Source: Candidatus Woesearchaeota archaeon (lineage in GTDB: Archaea; Nanobdellota; Nanobdellia; Woesearchaeales; JAGLGH01). From it: a DNA stretch of 53,942 nucleotides. The notes under the pieces are model-generated. The model saw nothing but the letters and a program-made list of their open reading frames with translations, had not been told where the DNA came from and made no database searches. Positions 1-53,942 of the stretch are shown in pieces (the stretch's first letter is position 1; every line of letters starts with the position of its first letter). The stretch spans positions 1-53,942 of the forward strand of contig DAOVBM010000005.1 of the NCBI GenBank assembly GCA_030670545.1. The letters run 5' to 3'. A program made the position numbers and the translations under genes.

Positions 1-1
1 C

Positions 2-241
2 CCTAATCTGGTCAATACTTATGGTGAGTGGAGTGAAACAAAACTATCAAAATTTCAAGAATTGGGTTATAAAGTTATTCATTCTTCTTTCCCAAAATTA
101 GTAAATGTTTCTGGAACTTCAATTAGAACAATATTGAAGAAGGAATTAAATGATAATGAGAAAAAAATCGCTTTAATAAAAAATGGTTTAATGCCTCAAT
201 CAGTTGATATAATTCTAGAGATTTATAATAGGAAGTATTAG
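2..241 (+). CDS. Nucleotidyltransferase-like protein, C-terminal end (5'-truncated by window edge)
   Basis: An open frame enters from the left edge and ends at TAG 239-241, giving 79 residues. It contains VSGTSIR, which matches the C-terminal (I/V)SxTxIR motif of HIGH-type nucleotidyltransferases such as nicotinamide- or nicotinate-nucleotide adenylyltransferase and related cytidylyltransferases. As in that family the motif is followed by a short helical tail and a Pro-containing segment (LMPQSVDIILEIY). The family says it would transfer a nucleotidyl group to a small phosphorylated substrate in the cytoplasm. The substrate cannot be told because the N-terminal HxGH region lies outside the window. 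The promoter of the next gene overlaps its stop codon. Confidence 0.6.
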   Translation, partial: PNLVNTYGEWSETKLSKFQELGYKVIHSSFPKLVNVSGTSIRTILKKELNDNEKKIALIKNGLMPQSVDIILEIYNRKY

Positions 242-259
242 AAACATTTATTAAAAAAC
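239..259 (+). promoter_or_regulatory. BRE/TATA promoter of ABCE1 gene
   Basis: The sequence TAGAAACATTTATTAAAAAAC has an A-rich BRE-like part (GAAAC) followed by a TATA-like TTTATTAA. It lies about 25 bases before the ATG at 277, so the transcript would be nearly leaderless. It overlaps the stop codon of the upstream gene. Confidence 0.5.
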
Positions 260-276
260 TCTAATATCCATGAGTT

Positions 277-2034
277 ATGGCAAGAATAGCAGTAGTAGAC
301 AAGCCAAAGTGCAATCATGTCAAGTGCGGTGATTTATGCATCAAGCTCTGCCCTGTTAACAGGACAGGCAAGGACTGCATTGTGCTTGGAGAAGACCAGA
401 AGATCGTGATAGATGAAAAACTCTGCACAGGCTGCGGTATTTGCGTCAATAGATGCCCTTTCGGAGCTATATCAATAATAAACCTTCCAGAAGAGCTGGA
501 GACAAAGCCTATCCACCAGTACGGCAGGAATGGATTCCATCTCTATAATCTTCCTGTACCAAAGTTCGGCAGTGTTGTAGGAATAGTTGGGAGGAACGGA
601 ATAGGGAAATCCACAGCAATAAAAATTCTTGCAGGAATGCTAAAGCCTAATCTTGGAGACTGGGAAAAGAATGAGTCCAGCTGGGATGATTTGATAGCCT
701 ATTTTAAGGGAACAGAAGCTCAGGCTTTTTTTGAAAAAGTAAAAGCAAGGGATATTAGTATATCTTACAAGCCGCAGCAGGTTGACCTTATAGCAAAAAC
801 CCAGAAAGGCACAGTCAGGGAGTTGCTCAGTAAAGTTGATGAGAAAAATGAGCTTGAGAAGATTACAAAAGAGCTTGAGCTTGATAAATTTATGGATACA
901 GAGATAGCAAAAGTATCTGGAGGAGAGTTGCAAAGAGTTGCTATTGCAGCGACTGTGCTTAAGAAAGCAAATGTCTATTTCTTTGACGAGCCTACTTCTT
1001 ACCTGGATATAAAACAAAGGCTGAAAGTGTCGAAATTCATAAGAGGTCTTGCAGATGACAAGACTGCAGTCATGGTAATAGAGCATGACCTGATCATTCT
1101 TGATTATATGGCTGACCTTGTCCATCTCATGTATGGAAAGGAATCATGCTATGGTATTGCCAGCCAGACCAAGAGTACAAGGGCAGGCATAAACATATAT
1201 CTCAGCGGTTATATGAGGGAAGAAAATATAAGGTTCAGGGATCATCCTATCAGGTTTGAGGCAAGAGAGCCATTGAAAAAGATTGAGACAAACCTGATGA
1301 CAAGCTGGAGAGACATAGAAGCAAAACTTGGCAATTTTAAGCTGGAAGCTCCTGAAGGAGATATATACAAGAACCAGGTTATAGGCATACTTGGAGCCAA
1401 TGGAATAGGAAAGACATCATTTGTAAAGATACTTGCTGGAGTAGCTGATTCAGATAAAGGGAAGGTGACTGAGAAAGTCAAGGTCAGTTACAAGCCGCAG
1501 TATATTGACACAAATTCTGAAGAGCTTGTTATGAATGCTATAAAGGACGCAATACAAAAGCATGATGCTGTTATTGTGAAGCCTTTAGGGCTGAAACCTC
1601 TTTTCACTAAAAAAATAAATCAGCTTTCAGGAGGAGAGCTGCAAAGGGTTGCGATAGCTCAATGCCTCTCAAAAGAAGCAGAGCTTTATCTTCTTGACGA
1701 GCCTTCTGCATATCTTGACGTGGAGCAGAGACTCAAGGTATCAAAGGTCATCAGGGATGTCATGGAGCAGAAGCAGGCAAGCGCTCTTGTCGTTGACCAC
1801 GACATTCTTTTTATAGATTACCTGAGCAACAGCCTTATTGTGTTTGACGGCGAGCCTGCTGTTCATGGCACAGCAAAAGGGCCTTTTGACATGGCTGCAG
1901 GAATGAATATGTTCTTAAGTGATATCAATATAACTTTCAGAAGAGACGAAGAGACCAAAAGGCCTCGCACGAATAAGCCTGATTCTGTGATGGACAGGAA
2001 ACAGAAGACTGAAGGAAAGCTGTATTATATTTGA
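277..2034 (+). CDS. abce1: Ribosome recycling ATPase ABCE1 (RNase L inhibitor homologue)
   Basis: This is the archaeal/eukaryotic ABCE1 protein, which splits the 70S ribosome after termination and takes part in translation re-initiation in the cytoplasm. The 585-residue length is typical. The N-terminal iron-sulfur domain shows two cysteine sets, C12/C17/C21/C25 and C50/C53/C56/C60, the latter in LCTGCGICVNRCPFGAI. Two ABC ATPase domains follow. NBD1 has Walker A GRNGIGKS near residue 106, signature VSGGELQR near 213 and Walker B FFDEPTS near 243. NBD2 has GANGIGKTS near 374, LSGGELQR near 450 and LLDEPSAYLD. The ATG at 277 fits the near-leaderless promoter just upstream. The gene is intact. 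It is a marker of Archaea (or Eukarya) and fixes the domain of the source. Confidence 0.98.
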   Translation: MARIAVVDKPKCNHVKCGDLCIKLCPVNRTGKDCIVLGEDQKIVIDEKLCTGCGICVNRCPFGAISIINLPEELETKPIHQYGRNGFHLYNLPVPKFGSVVGIVGRNGIGKSTAIKILAGMLKPNLGDWEKNESSWDDLIAYFKGTEAQAFFEKVKARDISISYKPQQVDLIAKTQKGTVRELLSKVDEKNELEKITKELELDKFMDTEIAKVSGGELQRVAIAATVLKKANVYFFDEPTSYLDIKQRLKVSKFIRGLADDKTAVMVIEHDLIILDYMADLVHLMYGKESCYGIASQTKSTRAGINIYLSGYMREENIRFRDHPIRFEAREPLKKIETNLMTSWRDIEAKLGNFKLEAPEGDIYKNQVIGILGANGIGKTSFVKILAGVADSDKGKVTEKVKVSYKPQYIDTNSEELVMNAIKDAIQKHDAVIVKPLGLKPLFTKKINQLSGGELQRVAIAQCLSKEAELYLLDEPSAYLDVEQRLKVSKVIRDVMEQKQASALVVDHDILFIDYLSNSLIVFDGEPAVHGTAKGPFDMAAGMNMFLSDINITFRRDEETKRPRTNKPDSVMDRKQKTEGKLYYI

Positions 2035-2094
2035 TATTGGCTTGATAAATATATGGATACATATATATCATAAAGCGCGCCAAATTCCAACAAC

Positions 2095-2448
2095 TTAATC
2101 ATATTTGTTCTTTGCTTTAAAATATGATTTAAAGTAATTATACATCAATCTGGAATCGTATTGCAATTTGTCAAAGCAAAAGCCAATTGATGCTCCTCTA
2201 ATCCAGCCCTCAGGGATACTATCTCCAGAAGCATAGCTCATAAGTGCGCCAATAGACCCGCCTACAAGCATACCCCTTCCAGTAGGCTTGACAAAAGCTG
2301 AGAATAAGTATGCCATAGTTTTTACTTCTTGTTTTACTGCTTCAACTGGGTCTGCATCAAGCCTAAAGCGATGCTCATGATTGAAATTGATAGGATCCAT
2401 ATCCTTTAGCGGGTTGAACTCGTTGACAATATTGCTTAAAGATACCAT
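2095..2448 (-). CDS. Hypothetical protein, 117 aa, glycine-rich hydrophobic core
   Basis: I do not recognise the family. The protein begins with a polar, charged region of about 50 residues. It then has a small-residue hydrophobic stretch (GRGMLVGGSIGALMSYASG) that could be a membrane-associated hairpin, and ends in a Tyr/Lys-rich tail (YFKSYFKAKNKYD). It stands alone, convergent with ABCE1 and divergent from the GH15 gene, with 60 bases between its stop and the ABCE1 stop. The coding strand is supported by ordinary codon use and lack of a competing frame. Function unknown. Confidence 0.6.
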   Translation of the reverse strand: MVSLSNIVNEFNPLKDMDPINFNHEHRFRLDADPVEAVKQEVKTMAYLFSAFVKPTGRGMLVGGSIGALMSYASGDSIPEGWIRGASIGFCFDKLQYDSRLMYNYFKSYFKAKNKYD

Positions 2449-2527
2449 AGTTATTCTGGATTCAATCAGGGATTAATAAGTCTATTGTTTTGTCAATTAA
2501 TAGTTATTACTAAAGGGTGGTCAAAAT

Positions 2528-2545
2528 AGAAACATTTATATACTT
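2528..2545 (+). promoter_or_regulatory. BRE/TATA promoter of GH15-like gene
   Basis: AGAAACATTTATATACTT combines a BRE-like AGAAAC with a canonical TATA TTTATATA. The predicted start is near 2565, leaving a ~20-base leader that carries the ribosome binding site GTGGTGG (2577-2583) ahead of the ATG at 2588. Confidence 0.65.
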
Positions 2546-2587
2546 CTTAGTATTACCCCTAAATAGTAGTTATATAGTGGTGGTTTA

Positions 2588-3604
2588 ATGAACAATATTA
2601 TCTCAAACATAATATGCAAATCGCGTTCAAAAAAGATTCTTAATAGCCTAAGGTATAAAACAGGGCTATTTGCTGCATCAAGAAAAGATGTAAGCACTGG
2701 CTATAATGTCGCATGGATAAGGGATAATATATACCAGGCAATGGGCCTTGAAACATTTGACAGGAAAAAGGCTATCAAAACATATCACGCTCTTCTTGAC
2801 ATCCTAAAGAAACATGAATACAAAATAGACTGGGCAATCATGGAAAAGCCTGATGCCCGCTATAAGTATATCCATGCCAGATATGACCCTCTCAGCTTTG
2901 ACGAGCTTTTGGAGGAATGGGGAAACAAGCAGAATGACGCTATAGGCGCACTATTGTTCTGTATAGGAACACTTGAAAAAAAACAAATAAAGGTTGTGAG
3001 AGACCTACATGATGTGCGAATATTGCAGAAGCTTGTAAAATACCTCAAAAGCATAGAATACTGGCATGACGAAGACAATGGGATGTGGGAGGAGAATGAA
3101 GAGGTGCATGCATCCAGTGTAGGAGCATGTGTTGCAGGCCTGAAAGCTATCCAGGGGATAGTGAAAGTCGGAGATGATCTTATCGAAAAAGGGAGGGATA
3201 CATTAAACTTCCTTCTTCCAAAGGAATCTCCTACAAAAGAGGTGGATCTTGCACTTCTCTCACTTATATATCCATACAATGTTGTTACAGAAAAGCAAAA
3301 GGATGCTATACTGAAGAATGTAGAAAAGCATCTTGTAAGGCAGAAAGGAGTGATCAGATACAAGAATGACTATTACTATAAAAGAGGAGGAGAAGCTGAA
3401 TGGTGTATGGGATTTTCCTGGCTTGCAAAAATATACAAAGACATGGGAAATAAAAAAGGATACAGGTATTATGTGACAAAGACACTTTCAGTAATGACAG
3501 AAGATGGAGGGATACCAGAGTTGTATTACTCAAATTCCGAGATGTATAATGAAAACACCCCGCTTGGATGGAGCCAGGCAATGTATCTTATTGCAGTAGC
3601 ATGA
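2588..3604 (+). CDS. GH15-type glycoside hydrolase (glucoamylase/phosphorylase-kinase-alpha-like)
   Basis: The 338-residue protein resembles the (alpha/alpha)6 glycan hydrolases of family GH15 and the related phosphorylase-kinase alpha/beta fold. Visible marks are TGLFAAS followed by VAWIRDNIYQAMGLE near the N-terminus, ARYDP then EWGNKQNDAIGALLF near residues 98-122, the WEENEEVHASSVGA segment near 163-177 with the likely general-acid glutamates, and GIPELYY...ENTPLGWSQAMYL at the C-terminus where the second catalytic acid is expected. Members cleave alpha-glucosidic bonds from non-reducing ends, which suggests use of stored alpha-glucan or trehalose-like sugars. No signal peptide is seen, so it acts in the cytoplasm. 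It has its own promoter and SD, and forms no operon. Confidence 0.8.
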   Translation: MNNIISNIICKSRSKKILNSLRYKTGLFAASRKDVSTGYNVAWIRDNIYQAMGLETFDRKKAIKTYHALLDILKKHEYKIDWAIMEKPDARYKYIHARYDPLSFDELLEEWGNKQNDAIGALLFCIGTLEKKQIKVVRDLHDVRILQKLVKYLKSIEYWHDEDNGMWEENEEVHASSVGACVAGLKAIQGIVKVGDDLIEKGRDTLNFLLPKESPTKEVDLALLSLIYPYNVVTEKQKDAILKNVEKHLVRQKGVIRYKNDYYYKRGGEAEWCMGFSWLAKIYKDMGNKKGYRYYVTKTLSVMTEDGGIPELYYSNSEMYNENTPLGWSQAMYLIAVA

Positions 3605-3632
3605 TAACAAAAATTTGACAATTTATTGATAG

Positions 3633-3762
3633 CAAATCCTATCCCCACCATAAATGGTGGAGTATTACGGATTTGTATTATAGATTCTCAAATTTTTGGA
3701 ATCCAAAATTTCACACTGAAGTGAAGGGTATTAAACCCCAATAAAATTTCGTGCGAAATTTT
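3633..3762. repeat. Cluster of five adjoining inverted repeats in convergent intergenic gap
   Basis: The gap 3605-3897 holds no gene but many palindromes: CAAATCC/GGATTTG (3633-3639/3669-3675) enclosing CCACCA/TGGTGG (3645-3650/3655-3660); AAATTTTTGGA/TCCAAAATTT (3690-3711, one bulge); TTCAC/GTGAA (3710-3725); GGGT/ACCC (3726-3738); and a perfect 9-bp AAAATTTCG/CGAAATTTT (3743-3762). They lie downstream of the plus-strand GH15 gene and of the minus-strand gene at 3898, so a termination role or a structured RNA is possible. No Rfam family is recognised. Confidence 0.5.
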
Positions 3763-3780
3763 CGATAAAACAGAAGACCA

Positions 3781-3800
3781 GATTATTTATATTTAAAGAC
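3781..3800 (+). promoter_or_regulatory. TATA-like element with no protein gene downstream
   Basis: GATTATTTATATTTAAAGAC is a good archaeal TATA region. A transcript would start near 3815 and run into the hairpin and T-tract at 3838-3887, with no ORF on this strand. It could drive a short non-coding RNA or be a chance A/T run. Confidence 0.3.
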
Positions 3801-3837
3801 TGCTGTGAAAACAGCAAAATATATCTAAACCACCTCT

Positions 3838-3887
3838 GTGTTGGAAGGAAACGGAACCCATAATTTCTTTCCTTCTGACACTTTTTT
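3838..3887 (+). terminator. Long hairpin followed by a T-tract
   Basis: Bases 3838-3851 pair with 3868-3881 over 14 positions (two of them G-U), with a 16-base loop, and are followed by CTTTTTTATT. A smaller hairpin just before it, TGCTGT-GAAA-ACAGCA (3801-3816), has a GNRA tetraloop. The layout looks like an intrinsic terminator for plus-strand transcripts. On the other strand it sits right after the stop of the gene ending at 3898. Confidence 0.5.
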
Positions 3888-3897
3888 ATTATGTCAA

Positions 3898-4347
3898 TCA
3901 GAATTGCTTTGTTATTTCAGCATTAATCCTGCCATCCACAAGATCATAAAGTGTAAACCCTGCATTATTAGTAGATATAACAAATTCTCTCATAACCTTG
4001 CTCGCTTCCAGGTCTGGCTCAATTGGAGGGCTTAGATCATTATGTATATGGAACATTGCTACGAATTGCCCAGGCATTACCCCAGGATAGAACATGTTTA
4101 TAACCTGGTCATTGCTCAGTTCATGTATGGAATCAGAATGACTAAGATAATTAGATATAGACAGATTCAGAAAAAAGTCGCTTCTATTTCCTTTTTTGAT
4201 GTTTGCAAGCACTTTTTCGTATAATCCTCCCCCACCATACATCTTCTTAAACACTTCGCTTTTTGATTCAAATATCTGTTCAAGATAATCTTTATTATCA
4301 ATATTATTAATAATATCTTTACATAACTTCATATTTAAACCTTCCAT
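3898..4347 (-). CDS. Hypothetical protein, 149 aa, with a weak JAMM-like HxH...D segment
   Basis: Family not firmly recognised. Near residue 98 the segment FHIHNDLSPPIEPD recalls the HxHP...SxxD metal site of JAB/MPN (JAMM) proteins, but the serine is replaced and the spacing is one residue short, so I treat it as a resemblance only. The ATG at 4347 is preceded by GAGG at 11 bases. An ATG five codons later (4332) has GGAAGG at better spacing and may be the true start. The frame stays open upstream for 35 more codons without a start codon until the stop of the neighbour ending at 4453, which lies in the same frame (see findings). Confidence 0.6.
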   Translation of the reverse strand: MEGLNMKLCKDIINNIDNKDYLEQIFESKSEVFKKMYGGGGLYEKVLANIKKGNRSDFFLNLSISNYLSHSDSIHELSNDQVINMFYPGVMPGQFVAMFHIHNDLSPPIEPDLEASKVMREFVISTNNAGFTLYDLVDGRINAEITKQF

Positions 4348-4452
4348 CTCAATAAACCTCAGACTATAACAGTTGTCATTTTCAACAAGTATTGCTAAAC
4401 CACCAATCTCAGAGTAATTTATCCTATTATCCTTCTTGATTAGCCCTTTTAT

Positions 4453-4770
4453 TTACGCTTTTGTAGAAAGATTGTCAAGATAATCACTAAGTTCAGACTT
4501 ATCCAGTTTATATTCCCTGGATTTCAGCACATTAGCATAAGCAAGGGCCCTCATAGGAAAATCTTTTAAAAGTTCTTTTGTCCCAATATTTATTTTATTT
4601 ACTAGAGGGATGATTGATTGTGGGAGGGGTTCTTTCTTAAAAATTGTATAGCCCTCAAAAAAGATAAGGCAAGATAATGAATATACTAAAAGCCTCTTTT
4701 TGAGATTTTTTTTAGTTCTTTCATTCCAATATTTATTATCATATTTCAGGTAATCTATGATTGACTGCAA
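4453..4770 (-). CDS. Hypothetical small protein, 105 aa, one predicted membrane segment
   Basis: No family recognised. The start is a TTG at 4770, supported by GGGAG about seven bases upstream. After a charged N-terminus (NERTKKNLKKR) there is one hydrophobic stretch, LLVYSLSCLIFFEGYTIF (residues ~27-44), suitable for a single membrane span, followed by a ~60-residue polar tail. It shares its reading frame with the next gene downstream, from which it is separated by one TAA codon and 35 start-less codons. The two may be remnants of one longer protein or a simple two-gene operon. Confidence 0.55.
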   Translation of the reverse strand: MQSIIDYLKYDNKYWNERTKKNLKKRLLVYSLSCLIFFEGYTIFKKEPLPQSIIPLVNKINIGTKELLKDFPMRALAYANVLKSREYKLDKSELSDYLDNLSTKA

Positions 4771-4843
4771 TCTCTTACTCCCTTCAGATAATATTTATCC
4801 AAGACAACTTAATTTCTGAAGAATACTACTTCCAAAATAATTA

Positions 4844-4862
4844 GTGTTTATAAATTTTTCAC
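4844..4862 (-). promoter_or_regulatory. BRE/TATA promoter for the 4770-3898 gene pair
   Basis: On the minus strand this reads GTGAAAAATTTATAAACAC, a BRE-like GAAAA plus TATA TTTATAAA. The start would fall near 4825, leaving a leader of about 50 bases before the TTG at 4770. Confidence 0.45.
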
Positions 4863-4885
4863 ATAATTCATAATATTTCTTTAGA

Positions 4886-5455
4886 TTATGATTCTCCTTT
4901 GCTCTCTCCCTTTACAATGCCTGCAGAAATCAGATGAGATATCCTCAGAGGTTCAGGTATCTCAGCATTTGTTATTGTTATCCTTAGAATATCCCTGACT
5001 TGATGTAGATTACATCCGGTATATTGTACATAGATATTCCCTATCTTAGTCACTTCGCCTGCTTTTTCTATCAATTTAATTTTGCTTTTCCTTTTAATCT
5101 TTATTAGGATATCCTTTATCTTTGTGAAATCGGGCATCCGCCTTATTATGACTATCACCGGAATTCCAGTCTCTTTGCTCAGCTTATTTATGTCAATGAT
5201 GTTGAAGCCGCCAAATGCTATGCCATCGAGAAGTATTGCTTTGATCTGGGTCCTGAACCTGCTTTTTTTTATGAGAGATAATAGCTTATTTGTTGAGTCA
5301 TTTCCATCTACCTTGACCTTTGCTGACATGATTCCATCAATTGAGTATCCTCCTCTCATAACAGTGCCTGTCACAAGAACCTCCTTGTCCTTAAACTTGT
5401 TAAAAGGAGAATCATCAAATCCGACTATCAGTGAGAATTGCTTTATCTGCTTCAT
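4886..5455 (-). CDS. DUF99 (UPF0215) family protein
   Basis: The 189-residue protein is a full-length member of the archaeal DUF99/UPF0215 family, which is related in fold to endonuclease V but has no settled function. Recognisable conserved parts are VGFDDSPF at the N-terminus, GTVMRGG, the DGIMSAKVKVDGNDST segment, LLDGIAFGGFNIID near residue 78, the PVIVIIRR...PD loop, and the C-terminal ITNAEIPEPLRISHLI run that members usually share. The ATG at 5455 fits a leaderless transcript from the TATA at 5475-5493. It is monocistronic, with the IS element beginning about 130 bases upstream. Confidence 0.9.
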   Translation of the reverse strand: MKQIKQFSLIVGFDDSPFNKFKDKEVLVTGTVMRGGYSIDGIMSAKVKVDGNDSTNKLLSLIKKSRFRTQIKAILLDGIAFGGFNIIDINKLSKETGIPVIVIIRRMPDFTKIKDILIKIKRKSKIKLIEKAGEVTKIGNIYVQYTGCNLHQVRDILRITITNAEIPEPLRISHLISAGIVKGESKGES

Positions 5456-5474
5456 AACTATTATCGCTTGTGTT

Positions 5475-5493
5475 GGAATATATTAATGTTTCT
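5475..5493 (-). promoter_or_regulatory. BRE/TATA promoter of DUF99 gene
   Basis: The minus strand reads AGAAACATTAATATATTCC, placing a TATA centre about 27 bases from the ATG at 5455, as expected for a leaderless archaeal transcript. Confidence 0.6.
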
Positions 5494-5587
5494 CTTTGCA
5501 CAAGATTCATTCGAACCTGACATCAATAAGAATTAGGATGCAACTTCCTTCTTTATGCCAACCATATAATCGCATTGGATTTTATGC

Positions 5588-5625
5588 AGTAGAAGCTGAG
5601 CTTTCTACTGGTCTTTGACCAGTGG
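5588..5625 (+). repeat. IS left-end hairpins
   Basis: Two stems are visible. AGTAGA(A)GCT pairs with AGCTTTCTACT at 5589-5609. The transposase-recognition hairpin ACTGGTC/GACCAGT with a TTT loop lies at 5607-5623 and is extended by one G-U and one G-C pair. They share the ACT bases, so they may be alternatives. The core matches the right-end hairpin exactly. Confidence 0.7.
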
Positions 5626-5679
5626 TGCAAAAATACTTATATCTTCGATTTTTATTATGCTTTGAAGCTTTAAGAAAAA

Positions 5680-5780
5680 AAGCTAGGAAGCAGACCTAAA
5701 CCAATTATGTACCGTTTGGACACTATTCGTATAGCGTTAACGGTTAAAGCTGACCAAGGCGAACAGGTACGATCTAGCTT
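5680..5780 (+). ncRNA. Candidate structured leader RNA upstream of tnpA
   Basis: About 100 bases between the left end and tnpA show nested complementarity: AAGCTAG/CTAGCTT (5680-5686/5774-5780), GTACC/GGTAC (5709-5713/5766-5770), TTGG/CCAA (5716-5719/5754-5757) and the inner hairpin CTAT-TCGT-ATAG (5723-5734). An alternative pairing is ACCGTT/AACGGT (5711-5716/5739-5744). A TATA-like element at 5627-5643 could transcribe it as a leader. IS200 in bacteria is known to restrain tnpA with leader structures, which makes such a role plausible here. The fold is by eye only. Confidence 0.4.
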
Positions 5781-5835
5781 CTAGCAATATGTTTCTATTA
5801 GCTTTAGCTATAAAAAACTATCGTGAGGTGTTCTT

Positions 5836-6285
5836 ATGAGAAAAACAAATCCAACTAGATACAGTTCTGCCGTCGGAGAGATTTGGGTGATGGCAACATT
5901 CAAGATAAAATATTGTCATAAATTGTTTGATAATCTTGGAATTCGAGAATTGACAGAAGCTTTGTTCAATCAGGCGTTTGATAGGTCTGGCATCATTTGT
6001 AAAAAAATGGCTTTTGATTCTGACCATGTTCATATTATATTGGATATGGGATTGTATAGTAAGATAGAGCTTGCAAAAAAATTGAAAGGGTATGTTGCTA
6101 AAAATATTTTTAAATTCATGCCTTGGCTTAAGAATAACAAATGGGATGGAGGATATTTCTGGAATTCTGGTTTTTGGAACTCTGCATATGACATCCGTAG
6201 CATCAATGATATGGCGTTCTATAGTAGATATTTGGATAAGCAGAAATATGCTGCAAAAGGACAAAAGATGCTAACAGCTTATTGA
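5836..6285 (+). CDS. tnpA: IS200-type transposase TnpA (Y1 HUH family)
   Basis: The 149-residue protein has the typical length of IS200/IS605 single-strand transposases. The HUH metal motif is H64-V65-H66 in SDHVHIILDMG, and the catalytic tyrosine is Y132 within RYLDKQ, with the usual Gln four residues later. The enzyme nicks and rejoins single-stranded DNA at the end hairpins as a dimer. The ATG at 5836 is preceded by a strong SD, GAGGTG, seven bases away. No frameshift or stop is seen, so it is probably active or recently so. There is no accompanying tnpB. Confidence 0.93.
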   Translation: MRKTNPTRYSSAVGEIWVMATFKIKYCHKLFDNLGIRELTEALFNQAFDRSGIICKKMAFDSDHVHIILDMGLYSKIELAKKLKGYVAKNIFKFMPWLKNNKWDGGYFWNSGFWNSAYDIRSINDMAFYSRYLDKQKYAAKGQKMLTAY

Positions 6286-6293
6286 ATCAATTA

Positions 6294-6339
6294 TTGAGTA
6301 CTGTCATGCTATTGGTCTTTGACCAATAGTTGTACTCAA
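6294..6339 (+). repeat. IS right-end hairpin with nested stems
   Basis: The outer stem TTGAGTAC/GTACTCAA (6294-6301/6332-6339, perfect 8 bp) encloses CTATTGGTC-TTT-GACCAATAG (6309-6329, perfect 9 bp). The inner core GGTCTTTGACC equals that of the left end. The TTG start codon assigned to the kinase gene lies in the loop of this hairpin. Confidence 0.75.
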
Positions 6340-7287
6340 GTAAAATTATTTGACAATGAAAAATTAAAATATTCCATAATTGCAGAATCCAATTCAGAAG
6401 TGTATAGATTAGACCCCAAAAACCATCAATTCCTGTCAAACTTCTTTGTTTTTAAGGCAAATAGGGATATCAAAGTGCTTGAGGATGAAGCAACAAAAAC
6501 AAAAGAGCTTGAAGAACTAGTAAAAGGTCATGGAGAATTCGGAACAGCAAAAAGTCTTCATCTTTCTGAGAATATTGACGGAAGATATTTCTATGTCACA
6601 AGATACAGCGATGGAAAGACTCTAAGCGAATCAGATGATATTGAAGATTATAAGAAAGCTGCTAGGTATCTTGGATTAATACATAAGGAAATGAGGAGTA
6701 ATAATGGTCAGATTACTACAAAGAATGATTTTATTAAAAGAATAGAAGAATCTTTTGGTGAATCTGAAAAAGAAAGAATTATTACAAATATCGATGTGGT
6801 CTATGATTCGATAAAGGGAGATTTAGTTTTCAATAGAGATTCTCATCCAGAAAACTGGATTATTAGTGGTGAAAGAAAAGTAATTGCAATAGATATTGAA
6901 GATAAGGGTTATGTGAATCAATTTACAGACTTGGTTAAGATTAGTGAGTATACTAATCTATATGGGGATGATTATGATAAAAGAAAACACATATGGGATT
7001 CGTATTTTGAAGGATACGGAAAAAAGCAATTAAGTCAAAAAGAAATTGAACTATCTTGCTTAAATGCGACAATTCTAAAAGCATTTACATTCTATTCTTA
7101 TGCAAAAAATAAAGGAAGCGAAACACATGAATCATTCAGGGAATCTACACAACAAAATATTATAGACAACGCTATTTCTTCAATACAGAGGATTAAAGAG
7201 AAGTATTCAACAGACTATTCTGAAAGTGATTGGAAAAAATACAGTATACTACACGAAACCTTAGGTTCATTAAAGATTCATACATGA
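6319..7287 (+). CDS. Aminoglycoside-phosphotransferase-like kinase, 5' end remodelled by IS insertion
   Basis: This 322-residue frame belongs to the APH/choline-kinase-like fold. The catalytic loop is FNRDSHPENW (residues ~170-179), an HxDxxxxN variant in which Asn replaces the first His, and the metal-binding aspartate follows in VIAIDIEDKG. The N-lobe has a loop-like SNSEVYRL and a FVFKANRD segment with the likely ATP-binding Lys. Members phosphorylate small molecules; the substrate here is unknown. No ATG exists near the 5' end. The only start is TTG 6319 inside the IS right-end hairpin, so the first seven or so codons are transposon sequence and the native start was probably lost. The C-terminus overlaps the convergent PhoU gene by 18 bases. 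Confidence 0.7.
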   Translation: MTNSCTQVKLFDNEKLKYSIIAESNSEVYRLDPKNHQFLSNFFVFKANRDIKVLEDEATKTKELEELVKGHGEFGTAKSLHLSENIDGRYFYVTRYSDGKTLSESDDIEDYKKAARYLGLIHKEMRSNNGQITTKNDFIKRIEESFGESEKERIITNIDVVYDSIKGDLVFNRDSHPENWIISGERKVIAIDIEDKGYVNQFTDLVKISEYTNLYGDDYDKRKHIWDSYFEGYGKKQLSQKEIELSCLNATILKAFTFYSYAKNKGSETHESFRESTQQNIIDNAISSIQRIKEKYSTDYSESDWKKYSILHETLGSLKIHT

Positions 7288-8175
7288 ATAAGGCCCAGTC
7301 AATTCGTGAGCTTTTTTAAATATATTTATCAAATACATTAAGAGGATATTTTCCTCTCTTGATCCACCCATCATTTCTTCTGCTTTCTTAACAATATCTG
7401 TCTTCTGATCTTCCAAATATGTTGTTTTTTGAGAGTCAAATTTATAAAATAACTCATAATAAATTCGGAGATATTTCGTTGCTTCATTGAATACATCAAA
7501 AACCTCCTTTCTTATTTTGGTTTCTTTTCTTTCAACAAAAATATTGCAAATATCCCTTAAAGTATCCGCTACTTTTTCAAGCTCCCTTATAGTAACATAA
7601 AGAAAATGTGTCTTTTCAGCTTCTGGATAACCCTTCTTATTTAATATCCTGATACAAAAATCCGTAAACTTGTTATTCATTTTTTCCAATTCCTTTATTT
7701 CATTTAGCCTTTCATATTGTTGATTTTTAATAGCATCATAAGCACTATCTGCCATATCTACAAGCATTAGGAATATCTTTCTTAGGATTGTATCAAACTC
7801 TACATCTAACTCGCTTGTTATGCTTTTTATAATACAGTATGACTCACCTTGCTCAATAATTTCAAATCCAAGAAGATTTCCTACCCTCTCTTTTATCTGA
7901 TTAAAGATATCACGATTTTCAAACTTAATCTCGACTTCATCAAACCCTCTCTGATAAAGATGAGAGATGTAATTTTTCCTGAATTTACCTAACTTAGAAA
8001 TATCTAACTCTTTCTTAAGATGTTCAATCCGTAGTTTGGTTGCTATCACTAATTTATCTTTATCCTCCTCAATCTCCAACTCATCTCCCTTGCTAATGCC
8101 ATACATTTTCACCCATTTGCTTGGGAGACTAATCATGAGTGTTGACGAACCTATTTTCGCTACTTTTCGCTTCAT
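7270..8175 (-). CDS. AbrB-PhoU-type phosphate uptake regulator
   Basis: The 301-residue protein has the archaeal PhoU architecture. An N-terminal AbrB/SpoVT-type swapped-hairpin DNA-binding domain (MKRKVAKIGSSTLMISLPSK, residues 1-45) is followed from about residue 110 by a PhoU helical bundle, with the usual acidic-rich helices such as ELEKMNNKF and IRELEKVADTLRDI. Members regulate phosphate transport or related signalling and can bind metal clusters through the PhoU helices. The ATG at 8175 lies at leaderless distance from a strong TATA (8195-8212). The gene is divergent from the Lrp-like regulator, with palindromic operator-like sequences between them. No phosphate transporter lies nearby. 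Confidence 0.88.
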   Translation of the reverse strand: MKRKVAKIGSSTLMISLPSKWVKMYGISKGDELEIEEDKDKLVIATKLRIEHLKKELDISKLGKFRKNYISHLYQRGFDEVEIKFENRDIFNQIKERVGNLLGFEIIEQGESYCIIKSITSELDVEFDTILRKIFLMLVDMADSAYDAIKNQQYERLNEIKELEKMNNKFTDFCIRILNKKGYPEAEKTHFLYVTIRELEKVADTLRDICNIFVERKETKIRKEVFDVFNEATKYLRIYYELFYKFDSQKTTYLEDQKTDIVKKAEEMMGGSREENILLMYLINIFKKAHELTGPYSCMNL

Positions 8176-8194
8176 AATAGAGAAGAGGCTGTTA

Positions 8195-8212
8195 GAATAT
8201 ATAAACTTTGCG
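8195..8212 (-). promoter_or_regulatory. BRE/TATA promoter of PhoU-like gene
   Basis: The minus strand reads CGCAAAGTTTATATATTC, a near-consensus BRE/TATA pair. Its TATA centre is about 27 bases from the ATG at 8175, predicting a leaderless mRNA. Confidence 0.65.
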
Positions 8213-8216
8213 AAAA

Positions 8217-8239
8217 GTTATAACATTATAACTAGTTAT
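8217..8239. promoter_or_regulatory. Palindromic operator-like repeats between divergent regulators
   Basis: GTTATAAC (8217-8224) is a perfect palindrome, directly followed by ATAACTAGTTAT (8228-8239), a perfect 12-bp palindrome. They sit between the two divergent TATA boxes. Both flanking genes encode DNA-binding proteins, so an autoregulatory site is plausible. Which protein binds is unknown. Confidence 0.4.
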
Positions 8240-8255
8240 TATAGTATTATAAAAA

Positions 8256-8268
8256 GATATATATATTA
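8256..8268 (+). promoter_or_regulatory. TATA promoter of Lrp/AsnC-type gene
   Basis: GATATATATATTA at this position would start transcription near 8288. The ~28-base leader carries the SD GGAAGGTGA (8303-8311) before the ATG at 8317. Confidence 0.5.
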
Positions 8269-8316
8269 TGCAACAATTATAACTAATAGTTTCCGAAAAA
8301 ACCGGAAGGTGATAAT

Positions 8317-8775
8317 ATGAACCTGACAAAAAAAGATATGCAGATAATAACTGCATTGAGGAATAATGCCAGAGAATCGCTGACCAAGATATCAAGAAAG
8401 ACAGGAATACCTGTATCAACCATATTCGACAAAATCAAAGACACCCCATTGATAACAAAGAATACCTGCCTACTAGACTTCAGCCAGTTAGGATTCAACA
8501 CCAGAGCAAAGGCTACAATAAAAGTAGAAAGGGAAACAAGAGAAGAATTAAGAAAATACCTCTCCGTGCACTCAAACGTCAATTCACTATACAAAATTAA
8601 CAGCGGCTACGATTTCCTTATTGAACTGGTATTCAGAAACATAAAAGAGATGGAAGATTTCATGGAAAATCTCAGAGATAAGTTCAAGATTATAGACGAT
8701 AAAGTATTTTATATATTAGAAGATATAAAAAGAGAAGAATTCATGAGTAGTGAGAATTTAGGCCAAATAATCTAA
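8317..8775 (+). CDS. Lrp/AsnC-family transcriptional regulator
   Basis: The 152-residue protein has the Lrp/AsnC layout. A winged helix-turn-helix opens with LTKKDMQIITALRNNARESL and continues through the recognition region GIPVSTIFDKIK. A RAM/AsnC ligand-binding domain follows from about residue 65, with the beta-alpha-beta signature around KINSGYDFLIELVFRNIKE. Such proteins form multimers that bind amino acids or related ligands and activate or repress transcription. A strong SD supports the ATG. It lies divergent to the PhoU-like gene and convergent to the mini-pilin trio, so control of the adjacent surface genes is possible but not shown. Confidence 0.88.
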   Translation: MNLTKKDMQIITALRNNARESLTKISRKTGIPVSTIFDKIKDTPLITKNTCLLDFSQLGFNTRAKATIKVERETREELRKYLSVHSNVNSLYKINSGYDFLIELVFRNIKEMEDFMENLRDKFKIIDDKVFYILEDIKREEFMSSENLGQII

Positions 8776-8785
8776 TTTTTTATTA

Positions 8786-9055
8786 TCAACCTTTCCTTTC
8801 ACAGCACATCTCATTCTCTGCGCAATCTCTTGGGTGGTCTACTATGCCAACAGCTTTTACATAACCAGAAGGACAAGCTGTTTTACACACCCTGTCAAAT
8901 TTAGTAAGGCAGATGCTGCTTTCAGCTTCTTCTGCTCCTGTCCTAAACTTCATAGAGTATTTGCCAACAATAAAGATGAGCAAAACAAGCACAATTAGCA
9001 ATATTACTGAGATAATCACAATATTCAAGCTTAATCCTTGTCCTTTTTTCATCAT
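8786..9055 (-). CDS. Mini-pilin-like membrane-anchored Cys-rich protein, 89 aa (paralogue 3)
   Basis: It starts MMKKGQGLSLN, then has one membrane helix (residues ~10-31) and a short outer domain with six cysteines ending in MCCERKG. The KKGQ junction followed by a hydrophobic helix recalls archaeal class III (prepilin-like) signal peptides, but the usual acidic residue after the cleavage site is missing. It may be processed or may remain as an anchor. It is the last of three tandem paralogues, starting one base after the stop of its neighbour (TGATATG), so translation is coupled. Function unknown; a surface filament subunit or small surface ornament is the likeliest reading. Confidence 0.8.
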   Translation of the reverse strand: MMKKGQGLSLNIVIISVILLIVLVLLIFIVGKYSMKFRTGAEEAESSICLTKFDRVCKTACPSGYVKAVGIVDHPRDCAENEMCCERKG

Positions 9056-9056
9056 A

Positions 9057-9320
9057 TCACCTTACTGGCGTGCAGCAGTAGTTTGCTCCTTCCATGTCTG
9101 GCTTTCCATCGCCGTCTGCGTCACAGCCTGACAGATAAATTGGATTCTCATTGGAAAGGCAGTCACCAACTGACCTCTCGCAGTGACCACTGCAAGTGCT
9201 TACACCTGTCCTGAACTGACCGATTTTGCCTGAGAATATAACTATAAGCAGTACAAGCACAATAAGCGCAATGGCTGCTATAATAATGACATTCAGGCTT
9301 AATCCCTGCGCTTTTTTCAT
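9057..9320 (-). CDS. Mini-pilin-like membrane-anchored Cys-rich protein, 87 aa (paralogue 2)
   Basis: MKKAQGLSLN leads into a single helix ending IFSGKIGQFRTG, nearly the same as in the neighbours. The outer part is short and holds six cysteines, a DADGDGKPD stretch that looks like a calcium-binding loop, and a closing YCCTPVR. The start lies one base after the stop of the upstream paralogue. The shared N-terminus and diverged outer domain indicate tandem duplication with changing exposed surface. Confidence 0.8.
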   Translation of the reverse strand: MKKAQGLSLNVIIIAAIALIVLVLLIVIFSGKIGQFRTGVSTCSGHCERSVGDCLSNENPIYLSGCDADGDGKPDMEGANYCCTPVR

Positions 9321-9321
9321 C

Positions 9322-9606
9322 TTACGTTGATATACAACAGACCCCGTCTATCTGCGCGCCTTCATTATACTCACTGTCTCCGTCGTTGTTGCATGCCAGG
9401 TCATATCTTACAATATCATATGCTCCTGCGCATTCTGATCCAGGATCAAACACGCATCTTCCTTTGTTTGTTTCGCATCGATCCATCTCCACCCTTGTTT
9501 TGCCAATTTTGCCAATAAATATGACAGAAAGCACAACAAGAACAAGGAGTGCAATTGCTGCGATTATAATTGTATTTATAGACAATCCTTGTGCTTTTTT
9601 TCTCAT
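9322..9606 (-). CDS. Mini-pilin-like membrane-anchored Cys-rich protein, 94 aa (paralogue 1)
   Basis: First gene of the trio. MRKKAQGLSIN precedes a helix (residues ~12-32) ending IFIGKIGKTR. The outer domain has six cysteines, an acidic NNDGDSEYNEG loop and a final CC (GVCCIST). The ATG at 9606 has SD GAGGTG and a promoter at 9647-9668, so the trio can be expressed apart from the larger surface operon upstream. Confidence 0.8.
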   Translation of the reverse strand: MRKKAQGLSINTIIIAAIALLVLVVLSVIFIGKIGKTRVEMDRCETNKGRCVFDPGSECAGAYDIVRYDLACNNDGDSEYNEGAQIDGVCCIST

Positions 9607-9646
9607 TCTAACACCTCATGATGATTATAATATATCTTAATTCCCT

Positions 9647-9668
9647 CAATATTTAAAACTTTCGGAGA
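9647..9668 (-). promoter_or_regulatory. BRE/TATA promoter of the mini-pilin trio
   Basis: The minus strand carries CCGAAA directly before TTTTAAATATT, a strong BRE/TATA pair closely resembling the one that starts the surface operon at 23618-23639. Predicted start near 9628, leaving a ~22-base leader with SD GAGGTG. A second TATA-like run, AGTATATATTTATAGG, lies farther upstream (about 9695-9710). Confidence 0.6.
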
Positions 9669-9738
9669 AAAATCCATTTCTATGTGAATAATACCTATAA
9701 ATATATACTCCCAAAAATTTTCTTTGAACATTTTTGTC

Positions 9739-10221
9739 TTAATCACAAATCTTAAGCTCTGTAGTCACTATGCCTATTGTTGTAGGAATAAATTCCTGTT
9801 TCAGGTCGCCAGGATCATCTTCTGTGCAGTTTTGGTTTGATATGTTCATCATAATTTCATAAGCTGTGATATAAACCTTAAAATAAAAGGGCCTGTTCCC
9901 CCACGCAACAAGAGTATTGTCAAGCAGATATGTCACCAGCTCTTCAGTATAATCACAGACAAGAGTACCTGCGCAAAGCTTCTGGTTATTTGTAACGCAG
10001 GTCTGGATAAGCTGCTCAACAGAGAGACCATCACATTCAGTTGTTGTTCTTCTTAACGTGCTCAGGAAATTAGCAGCAGATTGTGTCTGAGTATAACCTT
10101 TAAGCGCTTCTTCTTCCTCACCAAATACAACAAATCTTATGGCAAAGAACATTCCTATAGTTACAAGCAGCACTATTATTACAAGACCCATTATTTCCAT
10201 CTGCGCTTTTCTGTTTCTCAT
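9739..10221 (-). CDS. Pilin-like membrane-anchored protein, 160 aa
   Basis: MRNRKAQMEIMGLV followed by a hydrophobic helix to about residue 32 gives a prepilin-like N-terminus with an acidic residue after the KAQ junction, as in archaeal class III signal peptides. The rest is a single extracytoplasmic domain with a few cysteines (TECDG, QTC, KLC, LVCDY, NQNC, KICD). No family is recognised beyond the anchor. It is the last gene before a 132-base gap and follows its upstream partner by 11 bases, so it belongs to the large surface operon. A minor pilin or pseudopilin role is inferred. Confidence 0.75.
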   Translation of the reverse strand: MRNRKAQMEIMGLVIIVLLVTIGMFFAIRFVVFGEEEEALKGYTQTQSAANFLSTLRRTTTECDGLSVEQLIQTCVTNNQKLCAGTLVCDYTEELVTYLLDNTLVAWGNRPFYFKVYITAYEIMMNISNQNCTEDDPGDLKQEFIPTTIGIVTTELKICD

Positions 10222-10232
10222 TGTAAAAAATA

Positions 10233-10745
10233 TTATTCTGGTGAGTAATAGGTTATATTAAGGTAAGCAAATCTGTGCTTTTTGTCAGTAGGATTATATA
10301 CTGAAATTGGCATTAAGGTCACAATGCTCCCTCCTCCTTCTGCCAGATCCCTTGTCCGGTTATACAGCAGGATAGAATCATGATCAGGATATATTATGTT
10401 AAGCTCAATCCTGCTATAACCAAGTTTCTGGTAATAATGGTCAGTAAGAAACTCATTATTTTCAGAATCCTGAAGCATATGCTGAAAAGCCTTAATCTTG
10501 TACCAGTCATAACAGTTCGGCTCACCTACATTCTTTATAGAGCACTGCAGCTCAGCAAGGTTTGATGTCTTTATAGCAAGGCTCACTGTGTCTATCTCTG
10601 TTGCCTGCCTCATCTTTTTCATATTCGATATTTGCTGCATCTTGCCATAGAATGTAAACCCGAAAGAGAGCAGGAAAAAGAAGATGATCAGCACAGCTAT
10701 TGATTCAAACATTTTCACCTGTCCTTTTTTGCTTGTCTTTTTCAT
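10233..10745 (-). CDS. Membrane-anchored pilin-like protein, 170 aa
   Basis: I place the start at the ATG 10745 (MKKTSKKGQVKMFESI), one base after the stop of the upstream gene, not at an earlier in-frame start inside that gene. The KKGQ junction, the acidic residue (FES) and the hydrophobic helix to about residue 33 make a class III-like N-terminus. An outer domain of ~130 residues follows with two cysteines close together (LQCSIKNVGEPNC). Family not recognised. The position inside the operon suggests a filament or secretion-complex component. Confidence 0.75.
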   Translation of the reverse strand: MKKTSKKGQVKMFESIAVLIIFFFLLSFGFTFYGKMQQISNMKKMRQATEIDTVSLAIKTSNLAELQCSIKNVGEPNCYDWYKIKAFQHMLQDSENNEFLTDHYYQKLGYSRIELNIIYPDHDSILLYNRTRDLAEGGGSIVTLMPISVYNPTDKKHRFAYLNITYYSPE

Positions 10746-10746
10746 C

Positions 10747-11814
10747 TTAATATATTGCTGGGCATGACCTCTGTAGCGTATCCTCATTTATTCTCATGAC
10801 TGCATCTGCAGCAGATTTTAGTGACGATGCATAAGCTGGAGTGAATCTGCGCGCAGATTGGTTTATGCTCCTGAAAAAACTATCTGCATTTGTATAAACA
10901 ATCTGGCAGTTGTTAGTGTCAGTTGCTGTCTGATAATGAGACTTAAGCATATTCGCCCGATCCCAATAGATTGTATTGACAATCTGAAGCATATTGAAAG
11001 CCATCTGCATATTGCATTCATATGTCTCTGGATCATCTGTAAATATTGATCCTATTGCTGATGCTTCACCTATAAATACTGACTTTGCTGTTTCTTCAAA
11101 CCTATCCCCTTTTTTTTCATAAAATACAAGTTCTCCTGTTCCCTGAATATCCTGCAGGCTGTTTGCATTTATCCTGACAGCAGTATAATCCTTTCTTTTT
11201 ACGCCGCCTAATTTAGGCAAAGGATATGATGCAGGATCAGTTCCTCCGAAAAATACAAACCTTACCTTATAATGATTCTGGTCTTTAAGATTAAGAATGT
11301 CTGCGGATTCTACCAGCTCTTTTGTGAAAAATGCTTTAACCTCTCCATGATCTATTATTGTCCTGTTAGGCATAATATCATATACTTCTTCTGCAACAGA
11401 ACCTATATTGACAAAAACATACCTTACAAAAGGACTTGTAATATAAAGAAAATTAGTTACCCTAAAAGGCATACTCCATTCATGTGTCCAGCTCATAATC
11501 ACTGGCCCTTTTATGAGTTCTGGAGAAAAACTTGTCTTTGCGCGTATCGCGTTTGCCTTACCGACTATATAACCGTCGCAGTCATAAATTATATCAATAT
11601 TAGGTATATTTATTCGCGATGCAGTAGCAGCAGATGCTCTTGATCCAGTCAGCACAGCTCCAAGATTTATCTTGATTGATGCAGATATCTGATCCTCAGC
11701 AATGGTCTTCTGCTTGTTTATTATAGAAATAAAGAATCCTAGTATTATAACTCCTATAATAAGGATAAAAATCCAGTTGAATTGTATTTCTATAGCTCCT
11801 CTTTTTTGCAACAT
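10747..11814 (-). CDS. Membrane-anchored extracytoplasmic protein, 355 aa
   Basis: The ATG at 11814 (MLQKRGAIEIQFNWIF) is preceded by GAGG at nine bases, so it is preferred to the TTG five codons upstream. One membrane helix (residues ~12-32) begins right after the GAIE junction, again prepilin-like. The remaining ~320 residues form an outer domain with the few cysteines expected for two or so disulfides, and no recognised family. It is tightly packed in the surface operon, with a one-base gap to the next start. Length and architecture suggest a structural partner of the smaller anchored proteins. Confidence 0.75.
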   Translation of the reverse strand: MLQKRGAIEIQFNWIFILIIGVIILGFFISIINKQKTIAEDQISASIKINLGAVLTGSRASAATASRINIPNIDIIYDCDGYIVGKANAIRAKTSFSPELIKGPVIMSWTHEWSMPFRVTNFLYITSPFVRYVFVNIGSVAEEVYDIMPNRTIIDHGEVKAFFTKELVESADILNLKDQNHYKVRFVFFGGTDPASYPLPKLGGVKRKDYTAVRINANSLQDIQGTGELVFYEKKGDRFEETAKSVFIGEASAIGSIFTDDPETYECNMQMAFNMLQIVNTIYWDRANMLKSHYQTATDTNNCQIVYTNADSFFRSINQSARRFTPAYASSLKSAADAVMRINEDTLQRSCPAIY

Positions 11815-11865
11815 ATTAATAATCCTCAAGCTTCAAGTTACTAAAAAATGTTCGCAGGAAATTCT

Positions 11866-12396
11866 TTACCATGGGCTTATCTCTGCATATTCTCCTGTTC
11901 CCCTGAGCCTGAATAAGGTTCTTGGAAGTGTCACATTCGAACAAAAGAACCGTTCACCACTCTGCTGCGCCTTGACTGCAAGCGACCCTATATTATACCC
12001 TTTTACTGACTTACCTTCCACAATGAACATATTCTCTCCAGTGCAGTCTTTCCAGCTGTCGCAGATAAGAGGATATTCCTCAACAGTAAGATCATCTCCC
12101 ATACAATCAAGATTATGCGGCCTGTTTGCGCAGCCATCCCTTGTATCAACAAAGCATACCTTGTCAAAACTTCCAGATACATCAAGTTTCAGCTTTTCTA
12201 CAGATCCGTACTGTGACTCAATCTTCTCCACGCTTGTCCTAATCTCATTTGTCAGCTGTGTTATGAGAATCTCTTCAGATTGCTGGCTGAAATTCTTGAT
12301 TGCATTGTACCCATACATCAGTACAGCAGAAAAAATAATCAATGCGAGTATATATACAAAAACTTGTCCCATAATCTGCGCTTTTTTGCTCTCCAT
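11866..12396 (-). CDS. Membrane-anchored pilin-like protein, 176 aa
   Basis: MESKKAQIMGQVFVYILALI gives a short basic start, a KAQ junction and a membrane helix to about residue 30. A helical stretch (TNEIRTSVEKIESQ) and a ~110-residue domain with several cysteines (KVCFVD, DGCANR, LDCMGD, LICDSW, DCTGE, FFCSN) follow. Start 12396 lies four bases after the stop of the 1890-aa gene. Same anchor type as its operon partners; function unknown. Confidence 0.75.
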   Translation of the reverse strand: MESKKAQIMGQVFVYILALIIFSAVLMYGYNAIKNFSQQSEEILITQLTNEIRTSVEKIESQYGSVEKLKLDVSGSFDKVCFVDTRDGCANRPHNLDCMGDDLTVEEYPLICDSWKDCTGENMFIVEGKSVKGYNIGSLAVKAQQSGERFFCSNVTLPRTLFRLRGTGEYAEISPW

Positions 12397-12400
12397 TTTT

Positions 12401-15400
12401 TCACCTTATCAATAGGGATGTTAATGATTGCGCATCCTTTTTAGTAATAAGCCCTTTAGCAGCAAGTGATGATATTGCTTTCTTGACATTCAATCTTGAT
12501 GTCTTATGCTCAGCTATAAGGTGCGTAAGGATGTGGCTTAAATTCTCTTTTGTCAGCTTACCCTCACGCGAGATATTCCCTAGCTGGTTTACTATCTGTT
12601 CAGCTGACATCTTTCTTGAATTTGCTATTTTCCTGAGACTGAGTATTATACCTTTAGATGGCTTCCATCCAGTAAGATCTTCAAGTTCTCCGAATACGTC
12701 CTTTTTCTCTTTTGCTGCATGCTTCTTAGCCTTTGGCCTGGCTTTAACAAGCTCTTTCTTGACCTTAATATGCTCTTCAATCTTCTTCTTAGGAAGATGT
12801 GCTAATCTCTCAAAAATGTATGAGAGATCTGGCTTTCCTTTCTTTGTCTCTCCAAGAGTTATCCACTCCTCTTCTTTCTTTTTTGCATATTCTGGCTTAA
12901 CTACTTCTTTTAGCCTTTTTATCTTCTCAGGCCTGGCAGCAATAATCCTTTCTCTCTCTTCTATTTTTTTCCTTTCTTCTTCTTTCTTTTTTCTTGCTTC
13001 AATCTCTACACGAGTAGGCACTCTTGGAACAGGTCTTCCAGGGACTGGCCTGCGAGGCAGCTGCCTTCCAGGTATTCTTAGAACAGGAATTTTTTTGCCA
13101 AACCTTAGGCTAAGATTCTTGGATGCAAAAGCCTTTATCTTATCTGAAAACATTCTAATTTCATCAGGATACTGAAGAGAAACATAATATCCCCCTCCTA
13201 ATAGTACAAGTATCAATATCAATACAAGCAGGTATGCCCAGATATAAGACTTAGGCATGTCCCCAGCATCAAGAGGGTCTGTTCCTCTCTTTATTTCTCG
13301 TCCATCTTCCCAACCGTCACCATCAGTGTCAGGATCATTAGGATCAGTGCCATATTTTTCCTCATCAACATTACTAAGTCCGTCTTCATCCCAATCCTCC
13401 TCTCCGTCTAATACTCCATCACCATCAGTATCAGGATTGTTTGGGTCAAGGCCATTCTCGAATTCCCACTCATTCGAGAGCCCGTCATTATCATCATCTT
13501 CTCTCCTGTCCAGTATGCCATCATTATCATCATCATCGTCTAAATCATCTGGTATGCCGTCATTATCATCATCATAATCTTCGTCATTTGGGATTCCGTC
13601 ACCATCCATATCATCATCCATGTTATTCTCTATGCCGTCATTGTCCAAATCATTATCAGGGTCATAGTCATCTGGATCAAGTATCCCATCATTGTCATCA
13701 TCATCATCTTCCCCTATGCAGATATCTGGGTCATTCAGAGGACTGTCTGCTGTATCACACAACCCGTCATTATCATCATCAGGATCCTGCCAGTTCTTTA
13801 TACCATCTCCGTCAATATCATCATCTTTGTCATTAATTATCCCATCACAATCAAGATCATTGTCAGCGCATATAACGCATACGTCAGCCCTGCATCTAAA
13901 AGCTGTTTCACAGTCATCGTCTTCTATGCAGTTCATGCCTTCAGCGCACCTTGTTAGACATATATCTCCTCCGCAATCTATGTCAGTCTCGCGGTTAGCC
14001 AGTGTAAGGTGATTATCCTTGCAAGTATCTGGTTTCTCGCATATGCCATACTGGCAGTTGCCTGTTATGCAGTCACTGTCATATTCGCAGCCAGAACCAA
14101 GAGAGCAAGGATCGCAGTCTCCTCCACAGTCTATGTCAGTCTCATTCCCATCCATTATAGAATCATTGCATGATGCAGGAGCGCATACACCAGCTAAAGG
14201 ATTAAGTGATACATTAATGAGGCAGAACCTGCTGATGCAGTCACTATTCACAAAACAATTTTTCCAGTCAGCGCAAGGAGGGCAGCTCAGGCCGCAGTCA
14301 ACATCAGATTCGCTTGTACTGTCAAACATACTGTTTGCGCATAAGCTTACAAGAGTAGGATCTATTGTCACTGTGTCAGTCATCTCATCTCCTACAAGGC
14401 CAACTATATTTCTCGGTCTTGCATGAAGTATGTATGAGCCGCCTGCAAGATAGAATAATGATCCATTATCAAGGCTCATGAGGGATATTGAGTTGTATGC
14501 TGAATAATCAGTCCAGTTTACTAATGTATCTCCTGTAAACTGTTGTTCAAGCATATATGAATATTGAATATTATCTGGCGTCTCATTATCATGAGCATCC
14601 AGCTTTGCATTTAATGCATAAAGGGGTGGAGCAATCTTTGGGGATGTGTAATTTGGATGGTGGCTTGTTATATTAGCCTCTGTCATGACAGGGGGGGTAG
14701 TATCTGATATAATCCTACTGCTTGCCACAGGTGACAATGTGCCGTTCAGGTCAAAGCACCTGAAATAAATCCTGTTCTCTCCAGGTACAAGCCCTGCTGC
14801 TGCGCCATGGTGCGCTCTTTTGAACTCAGATTCTTCATAATCCTCTACATAGTTATATATAGTATTTTCACTCAGTCCCCAGGAGCATCTTGCTTTCTTG
14901 TTTGTCGTGATATCAATATCTGCTGAAGAACTGTCTGTGATTACAGGCATCCTGCTTACATCAATAATGAATGCAGCATTAAGATCAACAGAAAATCTTA
15001 TTTGCGTAACATTGGCTGCCCATTCTGCCTTGTCCATGCATGCTGCGTAATATGTATAATCTCTTGCCTGGGAAGAATTTATATGGACTTCCTTTCTTTT
15101 CAGCTTATTGAAATCAGTTTCACTTACCTGCTCATCAAAAGCATATCTTAACTGGGAATAATCTGATCTTATCTCAGTATCATACCTGCAGACAACTTTC
15201 TCACTAGCAAGGATGCTTAGGGTAGTATTTAAGTCATAATCAGTGATAATCTCAGGGTCAGCAAGAGCAGCCAGAATTCTTGGAGGCTCTAAATCAACAC
15301 TAATATTAAAAAAAGTATATGTGGAATCATAATAGCCATCATTACATTTGACATAAAATTCATATTCACTTGTATCTCCTGGAAATATCTCAGAGAAATC

Positions 15401-18073
15401 ATTGAGCGTGTGCGCAGTCCCTCCGCTGGTTGGGAAAGGCTTATAGAAAGTATCATGTATCTCTCCAAGCCACTGCCTGTTAAAGAAATAAGAGCAGTCT
15501 GCATCATTATCAGTATTAATCACAATATCAAATATAAATGCAGGAGAAACTCCCCATGAAGGGCTAATGAGAGAGATGTATATATCTTCTATCGAGTTCA
15601 TTACAAACCATGAACTGCTGACAGCCTTGTTTTGTGCATAATCCTCTACTTCTATCTGCAGGTTCTTTGTTCCATCTCCAAGATACTGTTTTATTGTATG
15701 TGTCTTGTTATCTTTTGTTGTGAAATTAGATGCATAGTCAAATCCATTAATCTCAAACATTGACAATGTGATCTTCTCATTATATACTGCCTCCAGATTA
15801 GCTATTGCAGATCTAGGAGTAAGCACTTCACCTTCTTCAGGCTCAAGAGAAATCAGTAATGGGGGGCTTGTATCAATAGTAAAATTCAGATAATAACTGC
15901 TATCCATTGCCAGGCCATTATTCCCTATTGCATTGAGCACAAGAGAATATTCATTATCTACAAGCAGGGATGAGAATACAAATTCTGCAACACTATAGTT
16001 GATCCATTCAAAAGATGTATCAATCGGCTGCTTAAACCCTTCAAGATATATATCTTTCCGTGTAATATCCATTGGCTGGTCTATAAATGTAACTCTGATC
16101 CTGGATTCAGGGCTGTTAGAATATAATATATCATCAATCTCTCTTCCTGGAGATATCTCAGCCGCAATTATTTCAGGGCCTGTAGCATTCTCTGAAGCAT
16201 TGAAAATTATTGTCTGTATGTCCTGGATGTTATTTGAAGGGTCTCTGGCATAATAGTTAAGTATATTCTCTCCCTCGATAAGTGTATAAAGGTATATTTT
16301 CCCTTCTGTAAACTTCAGATTATGTATATTAAGGACATCTTCTGTAATCTCAATATAATCATCCTGTGATTGGCATGATCCGTCATTATTAAGGCAGATA
16401 TAAAGATGATATCCTTTTTTTGCATACTTTGTGACAACAATTTCTCCTATCTGGATACTAACCTTATCTCTGACATCTACATTTAGCTTTCTTGGGATAC
16501 CCATCTTGAAATCAGAAGGGGATAGAGTCATATTTGGAGGGAAATAATCTGACTGGCATCTCCTGAAATCTTCATCAAAAGACAATTCGTCAAAACTTAA
16601 TCCTTTCTGGTCAATGATATGATAACAGTCCATCCAGTCCCGGATTATACCTTCATTATCATCTGCATCCTTATAACATGCCCTGCCAGCTTCATACCAC
16701 TTGCATACTCCTATTGAACATGGGTCATTGATGCCATTGCAGGATCCACTCTCCTTATAATCTATGCATATTGTTGTCTGGCAGTATCTGGTACCAGTAC
16801 CATCAAAATAGCATTTATATTCCTGACTGGACAATGCAGCTGCTTTTTCAGGTGTGCACTGGCTATAAACATTATTATAAGCTTCCTGATTTGTTGCTTC
16901 AGGTGTACCATTCATCAGGCATAATAAACAGTTTGGCAGATCAATATTCTTGCATACTCCAATATTCAATTCAGGTATTGTATCTTCCCATACACATCTA
17001 CCAAAACCACAGTTATCCCTATCGCATGCGCTTCTGCTTTTGTAATCATAGCAGTCCATGCCTGTATCACAACTATAGCATTTATCAAGAGTTGTCGCTG
17101 ACTTGTCAAGGAAACAGAATGTCCTGTTGCCAGGAGAGCCAATGCACATATTCTCATCATTCTGGAAATAAAGGCCAAAAGGATTAGCATTCTCATTCTC
17201 ACAATCTCCTCTTATAGAACATTCAACAGATGAATCTCTTGTAACACATGAGCATTGGGCACCAGGCCCTGCGATTGCATCACAGTCGTCAGCGCCTCCA
17301 ATCTGGTTGCAGTTCTTCACCTCATGCAGCCTGTTAAAGCTGTCGCAATAGAATCCCCTGTTAAGCTTTTTCCAGAACACTGCATTGACATTGCTGTAAA
17401 AATTATCATCACTAAACCCTGCTTCAGAAATAAGGAAGTCCTTATACCTGCTGTATGTGTATTCATGGATGCAGAAAGGGTATTCATCATACCTATACCA
17501 GCATTCAATGTTTCCAAGTGTGGCGTTTGCCTGTGCTGAAAAATCCTTATTCTGGACAGTATAATAGCCTTTAACTGTATAAGTGTAATTTGTGTCCCAT
17601 CTTGCATCAGTATCAAAAAAGCTTGTTGATGTTGTTGTGGCAAGCAGGACAGTGCCATCGCACCCATAAGCGCCTTTTTTGCATTTTCTTGAAATTTCAT
17701 AATATTCGGCTTCGCATGGTGAATCCCAGCCCAAATGAACCCCTCTTGCGCCTTTTGGATATGAAATTTCAAGGTCAATAGGCACATCATAATCAGGGTC
17801 ATCGCATGTCAGGTTCCTGATTATAGGAGGCGCATAAACTTCTTCACATTTGATTGTACAGTTAAGGTCAAGAGGGACATCATAAACTTTCTGATAATTG
17901 CACTGGCTTTCTGGCATCAGGTCTCCGCCGCCATCTGGATAGCAGCAGCATACATTTGTCTCCTGGCTTGCCGCAAATATTGAGAGGAGCACTAATATGA
18001 CTGTCAAAAATAAGGAAAGAGGGATTAATCTAACCTTTTTTCTTATGATTTGTTTAATTCTCCTTGTGTTCAT
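12401..18073 (-). CDS. Giant surface protein with Ig/FnIII-like, Cys-rich and Asp-rich repeat domains, 1890 aa
   Basis: A basic start and hydrophobic stretch (LIPLSLFLTVILVLLSIFA, residues ~17-35) form a signal peptide. Then come a fibronectin-III-like domain (residues ~80-180), a long Cys-rich middle, several Ig-like beta domains, and three Cys modules sharing ExDxDCGxxC (about 1255-1390, for example ETDIDCGGDCDPC). An Asp-rich stretch of DxDxDGxxD loops (about 1400-1600) follows, like thrombospondin type-3 repeats that bind calcium. One membrane helix (WAYLLVLILILVLLGGGYY, ~1610-1630) anchors it. A cytoplasmic tail of ~250 residues, Lys/Glu/Arg-rich with a helical end, follows. A cytoplasmic tail of this size is odd for an archaeal surface protein. 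It probably serves in adhesion or as a cell-envelope component. An upstream MITE separates it from the rest of its operon. Confidence 0.85.
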   Translation of the reverse strand: MNTRRIKQIIRKKVRLIPLSLFLTVILVLLSIFAASQETNVCCCYPDGGGDLMPESQCNYQKVYDVPLDLNCTIKCEEVYAPPIIRNLTCDDPDYDVPIDLEISYPKGARGVHLGWDSPCEAEYYEISRKCKKGAYGCDGTVLLATTTSTSFFDTDARWDTNYTYTVKGYYTVQNKDFSAQANATLGNIECWYRYDEYPFCIHEYTYSRYKDFLISEAGFSDDNFYSNVNAVFWKKLNRGFYCDSFNRLHEVKNCNQIGGADDCDAIAGPGAQCSCVTRDSSVECSIRGDCENENANPFGLYFQNDENMCIGSPGNRTFCFLDKSATTLDKCYSCDTGMDCYDYKSRSACDRDNCGFGRCVWEDTIPELNIGVCKNIDLPNCLLCLMNGTPEATNQEAYNNVYSQCTPEKAAALSSQEYKCYFDGTGTRYCQTTICIDYKESGSCNGINDPCSIGVCKWYEAGRACYKDADDNEGIIRDWMDCYHIIDQKGLSFDELSFDEDFRRCQSDYFPPNMTLSPSDFKMGIPRKLNVDVRDKVSIQIGEIVVTKYAKKGYHLYICLNNDGSCQSQDDYIEITEDVLNIHNLKFTEGKIYLYTLIEGENILNYYARDPSNNIQDIQTIIFNASENATGPEIIAAEISPGREIDDILYSNSPESRIRVTFIDQPMDITRKDIYLEGFKQPIDTSFEWINYSVAEFVFSSLLVDNEYSLVLNAIGNNGLAMDSSYYLNFTIDTSPPLLISLEPEEGEVLTPRSAIANLEAVYNEKITLSMFEINGFDYASNFTTKDNKTHTIKQYLGDGTKNLQIEVEDYAQNKAVSSSWFVMNSIEDIYISLISPSWGVSPAFIFDIVINTDNDADCSYFFNRQWLGEIHDTFYKPFPTSGGTAHTLNDFSEIFPGDTSEYEFYVKCNDGYYDSTYTFFNISVDLEPPRILAALADPEIITDYDLNTTLSILASEKVVCRYDTEIRSDYSQLRYAFDEQVSETDFNKLKRKEVHINSSQARDYTYYAACMDKAEWAANVTQIRFSVDLNAAFIIDVSRMPVITDSSSADIDITTNKKARCSWGLSENTIYNYVEDYEESEFKRAHHGAAAGLVPGENRIYFRCFDLNGTLSPVASSRIISDTTPPVMTEANITSHHPNYTSPKIAPPLYALNAKLDAHDNETPDNIQYSYMLEQQFTGDTLVNWTDYSAYNSISLMSLDNGSLFYLAGGSYILHARPRNIVGLVGDEMTDTVTIDPTLVSLCANSMFDSTSESDVDCGLSCPPCADWKNCFVNSDCISRFCLINVSLNPLAGVCAPASCNDSIMDGNETDIDCGGDCDPCSLGSGCEYDSDCITGNCQYGICEKPDTCKDNHLTLANRETDIDCGGDICLTRCAEGMNCIEDDDCETAFRCRADVCVICADNDLDCDGIINDKDDDIDGDGIKNWQDPDDDNDGLCDTADSPLNDPDICIGEDDDDDNDGILDPDDYDPDNDLDNDGIENNMDDDMDGDGIPNDEDYDDDNDGIPDDLDDDDDNDGILDRREDDDNDGLSNEWEFENGLDPNNPDTDGDGVLDGEEDWDEDGLSNVDEEKYGTDPNDPDTDGDGWEDGREIKRGTDPLDAGDMPKSYIWAYLLVLILILVLLGGGYYVSLQYPDEIRMFSDKIKAFASKNLSLRFGKKIPVLRIPGRQLPRRPVPGRPVPRVPTRVEIEARKKKEEERKKIEERERIIAARPEKIKRLKEVVKPEYAKKKEEEWITLGETKKGKPDLSYIFERLAHLPKKKIEEHIKVKKELVKARPKAKKHAAKEKKDVFGELEDLTGWKPSKGIILSLRKIANSRKMSAEQIVNQLGNISREGKLTKENLSHILTHLIAEHKTSRLNVKKAISSLAAKGLITKKDAQSLTSLLIR
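13310..13870 (-). repeat. Coding repeats: Asp-rich calcium-binding loops
   Basis: DNA here looks repetitive (runs based on ATC and ATCATC) because it codes for about 15 short units of the DxDxDG / NDGIxD kind in the 1890-aa protein. The units follow the thrombospondin type-3/dockerin-like calcium loop pattern. The DNA repeats are a product of the protein repeats, not a CRISPR or satellite. Confidence 0.85.
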
Positions 18074-18084
18074 TTTTATATCTC

Positions 18085-18244
18085 TGGATTTTAGACATTG
18101 TTAACTTATCGACTACTCCACTTACCACAACCCTATACTCCATATAGGAACGTGGTAAGCTCTGTCTGGCCATGCCATGAATGCCTTTAGCATTCAATGG
18201 CATCCATGGCACAGACGCCGATAAGTGAACAATGTTGGATTTTA
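18085..18244. mobile_element. MITE-like element with terminal inverted repeats and 9-bp target duplication
   Basis: Bases 18095-18111 and 18219-18235 are inverted repeats matching at 16 of 17 positions. They are flanked by a perfect direct repeat TGGATTTTA (18085-18093 and 18236-18244), as left by a transposition event. The interior folds into two more stems: CTTACCAC/GTGGTAAG (18121-18128/18152-18159) around CCTATA/TATAGG (18132-18137/18143-18148), and a long imperfect hairpin 18164-18216 (GTCTG/CAGAC, ATGCCAT/ATGGCAT, GAATGC/GCATTC). There is no ORF of its own. Without the element and one repeat the gap between the two surface genes would be 49 bases, in line with an operon. The source transposase is not in the window. 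Confidence 0.7.
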
Positions 18245-18251
18245 TCATTTA

Positions 18252-18271
18252 TCTATTTAAGTTTATATCTT
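18252..18271 (-). promoter_or_regulatory. TATA-like element upstream of the 1890-aa gene
   Basis: The minus strand reads AAAGATATAAACTTAAATAG. A start about 25 bases downstream would fall at the edge of the MITE-like element, which would then become the folded 5' leader of the giant gene's mRNA. Weak evidence; the region is simply A/T-rich. Confidence 0.3.
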
Positions 18272-18273
18272 TA

Positions 18274-20340
18274 TCAGTCATATATTGGTTTCCCTTCGTA
18301 TTTCCAACACACTACTCTTGCTGATTCTGGATCCCATACAACTGTCCTGCCTGGTATTGGGTTTGTTGGCTGGCAGCCCACAGCAATGAGATCTGACTTA
18401 GTTTTCAATATTTGTGATCCCACGCTATTCGCCTGCATCCTGACTTCAGACCATCCCTGCCAGGTATCTCCACCATAATATACTAATGGCATTACCCCAA
18501 TCCAAAATGAATTAACCCTGCAAGGCTGCTCAAAGCTTGCATCTGAATTTATAGAGCCACAATCATCTCCTTTGCATGTCGCAGTATATCCTTTACCAGA
18601 CATCAATGACTTACAAGTGTCACCAATATTCCAATTATCAAAAGTCTTACTTCCAAAAGCGCCCTCAAAACGCAATTCATCAACCTCACCATCACAATCT
18701 TCATCAAGCCCATTGCTTGATGATGTTCCTTCAATTAATGAGCATATCAATGTCACAGGAACCTCACCAGAAGGTAAAGACTCGTCTGTCGCATTGAATG
18801 ATTTGATTGTATAATAGTGTGTATCATAACTGCCTGATTCATGTATATATGATATATTTGCTGTTGTAGCTATTTCTACCCCATCTTCAAATATTTTATA
18901 TCCTGCTGCCATAGGAACAGCAGTCCATTCTATTTTTACATTCGGAACCATTACAGTTGCTTCACTATCTGTATACATGTTCCAAGGCTTAGCTAAATTA
19001 ATTACTGGTGGTTGAATGCCTACTGGCACGCATGCTGGAGATTCAGTCCCCCAATCAGCAATATTAAATATAACTGTCTGTGAATCAGAATACTCCCCAT
19101 CTGAAACATTCACAGTAAGATATTTTTTATTTGTATAAGGGGGCGCTTCTACATCCTCAATCAAATCAGGAAGGCTTTCAATATAACTTACAGTAATTAT
19201 ATCATCATCAGGGTCATAATACTGCTTATGTTCTAATATAGGAGATAACGACCTTATTGATTCATTAAAATCAAATTTTCTATCTCCACATTCATCCTCA
19301 ACTATAAGGATATTTTCTTCATCTCCCCTGATCTTATAAGAACTCTTTAATAAAGGCAGGCTGAATTGATCAATATAATGCAGTGCTGGAGGCCTGTTTA
19401 CAATAAGTATATTCAGGCTGAATGGGACTCCATTAAGAAGTGAGGATGTATCCTCAATCACAACTATATCATCAAATCCTCCAGATATGTCCTTATTGAT
19501 ATCTTTCACTTTTATTGAACCCTGTTCTTTTCCCCTCATCTTGTGGCTTATATCTATTGTTTCGCTATGCAGCAGGCTTCTTGTAAAATAATATATGTCT
19601 TTCATATTTATCTGGAAATTAACAAAAAAATCCTCAAGGTGTATTAGTTCATTTGTTGCTTTTTTACGAACATCAAGAGGGTAGTTTACATCAATATATG
19701 TTAAGCTGCCTGTAAATGTTATATTTGCTGTTATATCCTCTTCTTTTACATCCAGATTTGGGAAATTCACAAAACCTTTAGTGCATTCCTTAAGATTATT
19801 TTCAATATAATACTTTAGCTGACCTTTTATTGTAATATTCCTTGCTGAATCTGTAGGATCCTCAAGCGCTGGGAGATCAACATACCCAAAAAGCCCGCCT
19901 AAAAAATACTGGCCAGCAAGCAGGGGAAACCCTTCATAAGGATATTCTGGAAGTTTGATTGGAAATGCTGTTCCTAGACCTGACTCAAACTGCTTTATGC
20001 TATATGCTACATAAGCCTGTTCTTCAGGCACATAAAGATAATCTTTTCCTGCATCCCCTAATGGAATCGGACCTCCCTGCAAATCAAATAGCCTCCATCC
20101 TTGTTTTCCAAGAAGCAAAATTCCATTTTCGGCTGTCAGTTCAACGCATGACTGCGCAAAATTCTTTAATGCTGCAATTTCAGCAGGCAGCTGTCTTACT
20201 TTTTCAGCCTCTCTTTTTCTTTCCTCTTCTGTGGTCCTGCTTATCAGGATGAATAAAGTTATGAATATCATGACCATAACTAATCCTGTTATGATGAAAA
20301 ATGTTATCTGCCCTTTCCTTGTTTTACAATTATTGCCCAT
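18274..20340 (-). CDS. Membrane-anchored surface protein, 688 aa, with FnIII-like and Cys-rich C-terminal parts
   Basis: RKGQITFFIITGLVMVMIF near the N-terminus gives a class III-like junction and membrane helix (residues ~8-35), followed by a Glu/Arg-rich stalk (TTEEERKREAEKVRQ). The outer region includes beta-rich segments, a DPDDDIITVSY/TVNVSDGEY cadherin- or Big-like unit (residues ~390-430), an FnIII-like domain (about 460-540) and a calcium loop GLDEDCDGEVDE of the kind found in MopE/metazoan-like Cys proteins. The C-terminus carries paired cysteines. It starts 24 bases after the stop of the 1069-aa gene, so it is the second gene of the surface operon. Adhesin or envelope component by inference. 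Confidence 0.8.
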   Translation of the reverse strand: MGNNCKTRKGQITFFIITGLVMVMIFITLFILISRTTEEERKREAEKVRQLPAEIAALKNFAQSCVELTAENGILLLGKQGWRLFDLQGGPIPLGDAGKDYLYVPEEQAYVAYSIKQFESGLGTAFPIKLPEYPYEGFPLLAGQYFLGGLFGYVDLPALEDPTDSARNITIKGQLKYYIENNLKECTKGFVNFPNLDVKEEDITANITFTGSLTYIDVNYPLDVRKKATNELIHLEDFFVNFQINMKDIYYFTRSLLHSETIDISHKMRGKEQGSIKVKDINKDISGGFDDIVVIEDTSSLLNGVPFSLNILIVNRPPALHYIDQFSLPLLKSSYKIRGDEENILIVEDECGDRKFDFNESIRSLSPILEHKQYYDPDDDIITVSYIESLPDLIEDVEAPPYTNKKYLTVNVSDGEYSDSQTVIFNIADWGTESPACVPVGIQPPVINLAKPWNMYTDSEATVMVPNVKIEWTAVPMAAGYKIFEDGVEIATTANISYIHESGSYDTHYYTIKSFNATDESLPSGEVPVTLICSLIEGTSSSNGLDEDCDGEVDELRFEGAFGSKTFDNWNIGDTCKSLMSGKGYTATCKGDDCGSINSDASFEQPCRVNSFWIGVMPLVYYGGDTWQGWSEVRMQANSVGSQILKTKSDLIAVGCQPTNPIPGRTVVWDPESARVVCWKYEGKPIYD

Positions 20341-20364
20341 TATCTTTCTTACCCTGGTCCATGC

Positions 20365-23300
20365 TTATTCAAATCTTAATTTAGATGTCAGATCCTGCCA
20401 TATATCCTCACCTGTATCATCCCTTGAAAATACATAATAATCATTAGTTATCTGGTTGCAGACCACAGTTTCATATGCTCTTGGAGCATAAGTATATTCC
20501 ATATGGAACCTATCATCATATAGCTCAACATACTGGCATATATCTACACCTGAAAATCCACTGTAGCTTACTGCAATGAATGTTCCAGTAATGATGTCAA
20601 CAGGTGAAGCTGAATCACCTACTGTCTCAACAGCCTTTCCTGCTGTTGCTACAATAGTATTATCACCGGCGTGCATTAAATATATCCTGTCAAAATTAGA
20701 TGCATTTGTTATAAAGCCTGATTTTATTTCAACCGGTTCTCCAAATACTGTGCTCTGCGGTTTCCAGAACTGCACAGCTTCAAGCATGCTGAATATCTTA
20801 TCCTTAAGAAGAATGCCTAACATATCAAACCAGTTATCATTCTCAAGATAAATGCCTTGCACATAGTATTTATTATATATCACTGATTCTATATCATGAT
20901 TATACCATACTTCATCATGGCTGCAGTCTACAAATCTGCCAGAGGATTGCACTGCTTCAGACTGTTTCTCATCAACGCACAGGCTTGTGACTGGATCCCC
21001 TTCAAAAACATATGAGTCTATAGGGATATTATAGCTTGTGCCTATAAGGATCTGGTTGCCGCGATGATCTTCATAATCAAGTATGCATACATTGTTTATG
21101 CATGGGACCAGATAACCATTCTCCCTCTCACAAATGCCTGGCAGTTCACCCTCATATTTCGGAAGCGCTTTCTCATAATCATCGCAATACAAGGAATAAT
21201 CCTGTATTCCTTCCTGTTCCATCTTCTGCAGCATTGCCAGCGCAATCTGCCTTGTCCTTGATGTCCAGTTGCCTTTTTCGCAGTAGCTGTCAAGGAAATA
21301 CTGGTTGTCATTGATGCATATAGGCTTTTGTGAATAGGTATAGAAACTCTCTGCATTATCATTGTTATCTGCTTCCCCAGACATTGTCACAAGGCACTGT
21401 TCTTCTCTTGGACAGAACCCCACTTCTGTGCTGTTCCAGTTAGGCTTAAGCGCAGCCTTGACCCATGCGCCGTCATAACAGCGATATCCAAAATAAGTCA
21501 AACGCGAACCCTCATCAATCTGGTTGGCCACGCATTCTTCTCCATTCCAGCAGTTATCTGCAGGACAGCAGGCATTTTGCACTGGTACTGTAACTGGAGC
21601 AGAGCTTAATGAAAGGTTTGCAGCGCTTGTTTTTTCCCATACTTCCTGATAAGAACAATATGCATTATAGCCTAATCCCCCTTTCAATAGTGTGCAGAGC
21701 TCCTTATTCTTAACCAAAGGCTGCCCTGTATGCAGATCTAATATATCCAGCAGGTATTCATTATTCTCTTTGTATTGTTTCTTATCTATTGCGCAACCAA
21801 GGAATTCACCATTATAATTGAGAACTTCCCTTAACTCTTTTCCATCATGTTTGACATAATTATTTTTATATACTGTTGTGCTGTTCCAGCAGCCGCCTTT
21901 TCCATCTATGTCATTATAAAATTCATCATTATCATCAGCTTCTCCGCAGCACAAATCTCCAGTCCACACAAGCCCTTCACTAGTGCCGTCAGGCAGAGTG
22001 GCTGCAGTACATGAAATCCCTAGAGGGTCATTTTGCTTTATATTGTCGAGATCCTTCTGGAGAGCAGAATAAGATGTGCAGTAATATCTGCCGTCTGATT
22101 TTTCCCTGCTTCCTCCAGTCCTTAATCTTTCACCGCCAAATGATGCTCCCATTATAAATGAATTGCATGTATCCTCTCCGCAGCATTCAGTGAGATTCCA
22201 TCTGAAATCCGTATAATAACATCCATAATCATGGTTCCGGATATTACGAATAACATTTCCAAACTCCAATGCTTTATCTACAGGGGATCCGCTATGTTCT
22301 TCAGGACTATTTATATCAGTCATATTGCAGCCAAACCAGTTTGTACCGTCAGAGACTGCAGGTTTATCTCCGCATATTGTATGCACAATACCTCCCTGCG
22401 CCTTATCTGCGTCTAACCATGCCCATCCTCCCTGTTGATCATTATCAAAACAAAGGCTTCCACCCTGAACCATCTGGCAATCATCGCCGATTCCAGCTGG
22501 AATTATTTCAATATGGATTGTTTGGTCAATTGAGTTGTCAGGATTTATATTATTGTATGTATCAAGAATATTAAGAAAAGCATCTGGTATTGCATATACT
22601 TTAATTGTATCTGCATTCAGATTCCCGCCATCCTGGCTTACCATATGTATAATATATACGCCAGTTTCAGTTATAGTTTTTGTGAAATACCTCTCACTCT
22701 CAGTTGTGCTGGCAGATAATGAGTAGTATTGCACTCCAAGTGCCATTTCATCAAAACCAAAATTACTTTCATAAATAGATTCATTTGTTTCTCCCCTGTA
22801 TAACTCAAGAGTATATGTCCTGCCTGGTTCAGCATCAAAATTTCCCATAACCTGCGTGAATGGTGTGACACACGGAGCACTGCCATCTGCATAATAAATA
22901 TAATTTTCGTCAGGTCCTGAGCGTTCAATCACTGAACCGGTAATACTGCTGCCCAGATCATCATATATCTTTGCATAAACAACTGTATCAACAAGATAAC
23001 AATTGGAAATATTAAAAGAATATTCAACTGTTTGCGCCTTATCTACCAAAAAAAATCTATCTTCTGTCATGCTATAACTAAAGTAAGCCATAGAGATATC
23101 TGTTGAATTTTCAATATCACTTAATACTGGTATATCCTCTTCTATAACCTTTACAGAAAGTAGCCAGTCATCATAAATCCTTCCTCTGTCATCACCACAG
23201 CACTTTTTGCCATCTCCTCCATCTGGATTCCAATCCCCTCCTCCGCATTCCACATTCCTGCAGAACTCTTCGTCAGCATCCCAATCAACATAATATGCAG

Positions 23301-23574
23301 GAATTGTTTTGCTTTCTCCATCTGCCCAGACACTGGCAGAATACTGTCCTTCCTGTTCGCAGGGTTTTGCTATTAGACTACAAGTAGTGATTCCTTGCTG
23401 CCCAAACTGGCTGCAGTCAGTTTTTACAGCGCCGCAACTCGTATCTCCGTAAGGACACCCCTCTGGATGAACAGAAACCGGCGCATATACCTGCATGCCC
23501 ATAAGAATTATAGATAAGATACATACCAAAAGAAATACCATTATTCTTGAACTGTTTGCAGCACCCGTATTCAT
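20365..23574 (-). CDS. Large secreted Cys-rich surface protein, 1069 aa
   Basis: The first gene of the surface operon. A signal peptide or N-terminal anchor (IMVFLLVCILSIILMGMQVYA, residues ~11-31 with internal hydrophobic run) is followed by more than 1000 extracytoplasmic residues with over 40 cysteines spread through the chain. Sub-motifs such as CCGDDRG, CCGEDTC, CCGEADDND and CCPADNCWNGEEC recur, and suggest a series of small disulfide-bonded modules containing acidic turns. No C-terminal membrane helix is visible. I do not recognise a named family; such proteins are frequent in DPANN genomes. The preceding BRE/TATA gives a ~25-base leader with GGGG before the ATG. Confidence 0.82.
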   Translation of the reverse strand: MNTGAANSSRIMVFLLVCILSIILMGMQVYAPVSVHPEGCPYGDTSCGAVKTDCSQFGQQGITTCSLIAKPCEQEGQYSASVWADGESKTIPAYYVDWDADEEFCRNVECGGGDWNPDGGDGKKCCGDDRGRIYDDWLLSVKVIEEDIPVLSDIENSTDISMAYFSYSMTEDRFFLVDKAQTVEYSFNISNCYLVDTVVYAKIYDDLGSSITGSVIERSGPDENYIYYADGSAPCVTPFTQVMGNFDAEPGRTYTLELYRGETNESIYESNFGFDEMALGVQYYSLSASTTESERYFTKTITETGVYIIHMVSQDGGNLNADTIKVYAIPDAFLNILDTYNNINPDNSIDQTIHIEIIPAGIGDDCQMVQGGSLCFDNDQQGGWAWLDADKAQGGIVHTICGDKPAVSDGTNWFGCNMTDINSPEEHSGSPVDKALEFGNVIRNIRNHDYGCYYTDFRWNLTECCGEDTCNSFIMGASFGGERLRTGGSREKSDGRYYCTSYSALQKDLDNIKQNDPLGISCTAATLPDGTSEGLVWTGDLCCGEADDNDEFYNDIDGKGGCWNSTTVYKNNYVKHDGKELREVLNYNGEFLGCAIDKKQYKENNEYLLDILDLHTGQPLVKNKELCTLLKGGLGYNAYCSYQEVWEKTSAANLSLSSAPVTVPVQNACCPADNCWNGEECVANQIDEGSRLTYFGYRCYDGAWVKAALKPNWNSTEVGFCPREEQCLVTMSGEADNNDNAESFYTYSQKPICINDNQYFLDSYCEKGNWTSRTRQIALAMLQKMEQEGIQDYSLYCDDYEKALPKYEGELPGICERENGYLVPCINNVCILDYEDHRGNQILIGTSYNIPIDSYVFEGDPVTSLCVDEKQSEAVQSSGRFVDCSHDEVWYNHDIESVIYNKYYVQGIYLENDNWFDMLGILLKDKIFSMLEAVQFWKPQSTVFGEPVEIKSGFITNASNFDRIYLMHAGDNTIVATAGKAVETVGDSASPVDIITGTFIAVSYSGFSGVDICQYVELYDDRFHMEYTYAPRAYETVVCNQITNDYYVFSRDDTGEDIWQDLTSKLRFE

Positions 23575-23617
23575 AGATTAAACCCCTTTTTTTTATAAAT
23601 ACTTATATCCTATTGGC

Positions 23618-23639
23618 ATATATTTAAATATTTCGGAAA
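23618..23639 (-). promoter_or_regulatory. BRE/TATA promoter of the surface-protein operon
   Basis: The minus strand carries TTCCGAAATATTTAAATATATG: CCGAAA as BRE, TATTTAAATA as TATA. Predicted start near 23601, then a short leader to the ATG at 23574. It shares CCGAAA-N2-TTTAAATA with the mini-pilin promoter at 9647-9668, at nearly the same distance from the start codon. Confidence 0.6.
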
Positions 23640-23660
23640 ATTTAATTTGATTCAACATTA

Positions 23661-23676
23661 GAAACTTATTTAAACC
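23661..23676 (+). promoter_or_regulatory. BRE/TATA promoter of first radical-SAM gene
   Basis: GAAACTTATTTAAACC: BRE-like GAAAC and TATA TTATTTAAA. Transcription would start about 23697, giving either a leaderless ATG there or a 12-base leader to the ATG at 23709. Confidence 0.5.
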
Positions 23677-23708
23677 ATGTTATATCTTAATAGATAATGG
23701 TTTTTTCA

Positions 23709-24605
23709 ATGAAAAGAATTGATATAAAAGTAGGTTTCTCGTGTAATAATAACTGCTTGTTCTGTGCCCAAGGGCATAAAAAGTCATTTGGTGACAGATC
23801 CACTATAGAAATAGAGAGGGATTTGAGTTCTTCAAAAATAAGATGCGGGGGCGTTGTATTTACTGGAGGTGAATTTACAATAAGAAAAGACGCGTTTGAA
23901 CTTGTATCATATGCCAAAGTGCTGGGTTTCTCTGTGATCCAGATACAATCAAACGGCCGCATGTTCAGTAATAAGGCTTTCTGCAAGAAAATCATAAATT
24001 GCGGTGCAAACCAATTTGCACTTGCTCTTCATGGCCATACCCCAGATATACATGAGAATCTTACAAGAGCAAAAGGAAGTTTTAATCAGACCGTGAGAGG
24101 CATAAAAAACCTTAAAGAACTATCCCAAACTGTCCTTATGAATACAGTAGTCAATCTCCAAAATTACAAGCATCTTCCAGAACTTGCGCACCTTTTTGTT
24201 GATCTTGGGGTGGATCAATTTCAGTTTGCATTTATTCATCCAATAGGAACGGGATATAAATACTTTGATGAAATGGTTCCAAGAATTAGTGATGCTGCGC
24301 CATATATACATCAGGGGCTTCAGATAGGCATTGATGCAGGTATAAGTGTAATGGCAGAAGCAATGCCTTTTTGCCTGATGAATGGATACGAAAAATATGT
24401 TTCTGAATTGAGGATTCCAGTTACAGAAGTAAGTGATGTAGATTCTTATGTTTTAGATTATCTGCAGCAGAAAAAGAACGAAGGCAAAATGAAATTTAAA
24501 AAATGCTTTGCATGCAATTTTAATAAAATATGCGAAGGACCCTGGAAAGAATATCCTGAAAGATTTGGTGACTACGAATTTAATCCTATTAAAAAATCAA
24601 AGTGA
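23709..24605 (+). CDS. Radical SAM protein with C-terminal Cys tail, 298 aa (paralogue A)
   Basis: The radical-SAM cluster motif is C12-x3-C16-x2-C19 (SCNNNCLFCAQG) and is followed by FTGGEFTIRKD, the GGE strand that contacts SAM. Near the C-terminus MPFC and CFACNFNKIC (CX2CX5C) supply four cysteines that could hold an auxiliary Fe-S cluster. The protein ends in EFNPI, shared with two paralogues 2-4 kb downstream. I chose the ATG at 23709 because it aligns exactly with the start of paralogue B, although an in-frame ATG at 23697 fits a leaderless transcript. The substrate is unknown; the family suits peptide or small-molecule radical chemistry. It converges with the TPR-like gene, with a 9-base overlap. 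Confidence 0.88.
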   Translation: MKRIDIKVGFSCNNNCLFCAQGHKKSFGDRSTIEIERDLSSSKIRCGGVVFTGGEFTIRKDAFELVSYAKVLGFSVIQIQSNGRMFSNKAFCKKIINCGANQFALALHGHTPDIHENLTRAKGSFNQTVRGIKNLKELSQTVLMNTVVNLQNYKHLPELAHLFVDLGVDQFQFAFIHPIGTGYKYFDEMVPRISDAAPYIHQGLQIGIDAGISVMAEAMPFCLMNGYEKYVSELRIPVTEVSDVDSYVLDYLQQKKNEGKMKFKKCFACNFNKICEGPWKEYPERFGDYEFNPIKKSK

Positions 24606-25043
24606 TATAGTGTTTTGTCTGACTATATCAAAAATTTGTAAAAATCTTTTTTCATTAAGTTGCTTAAACCCTAACCTGAGATAATTATTCCTAAATAATT
24701 CTATATTAAAATTCATCCAATCACTGATTATAATATTGCCATTTGAACGATACGCAAAAGATAAGTCTATCCAGTTATAGAGACTTAATGGATTTATAGA
24801 AATCACATTATATCTACATCTAATTTGCTCTTCAAATAAATCGTTCAGATTATAAGCCATTGCCAAAAATTTCCATAAAAACACAGAATCTGGTGATTTT
24901 TGAACACCTTGCAGCCCTAATTTAATTGCTTCTTGAATCATCTTTTCATTTCTATAAAATTTTGCTAAACTATAATCAATATCACTCCTAATACCAATAT
25001 CAAATAATTCTTTTATTTTTTCTTTTATTTGCATTTCATTCAT
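24597..25043 (-). CDS. TPR-like helical-repeat protein, 148 aa
   Basis: The sequence consists of helices with the spacing of tetratricopeptide repeats: SLAKFYRNEKMIQEAIKLG, then DSVFLWKFLAMAYNLNDLFE, then SLYNWIDLSFAYRSNGN. These end in a short charged tail. TPR proteins act as docking modules. The ATG at 25043 lies one base after the stop of the DUF483-like gene and is preferred to a TTG three codons upstream, so the two are translationally coupled and probably work together. No signal peptide. The partner is unknown but could be one of the flanking radical-SAM enzymes. Confidence 0.7.
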   Translation of the reverse strand: MNEMQIKEKIKELFDIGIRSDIDYSLAKFYRNEKMIQEAIKLGLQGVQKSPDSVFLWKFLAMAYNLNDLFEEQIRCRYNVISINPLSLYNWIDLSFAYRSNGNIIISDWMNFNIELFRNNYLRLGFKQLNEKRFLQIFDIVRQNTISL

Positions 25044-25044
25044 T

Positions 25045-25986
25045 TTAATCAAATTCTAGCAAAAAACCATCAAATGGTCTTTTCTTTTTAATGGTTTGAA
25101 CCAATTTCTTATCATTATAGATAATAATCTCATCATCTTTTACTTTTATTCTGTTGCCCTGACAGAACTTAATTCTATATTTATCATCCCTCGGATGACC
25201 AATGAATTTAAATTTAGAGTAATGGAGATAACCATTTTTGGTTCTTCCCTCAAAAACATAAGAAATTTTTTCTGCAAAATTAATAATAGGCAATTTTAGT
25301 GCTTTTCTGATTTCATGCGCATACTCAGGTTCTTTTTCCATGATTACTTCTTCTGTCTGTTTAGCAATATCTATGGTCTTTTTACAATTAAACGAACACG
25401 GGTGATGATGAATATATGAATAACCTATATGATTCAGTATGTTGTTGCAGTAATAAGATAATGCACCTTTTGTTTTTTTATAACTCTCGTAGGGTGTAGA
25501 CATGCCAAATTTGTTAAAAGAATTAAAGAATTCGATACAACAATTAGGATAACCTAAAACTTCACCAAATCGAAGATGATCAATAAATGGCTTATCTATA
25601 ACTCTCTTCCGAATAATGAGGGGATACCATCCAAATCTATGAGCATTAAAAATAGATTTCCTGTATCTTGATATAAATACATGAACCATACCTTCTTTTC
25701 TGTTTGGATCAAAGGGCAATCCCTTGAATTTTGTGGTTGTCAGAAATCTTGCGCCAATAGAAGTTGTAAGCTCCTTTTTAGTTGGTTCTACAAACATACA
25801 ATCTGGTTGACATAATAAATTATAGTTTTTACATGCGCTTTTTAGTTTATTATAAGCTTGAATAGGAATCCATGTATCAAATAAAGGCTTTATTCCATAT
25901 ACTGTTCCAATTACTAACGGGAATTGGCCAATTCCTAAATCTGCAAGTTCTTTGCATATGCTTTTGACTGGATAATCATATAACAT
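25045..25986 (-). CDS. DUF483-like protein with GYPxCC and HxPCSxxC motifs, 313 aa
   Basis: Two cysteine motifs stand out: GYPNCCIEFF (residues ~145-154) and HHPCSFNCKKTID (~193-205), the combination I associate with the archaeal DUF483 family of unknown function. The conserved Cys/His set would suit metal binding or an iron-sulfur centre. No signal peptide or membrane helix is present, so it is cytoplasmic. It heads a two-gene minus-strand operon set between plus-strand radical-SAM genes, and its start faces that of paralogue B across a 66-base divergent promoter. That placement suggests a shared pathway; the function is not known. Confidence 0.65.
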   Translation of the reverse strand: MLYDYPVKSICKELADLGIGQFPLVIGTVYGIKPLFDTWIPIQAYNKLKSACKNYNLLCQPDCMFVEPTKKELTTSIGARFLTTTKFKGLPFDPNRKEGMVHVFISRYRKSIFNAHRFGWYPLIIRKRVIDKPFIDHLRFGEVLGYPNCCIEFFNSFNKFGMSTPYESYKKTKGALSYYCNNILNHIGYSYIHHHPCSFNCKKTIDIAKQTEEVIMEKEPEYAHEIRKALKLPIINFAEKISYVFEGRTKNGYLHYSKFKFIGHPRDDKYRIKFCQGNRIKVKDDEIIIYNDKKLVQTIKKKRPFDGFLLEFD

Positions 25987-26005
25987 TCAAGAGTTTGGGG
26001 GATTA

Positions 26006-26020
26006 GAAAGTTATTTAAAG
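26006..26020 (+). promoter_or_regulatory. BRE/TATA promoter of radical-SAM/GT operon
   Basis: GAAAGTTATTTAAAG places a TATA at 26010-26019, start near 26040 and the SD GGGGG at 26042-26046 before the ATG at 26053. The same A/T stretch could serve the divergent DUF483-like gene at 25986. Confidence 0.5.
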
Positions 26021-26052
26021 TTTATTATAAATTTTAAGATAGGGGGTTCTTA

Positions 26053-26961
26053 ATGAAAAAAGCAGATATAAAAGTCAGTTTTTCATGCAACAATAATTGT
26101 AAATTTTGCATTGTCGCAGATAAAGGAAGACACAAGAAAAAAACAACTCAGGAAATCATGAGAGATATTGATTCTGCAAAAACATCAGGCATCAATGAGA
26201 TAATATTCACTGGTGGAGAACCGACAATAAGGAAGGATATATTTCAAATCATAGAATATGCAAGCAAAACAGGATTTAACAAGGTAGGAATATATACAAA
26301 TGCCAGAATGTTATCATATCCAGAATTTACATCAAAGCTTGTAAAATGTGGGCTGAACTGGTGCCTTGTTTCATTACATGGCCCTAATGACAATATCCAC
26401 GATTCTCTGACACAAGTAAATGGAAGTTTCAGACAGACAACAAGGGGGATAAAAAACATTGTTGAATCTGGCATTGAAGTGATGAATAATATTACTATTA
26501 CAAAAATAAATTATACTTCTCTTTCTAACATCATAAATCTTATTAAATCTCTTGGAATCAAATATACTAATATGACATTTGTTGATATCATGGGAAATGC
26601 TTTTGAGTTCAGGGAGGATATAGTAGTCAATTACAGAGAACTCCAACCATATCTGATTGATGCAATTGAAACTGCTAAAGGCATTGACTGCTTCAAAGCA
26701 ACTACTGAGAACATACCTTTATGCATCCTTGGAAAGTTCTGGCAATCTGCTCGCGAGAATGATTTTGCCAGAGACAAATGGGTATTTAACGAACCGCAGT
26801 CAAATTCTATTGATTTTAACAAGAGCAGAACAGAATCAAAATTCAAAAAGAAATCCTGCTTATCCTGCAGCTTAAATAACAAATGTGAAGGCATAAGAAA
26901 AATATATGCAAAGATATATGGGGATGAGGAGTTTAAGCCAATCATAAAACAGGTAAATTAG
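26053..26961 (+). CDS. Radical SAM protein with C-terminal Cys tail, 302 aa (paralogue B)
   Basis: C12-x3-C16-x2-C19 (SCNNNCKFCIV) binds the radical-SAM cluster; FTGGEPTIRKD is the GGE motif. The C-terminal half shows ENIPLC and SCLSCSLNNKC (CX2CX5C) followed by G(x4)Y(x5)G and EFKPI, the same tail as paralogues A and C. The common order IP(L/F)C then CX2CX5C gives four potential ligands for an extra cluster, similar to a shortened SPASM/twitch domain. It is the first gene of a five-gene plus-strand operon (33 bases to the next) that contains the two large fusion proteins. Confidence 0.88.
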   Translation: MKKADIKVSFSCNNNCKFCIVADKGRHKKKTTQEIMRDIDSAKTSGINEIIFTGGEPTIRKDIFQIIEYASKTGFNKVGIYTNARMLSYPEFTSKLVKCGLNWCLVSLHGPNDNIHDSLTQVNGSFRQTTRGIKNIVESGIEVMNNITITKINYTSLSNIINLIKSLGIKYTNMTFVDIMGNAFEFREDIVVNYRELQPYLIDAIETAKGIDCFKATTENIPLCILGKFWQSARENDFARDKWVFNEPQSNSIDFNKSRTESKFKKKSCLSCSLNNKCEGIRKIYAKIYGDEEFKPIIKQVN

Positions 26962-26994
26962 TGAAATTTGAGATTATAGAATATATTAAAAAAA

Positions 26995-27879
26995 ATGGGT
27001 ATAAATAACAATCAAATAAAAGTGCATCAGGATAAGCATGCAGCCAAAGTTAGGAATTATTACATCTTGAGATCCTGCAACAATAATTGTCTTATGTGTG
27101 TTTATGCAAACAAAAGCAATGAGATGATGCATCTTGAGGATATTGCATCTGATCTAAAATCCCTGGATAAGAATACAAAAACAATATATGTATCTGGTGG
27201 AGAACCAACCTTACATCCAGACTTTTTTGAGATATTAAAAAAGGCAAGAGCTAATTTTAATGGCAATATCCATATCCTGACAAATGGAAGAACATTCTCA
27301 ATCAACACATTCATCAAAAAGCTTGATTTGGATATTGGAAATGCTGTGTTTGGTGTGCCTTTTCACTCATCATATCCAAAAGTCTTTGATGAGATTACAC
27401 AAGTGCCGGGCAGTTTCATGCAGACTGTCAAAGGAATCAACAATCTTACATCTGCTGGGCAGTCAGTTGAATTAAGGATAATCATCAATATGTTGAATTA
27501 TTCTATGCTGCCAGAAATTGCATGGTTTATCAGGAAAAATTTTCCTGCTGTTGACAAGGTCTTATTTATATCCATGGATCTCATAGGGAATGCGGCAATT
27601 AATAAGGATATACTTGCAGTCCGTATTTCTAAAACTACGCCATATCTACATAAAGCAATAGACATTCTTGAGGGGCATTTCCAGATATTGCTTAACCAGA
27701 TTCCGTTATGCCTGCTTGACCCAGATTATCATAAGTTTGCGCATAGAGGCACTTTTGTGGAGAGGGAGCATTCATTTTCCAAGTGGTGCAAGAATTGCAT
27801 ACGGAAAAAGGATTGCGGGGGTACATGGAAAAGCTATATATCCTTTTTCGGGAGTGAAGAGTTTAAACCAATAAAATGA
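26995..27879 (+). CDS. Radical SAM protein with C-terminal Cys tail, 294 aa (paralogue C)
   Basis: The cluster motif is C28-x3-C32-x2-C35 (SCNNNCLMCVY), preceded by a ~20-residue extension that A and B lack. VSGGEPTLHPD is the GGE motif. QIPLC and WCKNCIRKKDC (CX2CX5C) with GSEEFKPI at the very C-terminus complete the family pattern. Identity with B is clear along the length but the proteins are well diverged, so this is an old duplication and each may have its own substrate. Its stop overlaps the ATG of the 918-aa fusion gene (ATGA), which implies coupled translation. Confidence 0.88.
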   Translation: MGINNNQIKVHQDKHAAKVRNYYILRSCNNNCLMCVYANKSNEMMHLEDIASDLKSLDKNTKTIYVSGGEPTLHPDFFEILKKARANFNGNIHILTNGRTFSINTFIKKLDLDIGNAVFGVPFHSSYPKVFDEITQVPGSFMQTVKGINNLTSAGQSVELRIIINMLNYSMLPEIAWFIRKNFPAVDKVLFISMDLIGNAAINKDILAVRISKTTPYLHKAIDILEGHFQILLNQIPLCLLDPDYHKFAHRGTFVEREHSFSKWCKNCIRKKDCGGTWKSYISFFGSEEFKPIK

Positions 27880-30632
27880 ATCTGCCACATGAAATAATAA
27901 TAGAATTAACAAATAACTGCAATTTGGATTGCAGTTTTTGTTTTAATAAACAGGGGACTGATCATATTCACGAAATTTCACAAGAAGATGTTTTTAAGAT
28001 ATTAGGAGATGTTTACAATTCAGGAATAAAGGCAGTAAGATTTACAGGAGGAGAGCCATTCTTAAGAAAAGACTTATGCGAGATACTAAAAAAAGCAAAA
28101 TCTATTGGTTTATATGTAATCCTAAATACTAACGCTTTTTTGATAGATGAAAAAAATAAACATTGTTTTAAATATGTTGATTTAGCTCTTTTTTCTTTGC
28201 ATGATACAGCACGACTTGAAAAAGTAAAAGAAAAGATGAATCTGCTGCAAGATTATAATCTAAAAATAATGCTTTGCACTATCCTGACACAATTGAATAT
28301 AAATAATCTTGAAAATTACTATGATTTCATTTCCAAATTAAATAATAAAAATTTTGTAGAATGGTTCTTATTAAGGCCAATCCCAAATCAGTTTAATAAA
28401 AGGCCAATAACCAAAGAAGACGTTAAAACGGTTCGCGAAAAAATAGTGCAGTATAACAATAAGTATAATTTGGATATTAAGATTGCAAACGCCTTGCCTT
28501 TCTGCGCAATAAATGAAGATTTATCTTCTATCTGCAAAGGAGGGCATTTTGATTCTGGTTACACGCGATTGGTTATAGATTCGAATGGAAACTATAAGGC
28601 AGACTATTTTTCTAATATCTGGGGTAACATCAATGATACTAATATCCTTGATATCTGGAATTCTGATGAAATGAAAGATATTAGGAACTATAATAAAATT
28701 GATAAATTATGTAAGGAGTGTTATCATCTCAAAAAATGCAGGGGTGGCCTGATAGAGGGAGAATATTTGTATGAATTTAAGAATGTTAGTTGCTTGGCAA
28801 GCGTAGTCATCCCTACTTTTAATGATTCTCAAAGATTATCTTTGCTTGTGAAAAGTTTAGAGAATCAGACTATAAATAATTTCGAAGTGATTGTAGTTGA
28901 TGATGGAAGTACTGATGATACTAAAGAAGTTGTGGAAGAACTGAAAAACAAGTCACATCTTTCTATCCAATATTTTTACTTGAATAATACAGATATATTT
29001 GGAGCAGGAATAGCAAGGAATTTTGGAGCAAGAAAGGCAAAAGGAAATGTTTTAATATTTTTAGACCAAGATAATGTAGCGCACCCTAAATTAATTGAAA
29101 ATTACTTAAGGGAACATAAGAAGAAGGATATTATATTAGGATATTATGCGGGTTATGGCAATCAAAAATATTATTATGATATTAATAAACTTAAATCCGC
29201 TGTTAAAAAAAATAAAGTTATCAAAACAAATATCTCTGAGTTTAGAAAGGACATTTTTAACAATCCAAACTTGTACAAAAATCAAGAATGGAAATTTTTT
29301 GTATCTGCAAATTTTTCAATCAAAAGGACATTGTTCCTCAAATTCTTGTTTGATGAGAACATAATTTCATGGGGGGGAGAAGATATTGATTTTGGCTATA
29401 GATTGATTAAAAAAGGATATTCTCTGAATTTCTGTAGAGATTGCTTAACTTATAATAGCTCTGATAAACCTTTCATTAATCAGGGTAAATTTTTCTCTCT
29501 GATGAATGTATTGATTTACCTCTTTGATAAGCATAATAGTGAAGAACTTAAAAAATATTGTTTTGAGAGATTCTATCATACGCCAATAAACTTGAGATCA
29601 GATTCCAAGCTGATTGAAAAAAATAATAAATTAATATTTCGAAAGCCAAATATGAATCCTTTTGACAGAGATGATGTCAACAAAAAAAACAATACAAAAT
29701 CCATAAACACTTTTTGCCCGAAATTGTGGTATGAAGTATATATAGATAAAAATGGCGATGTATATAGCTGCTGCCATAATAAGCCAGCAGTTTTAGGAAA
29801 TATCTACACTAAAAATCTAAAAGAGATTTGCAATAATAATATTATACAAGAACTCCGCAAAAAGTCTTTACAGGGAAGATTAGATTGTTATAAAGATTGC
29901 AGATTGCACCTCGAGAAGGATATCCCTGCAATGGATGGATTTACAATTTCTTACAGCAATCTTAAAAAATTAAAGATATTATTTAGTGAGAAATGCAATA
30001 TCGATTGTATCATGTGTTGGCAGGATAGTAAAAATAATGAACGCATTGATTATAAAAAATTAATAGAAAATGTTGATGTATCCCCTTTTGAAGAGATAGA
30101 GATACAAGGTGGCGAGCCATTATTCATTAAAGAAGCAAAAAAGTATTTTGATTATGTCACTTCGAAAGGGAAAAAAGTATCTTTCCTGACTAATGGATTA
30201 TTAATAAACGAAGTTTGGGCTAAAAAGATTGCCCTTTATTCATCCTGTATCTATTTTTCGTTAAATGCTGCAACAAAGAAAACACATGAATCAATTAACA
30301 GAGGATCAAAATGGGAATCTGTACTTGGGAATATCAAGAAAATCAAGAGGTATATAAATAAGTATAATACTGAAGTTAAGATAATAGGACATATGACAAT
30401 TATAACAGAGAACCTGGATGAGATTCCTTTATTCATCAATAATTTTAAAGAATTTGGATTTGATTCAATCGAATTTGGATACGATAAATCTATGCGTAAT
30501 TACTTGAAAGATTGTTCAAGAAAGAAAATGGAGCTTAAGTCATCTATAAAATCAGCATTAAATCGAGTAGTACATAAATCAAAAATAAACCTGTTTGGCC
30601 TTGAGAGAATAGGCCTTATAACATACACCTAA
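27876..30632 (+). CDS. Fusion: radical SAM/SPASM - GT2 glycosyltransferase - SPASM-like - radical SAM, 918 aa
   Basis: Domain order: radical SAM 1 (residues 1-~230; NNCNLDCSFCFNK, FTGGEPFLRKD); SPASM-like cysteine region to ~305 (ALPFC, ICKGG, LCKECYHLKKCRGG); GT2 glycosyltransferase ~308-540 with SVVIPTFND, VVDDGSTDDT, FLDQDNVAHP (DxD-like) and SWGGEDIDFGYR; a second SPASM-like region ~610-690 (FCPKLWYEVYIDKNG then SCCHN and DCYKDC); and radical SAM 2 ~700-918 (EKCNIDCIMCWQD, IQGGEPLF). All motifs are intact, so it is not a frame accident. It would combine sugar transfer with two radical steps on one chain, perhaps glycosylation of a peptide or the sugar itself being changed. The substrate is unknown. 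Coupled upstream by a 4-base overlap. Confidence 0.9.
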   Translation: MNLPHEIIIELTNNCNLDCSFCFNKQGTDHIHEISQEDVFKILGDVYNSGIKAVRFTGGEPFLRKDLCEILKKAKSIGLYVILNTNAFLIDEKNKHCFKYVDLALFSLHDTARLEKVKEKMNLLQDYNLKIMLCTILTQLNINNLENYYDFISKLNNKNFVEWFLLRPIPNQFNKRPITKEDVKTVREKIVQYNNKYNLDIKIANALPFCAINEDLSSICKGGHFDSGYTRLVIDSNGNYKADYFSNIWGNINDTNILDIWNSDEMKDIRNYNKIDKLCKECYHLKKCRGGLIEGEYLYEFKNVSCLASVVIPTFNDSQRLSLLVKSLENQTINNFEVIVVDDGSTDDTKEVVEELKNKSHLSIQYFYLNNTDIFGAGIARNFGARKAKGNVLIFLDQDNVAHPKLIENYLREHKKKDIILGYYAGYGNQKYYYDINKLKSAVKKNKVIKTNISEFRKDIFNNPNLYKNQEWKFFVSANFSIKRTLFLKFLFDENIISWGGEDIDFGYRLIKKGYSLNFCRDCLTYNSSDKPFINQGKFFSLMNVLIYLFDKHNSEELKKYCFERFYHTPINLRSDSKLIEKNNKLIFRKPNMNPFDRDDVNKKNNTKSINTFCPKLWYEVYIDKNGDVYSCCHNKPAVLGNIYTKNLKEICNNNIIQELRKKSLQGRLDCYKDCRLHLEKDIPAMDGFTISYSNLKKLKILFSEKCNIDCIMCWQDSKNNERIDYKKLIENVDVSPFEEIEIQGGEPLFIKEAKKYFDYVTSKGKKVSFLTNGLLINEVWAKKIALYSSCIYFSLNAATKKTHESINRGSKWESVLGNIKKIKRYINKYNTEVKIIGHMTIITENLDEIPLFINNFKEFGFDSIEFGYDKSMRNYLKDCSRKKMELKSSIKSALNRVVHKSKINLFGLERIGLITYT

Positions 30633-30647
30633 GTTATATAATTCAAA

Positions 30648-32879
30648 ATGAAAATACTAATTCATGCAATCAATGGTGTGGGGTTAGGCCACATTATAAG
30701 AACGTTAGAAGTCTCAAAAGCATTGATCAAGTTAAGAAAAGATGTAGAGATTATCTTTGTTACTAACTCACAATTTCCACAGATTATTAGCGATAACGGA
30801 TTCAAGTACTATCAATTGAAACTAAACACAAAAGATGTTCTTGAGAGCAAAGTTTATTATCATGACTATGCCTCATATAATTCCTTGAGATTGATTAAAA
30901 TTATTAAAAGTGAATATCCCGATCTTATTTTATTTGATTGTGAACTGCATGAATCTGTAATTGATTTTTGCGTGAAAAAACATATAAAAACTTCATTTAT
31001 CCTACGCAATAAAAACCACAAACATTTTGATGCAATCATAAAACAAGGCGTTATGAAAAAAATTGATATGATTCTTATTCCTCACAATAAATTAGATGTT
31101 CCAAAAAGTACTATTGCCCATCTTAAAGATTATGATACTGTCTCTTTTGTAGGCCCAATTATTAAAACACGAAGGATAACACTGGATAGGAACAAGAAAA
31201 GTTATGAGAAAAAAAACGAGAGGAATAGAAAAAATCCCCTTAATATATTAATTACATTTTCTGCTGGCGCAGGTATTGAAGACAATAGTGAATTATTTAG
31301 TAAAGTATCCAACTTTCTAGCACAGCTTAAAAATAATGGCAGAAACATTAAAGACAGGCAGGTTAAATTGGATATTATAACAGGACCATATTTCAAACAG
31401 AATTACTGCAATCTCAATGGATTTGATTATAAATCATTTGAGCCTGACATGTTGGGTAAGATGAAAGAGGCAGACCTTATTATCTCTTCTGCAGGATATA
31501 ATATCATCAATGAGATAATATATGCCCAGACTCCTGCTATATTGATACCAGTTAGAAGGGAGGAGGATAATCAGTTTGCTCGCGCAAAAGATATGGAGAA
31601 AAAAGGATGCGCAAAAGTTGTAAAAAACAGCATCTTTCAAGAAATAGAAGATATCTTGCTTAAGAATAAGCTTAGAGAAATGGAGAATAAATTTCCAGAT
31701 ATCCTACCCGGCAATGACTCTGCAGCTAAAAAAATCAGTGAGTTACTTGGCAATAAGGATAAACTTGCTGTCCTATGCACCAATTTCCTGCCATTCTCTG
31801 ATAGATTCATATCTGATGAACTTGACTCATTGCAAGCTTATGAACCTAATATATTCTGCATAAATAAAGAATATGATAAAGAACCCAGATTTAAAATATT
31901 TCACAAGGAAAAATTTATCTCTTTGTGCACGCCTGATTTTCCTTTTATAAGAAATAAGCATATGAATTTGCACAAGGCATTAATTAATTGGTGCACAGAG
32001 ATAATAAGGTCCAATAATATAAAACTATTGCATGCGCAGTATCTTTCAGATGCATTATTTTTCTTGAATGTCAAGAGAATTACCAATCTTCCACTTATTG
32101 TTTCAGTGAGAGGATATGACCTGTATACCTTGAGAAATATCGATTACTCCTTTTTATTCAGTAGTACAGATTTGTTTCTTGTAAGGTCTGAGAAAATGAA
32201 AAAGGATCTGATTAGTAAAGGCTGCGATCAGACGAAGATAATAATTCATCATTCTGGCATAAGATTTGACAATAGATTTACTGATAAAAACCTTAGCCAA
32301 TGTAAAGACGGCAATAAGATTAATATTCTAATGGTCGGGAGATTTGTAGAAAAAAAAGGAACATTATTAGGCATAAAGATATTTAATAAAGTTTGCCAAA
32401 AATACAATAATATTCAATTAAATATAATTGGTGACGGCATCCTTAAGGAAAAAATACTATTAGAAGCCGAAGGTAGCCCTTTCTCTGAAAAGATTAAGAT
32501 TCATGGGGAATTGCCAAACAACAATGTAATTAAGATAATGAAGCAAAGCCATATATTGCTTCAACCTTCTATAACTGCAAAAAATGGAGATATGGAAGGT
32601 ATTCCAAATTCTGTTATGGAAGCAATGGCCTTAGGGGTAATTGTTGTGGCCAGCAATCATTCTGGAATTCCAGAGATTGTGAAAGAGAATAAAACAGGCC
32701 TGATTTTCAAGGAAGGTAACTTAGAAGGAGCAGTCAGTAAATTGAGTTTTGCTATAGAGAATATAAATAAACTGCAAAGCATGAAAAGGGATGCATGGAA
32801 CTTTGTAGAACAAAAGTTTAATATTATAAAGCAAACATCCTTACTTGAACGAATATATGATTCAATATTGGATAAATAA
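30648..32879 (+). CDS. Double GT-B glycosyltransferase: MurG/GT28-like domain fused to GT4-like domain, 743 aa
   Basis: The N-terminal half (1-~365) starts MKILIHAINGVGLGHIIRT, the glycine-rich start of MurG/UDP-glycosyltransferase-like GT-B enzymes, and has the donor-site region SSAGYNIINEIIYAQTPAI near residue 284. The C-terminal half (about 370-743) is a GT4-type glycosyltransferase: LLHAQY and SVRGYDLYTL early, then ILMVGRFVEKKG near residue 563 and the donor-binding GIPNSVMEAMALGVIVVAS segment with its EX7E-like region. Two GT-B enzymes in one chain suggest consecutive sugar additions. It lies 15 bases after the 918-aa gene and 10 before the DegT fusion. No membrane helix. Confidence 0.88.
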   Translation: MKILIHAINGVGLGHIIRTLEVSKALIKLRKDVEIIFVTNSQFPQIISDNGFKYYQLKLNTKDVLESKVYYHDYASYNSLRLIKIIKSEYPDLILFDCELHESVIDFCVKKHIKTSFILRNKNHKHFDAIIKQGVMKKIDMILIPHNKLDVPKSTIAHLKDYDTVSFVGPIIKTRRITLDRNKKSYEKKNERNRKNPLNILITFSAGAGIEDNSELFSKVSNFLAQLKNNGRNIKDRQVKLDIITGPYFKQNYCNLNGFDYKSFEPDMLGKMKEADLIISSAGYNIINEIIYAQTPAILIPVRREEDNQFARAKDMEKKGCAKVVKNSIFQEIEDILLKNKLREMENKFPDILPGNDSAAKKISELLGNKDKLAVLCTNFLPFSDRFISDELDSLQAYEPNIFCINKEYDKEPRFKIFHKEKFISLCTPDFPFIRNKHMNLHKALINWCTEIIRSNNIKLLHAQYLSDALFFLNVKRITNLPLIVSVRGYDLYTLRNIDYSFLFSSTDLFLVRSEKMKKDLISKGCDQTKIIIHHSGIRFDNRFTDKNLSQCKDGNKINILMVGRFVEKKGTLLGIKIFNKVCQKYNNIQLNIIGDGILKEKILLEAEGSPFSEKIKIHGELPNNNVIKIMKQSHILLQPSITAKNGDMEGIPNSVMEAMALGVIVVASNHSGIPEIVKENKTGLIFKEGNLEGAVSKLSFAIENINKLQSMKRDAWNFVEQKFNIIKQTSLLERIYDSILDK

Positions 32880-32889
32880 TATTTTAAAA

Positions 32890-35082
32890 ATGCAAAGCAA
32901 TGAACCATACAGCTTAAGATGGCCACCCATCAGCAAGAGAGATGTTTATGTGGTCATGAAGACACTGCTTAATAAAGATATTTCTATAAGTGATGGTTCA
33001 GGCATAATAGCGGAATTTGAGTCAGATTTTGCAAAATGGCTTGGAATTAAATATTGCCTGGCTCAAAATAGCGGAACATCAACGCTGCATTCAGCATTCT
33101 TTGCTATAGGAATAAAGGAGGGAGATGAGGTTCTTGTCCCTTCTCTCACATGGCATAGTTCAGTCTCACCACTTCTGCATCTTAGAGCAGTTCCTGTATT
33201 TTGTGAGATTGACCCCGCTACATTGACAATTGATCCAGATGATATAAAGAAACGTATAACCCCAAAAACAAAGGCAATATTGGTAGTTCATCTTTTTGGT
33301 ATGCCAGCAGAGATGGATAAAATTATGACAATTGCAAGGAAACACAATCTCCTTGTTGTTGAAGATTGTTCCCATGCTTATGGCTCATTATACAAAGGAA
33401 AATGTGTAGGGACATTTGGGGATATAAGCTGTTTCAGCATGCAGGCAAGCAAGATGCTTCCTGCAGGAGAAGGTGGAATATTCTGCACGAATAAGAAAGA
33501 ATATTATGAAAAAGCGCTTCTACTAGGCCATTTTGGAAGGCTGAATGAACTCTCGAAGAATGATTATAAGAGATTTGCCAATACCGGGCTTGGATTTAAA
33601 TACAGGCCTCATCCTCTTGCAATTGCCCTTGCAAAATCACAGCTGCGCACAATCAATAGGAGAATTAGAAATACGAATAAAAATATAAACCAATTTGAAA
33701 GTCTGCTTAAGAATATTCCAGGTATAAGCATAATCAACAAGCCGGACTATTGCAACTTCAAGAGCAATTATGGTTTTAGGTTCATCTATGATGAGAATGA
33801 AACAGGCATTTCTAAAACAGATTTTATTAAGTCATTAAGGGAAGCAGGAATACCTGCCCATGATGAATGTTACAATCTCCTCCATAAAGAGCCTATATTT
33901 CAAAATAGCCAGTTCTTCCATCTTCCACATAGGGATTATTCCCTGCCGATTACAGAAAAAGCGCACTCAAAGATTATTTGCATCAATTTACCATATAATC
34001 AGCATCCAAACCTTATTAATGGATATTATGAGACAATGCGAAATGTCATATCCACGAAAACAGCTTATAGGCAGTTAAGTGTTGGAAAGGGGGTATTCTC
34101 CACACCCGACCAAATCACAATAGAGTTAACAATGGGATGTAATTTGCATTGCCCTATGTGCTATCAGAGAGATTTTCGGCGTATGCATGACAACAGCATG
34201 GATGAAATGAGTGTAGAATCAATTGAGAAATTATTGGTTGATGTAATGCCCAAGAGAGTTACCTTAAGTGGGGGGGAACCTACAACAAAAAATGGTTTTT
34301 TCAGAATATTGGACACTCTCAAGAAGCTGGGCATAAGATTCACAATCCTAACAAATGGCTCACTTTTTGATGAGCAATTTATTAATAAGATTAAGGAATA
34401 CCAAGGTTTAGGAGATATTGTATTTTCGCTGGATTACTATGATGAAGAAAGACATGATTCGTGGAGGGGTAAAAAAGGCCTTTTTAAGCGTATCATAAAT
34501 GCTGTTGACAAATTAGAAAATCACTTCACTACATGCATAGCAGCTGTAGTATTAGAAGACAACCTGGATGATCTGATAAAGCTGATTGAAGATTATTCTT
34601 CAAGGAATGTTCATATTTCTCTCATTCCTTATGAGCAGTATTGGGAGAAAGAAATAACTGTGACCAGAAAAAGGTTATCAACTATATTTCAGAAGGATGA
34701 GGATTCATTCTCATTAATGGTGGCTGCGCAGGATATGGACTGTGAAAAGATGAAAAAAAATTTGCAGATTCTCAAAGGCAAACAGGATAAGAGAAACAAT
34801 GCCGCTTTTCATCCATCTGACCTTCCAAATGCGATAAATGATTTTTATAGAATGGAAAATGTGAAAGGCATATGTAAAAATCTCAGGGATTCAAGATTAA
34901 GAGTTGACAGCAAGGGAAAGGTAATTGTTTGTAGGATTATCCGGGAAACTCTTGGAGATTTGGGTAGCCAATCAGCAAAGGAGATATGGGATTCAGAAAA
35001 GTATAAGAGATTGCGGAAGGATTATATCAAAAATGGACCATACCCCATCTGCAAGAGATGCCCTCATTTTATAAGGGAGTAA
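32890..35082 (+). CDS. Fusion: DegT/DnrJ/EryC1-type aminotransferase - radical SAM/SPASM, 730 aa
   Basis: Residues 1-~395 are a PLP-dependent sugar aminotransferase of the DegT/DnrJ/EryC1/ArnB class: AQNSGTSTLHSAFFA binds the phosphate, VEDCSHAYGS holds the PLP-pairing Asp and His, and SMQASKMLPAGEGG carries the internal-aldimine Lys (~residue 187). Residues ~407-730 are a radical-SAM/SPASM protein: TMGCNLHCPMCYQ, LSGGEPTTKNG, and a C-terminal GICKN, VICRIIRE-like and ICKRCPH cysteine set. Start ATG 32890 is chosen over an earlier in-frame TTG that lies inside the upstream gene. The family makes amino sugars for surface glycans and antibiotics; the radical domain could deoxygenate, dehydrate or isomerise the same sugar. 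Confidence 0.9.
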   Translation: MQSNEPYSLRWPPISKRDVYVVMKTLLNKDISISDGSGIIAEFESDFAKWLGIKYCLAQNSGTSTLHSAFFAIGIKEGDEVLVPSLTWHSSVSPLLHLRAVPVFCEIDPATLTIDPDDIKKRITPKTKAILVVHLFGMPAEMDKIMTIARKHNLLVVEDCSHAYGSLYKGKCVGTFGDISCFSMQASKMLPAGEGGIFCTNKKEYYEKALLLGHFGRLNELSKNDYKRFANTGLGFKYRPHPLAIALAKSQLRTINRRIRNTNKNINQFESLLKNIPGISIINKPDYCNFKSNYGFRFIYDENETGISKTDFIKSLREAGIPAHDECYNLLHKEPIFQNSQFFHLPHRDYSLPITEKAHSKIICINLPYNQHPNLINGYYETMRNVISTKTAYRQLSVGKGVFSTPDQITIELTMGCNLHCPMCYQRDFRRMHDNSMDEMSVESIEKLLVDVMPKRVTLSGGEPTTKNGFFRILDTLKKLGIRFTILTNGSLFDEQFINKIKEYQGLGDIVFSLDYYDEERHDSWRGKKGLFKRIINAVDKLENHFTTCIAAVVLEDNLDDLIKLIEDYSSRNVHISLIPYEQYWEKEITVTRKRLSTIFQKDEDSFSLMVAAQDMDCEKMKKNLQILKGKQDKRNNAAFHPSDLPNAINDFYRMENVKGICKNLRDSRLRVDSKGKVIVCRIIRETLGDLGSQSAKEIWDSEKYKRLRKDYIKNGPYPICKRCPHFIRE

Positions 35083-35099
35083 ATATTATTGAGAATAGA

Positions 35100-35423
35100 T
35101 TAAATTTTCCTTGATTTGCAAATTTTTATGATATCTATGAAATCATTATTAACAATATTCCTATTAGTGATAATGATGATAGTAAAAACAGCAATCCCTT
35201 TTTCTTTATACATCTGTGACATTTTTAAAACATGTTCGAATAATCCTTCACACTTTCTATTTTGATCATGTATTTCTTTTACTGCGCTATCCAAGTTTAT
35301 TTCAATGATATCCAATCTGCTTTCTTTTAGTTTCGTTATGCTTTCTTTGTCCAGATTAACTGCATTTATCCCAAGTTTGACAGTTACGATTGAAAACAGG
35401 AAAAATGGCTCAAACAGAAGAAT
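35100..35423 (-). pseudogene. Radical SAM gene remnant
   Basis: The minus-strand frame from 35423 to the stop at 35100 reads like the middle of a radical-SAM protein: KLGINAVNLDKESI, DIIEINLDSAVKEIHDQNRK, then GLFEHVLKMSQMYKEKGIAV and TIIIITNRN. That is the strand-helix region after the GGE motif. The CX3CX2C and GGE parts are missing upstream, where an in-frame TAA lies, and the C-terminus is short. AACTGTCAAA occurs three times around it (inverted at 35376-35385, direct at 35515-35524 and 35553-35562), suggesting rearrangement. The rest of the 600-base gap 35083-35689 shows no gene. Confidence 0.55.
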
Positions 35424-35689
35424 TTATTCCAATTTTGATCCAATAAATGAGATAATTCTACTTCAAAATCAAAGGATTACCTGCTTTTATGCAAAAAATA
35501 GAGTAAAATTACTCAACTGTCAAATAGATTTTTAGGACGAAATAGTCAGACAACTGTCAAACTTATTACCCAAGATCAATCTCTACAGATCTTAATCTTT
35601 TTTGCCCTCTTAATAATAAATAGTAGTTTTTAAGTACTCTCAATAGAACAAAAGGCTTTTTGGATACTAATTTAAGATTGTAAATAAAT

Positions 35690-37285
35690 CTATTCTTCAT
35701 TTTTTATGCCCTGACACCTAATTAAATAGTAATCATCACCTTTTATAATTTTCGCTTTATCATCTATGTTTAGGAGTGCAAAGCTGGATATATTTTTTGT
35801 GATATTTTTTACAAAAGAAAAGAAAGGCTCAGTTCTATATAGATGAGGGTTGTTTAAGTATTTATAATCAACTAGCAGGTATTCAATTTTATTATTTGCA
35901 CAAAATGTGAGAATCTCATCAATATCTTCAGAATAAAAAATCCTTAAAAATTCAAAAGTCCTGTTTTTTATCTCATTGTAGTATGCAGAATAGTATGGCG
36001 AAATAGCTTCCTGGCTTGTGAAGACTTTACGCCTTGAAAACAATGGAACACAACTTGTTTCTAATGGGTGGCCTGCAATCAAAGTATCTTTGTGGGTCGA
36101 GGCAAGAAAAGAATAAATATCTGTTTTATTGCAATCTATTAAATCTCTTGACGTCTCAGGGATTATTATTGTTACTGCGGATACTAATACAATGATAAAT
36201 AGAACTATTTTGTATTTCTGTTTAATGCCTGATAAGACTAATCCAACATTTTTTGCAAAAAAGAATGTCAAAAAGAGGGGAAAAGTATATCTGACATACC
36301 TTGTATAGTCATGCAGCAATAATCCGCTGTAACCTGCGATGTAATGTAAGATTAAACCAGATATGAATAGTGCCCATATCTCAGGAGGTAAGATATAAAC
36401 CCTTCTTTTATTGATAATTAAGAAAGGAATGAAGAAGATTAGATTTAGTATGAGCAGAGGTCTTGTGTATTCAAATGCAACTTCAACAAAATGCTTAACA
36501 GGAAAGAGATGTATGCGCCCATCCTTGCTAAATGCCTCATTTGTAGAAACCTCTTTATAGTCTGCCAAAGTCCCAAATCTATTGTTATGACTATCAGAAT
36601 AGAGAAAAACTCCTGCCAGAAATAATATTATTGTCATTGTTAAGAATATTTTAAGTGGTTTTCCAAGAATTCTTTTTTTAAAAAACATAAGGATATCCTT
36701 TGCTTTAAGCAGCAAATCCGATGTCCAGGTTATGAAAAGAGATGGAGGATATAGCAAGAGTGAAGCGAAGAAAGATATCCCTTTTTTAAAGTGCTGTTTG
36801 CTGTTATGGTAATAAAGGAAAGCCAAGATAAAAAGATACGAAAAACTTCTTGGCAATCCGCCTGATATTGTCGGGAAACTCCATATTTGGATTAAAAAGA
36901 TGATTAAAAATAAGTAGGTAGTAATCTTATTAAAATACGTTCTCCCAACTTTGTAAGCAAAAATGGTTATTGCCAAAAAAATAATAAAGCTCATTACCTT
37001 ACTCAGAATAATCATGTCAAAAAAATAAGAAAAGAAAAGCAAGATTAAAACAAAGGCAAGAGGATTTTCAAACAAGAACAAGTCTGTAGTAACATCTTCC
37101 TTGAAAAGCGAGGGGTCTATTATTTTGTATATTGGATAATAATGGACTCTTACATCGTCATTTATGGTAGTATAATCAGAGATTGCAGGATATTGGAAAT
37201 ATAAAAAAATAATGGAGGCTACTGCTAAAAGGATAAATAATTCTTTTTTCTCAATTCCTCTTATTTTATGATACATAAATCTCAT
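35690..37285 (-). CDS. GT-C-like multi-pass membrane protein, 531 aa
   Basis: About ten hydrophobic helices are visible, with NDDVRVHYYP (residues ~42-51) in the first outer loop, where GT-C glycosyltransferases of the ArnT/PMT/AglB-related class keep their catalytic acidic residues. A soluble C-terminal part of ~130 residues follows the last helix. Such enzymes use polyprenyl-phosphate sugars and transfer them outside the membrane. The family assignment is by topology and acidic loop only. It is the last gene of the six-gene minus-strand operon, overlapping its upstream neighbour by 20 bases. An ATG three codons later (37276) is an alternative start. Confidence 0.7.
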   Translation of the reverse strand: MRFMYHKIRGIEKKELFILLAVASIIFLYFQYPAISDYTTINDDVRVHYYPIYKIIDPSLFKEDVTTDLFLFENPLAFVLILLFFSYFFDMIILSKVMSFIIFLAITIFAYKVGRTYFNKITTYLFLIIFLIQIWSFPTISGGLPRSFSYLFILAFLYYHNSKQHFKKGISFFASLLLYPPSLFITWTSDLLLKAKDILMFFKKRILGKPLKIFLTMTIILFLAGVFLYSDSHNNRFGTLADYKEVSTNEAFSKDGRIHLFPVKHFVEVAFEYTRPLLILNLIFFIPFLIINKRRVYILPPEIWALFISGLILHYIAGYSGLLLHDYTRYVRYTFPLFLTFFFAKNVGLVLSGIKQKYKIVLFIIVLVSAVTIIIPETSRDLIDCNKTDIYSFLASTHKDTLIAGHPLETSCVPLFSRRKVFTSQEAISPYYSAYYNEIKNRTFEFLRIFYSEDIDEILTFCANNKIEYLLVDYKYLNNPHLYRTEPFFSFVKNITKNISSFALLNIDDKAKIIKGDDYYLIRCQGIKNEE

Positions 37286-39392
37286 CCATTAAGTTGCCGT
37301 TTTCAAATATTTTTAGCATAAATGTTTCATTTAAGTTAGTAATTTCGACTTTCTCCCCAATAGTCTTGGTGTAATCTCTTTGTGATATATTAGAGACAAA
37401 AAAAGATGTGCTACCCTGTTTTTTATTTATCATTAGGTCAAAGGTATAGCAATGCTCTGGCGACGAGATATCCTTAAATAATTGCCCCTTTTCTGTAATA
37501 TTTGACAGGTCGATTATATTTATATCTCCAGGTTCATATCTCTGATCTACTATGTGTGGAATAATTAGATATAATTCATTTTTATTTTTGAAAAAATAAT
37601 AAGGGGAGACACTTCCGCTTTTTATGCATTTTGTGAATTTATCCAAAAAAGGAGGGAATGCCTGTTGTTTTGCCAAATCTTCAGAGAATTCATTTAAATC
37701 TATTTTATTAAACGCTAATGCAGGTAATAAATTAATCCCTGTCAATTTCTCTTTTTGGATAATGATATACCCTTCATTCTCATCAAATCTAGCTGAATCA
37801 ATAAGTTTTATTCTTGTATCTTTTGTAACGTCTAAGCCTTTAGTTATATTTACACCTAAAACAACTAGTACGATTAGCATTAAGTAAGCTATAACTATTT
37901 TTTTATCTTTAAGATGCTTTACTAAATATTTCAAGCCATTCATGCATAGAATAAGCAAAAAAGGCAGGATCAACAATAATAATGTTGTTTTTGGTGGCCT
38001 CCAGTTTTCATTTATTAATAAAAAAGCCAAAAACACTAAAGATGTTACTAAAAAAAAGTATTTTGTCTTTTTACCCTTTAACTCATTTAACCCAAAAAAG
38101 ATTGCCGCAAAAATAAGCAAACCAAAATTTTTTAACAAAATTAGTGGTAAATAAATAAATATAGGGTAGGGAAATCCTGGAGTTCTGATGATATGATCAT
38201 AAAAAGGAAAATTAAACAGGGATCTTATGTAAAAAGTCATACCAAAAAATTGATGCTTAAATAAAGAACAATAAAGAAACCCAGGGAATTGGAAAATATT
38301 ATTATATAATATGTAGTTGATTATCAGTACTGGAATAATTACTATCACTGAACTTGCTGCAAATAGAGTTATCCTCTTTATATTGCTATAATAAAAGTAA
38401 ATTATCAAGCCTGGCACAAATATCAAACTAATAGGCCTAATGCTTCCAAGAAAACCATATAACATACCAGCTAAAATCATATCTTTTGGCGAGATATAAC
38501 TTTTTGTTAAAAAGTATATAATCACACTAACAACCAGAAAAGCCAAATAATTAGTATTAATGCTATTTGATTCCTGAGCTATTATGTTAAAATTTAACAA
38601 AAAAATACAGAAGATTGATAACCATATCGACCTTGTAAAACCTTTTACTAAATAAAATAGAACTGCTGACGAACACATTAAGATGAAAGAAAATAGGATT
38701 CTCAGCCCTGCAAAATTAAATAAACCCATAAAATAAGATGTGTGAATCCCTATAAAAAAGGGTTCATCATTCATAAACATCTTTTCATTCGAGTTATAAT
38801 TCAGGATTATATTGTTTTTGCTTTGTTCAAATCGATAATAGTTAAGCTCTTCAACTCCAGTATATGAAATGTTTAGGTCTTTATTGACAAGACATGTAAA
38901 ATTAGTTGTTAATTCTATTTTGGATTGTTCTACCTCAGGGAATGCTTCTCTGAATGCTGTATTTTCTATCCCAAATATGTAATCAGTTTTCAAATTTTGA
39001 TAAGCCCAGTTATCAGGGCAATTATACCTTTCTTTATATGGAAAGGAAAATGTTAGAAAGTTGAAAATAAGGATAACCAATAGAATGCCCAAGATAACAT
39101 AATCTCTCTTCTTAAGCCAAATCCTGCTTATTCTTTGTTTTTTATAAGCTATTATACAGGATATGCTTAAATTAAAGACAGTAGATATTGCCACAATACC
39201 ATATAAAGTAAAAAAGTTATTTGTTATTAGGACGAAATAATATGAAATAACTGGCAGAAAGATCAGTACCAACGTGAAGTTGATGATAAATGTCTTTAAA
39301 TTTTTTTTGTTTGATATCTGTGTTAATAAAAATGAAGGTAATATAAATACCCAAACAACCAGTAATATTACCTTTAATAATTCAACAATCAT
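37266..39392 (-). CDS. GT-C-like multi-pass membrane protein, 708 aa
   Basis: This long protein has at least ten membrane helices, with a large loop after helix four (about residues 115-215) and a C-terminal soluble domain of ~190 residues. The NDEPFF motif near residue 208 resembles the acidic active-site loop of GT-C enzymes, and RTPGFPYPIFIYLPL is shared with the 628-aa protein at 45555-47441 (RTPHFPFPNYITIPL), so the two are paralogues. They probably transfer lipid-linked sugars on the outer membrane face. The start overlaps the stop of the radical-SAM gene upstream by four bases (ATGA). Confidence 0.7.
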   Translation of the reverse strand: MIVELLKVILLVVWVFILPSFLLTQISNKKNLKTFIINFTLVLIFLPVISYYFVLITNNFFTLYGIVAISTVFNLSISCIIAYKKQRISRIWLKKRDYVILGILLVILIFNFLTFSFPYKERYNCPDNWAYQNLKTDYIFGIENTAFREAFPEVEQSKIELTTNFTCLVNKDLNISYTGVEELNYYRFEQSKNNIILNYNSNEKMFMNDEPFFIGIHTSYFMGLFNFAGLRILFSFILMCSSAVLFYLVKGFTRSIWLSIFCIFLLNFNIIAQESNSINTNYLAFLVVSVIIYFLTKSYISPKDMILAGMLYGFLGSIRPISLIFVPGLIIYFYYSNIKRITLFAASSVIVIIPVLIINYILYNNIFQFPGFLYCSLFKHQFFGMTFYIRSLFNFPFYDHIIRTPGFPYPIFIYLPLILLKNFGLLIFAAIFFGLNELKGKKTKYFFLVTSLVFLAFLLINENWRPPKTTLLLLILPFLLILCMNGLKYLVKHLKDKKIVIAYLMLIVLVVLGVNITKGLDVTKDTRIKLIDSARFDENEGYIIIQKEKLTGINLLPALAFNKIDLNEFSEDLAKQQAFPPFLDKFTKCIKSGSVSPYYFFKNKNELYLIIPHIVDQRYEPGDINIIDLSNITEKGQLFKDISSPEHCYTFDLMINKKQGSTSFFVSNISQRDYTKTIGEKVEITNLNETFMLKIFENGNLMDEIYVS

Positions 39393-40426
39393 TTTTTAGC
39401 AAATTTTTGAAATATATTATAATTTTCAAAGAGATTTAACAAAGATGACCAGGAAAAATGCAGCAATAAGTTTTGTTCAATATGGCAGTTATAGTTACAC
39501 ATGTTGCATTTTGGGACTCTTGTTTCTAAAATTGCTTTCTCCCATCCCTCTTTTAATCCATTTTTGAAAGTTGTACCCTGGTTGTGATAATCTAAATATT
39601 TATAACAGGGCATTACATCCCCATTAGGTGCTATTATAAACGCCAATTTTCCCATTAGGCATTTATTAATTGGAAAGTCCCGAAGACCATCATTTTTAAT
39701 AAATTTAAGATATTCCATAGAATTTAAGACATTTTTCTCATTCTTTTTGAGCTTAATTATCTTTACAAATATATTCATTAATTCCTCATCACTTGCCTGT
39801 AAGTGTTTGATATCCCTTTTTTTAACTCTTGCAAGATTATTATCATATACTGGTGTGAAATTTACTTTTACACCATAGGTTCTTGCAATGTCCATAACAT
39901 AATCCAATTGATCAATATTATATTTTGTAATTATCATATTTATTGCAACATTAATCTTATTTATTCTTGCAAGTTCTAAGGCCTTAATCGTTGCATCAAA
40001 TGACCCTCTCCCCCGAAGTTTTTCATGGATATCCTTGCTTCCATTTAAGCATACAAAAAGAAGATCTACATCTTTTATCTCATCTATTTTTTCTTCTAAT
40101 CCAAAAGCATTTGTAGTGAGAATTATAAGCTGCTTATTTTGTTTAGCATGCTGGATTATTTTTCCAAGGTCATGCCTCAGCAACGGCTCACCGCCTGTAA
40201 AATGAATCCTATGCATACCCATTTTACTTAACTTACTTATCATTTCTAATATTTCATTTGTAGACATTTCATATGTTCTATCTGCCCTATTAATCTTACA
40301 ATACATGCAGTTCGAGTTGCATCTATTAGTAGTGACAAGATTTACCATTAAGGGAATATTCTTACCCATAACTTTAGATTTTATAACATTTATGCCAGAG
40401 ATAATGTTCTTTTGCCAGATATTCAT
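39389..40426 (-). CDS. Radical SAM/SPASM protein, 345 aa
   Basis: The cluster motif is C36-x3-C40-x2-C43 (NRCNSNCMYCKI), with FTGGEPLLRHD as GGE motif. A SPASM-type region at the C-terminus has CLMGKLAFIIAPNGDVMPCYKY, then KCNMCNYNCHIEQN. The start ATG 40426, eight bases after GAGG, is preferred to an upstream start that lies inside the neighbour; the stop of the upstream gene is two bases before it. It is closely related to the 342-aa radical-SAM gene at 42076 over the whole length, including the unusual CHIE(Q/D)N tail. SPASM domains usually handle peptides or carbohydrates; here the operon context favours glycan work. Confidence 0.88.
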   Translation of the reverse strand: MNIWQKNIISGINVIKSKVMGKNIPLMVNLVTTNRCNSNCMYCKINRADRTYEMSTNEILEMISKLSKMGMHRIHFTGGEPLLRHDLGKIIQHAKQNKQLIILTTNAFGLEEKIDEIKDVDLLFVCLNGSKDIHEKLRGRGSFDATIKALELARINKINVAINMIITKYNIDQLDYVMDIARTYGVKVNFTPVYDNNLARVKKRDIKHLQASDEELMNIFVKIIKLKKNEKNVLNSMEYLKFIKNDGLRDFPINKCLMGKLAFIIAPNGDVMPCYKYLDYHNQGTTFKNGLKEGWEKAILETRVPKCNMCNYNCHIEQNLLLHFSWSSLLNLFENYNIFQKFAKK

Positions 40427-40428
40427 GT

Positions 40429-41388
40429 TTAAACCTCTGCAGCCAAGCATTTAATTTTACGGTTAACTTTTGAGTAACATGATTTTCTCCTCATTATTTT
40501 TAATATTGAACTTAAGCTTTCATCAGTTACGTTTCCATACTTCTCTTTAATAAAAGAACAAGGCATCACATCCCCATACAGTGTAACTGCAATCTTTTCC
40601 GAACCTGCTGCGCATCCCTTGAATAAGTAGTTGTTTTCCTCACACAGCCTTGCTAAAGGATGCTTCATAACTTCTTCAAGTTTTTTCATGTCTGCCTTAT
40701 CAAGCCTATTTTCACTGCATCCCTTAAATCTACCAGTAAGAATAGGCAGACAGAATATTACACTTGCATCAGATTTTTCTGCAAATTCAAGTATTTTGTA
40801 TAATTCGCCGCTATGCAATTTCTCTTTTGTTATCAATGCGCTGATTATGACTTCAATCTTATTTTCTCGAAATAATTTTATAGCATTCATCGCTTTTTTA
40901 AAACATCCTGCATAATTCCTAAATACGTCATGTTCTTTTTCTGTCGTAAAATCAAGGCTTACGCAAGCCACGTCAAGTCCCTTATCTTTAAGCTGTCTTG
41001 CATATTTTTCGTCAAGCACTATTCCATTTGTATCAATGCTTGTGATGAAATCCCCTTTTGTGAAATCAAGCAAAGTAAGTAATTTTTCTTTTGCAAGGAG
41101 TGTTTCCCCTCCAGTGAAGAGTATGTGCACTGCGCCTTCTTTCCTAGCCTGTATAATGATGTCCCTGATTTCTTTAACTTTCAGCTCCTTTTTTCCATCG
41201 TCAACCAGATCAGCAGCACTGCAATGCATGCATCGGCATTGGCATTGGTATGTTAATGCTATCTCAATTGTCCTTAAAACTGTTTTTCCTGAAAATAGCT
41301 TAATGTAATTCCAGATAAGCCGAGCGATTATCTTAGGTTTTTTTAGTGTTATTTTTAAGTTTGCAAATATCCTTCTAGTATTCTTCAT
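40429..41388 (-). CDS. Radical SAM protein, 319 aa
   Basis: The cluster cysteines are C49/C53/C56 in YQCQCRCMHCSAA, with an extra Cys between them, and FTGGETLLAKE is the GGE motif. The C-terminal part carries KGCAAGSEK, a SPASM-like VMPCSFIKEKYG and a Cys near KCLAAE. Start ATG 41388 has GAGG eight bases upstream and overlaps the stop of the methyltransferase gene by 14 bases; the longer frame would need a start inside that gene. Differs from its two neighbours in lacking the CHIE tail, so it probably acts on another substrate in the same pathway. Confidence 0.87.
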   Translation of the reverse strand: MKNTRRIFANLKITLKKPKIIARLIWNYIKLFSGKTVLRTIEIALTYQCQCRCMHCSAADLVDDGKKELKVKEIRDIIIQARKEGAVHILFTGGETLLAKEKLLTLLDFTKGDFITSIDTNGIVLDEKYARQLKDKGLDVACVSLDFTTEKEHDVFRNYAGCFKKAMNAIKLFRENKIEVIISALITKEKLHSGELYKILEFAEKSDASVIFCLPILTGRFKGCSENRLDKADMKKLEEVMKHPLARLCEENNYLFKGCAAGSEKIAVTLYGDVMPCSFIKEKYGNVTDESLSSILKIMRRKSCYSKVNRKIKCLAAEV

Positions 41389-42079
41389 CTCTGATATCCT
41401 CTTGTTTATTTTTTTTTGATGCCACAATCAACATGTTTAATCCTATCGGTAGTTTGATAACAGACTCTATCTTGGCAAGAATCCCGCATGCCAAATCGAA
41501 TCTTTTGAGATCAACTTCTCTATGCCTTTGTGAGTTAAGTATATGATTTTGAAATATCCACCCAAAAATACCAATAAAGTTAATGTATTTAAAATAATTT
41601 ATCTCAAATCCCGATTCTTTTATCTTGCTCATAATCTCATCCTTGGAGTATCTGCGGCAATGCTTATTTGCCTTATCAATCTTTCCGTAAATGCATTTTA
41701 TTGCAGGCACTATAATAACGATTTTTCCCTTGTCTTCAAGAAGTTTGTTCATATTTTTCATTGCCAATAAATCATCCCTAATATGTTCAAGAACATTTAT
41801 GCAGACTACTGTATTAAATTTCTTATCTATAAGCATAGATATATTACCAGTTATGTCAATCTTTTCTATTTTGTTGCCGCTGAAATTTATCTGATATTTC
41901 TCTTTGTCTATGGGTGTTATACTACATAGTTTATCTTTTTCAATTAGGCTGGTGATTGCCCCCATCCCGGCTCCTACTTCAAGTATATTGCTGCCAATAT
42001 GCGGCTTAATCTCACCATATAACCACCTTACATAATTTTGCATTTTTGAAACATTCTTAAGATTTATTTTGTCGTTCAT
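41375..42079 (-). CDS. Class I SAM-dependent methyltransferase, 234 aa
   Basis: ILEVGAGMGAIT (residues ~32-43) is the glycine-rich SAM-binding motif I; TPIDKEKYQI supplies the acidic residue of motif II; and VCINVLEHIRDD is the methyltransferase motif IV/‘LEH’ signature of UbiE/COQ5-type enzymes. The protein is cytoplasmic and of normal family length. It could O- or N-methylate a sugar in the glycan made here. The start overlaps the stop of the upstream radical-SAM gene by four bases and its stop overlaps the next start, so it is part of one coupled operon. Confidence 0.88.
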   Translation of the reverse strand: MNDKINLKNVSKMQNYVRWLYGEIKPHIGSNILEVGAGMGAITSLIEKDKLCSITPIDKEKYQINFSGNKIEKIDITGNISMLIDKKFNTVVCINVLEHIRDDLLAMKNMNKLLEDKGKIVIIVPAIKCIYGKIDKANKHCRRYSKDEIMSKIKESGFEINYFKYINFIGIFGWIFQNHILNSQRHREVDLKRFDLACGILAKIESVIKLPIGLNMLIVASKKNKQEDIRDEEY

Positions 42080-43104
42080 TTTTTCTTTAAATAATCAGAT
42101 GTATTGTTCTTAAATATCTTGTTCAATCTTAAAAGATTATATATGGATGAAATATTGAGTGAATAAAGAAAATTGTCCTCAATATGACAGCCGTAGTAGC
42201 ATATCTTACAAGAGCTTATCCTGACATTCGCAATAGCTTTTTTCCACCCAACCTTATTACCATTCATACAATTTCCATTGTTTATAAATTTATAGCATTG
42301 GTAAACATTGCCTGTTGGATCAATTGTGACTGACAAACTACCTAGATAGCACCTTTTGAATATTACTGCACCATTTTTGGAAAAAGATCTTAAAGATGCG
42401 TAAGAATTAATAATAGGCTTGCCTTGCTTTTTCTTGTCTATCAATTGGGTAAAAATCCTTTTAATCTCTTCTTTTTTTGGTATAATTTTGTCAAGGCTTT
42501 CGTATTCAACTTTAGCAAGTTCATTCTGAAAAACTGGCTGAAAATTGATAAAGAATCCCTTATCTTGAGCTGTCTCAATCATGAAATCGATATATGCCTT
42601 ATTCTCGTTAGTAATGACAAATGTTGCTATCTTTCCTGCTTTTATACTTCCTGAATCAAGCGCATCCATAGTCTTCTTATAGTTGCCTTTGCCCCTTATC
42701 TTATCATGCACCTCTTCAGGACCATTAAGGCATGTAATCAATAAATCAAGATGTTGAAGTTCAGTTAGTTTCTTATCAAACAATTCGCAGTTAGTGCTAA
42801 TAGTAGTGAGGATCCCCTTACTTTGGGCAAATTTCAACAGCTTTCCTATATCATCCCTTAATAAGGGCTCTCCCCCAATAAATGTAATCTGTTCACATCC
42901 CTGCTTGCTGAGAGATTCAATCATGCTCAAAGCTGATGCTGTATCCATTTCTTTCTTGTGTGGGAATTCTGAAATCTTACAATATGAGCACTTATTTTGG
43001 CATCTATAGGTACAGACGTAGTTTACTTTTAGAGGTAGTCTTCGCTTCAGTACTCTTGAGACCAAAACTTTAATCCCAGATATTAAATGTTTTTTTATTA
43101 TCAT
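42076..43104 (-). CDS. Radical SAM/SPASM protein, 342 aa
   Basis: First gene of the six-gene minus operon. Cluster cysteines C35/C39/C42 lie in YRCQNKCSYCKI, with FIGGEPLLRDD as GGE motif. The C-terminus has RCYLGSLSVTIDPTGNVYQC and then SCKICYYGCHIEDN, a SPASM-like set nearly the same as in the 345-aa gene at 39389. The two are clear paralogues within one operon, set apart by a methyltransferase and a third radical-SAM gene. ATG 43104 lies about 20 bases from a TATA-like GGTTTTAAATC, consistent with a leaderless message. Confidence 0.88.
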   Translation of the reverse strand: MIIKKHLISGIKVLVSRVLKRRLPLKVNYVCTYRCQNKCSYCKISEFPHKKEMDTASALSMIESLSKQGCEQITFIGGEPLLRDDIGKLLKFAQSKGILTTISTNCELFDKKLTELQHLDLLITCLNGPEEVHDKIRGKGNYKKTMDALDSGSIKAGKIATFVITNENKAYIDFMIETAQDKGFFINFQPVFQNELAKVEYESLDKIIPKKEEIKRIFTQLIDKKKQGKPIINSYASLRSFSKNGAVIFKRCYLGSLSVTIDPTGNVYQCYKFINNGNCMNGNKVGWKKAIANVRISSCKICYYGCHIEDNFLYSLNISSIYNLLRLNKIFKNNTSDYLKKK

Positions 43105-43114
43105 TTGAAAAGTA

Positions 43115-43130
43115 GCTGATTTAAAACCCC
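43115..43130 (-). promoter_or_regulatory. TATA promoter of the radical-SAM/methyltransferase/GT-C operon
   Basis: The minus strand reads GGGGGTTTTAAATCAG. TATA-to-ATG spacing suits a leaderless transcript from 43104. It faces the divergent promoter of the B12-type radical-SAM gene. Confidence 0.4.
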
Positions 43131-43153
43131 CAATCTTAAGAGATGGTGCAAAT

Positions 43154-43163
43154 CTATTTAAAG
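43154..43163 (+). promoter_or_regulatory. TATA promoter of B12-type radical-SAM gene
   Basis: CTATTTAAAG preceded by GCAAAT. Start expected near 43185, exactly at the ATG codons 43185/43188, which argues against the longer reading frame that begins at 43143. Confidence 0.5.
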
Positions 43164-43184
43164 TTTATTGTATTTAAGATAATT

Positions 43185-44606
43185 ATGATGCGCAAAGTAA
43201 TTCTTATTAACCCACCTTATCAAGAAGCTATCAGTTCGGTTTCTCAAATAAGCGTAGGGCCCCCATTAGGATTGGCATACATAGCATCAATGCTTATCAA
43301 GCAAGGGATTAAAGTAAATATACTTGATGCAAATGCCCTTAAGTTTGGTGTCAAGGAAATAATAAGATGGGTGGATAATACCAAGCCTGATATTGTGGGA
43401 CTCACAGCTACAACATCCACCATAAACATATGCAAGAGAATAGCAGATGGGATCAAATCGTTTGCATGGAAAGTTCCTATCGTGGTTGGAGGGATTCATC
43501 CAAGCACATTGCCAAGAGAAACTCTTGAAGATTTCAGAGGTTTTGATTATGTAGTTGAGGGTGAAGGGGAATATACTTTTAGTGAATTGATTTCTGAACT
43601 GAATAAGCCTTCTGGAAAAAACAAACAACCTTGCTTTAAAAAGATAAAAGGTCTTGCATATAGAAATAAGAACAAGATTCATGTCAATGATAAACGACAG
43701 CTAATAGAAAACCTTGATAATATTCCATTTCCTGCAAGACACCTTCTTCCAAATCATTTATATCGCTCTGTTGAATATTCAAACTTCACTACAATTATTG
43801 CCATGCGTGGTTGCCCTGCAAAATGTATATATTGTTCTGTACCTAGCTTTTGTGGGAATCGTCTAAGAAAAAGGAGTCCACAGAATGTAATTGACGAATT
43901 AAAGGAGTGTTTTATGAAATATGGCGTGAAAAGCTTTTCATTCCTAGATGATACATTTACATATGATAAGCAATGGGTAATGGATTTTTGCAGGATGATG
44001 GTTAAAACAGGGCTAAATAAGAAGATGACGTGGCTTTGCCTTACAAGAGTTGATAATGTAGATGATGAATTAATGAAGATGTTGAAAAAAGCAGGATGTT
44101 ATAAGATTGAATTGGGGATAGAATCTGGATCACAAGAGATTCTGCGCAGGATTGGCAAGAATATATCAATTCCACAAATAAGAAAAGCATTTGCAATAGC
44201 AAAAAGGAATAAGATGAAAACAATGGCATTCGCGATAATCGGATTCCCATTCGAAACCAGAAAAGATATTCTGATGACCAAAAAATTGCTTATGAGAATC
44301 AAACCAGATTTTCTGCAGATATCGTATGCAACACCCTATCCTGGAACACCTTTTTATGAATATTGTATGAAAAGGCGATTGATCATGGCTAATGGCTGGT
44401 CGGATTATGTATTCCTAAAAAAATCAAGGGTTAGAAATGAGAAGAATTTGTCAACTAAAGATATCCTTTTGCTAAAGAAATATATTGAACGGTCATTTTA
44501 TCTTCGCCCTTCATATATGATCCAGACTATATTTTATCTAATAACCAGAACAAATAGCCTTAAACTTGTATTTGAAAGAATGTTGGGATTCCTGAAGAAA
44601 ATATAA
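43185..44606 (+). CDS. B12-binding-domain radical SAM protein (BchE/HpnJ-like), 473 aa
   Basis: The N-terminal ~170 residues form a cobalamin-binding-like domain (VILINPPYQE, GPPLGLAYIASML, VNILDANA, IVVGGIHPST, GEGEYTFSEL), although the DxHxxG histidine motif is not seen, so B12 may bind base-off without His or not at all. The radical-SAM core follows with MRGCPAKCIYCSVPS and FLDDTFTYD in place of the GGE strand. LGIESGSQEIL and FAIIGFPFET are typical of the B12 subclass. Start 43185 (MMRKV) fits the promoter. Members perform C-methylation, ring closure or similar steps in lipids, pigments and antibiotics. Confidence 0.88.
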   Translation: MMRKVILINPPYQEAISSVSQISVGPPLGLAYIASMLIKQGIKVNILDANALKFGVKEIIRWVDNTKPDIVGLTATTSTINICKRIADGIKSFAWKVPIVVGGIHPSTLPRETLEDFRGFDYVVEGEGEYTFSELISELNKPSGKNKQPCFKKIKGLAYRNKNKIHVNDKRQLIENLDNIPFPARHLLPNHLYRSVEYSNFTTIIAMRGCPAKCIYCSVPSFCGNRLRKRSPQNVIDELKECFMKYGVKSFSFLDDTFTYDKQWVMDFCRMMVKTGLNKKMTWLCLTRVDNVDDELMKMLKKAGCYKIELGIESGSQEILRRIGKNISIPQIRKAFAIAKRNKMKTMAFAIIGFPFETRKDILMTKKLLMRIKPDFLQISYATPYPGTPFYEYCMKRRLIMANGWSDYVFLKKSRVRNEKNLSTKDILLLKKYIERSFYLRPSYMIQTIFYLITRTNSLKLVFERMLGFLKKI

Positions 44607-44617
44607 GTGATTAATTT

Positions 44618-44633
44618 GGAAATGTTTAAAAAC
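44618..44633 (+). promoter_or_regulatory. BRE/TATA promoter of PP-loop gene
   Basis: GGAAATGTTTAAAAAC gives a BRE-like GGAAA and TATA GTTTAAAA. Predicted start about 44652, at the ATG 44654 (leaderless). Confidence 0.55.
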
Positions 44634-44653
44634 TCTGCAAAGAAATATAAAAG

Positions 44654-45352
44654 ATGGTAAATGAAATATCCTTGATGTTTTCCGGCGGCATTGACTCAAC
44701 CTATGTTGCAATTAAGCTTGCAGAAAAATATAAGAAAATATATCTCCTTAATTATTCTAATGGTTATGGACACACGAAATTTAACAGAGTAAACGCAAGA
44801 GTAAAAGAGCTTGAAAAATTGTATCCCGAAAAATTTGTCTTATTTCAGACATCAATAAAAGATACCTTTGAAAATATTCTCATAAATAATCTTAGAAAAG
44901 AGACAGACATGTTTGGTTCTGCGTTTATATGGTGCTTGTCCTGCAAGCTGTCTATGCATGCAAGAAGCATAATATTCAATAAAAAAAACAAGATAAAAAT
45001 TATCTCTGATGGCTCATCTTATGATACACAATATATGGTTGAACAAACCCCTTTTGCAATAAATATAATCAAAAAGCTTTATAATGAATTCAATCAAGAA
45101 TATATATTTCCTTCTTATAATATATCAAGAGAGAAAAAACGAAAGGAATTAACACAGAAAAAATTAAGGAGGGGATTTAAGCTCTTTGACAGGCATATTG
45201 GCATACAACCTAAATGCTATCCTGGAGAATTATCTTACTCTCCGCTTGTGATTCTAGGAAAACAACCGCACTACAAAGAAGAAGATATCATAAATTATAT
45301 TGAATTGAAACTTCCCATAATTAAGAGCTACATCTTAAGTGAGTTAGAATGA
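44654..45352 (+). CDS. PP-loop ATP pyrophosphatase-type enzyme, 232 aa
   Basis: SLMFSGGIDSTYVA at residues ~6-19 is the PP-loop (SGGxDS) of enzymes that activate a substrate by adenylation, such as asparagine synthetase, QueC, tRNA thiolases and the WbpG/PseA-type sugar amidotransferases. FIWCLSCKLSMHAR near residue 93 adds a CxxC and a His that may bind metal or carry the active thiol. Given the glycan context, amidation or thiolation of a sugar precursor is a reasonable guess; it does not match a standard tRNA-modifying family by eye. It ends in an ATGA overlap with a small membrane protein gene. Confidence 0.8.
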   Translation: MVNEISLMFSGGIDSTYVAIKLAEKYKKIYLLNYSNGYGHTKFNRVNARVKELEKLYPEKFVLFQTSIKDTFENILINNLRKETDMFGSAFIWCLSCKLSMHARSIIFNKKNKIKIISDGSSYDTQYMVEQTPFAINIIKKLYNEFNQEYIFPSYNISREKKRKELTQKKLRRGFKLFDRHIGIQPKCYPGELSYSPLVILGKQPHYKEEDIINYIELKLPIIKSYILSELE

Positions 45353-45522
45353 AAAATAAAAAAACAAGAGGGGTGTGGTTGAAGTATATTTTGTTTATAT
45401 TGCTGCACCTATCCTTCCTGAGTATAGTTTACATCAAATCCCTATTCAATAAGAAATACGAAAACATATTATATTTCTATATGACAAACTTCAAGCGTTG
45501 CCTAAGAAAACTTAATAAATAA
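45349..45522 (+). CDS. Small membrane protein, 57 aa, coupled to PP-loop gene
   Basis: The ATG at 45349 overlaps the stop of the PP-loop gene (ATGA) and the frame runs to TAA 45520-45522. The protein has a basic start (MKNKKTRGVWLKY), one hydrophobic stretch (ILFILLHLSFLSIVYI), and a basic tail (YMTNFKRCLRKLNK). It is positively charged throughout, with one Cys. Short length, but the exact overlap with the upstream stop argues that it is real. It could be a membrane tether for the PP-loop enzyme or a short peptide substrate; neither is shown. Confidence 0.55.
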   Translation: MKNKKTRGVWLKYILFILLHLSFLSIVYIKSLFNKKYENILYFYMTNFKRCLRKLNK

Positions 45523-45554
45523 AGAATTTTGAAAAACCTTAGGTTTTTCTAAAA

Positions 45555-47441
45555 TTATCCATATATATAGTTCCATACTTCAAGTGTTTTTAGGTTCCTT
45601 TTTCCGACCATATAAACAACTCCCCTAACTGATGAAACATTAAGATTAACTTTGGTATACATTTTTGGAAAAAGGCCAACATTTAGGTATTTTTCTTTCT
45701 GTGTGATATATTCCGAATAAGTCTCATCATGATAAAAAAATTGCCAATCAGACCTAAGCTCTTCAGAAAGGCCTAATGCTGAAATATTGCAAGTTTGTGA
45801 ATGAGGGAATCGTTCGTACCACCTTTCATCTTTCTGAAACTCAAGAGACTTAAGAAAGGGGATTGAACTTGCAATTAAAGTAAAGATAATAATTAAACTT
45901 ATGCATCTGATAACAATTGGTTTCAGAATCATTCTGTTTATCTTCTTTTTTGCATGCTTATATAAGTTTAGACATTCTCTTAAGAATGTATCAATTCCAT
46001 AATTTATAAAATATACAAAACTAGGCAATACCATTATAACGAAACTGCTCTTCAATTCTTCCCAATTCTCCTGAACCATCAAGAAAACCATGAATGGGAG
46101 CATGATAAATATCATTAAAATCGCTGATTTTTTCTTGTCCACCAATGACCAAATAATGCCAAGTATTGCAAAAGAGGTCAATATAAAACCAAAACTACGC
46201 ATCAATAATAAAGGGATTGTGATATAATTTGGAAATGGAAAATGTGGAGTCCTGACCATCTTATCAATAAACGGATAATTGAGCATGCCATTAAATCTGA
46301 AATCCAATCCAAGGATATTATGATCAAATTCTGGCCTGTGGCCATAAAGCCCATCATATTGTGTTGGATGGGCAATTATGCTTCCAAATGCAAAGCTTTT
46401 CCAGAGAAGTATTGGAAGAATGAATATAACAGCCCCTATTACGAAATATGATATATTTTTGATAAGCTTTTTGTTAGATTTATTTGTAAGATAAAAATAG
46501 ACTAAAATGGCTGGGGAAAATATCAATGCAACATTCCTCACACCGCCAAGGATTCCATAGGCAATTCCAGCAATAAAATATGATTTTTTCTTGATTATTA
46601 GAAAAAACAGGAGAGATATTATCATTAATGCAATCATATTTGCGTTTAATCTATTGAAATATATTGTGATGGGATTTATCACTGCTATGAACGCTGAAAA
46701 AAAAGCTGTTTTTTCAGAATGTGAGATATGCCTGAATGTGGAAAATATAAAAATGAAAGAAATTACATTGATTAACGAATAAAATAATGCAAACCCTCCC
46801 AACCCGAATAAAACATAAGGCAGCGAGAATATTATACCTCCTCCTATCCTCTGGTCTTTTGAGATTAGTCCAAAATTCTCTTCATCAATTAGATTTTGAG
46901 GTATTTTGCCTTTAAGGTTATAGTCATAAAGAAGGTTTCCGTCAATATCAACAAAATCTATTTTGTCGTTTGCAATGTGCATAGCCGGCGCTGTGATATA
47001 TGTACTCCAATAGTCCTGTGCTGGGCCTTCAAAATTAATCATAGAAAAGAAAAATATAGATATTAGTGTTATGAATAATATTGTATTTTTCAGATTAATT
47101 AAAGGCATTATATGTATTTTGATACTTCTCATACCCTCCATGCCCATTTTTTTTAGGATATTGCGATCTTTTAATACCAATACCAGCAATACACATATAA
47201 TCAAAGAAGTTGAGATAAGCACCAGCCAAATGCTGACAGATGTATTGAATAACCATGCAATAGAAAAATTCACAATAGGCAAAACAAGAATTCCAAATGA
47301 AAGGCTGATTGCGAGTCTTTCCCAAATATCAAGATTCTTGAAAAGTTTTATTGAACAGAGAAAACCAGGCATGACAAATACATACAAAAACAAAAAAATA
47401 TATAGTACCCCATTCTTCAATAATAACAATGCCAAATCCAT
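45555..47441 (-). CDS. GT-C-like multi-pass membrane protein, 628 aa
   Basis: Paralogue of the 708-aa protein at 37266: both share RTP(H/G)FP(F/Y)P near the middle, a large outer loop after helix four and a soluble C-terminus. About ten helices are visible. The loop has EGPAQDYWSTYITAP and DYNLKGKIPQN, the first with the acidic residue seen in GT-C active sites. The start is the ATG 47441 (MDLALLLLKNG), at leaderless distance from a TATA on this strand; the longer frame from TTG 47486 would run into the divergent gene's promoter. Likely an exporter-side glycosyltransferase using lipid-linked sugar. Confidence 0.7.
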   Translation of the reverse strand: MDLALLLLKNGVLYIFLFLYVFVMPGFLCSIKLFKNLDIWERLAISLSFGILVLPIVNFSIAWLFNTSVSIWLVLISTSLIICVLLVLVLKDRNILKKMGMEGMRSIKIHIMPLINLKNTILFITLISIFFFSMINFEGPAQDYWSTYITAPAMHIANDKIDFVDIDGNLLYDYNLKGKIPQNLIDEENFGLISKDQRIGGGIIFSLPYVLFGLGGFALFYSLINVISFIFIFSTFRHISHSEKTAFFSAFIAVINPITIYFNRLNANMIALMIISLLFFLIIKKKSYFIAGIAYGILGGVRNVALIFSPAILVYFYLTNKSNKKLIKNISYFVIGAVIFILPILLWKSFAFGSIIAHPTQYDGLYGHRPEFDHNILGLDFRFNGMLNYPFIDKMVRTPHFPFPNYITIPLLLMRSFGFILTSFAILGIIWSLVDKKKSAILMIFIMLPFMVFLMVQENWEELKSSFVIMVLPSFVYFINYGIDTFLRECLNLYKHAKKKINRMILKPIVIRCISLIIIFTLIASSIPFLKSLEFQKDERWYERFPHSQTCNISALGLSEELRSDWQFFYHDETYSEYITQKEKYLNVGLFPKMYTKVNLNVSSVRGVVYMVGKRNLKTLEVWNYIYG

Positions 47442-47460
47442 AGCAAATTGTATTTTTGCA

Positions 47461-47472
47461 GGATATAAAAAC
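47461..47472 (+). promoter_or_regulatory. Shared divergent TATA region of 628-aa and B12-type radical-SAM genes
   Basis: GGATATAAAAAC is TATA-like on the plus strand, with ATG 47488 at leaderless distance. Its complement, TTTTTATATCC, serves the minus gene starting at 47441. The whole spacer is only 46 bases. Confidence 0.5.
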
Positions 47473-47487
47473 TTATCTGAAAACAAA

Positions 47488-48777
47488 ATGTCAAAACAAA
47501 AAATTCTTTTAGTGAACCCCCCTTTTGGAAGGACTGTAATAAGGGAAGGAAGATGCCAGCAGTATACACTTCCTTTCCAAACTACTTACCCTCCATTGAC
47601 ATTAGCAAACCTTGCCGCCATATTGCAAGGTAAGTATGATGTTAAGATATGGGATTGCATAGCATCCAAGACTAATCTAAAGACTTTTTTAGAAAACGCA
47701 AAAAAATGGCGTTCCGAAATTGTTTTTATCAACACATCTACCCCTACAATCAATGCAGATATTGAAACAGCAAGACTGCTTTATAATTCAATATCATTTG
47801 ATAAAGGATTAAAGCTGAAGAGGCCAAAAATATACATGTTTGGAGCGCATGTTTCCTATTTCAAAGGCAAGATTAATGAAGATTTCTTTGAAATTATTAA
47901 AGGCCCGCCTGAAAGTTTTGCATCAAAACTGATAGGAAAGGATTATGATTTTAGTGAATCACCTATTCCTGCATGGGATATGGTTGACCTTAAGAGATAC
48001 AGGATTCCTTTCAAGAACAAGCATTTTGTATTGATAAGACCATCTATTGGTTGTCCTCACAATTGCAGTTTTTGTATAGCTCCTTTTTATTATGGCAGAA
48101 AAATAAGATATAAGAAAGTTACAGATATCATATCAGAAATTAAAAGTGTAAAAGCCATAGGTATCAATGAATTCTTGTTTTTTTCAGAGACATTTACAGT
48201 TAATAAGTCGTATCTAACCAATCTTTTGAATGAGATAATAAAGAATAATCTTAAGATAAGTTTTACGGCAAACTCCAGGATAGATACTATTGATGAGGAT
48301 ATTCTTAAATTGATGAAGAAAGCTGGATGCTGGATGGTCAGCTTTGGCATAGAGTCAGCTTCCCCGAAGATACTTAAACTTGCAGGCAAGTACATTGATC
48401 CTGCTTTAATCAGAAAAAACATCTTACTTGTAAATAAAGCAGGTATCAGAACATTTGGTCATTTCATATTCGGTCTGCCTGGAGAAACCAAAGAGACAAT
48501 TAAGAAAACAATCTCTTTTTCAAAAGAACTTGCTTTGGATTTTGCTGCGTTTTATATAGCTACTCCTTTTCCAGGAAGCATGCTTTATGAATATTCATCC
48601 AGAAAACAGCATTTTGAGAATTATGAATATTCCAGATACAGAAATGATAAGGAGCTTAATCCAGAACTTGATATCAATCTTAAACTCATAAGGATTTACG
48701 CGTACATATCATTTTATCTTAAAAGGATAATGAATCCACTATATACCATAAAGCTAATAAAATTATTTCTGTCTTGA
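47488..48777 (+). CDS. B12-binding-domain radical SAM protein, 429 aa
   Basis: MSKQKILLVNPPFGRTVIRE starts the cobalamin-binding-like domain, shorter than in the 473-aa relative. The core has PSIGCPHNCSFCIAPF, FFSETFTVNK, then FGIESASPKIL and FGHFIFGLPGET. The long upstream extension of the same frame (back to 47071) lies wholly inside the antisense membrane gene and is not believed; the ATG 47488 agrees with the TATA and with homologues. The C-terminus ends in a basic helical tail (YLKRIMNPLYTIKLIKLF) like the 473-aa protein. It converges with the carbamoyltransferase gene, overlapping by 15 bases. Confidence 0.87.
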   Translation: MSKQKILLVNPPFGRTVIREGRCQQYTLPFQTTYPPLTLANLAAILQGKYDVKIWDCIASKTNLKTFLENAKKWRSEIVFINTSTPTINADIETARLLYNSISFDKGLKLKRPKIYMFGAHVSYFKGKINEDFFEIIKGPPESFASKLIGKDYDFSESPIPAWDMVDLKRYRIPFKNKHFVLIRPSIGCPHNCSFCIAPFYYGRKIRYKKVTDIISEIKSVKAIGINEFLFFSETFTVNKSYLTNLLNEIIKNNLKISFTANSRIDTIDEDILKLMKKAGCWMVSFGIESASPKILKLAGKYIDPALIRKNILLVNKAGIRTFGHFIFGLPGETKETIKKTISFSKELALDFAAFYIATPFPGSMLYEYSSRKQHFENYEYSRYRNDKELNPELDINLKLIRIYAYISFYLKRIMNPLYTIKLIKLFLS

Positions 48778-50472
48778 TTCAACTATGTAATTTCCCATAA
48801 CAAGTTTTCCTTTTCCGGTACGAATCAAGGTATCTATTGCATCCTTTGGACTCATAACAATAGGTTCACCATGGATATTGAAGCTTGTATTAAGGATTGC
48901 GCCGTAACCTGTCACTTTCCTTACTCTCTTCAATATGCCTTTATATGGGCTATTATTGTTGTTTACTATCTGCGGCCTGCATGACCCATCAACACTTGTA
49001 ACTCCTTTAAGATAATCTCTTGCTGAATCTTTAGTCATGTACCCCAGAGTCATAAACCCGCTATCTTGAGTGTACGCTTCGAGCATCTTATTTGCATCAT
49101 CTTCAAGTATAGCAGGACAAAATGGCTGGAACCAATCTCTTCTCTTAATAATATTATTTAGCCTGTTTTTGGTCGTCAGATTATCAGGTAATGCTATAAT
49201 GCTTCTGTTTCCTAGCGCTCTTGGACCATACTCCATCCTGCCTGAAAACCAGTAGACTATATCTCCATCAAGAATGGCATCAGCAGCATATCTGCTGGCA
49301 TTATCATCATAAACAAAATTAATCTTTTTGTTATTCCTGAGTTCTGTGAGTATCAGCTCGTTGCTATATTCAGGTCCAAGGCTTAAGCTTTTAATCATCT
49401 TGCTCCTCCCCCCATAAATCTTATTTGATACAAACAATGCAGCCCCTACAGCAAGCCCCCCATCCCCCATATGTGGAAATATAAACCATTTTCTTATGTC
49501 TGATTTGCTTACTACTTTCATATTATGCTTTATGTTGGATGCTATACCTCCACTGAATACTGCATTATGGATGCCAGTCTCTTTAATCCAGTATTTTGCA
49601 AGATTAATGCAATGATGCTCAAGCGCATCCTGAGCCATCCTGCAGAAAGTTTCCTTATTGCAACTGTACAACAATGCTTGAAGCGTCCTGAATCTCCTTT
49701 CAAGGGGCATTGTTGATTTTATTCTCCCTTCTTCCAGTCTAAAGAATCTGGCCATTGGATTTAATTGTATTGGTATGTGAGGGGAATAATCTGCAAGACT
49801 CATCACTTTCCCCTCATCCTCAAGAATTCTCATTCCAAGAAGGGAAGTTACTTCCTGAAAAAAGAGCCCAAGAGAATCTTTTGACTTTGTCCTTATTAAT
49901 TCTGTTATCTCATCTTTTTCCCCTATGCTAACAGTAGAACTATAACCATCTCCAATCCCGTCAATTGTGAATACCACTGCCTTTTTTATGCCGCTTGGGA
50001 AATATGCACATGCTGCGTGAGCTTTATGATGGTCTATATCATACAATCTGAAATTTTTGAACCCCATCTTCCTTAGCGCATCTTTGATTTTATAATGGGA
50101 TATTTTTCTAAACATGATGTTAGCTCGAAATTTCCCAGTATGATTCAATATCCTTCTGTTAATATTCTCAAAACGTGCCTTTCTTATTCTTCTTCGCACA
50201 TAATAATAATTCTCTTTTATTTTAGGCACAAGCCTTGTTAGTGTCAGTGAAAAGTCTCTAGTGCTGTATGCAATATCCTGTATGTCATCTGGTCTGGAAG
50301 CCATAGCTTTCAGGCAGTATAGTATTGAATTTTTTGGAAATCCTATCTCAAGTTTACGTCGAGTAAACCTTTCTTCGTTTACTGCAACACAGATTCTGCC
50401 TTTATCAACTATACATGCTCCCGAGTCATGCCCATCCCATATGCCTAATATCCTACTCTCAGTTCTCGCCAT
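48763..50472 (-). CDS. NodU/CmcH/TobZ-family carbamoyltransferase, 569 aa
   Basis: It has the full two-part architecture of this family. The N-terminal Kae1/ASKHA-like part shows ILGIWDGHDSGACIVDKGRI and DHHKAHAACAYFPSG (the HHxxHA metal site near residue 147). VFSGGIASNIKHNMK and DGGLAVGAAL follow near residue 310, and the C-terminal YrdC-like part has GRMEYGPRALGNRSII, RRDWFQPFCPAI and AILNTSFNIHGEPIV. The enzyme makes carbamoyl-AMP and transfers the carbamoyl group to a sugar hydroxyl, as in Nod factors and tobramycin. In this locus it would decorate the surface glycan. Its ATG at 50472 has a TATA at leaderless distance. Confidence 0.93.
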   Translation of the reverse strand: MARTESRILGIWDGHDSGACIVDKGRICVAVNEERFTRRKLEIGFPKNSILYCLKAMASRPDDIQDIAYSTRDFSLTLTRLVPKIKENYYYVRRRIRKARFENINRRILNHTGKFRANIMFRKISHYKIKDALRKMGFKNFRLYDIDHHKAHAACAYFPSGIKKAVVFTIDGIGDGYSSTVSIGEKDEITELIRTKSKDSLGLFFQEVTSLLGMRILEDEGKVMSLADYSPHIPIQLNPMARFFRLEEGRIKSTMPLERRFRTLQALLYSCNKETFCRMAQDALEHHCINLAKYWIKETGIHNAVFSGGIASNIKHNMKVVSKSDIRKWFIFPHMGDGGLAVGAALFVSNKIYGGRSKMIKSLSLGPEYSNELILTELRNNKKINFVYDDNASRYAADAILDGDIVYWFSGRMEYGPRALGNRSIIALPDNLTTKNRLNNIIKRRDWFQPFCPAILEDDANKMLEAYTQDSGFMTLGYMTKDSARDYLKGVTSVDGSCRPQIVNNNNSPYKGILKRVRKVTGYGAILNTSFNIHGEPIVMSPKDAIDTLIRTGKGKLVMGNYIVESRQK

Positions 50473-50482
50473 TTTATAGGAA

Positions 50483-50499
50483 GATTTTTAAATTTATTT
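50483..50499. promoter_or_regulatory. Divergent TATA region of carbamoyltransferase and flippase-like genes
   Basis: TTTTTAAATTTATTTTA serves as TATA on the plus strand (ATG 50515) and its complement on the minus strand (ATG 50472). The spacer is only 42 bases. Confidence 0.45.
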
Positions 50500-50514
50500 T
50501 AATTACATCATAAT

Positions 50515-51450
50515 ATGCAAAAAAGATTTATCATTTCTGCTCTATTTTCGATATTGGTCTATGTATTTATAATATTGTTTTTAGGGATATCAAATATTGT
50601 GCAAACTTTAAAAGATTTTTCTGGGGCATATCTTATTATTGCTATATTATTCATTATCCTAAGCTTGTTTTTTGAATTCATTAGGTGGGAATATTATTTA
50701 AAAGTTGTTGGATTAAGTGTTAATTTTAAAACCAGCATAAAGATTTTCTTTTCCGGACTTGCATTGGGGTTTATGCCTGCAAAATCTGGAGAGCTTCTCA
50801 GGTATTATATGCTTAAGAAAAAAGGGTTATCCTTAAGCAGATCATTGCCTATCCATTTTATCTCAAATTTGACTGCATTTTTTGTAGCGCTCCTATTTTC
50901 ACTACCAATACTTTTCATATTAAAAAAACAAATGATGTTTTATGCCGCTATTGGGCTGCTCTTTATATTTTATTTTTCATTCAGATATCCCTCATTTTAT
51001 CTCAGGATTCTCAAAGTGATTGAAAGCAGACTAAATTATAGCATTTTTAAGCATATAAGGGTGTCATTAGCAACGTCCAGAGGATTGCTTAATCTCAAAT
51101 CTCTTTCCATTTCTTTGCTCCTTACATTTATTTATTATTCCTGTATGGGTGGTGCGCTATTTTATATTCTCAGGGGGTTTGAGATGGGCTCTTCTTTCTT
51201 CCTTGTATTCTCAATATATTCAGCATCATTGATAATAGGTGGCCTGTCAATGCTACCAGGGGGCGTTGGTGCAGTAGAGTATGGGGGCATCGCGTTATTG
51301 TCACAATTTATGGATATCTCTATTGCAACAGTTATTGTAATAATGATGAGGTTTATTTCCCTATGGTTAACTACATTTATTGGAATAGCTTTCCTTAATT
51401 ATTCCTTACCTGAGCTTTCAGTTGATCGAGGTACTCCTTGCAGGAGATAA
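50515..51450 (+). CDS. UPF0104/AglD-like membrane protein (LPG-synthase TM domain)
   Basis: The 311-residue protein has six to eight membrane helices and the marks of the lysylphosphatidylglycerol-synthase transmembrane family: FSGLALGFMPAKSGELLRYY near residue 80, and GGLSMLPGGVGAVEYGGIALL near residue 244. Related proteins include bacterial MprF membrane domains and archaeal AglD, and many act in lipid or lipid-linked sugar translocation. Here it is a candidate exporter of the locus product. The last ~18 codons overlap the convergent deacetylase gene by 56 bases. Confidence 0.85.
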   Translation: MQKRFIISALFSILVYVFIILFLGISNIVQTLKDFSGAYLIIAILFIILSLFFEFIRWEYYLKVVGLSVNFKTSIKIFFSGLALGFMPAKSGELLRYYMLKKKGLSLSRSLPIHFISNLTAFFVALLFSLPILFILKKQMMFYAAIGLLFIFYFSFRYPSFYLRILKVIESRLNYSIFKHIRVSLATSRGLLNLKSLSISLLLTFIYYSCMGGALFYILRGFEMGSSFFLVFSIYSASLIIGGLSMLPGGVGAVEYGGIALLSQFMDISIATVIVIMMRFISLWLTTFIGIAFLNYSLPELSVDRGTPCRR

Positions 51451-52171
51451 TCCTGCGTTCCCTTTTCATTATGCCCTCTAATATACTGAACACTTTTTCT
51501 CCAGAATTGAATCTTTGCAGATATTCTAAAAACCTGTTCTGGCCTTCCTGATAGCTTCCTGCCTGGAGATCATGATCATGCAGACTTAATATCCTCTCTT
51601 TTTTATCTGATGAAAGGAGCCTTTTTGGAATCCACTTATGGAAGATTTTGATAAAAGACATTGTGCAGGGAAATTTGAAGGGTGAAAAGCTTGAGATTGG
51701 GAATTCCATCATAAAATTTCCCTTCTTGGTCAAATCATCTCCCTTAGCTATATATGGTGAGTTTGGAATGCCTCTATAATTAAATCTTGATGGAAAATAT
51801 ACCCTGCATAAGGATGAGTCGTATTCATATCCATATTTATTAAGAGAAGTGAGAATATCTTTGTTTGGCAGGTTATATGGCGCCCGGAATCCAATACAAT
51901 TTATTCCAAGATTTTCAATCTCTTCCTTTGATTTTTTTAATTCATACAATATAATTTTGCTTTCAAGTAGTTTTAGATTTTTATGATTATGAGTATGGGA
52001 TGCAATCTCATGTTTCTCTGCAATCTGTTTTATGAACCTGCCATGCTTTTTAATCTGATCTGTCACCACGAAGAAAGTTGCCTTTGCATTATATTTGTCC
52101 AGAAGCCTCAGTAGTCTTCTTACACCCTGCTCAGTTAAATCAAGGTTTTCTATATCGATTGTTAATATCAT
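51395..52171 (-). CDS. NodB-type polysaccharide deacetylase, 258 aa
   Basis: Motifs of carbohydrate esterase family 4 are present: TIDIENL (D-x-E form of the metal and base aspartates), ASHTHNH for the H-x3-H metal ligands, GFRAPYNLP, and LSLHDHDL with the C-terminal catalytic His. The D-x-E form is shared with PEP-CTERM/XrtA-type polysaccharide deacetylases. It would remove N-acetyl groups from an amino-sugar-containing glycan, matching the aminotransferase fusion upstream. No signal peptide is seen, so it acts inside the cell on the precursor, or is exported by other means. A TATA (52191-52204) fits a leaderless start. Confidence 0.88.
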   Translation of the reverse strand: MILTIDIENLDLTEQGVRRLLRLLDKYNAKATFFVVTDQIKKHGRFIKQIAEKHEIASHTHNHKNLKLLESKIILYELKKSKEEIENLGINCIGFRAPYNLPNKDILTSLNKYGYEYDSSLCRVYFPSRFNYRGIPNSPYIAKGDDLTKKGNFMMEFPISSFSPFKFPCTMSFIKIFHKWIPKRLLSSDKKERILSLHDHDLQAGSYQEGQNRFLEYLQRFNSGEKVFSILEGIMKRERRIISCKEYLDQLKAQVRNN

Positions 52172-52190
52172 TAAATAAAACTAGTATGGC

Positions 52191-52204
52191 TATTTATTTA
52201 TATC
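52191..52204 (-). promoter_or_regulatory. TATA promoter of the deacetylase gene
   Basis: The minus strand reads GATATAAATAAATA at leaderless distance from the ATG 52171. Confidence 0.5.
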
Positions 52205-52248
52205 TTTCCCATTTTTGTCCTTGTTTAAAACTAAAGATGTCTTAAGAC

Positions 52249-53721
52249 CTATGTCTGAACAACAACGAGTTCTTTAACATACTCCTGACATCTTATAATT
52301 TCTTTATCACTTAATTCATTGCATAATTCAGGCTGATCTAGAAATTCAATCAGATTTACAATGCAGTCAAATTTATAGTCTCCGCTTTTCAGACACATAT
52401 CAACATCACTCTGCAATATACTAAGGCATGATATTCTTGCATCATCATTCTTTATATCTTCGCATTCAATAAAACTATCAGCAGCAAAGGCATTTGCAAT
52501 CAGAATTAGATTCCTATGTTTACCTACATTGGCAATGCAATTTTCCTTAATCTCGCTATTGCCAATAAGATTGCATATTTTAAGGGCTTCAGACTTTATT
52601 ATAGTAATATACTGGTTTGCAATAAAATTGTTCATTATATCACTGCACATCTCTGATGCATAATTTGAGCAATGCTCTGTATTACCAGAGATTAAACTTA
52701 GGCACTTGAATCTCAGCCCATAATCTTCTATTACATTGCATTTTTCAATGTTTTTATCTGCTAATGCGCTTATAAGCTGAATCTCCTGTTCACAATCTGT
52801 GATTATCTCTTTATCCGCATCTAATACAATTAATCTGCATAATGACAATTTTTTGTCAGCATAAGCAGTGCATAATGAATTGAACCCATCATAGTTTAAT
52901 TCTGTCATAATCTCTTTAATATTACTCTCTGTTGCTTCTTTGCAAATCAAAGGGTCATTGAGAACAATTGCCCTGCATAATACATTTAATGCATATGATT
53001 GTGGATCATCAATTTTATTGCAAAATGCAGCATTATTTTCCATGACTGCATTAAACATATAATAGTTAGCTATACGCTTTTGAGAGTATTCTTGACGGGA
53101 GAATGAAATATCAAAGAATTGCAGGGCTTCCTCTTCCTGCGCTTTTTCTAAGTAAGATATATCTCCTGCAGCATACATCAAGCACTCATTTACATCGAAA
53201 TAAAGTTTACATTCTTCAAGCAGTATTTTTGAATTCTTTGATATTTCTTCCTGCGCTTTTTTAATATCTTCTGTAGACATATCTTTCAAGATTTGATCTA
53301 AAGCCTTTTGCTCATTTTCATTGCTTCCTAAACTGATGAAAAATATTAAGATAATGAACAGAACTCCAAGAAATAATATTGCTGCTATTTTCTTATTTTC
53401 GATAAATTTGTATCCAAAAGAAATGCGTCTTTTGTCTTTTCTCTTCTTTTCAATCTGGACAGCTTCTTTTAATTGAGTTTCCTCTTCAGCTTGAGTTTCT
53501 TTGATTTCTGCTATTTCTTCTGGCCGCTCTTCTACTTCTTTTTTCAGCTGTTCTTTTTTTCCTGCTTGAGATGTCAAATCAGAGAAGATTTTAGCTACCT
53601 TCTCTTCTTTATAGCCCCTTTTTGCAAGCGCTTCCTTTATGTTATCGATAGAAAAGCCATTTGCACGTTGCTTTTTAATCCACTCTTTCACGTCTTCTTT
53701 AGTATTGGTTGAATTAATCAT
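52249..53721 (-). CDS. Membrane-anchored protein with N-terminal cytoplasmic domain and Cys-repeat outer domain, 490 aa
   Basis: The N-terminus (residues ~8-45) is a small helical domain with KEWIKKQRANGFSIDNIKEA, like short SHOCT-type or helical oligomerisation units. An Glu/Lys-rich coil follows, then one membrane helix (IAAILFLGVLFIILIFFISL, ~118-138). The outer ~340 residues are helical with cysteines every 10-16 residues in repeats of the pattern C-x2-I/A-x7-9-C (for example LCTAYADKKLSLCRLI, CNVIEDYGLRFKCLSL, CLSILQSDVDMCLKS). These look like paired-Cys helical repeats common in DPANN envelope proteins. Function unknown. It stands alone with its own promoter at 53751-53764. Confidence 0.75.
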   Translation of the reverse strand: MINSTNTKEDVKEWIKKQRANGFSIDNIKEALAKRGYKEEKVAKIFSDLTSQAGKKEQLKKEVEERPEEIAEIKETQAEEETQLKEAVQIEKKRKDKRRISFGYKFIENKKIAAILFLGVLFIILIFFISLGSNENEQKALDQILKDMSTEDIKKAQEEISKNSKILLEECKLYFDVNECLMYAAGDISYLEKAQEEEALQFFDISFSRQEYSQKRIANYYMFNAVMENNAAFCNKIDDPQSYALNVLCRAIVLNDPLICKEATESNIKEIMTELNYDGFNSLCTAYADKKLSLCRLIVLDADKEIITDCEQEIQLISALADKNIEKCNVIEDYGLRFKCLSLISGNTEHCSNYASEMCSDIMNNFIANQYITIIKSEALKICNLIGNSEIKENCIANVGKHRNLILIANAFAADSFIECEDIKNDDARISCLSILQSDVDMCLKSGDYKFDCIVNLIEFLDQPELCNELSDKEIIRCQEYVKELVVVQT

Positions 53722-53750
53722 TTTTGCTTTCTTATGAAGATTACATCTAA

Positions 53751-53764
53751 CAAATATAAAAAGG
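53751..53764 (-). promoter_or_regulatory. TATA promoter of the 490-aa gene
   Basis: On the minus strand CTTTTTATATTTG lies ~30 bases upstream of the ATG 53721. Confidence 0.5.
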
Positions 53765-53774
53765 TTACTAATTT

Positions 53775-53942
53775 TTAACCTGAATTTGAAGTCTCATTTA
53801 CCGGCGGCGTAGAAATGCTCAAAAATATATAAGCCGTTAATCTATATGCATTATAGGCAATGATTCTAAACCTTGTTTGATTGCTTTGATACTTAGCTTT
53901 TATGGCATTAATATGTTCACCGCATATTTTTTTCACAACAAA
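53775..53942 (-). CDS. Partial ORF at right edge, possibly transposase C-terminus
   Basis: A minus-strand frame is open from the window edge to TAA 53775-53777 and gives 55 residues. The first part (GEHINAIKAKY then FRIIAYNAYRLTAYIFL) loosely recalls the C-terminal region of DDE transposases, but the piece is too short to be sure and the last ~12 residues look non-conserved. A GGTTA/TAACC pair spans its stop codon (53763-53780). It may also be unrelated or spurious. Confidence 0.35.
   Translation of the reverse strand, partial: FVVKKICGEHINAIKAKYQSNQTRFRIIAYNAYRLTAYIFLSISTPPVNETSNSG

Follow-up and report, generated by a model that had tools for sequence, protein, structure and literature searches.

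The His-Xaa-Ser (HXS) system is curated in NCBIfam as a set of protein models (TIGR03976-TIGR03979, HxsA3 NF038309, HxsA4 NF038313, HxsC4 NF038332 and HxsD_rel NF038315), and no HXS product or function is described in the papers that we searched. The named HXS parts include no glycosyltransferase, whereas the archaeal protein analysed here (W918) carries a radical SAM module (rSAM1) fused to a GT2 glycosyltransferase and to a second, twitch-type radical SAM module (rSAM2). rSAM1 resembles the SPASM-type peptide maturases SuiB, PqqE and SkfB, and it aligns with SuiB across the core and the auxiliary domain, both in sequence and in a model; unlike these three enzymes, it keeps four auxiliary cysteines only and is joined to GT2. 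The GT2 module shares the GT-A domain, DDGSTD, a DXD-like motif and GGED with GT2 polymerases and transferases (chondroitin synthase K4CP, TarP, RmlT), its closest solved relative being chondroitin synthase (2z86/2z87). To our knowledge, enzymes of these types are not fused to radical SAM domains. W918 may also be likened to the SunS-type peptide S-glycosyltransferases, GT2-type enzymes that act on a ribosomal peptide and have no radical SAM domain in the chain.

For rSAM2, the nearest curated type is NF033640, the “twitch domain-containing radical SAM protein”, in which the twitch likewise lies ahead of the core; that type stands alone, whereas rSAM2 is fused behind GT2 and scores under the cut-off. 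Likeness was also found to viperin and BlsE and, for the twitch part, to BtrN, the matches being weak and the rSAM2 model poor. The substrates of these three enzymes are nucleotides, sugars or aminocyclitols. Every part of W918 is of a known kind, and curated models already exist both for the HXS system and for the twitch type of radical SAM protein. What appears novel is the combination in a single chain and the tie between HXS and a glycosyltransferase. Neither turned up in Pfam, in NCBIfam or in the literature searched, where no paper was found on radical SAM-glycosyltransferase fusions in DPANN or on HXS glycosylation.

Module architecture of W918

W918 is encoded in a 53,942-nucleotide stretch of DNA (the window, meaning the whole stretch analysed) from a Candidatus Woesearchaeota genome, a 1.48-Mb draft in 88 contigs that is 93% complete. 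Its archaeal origin is evident from an ABCE1/RLI-like gene and from a peptidase whose C-terminal domain is of the archaeal A24 type, and the lineage is probably DPANN. The gene and its modules are as follows.

27876..30632, + strand: W918, a 918-aa rSAM1-GT2-rSAM2 protein (open frame without stop; Pfam domains)
27876..28748, + strand: rSAM1 and auxiliary-cluster region, residues 1-291, with CNLDCSFC, GGEP, C210 and CX2CX5C (Pfam, invariant cysteines, HXS-associated clade)
28788..29675, + strand: GT2 glycosyltransferase and C-terminal extension, residues 305-600, with DDGSTD, DQDN and GGED (Pfam)
29706..30629, + strand: rSAM2, consisting of N-terminal twitch, radical SAM core and tail (Pfam SPASM and Radical_SAM; NF033640; stand-alone relatives)

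The first-pass annotation had read this gene as a single chain of radical SAM, GT2 and second radical SAM domains, and the reading holds, as all 918 codons are open and both CX3CX2C clusters and the GT2 motifs are intact. Radical_SAM (PF04055) matches two stretches (119 bits, cut-off 29.5), and both halves belong to the radical SAM superfamily by this score, the CX3CX2C cluster and the GGE motif (CNLDCSFC at residue 15 and the GGE motif at 58 in rSAM1; CNIDCIMC at 707 and GGEPLF at 745 in rSAM2, which also has FCPKLW at 613). The central domain (residues 309-486; PF00535, 103.9 bits, cut-off 23.3) is assigned to the GT2 family by its score together with DQDN (397) and GGED (within GGEDIDFG, 500), and has DDGSTD at 342. 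The G+C content along the gene (0.28-0.33) is even across both module joins. The initial view was that no such architecture had been described, and no single Pfam or NCBIfam model covers the whole chain. An AlphaFold2 model of W918 has a pTM of 0.45, with the rSAM2 part poorly modelled, and a common cavity is not interpretable from it.

Two SPASM-like cysteine regions had also been proposed. Pfam does place SPASM on two stretches, the stronger at residues 614-675, but the first region is not a canonical SPASM, whose seven cysteines (two auxiliary clusters) are not all found in the first half of W918. Across 11 aligned relatives, rows of rSAM2-only relatives that had aligned onto rSAM1 having been left out, the only invariant cysteines of rSAM1 outside the SAM cluster are C210, C279, C282 and C288, and in the GT2-joined clade Ala/Thr and Asp take the place of the GX4C cysteine. 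Since only these four are invariant, rSAM1 would have enough cysteines for at most one fully Cys-ligated auxiliary [4Fe-4S] cluster, compared with two in canonical SPASM domains.

In the second half the SPASM-like part does lie ahead of the radical SAM core, as first noted (Pfam SPASM at 614-675, CNIDCIMC at 707); Pfam and NCBIfam place the twitch at about 611-690 and the core at about 691-868. The claim that this reversed order is new had to be dropped, because the NF033640 type and stand-alone relatives already share it. The NF033640 match spans residues 611-867 (E = 1e-32) and ends at position 305 of 398 in the model, and its score of 113.7 bits falls short of the cut-off, which is 170; rSAM2 thus agrees with the type in the order of its parts and not in score. 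The stand-alone relatives with the same order are a twitch radical SAM protein in a bacterial locus (L053) and one in G164 (L084). The former was the only useful one among three loci returned by an exact-pattern scan of genome contigs, a kind of scan that diverged copies escape. The latter gene (L084, 2357-5192) overlaps a GT2 gene on either side and is an unfused counterpart of GT2-rSAM2. Phage records gave no match to rSAM2.

A modular rSAM1-GT2 core in the order

Relatives were sought in 353 genomes of the same order, and the rSAM1-GT2 core was found in four others (39-63% identical to W918), which rules out an assembly chimera for this part of the chain. The core stands alone in G260 (611 aa, 56% identity). 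That of G136 (47-50%) has an in-frame TGA interrupting GT2 and a DUF2334 deacetylase-like domain after it, and that of G157 (39%) belongs to a chain of at least 2000 residues (rSAM1-GT2-GT2-DUF2334-B12-rSAM) running to the contig end. The fourth, in G175, is 63% identical over the retained part, its GT2 stopping after about 10 residues. The TGA of G136 (L075, 6534-8999) falls in the middle of GT2 in an otherwise intact rSAM1-GT2-DUF2334 frame, and could reflect a pseudogene, a sequencing error or recoding.

The slot held by rSAM2 in W918 is thus taken by polysaccharide-deacetylase-like DUF2334 in both G136 and G157, and the GT2-rSAM2 join was found in this assembly only. The GT28-GT4 gene that follows W918 also comes after the core in G260 (48.5% identity along its full length) and in G136 (39.6%). 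Because this same gene lies behind the core in both genomes with differing contents between, gene order defines a module slot after GT2 and ahead of GT28-GT4, which is empty or holds a deacetylase or a twitch radical SAM domain. Among those genomes of a 371-genome sample of the phylum that fall outside the order, none gave a match above 100 bits. With rSAM1-GT2 as query, 652 plasmid records match parts of it and none reaches 80% query coverage, and no single-chain rSAM1-GT2 is present among the best 80 loci of viral contigs.

Other module orders occur as well, namely HxsC-like rSAM-GT2-degenerate rSAM (G004, G134), GT28-rSAM-rSAM-GT2 (G172) and GT2-rSAM-SPASM (G163). The chains of G004 (L043, 4882-7248; 789 aa) and G134 (L079, 6217-8604; 796 aa) are 59% identical to each other, and their third part has a radical SAM fold that lacks the cysteines of the CX3CX2C motif. 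Other long frames are one of 1379 aa in G049 (L038, 2462-6598), with three radical SAM domains, the last of them rSAM1-like, plus B12-binding and methyltransferase domains, and the GT28-GT4 gene of G260 (L074, 11263-15870), which is lengthened by radical SAM and SPASM to 1536 aa and whose product has no Pfam match in its final ~440 residues.

His-Xaa-Ser genes in the genome and in its relatives

The genome of W918 holds HxsB, HxsA-like and HxsD-related genes, an HxsC-like gene overlaps W918 itself, and the clade of rSAM1 lies within HXS loci of relatives. The neighbours of W918 in the window are the following.

23697..24605, + strand: HxsC/HxsC4-like radical SAM gene (NF038332, 153 bits; BLAST homologues of 56-58% in HXS loci of G050, G172 and G175)
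25045..25986, - strand: DUF483 protein, between two HxsC-like genes (Pfam PF04467, 30.3 bits, cut-off 25)
26053..26961, + strand: HxsC/HxsC4-like radical SAM gene (NF038332, 150 bits, cut-off 500; TIGR03977, 104 bits)
26995..27879, + strand: HxsC-like radical SAM gene (TIGR03977, 201 bits, cut-off 267.9), its stop overlapping the start of W918 (ATGA)
30648..32879, + strand: GT28-GT4 glycosyltransferase fusion (Pfam), conserved in G260 and G136, where it likewise follows rSAM1-GT2
32845..35082, + strand: DegT-type sugar aminotransferase fused to radical SAM/SPASM (Pfam)

The three best HxsC matches of the genome all fall within the window, and the top one is the gene that overlaps the start of W918; at 200.6 bits it lies below the curated cut-off of 267.9, which no protein reaches in any of the 18 genomes tested. 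A fusion of DUF483 to radical SAM is present in the HXS locus of G072 (L147, 4880-6715; 24.2 bits, just under the cut-off). Farther along, a further cluster (39389-50472) contains three radical SAM genes, a methyltransferase, a B12-binding radical SAM gene and a carbamoyltransferase, and it also holds a radical SAM gene at 47071.

The window itself yielded no HxsA-like gene. The HxsA/HxsB core is on contig C41 and W918 on contig C82 of the draft; in the relatives G157 and G260, HXS genes and the rSAM1-GT2 core are linked. C41 encodes a prepilin-type peptidase, HxsB (TIGR03978, 428.5 bits, cut-off 370), HxsD-like and HxsD-related proteins (TIGR03976, 42.3 bits, cut-off 50; NF038315, 54.5 bits, cut-off 41) and an HxsA3-like precursor that ends in HSSHGSHSSY and scores 51.4 bits, under the cut-off of 65. 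The precursor protein of G001, from the same genus, passes the HxsA4 model (59.2 bits, cut-off 55).

Across the order, 59 of 353 genomes encode HxsB (E <= 1e-60), 49 of them with a score over the curated cut-off; among the 12 genomes in which rSAM1 has a match (E <= 2.3e-28), 11 do. The co-occurrence has a Fisher p of 1.3e-8, or 7e-8 without the genome of W918 itself, values that are uncorrected for kinship. In a tree, 14 rSAM1 sequences form one clade (support 100/99), within which the five GT2-joined ones form a sub-clade (100/99), and the unfused members mostly adjoin HxsA or HxsB of archaeal HXS loci. Direct adjacency was seen in seven genomes (G004, G088, G134, G175, G172, G083, G049), with HxsA followed immediately by rSAM1 in the first four of these and within a longer chain in G172. 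An HxsC4-like domain is fused to rSAM1 in G083 and G349. The G157 contig begins inside an HxsA-like ORF and continues through an HxsC-like gene to the rSAM1-GT2 chain; HxsB was not detected in this genome, the contig being cut at HxsA. In G260, HxsB lies about 15 kb from rSAM1-GT2. Taken by position and phylogeny, the association of rSAM1 with HXS in relatives is well supported.

Most of the HXS loci examined contain a block of the C41 type (prepilin-type peptidase, HxsB, HxsD types, HxsA), many have HxsA tails of the HGSHGS type, and in most of them rSAM1 is neither joined to a GT2 nor next to one. Archaeal HxsA-like precursors (for example L099, 10920-11216; L136, 2935-3231; L076, 6896-7186) have in common a G[KQ]ISK[QE]S-type stretch followed by a hydrophobic segment, which resembles a pilin-type signal, and their C-termini are mostly S-[Y/W], often H-x-S-[Y/W]. 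In G050, the HXS prepilin-type peptidase and a PMT_2 mannosyltransferase share one 890-aa frame (L135, 11198-13867), which is a second link of HXS to protein glycosylation.

Proposed role and competing readings

We propose, with a probability of about one in two, that W918 serves an archaeal HXS peptide system as a multifunctional tailoring enzyme. HxsA-type precursors would be cleaved by the prepilin-type peptidase of the locus and modified by HxsB/HxsC; rSAM1 would modify the peptide further by radical chemistry, GT2 would attach a sugar to the peptide or to a growing glycan, and rSAM2 would alter that sugar. The neighbouring GT28-GT4, DegT-rSAM and other genes may make and extend the modified glycan, and the fusion would hold substrate and intermediates on one scaffold. 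We infer the catalytic step of each module, and favour this division of labour because of the likenesses of the modules and the deacetylase found in the same slot elsewhere. What weighs most against the proposal is that the HXS core of this genome and the window lie on different contigs. Other points against it are the scores of the HxsA-like, HxsC-like and HxsD-like proteins of this genome below their curated cut-offs, the failure to detect HxsB in G157, the absence of a GT2 joined to or beside rSAM1 in most HXS loci examined, and the weak structural likeness of rSAM2. The first reading of the sequence had raised the idea of one bound substrate that undergoes both sugar transfer and radical modification; this is plausible and now has a concrete candidate in the HXS precursor HxsA.

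The main rival is a purely surface-glycan reading, given that rank because HXS loci were found around relatives of rSAM1. W918 would then be an enzyme of surface polysaccharide or glycoprotein glycans, all three of its modules would act on sugars linked to lipids or nucleotides, and rSAM1 would owe its connection with HXS loci to ancestry only. The company of W918 in the window (GT28-GT4, DegT-rSAM, the carbamoyltransferase, a flippase-like protein), the deacetylase in the third slot elsewhere, the stand-alone twitch genes between GT2 genes (L084) or in a bacterial locus (L053) and the separation of the HXS core from the window on another contig would all suit such an enzyme. Yet the nearest relatives of rSAM1 are located in HXS loci, the G157 fusion is one gene away from an HxsA-like gene and three HxsC-like genes lie upstream of W918. 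We regard a role confined to surface glycans as possible but less probable than the HXS role.

The remaining two readings concern the chain itself. Many kinds of fusion are common in these genomes, and W918 could have arisen by accidental fusion of independent neighbouring enzymes whose parts are functionally uncoupled; however, members of different families retain the rSAM1-GT2 order at 39-56% identity, and G172, G134 and G004 have rSAM, GT2 and GT28 modules in other arrangements. This retention and recurrence suggest functional coupling, and make an accident improbable. As for the GT2-rSAM2 join, an assembly error, with the real protein ending after GT2 as in G260, would fit a draft in 88 contigs and the fact that no second genome shows exactly rSAM1-GT2-rSAM2 with the twitch radical SAM module intact. 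Against this, the frame is open throughout and even in composition, the join falls where the core naturally ends, and in G136 a different module occupies this position ahead of the same GT28-GT4 gene; we consider such an error highly unlikely.

Returning to W918 as an HXS tailoring enzyme, we tentatively suggest a wider possibility, that archaea of this order make HXS peptides glycosylated by single-chain radical SAM-glycosyltransferases, with a third module (radical SAM, deacetylase or B12 radical SAM) editing the fresh sugar. Modified glycopeptides would then be built module by module, partly in the manner of an assembly line. HXS has curated names and no described product in the papers searched, and the fusions point to glycosylation in the pathway of these archaea. 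Radical chemistry and sugar transfer in one chain would be a new enzyme architecture, and a compact enzyme and a candidate substrate peptide in one genome make the question of the HXS product testable.
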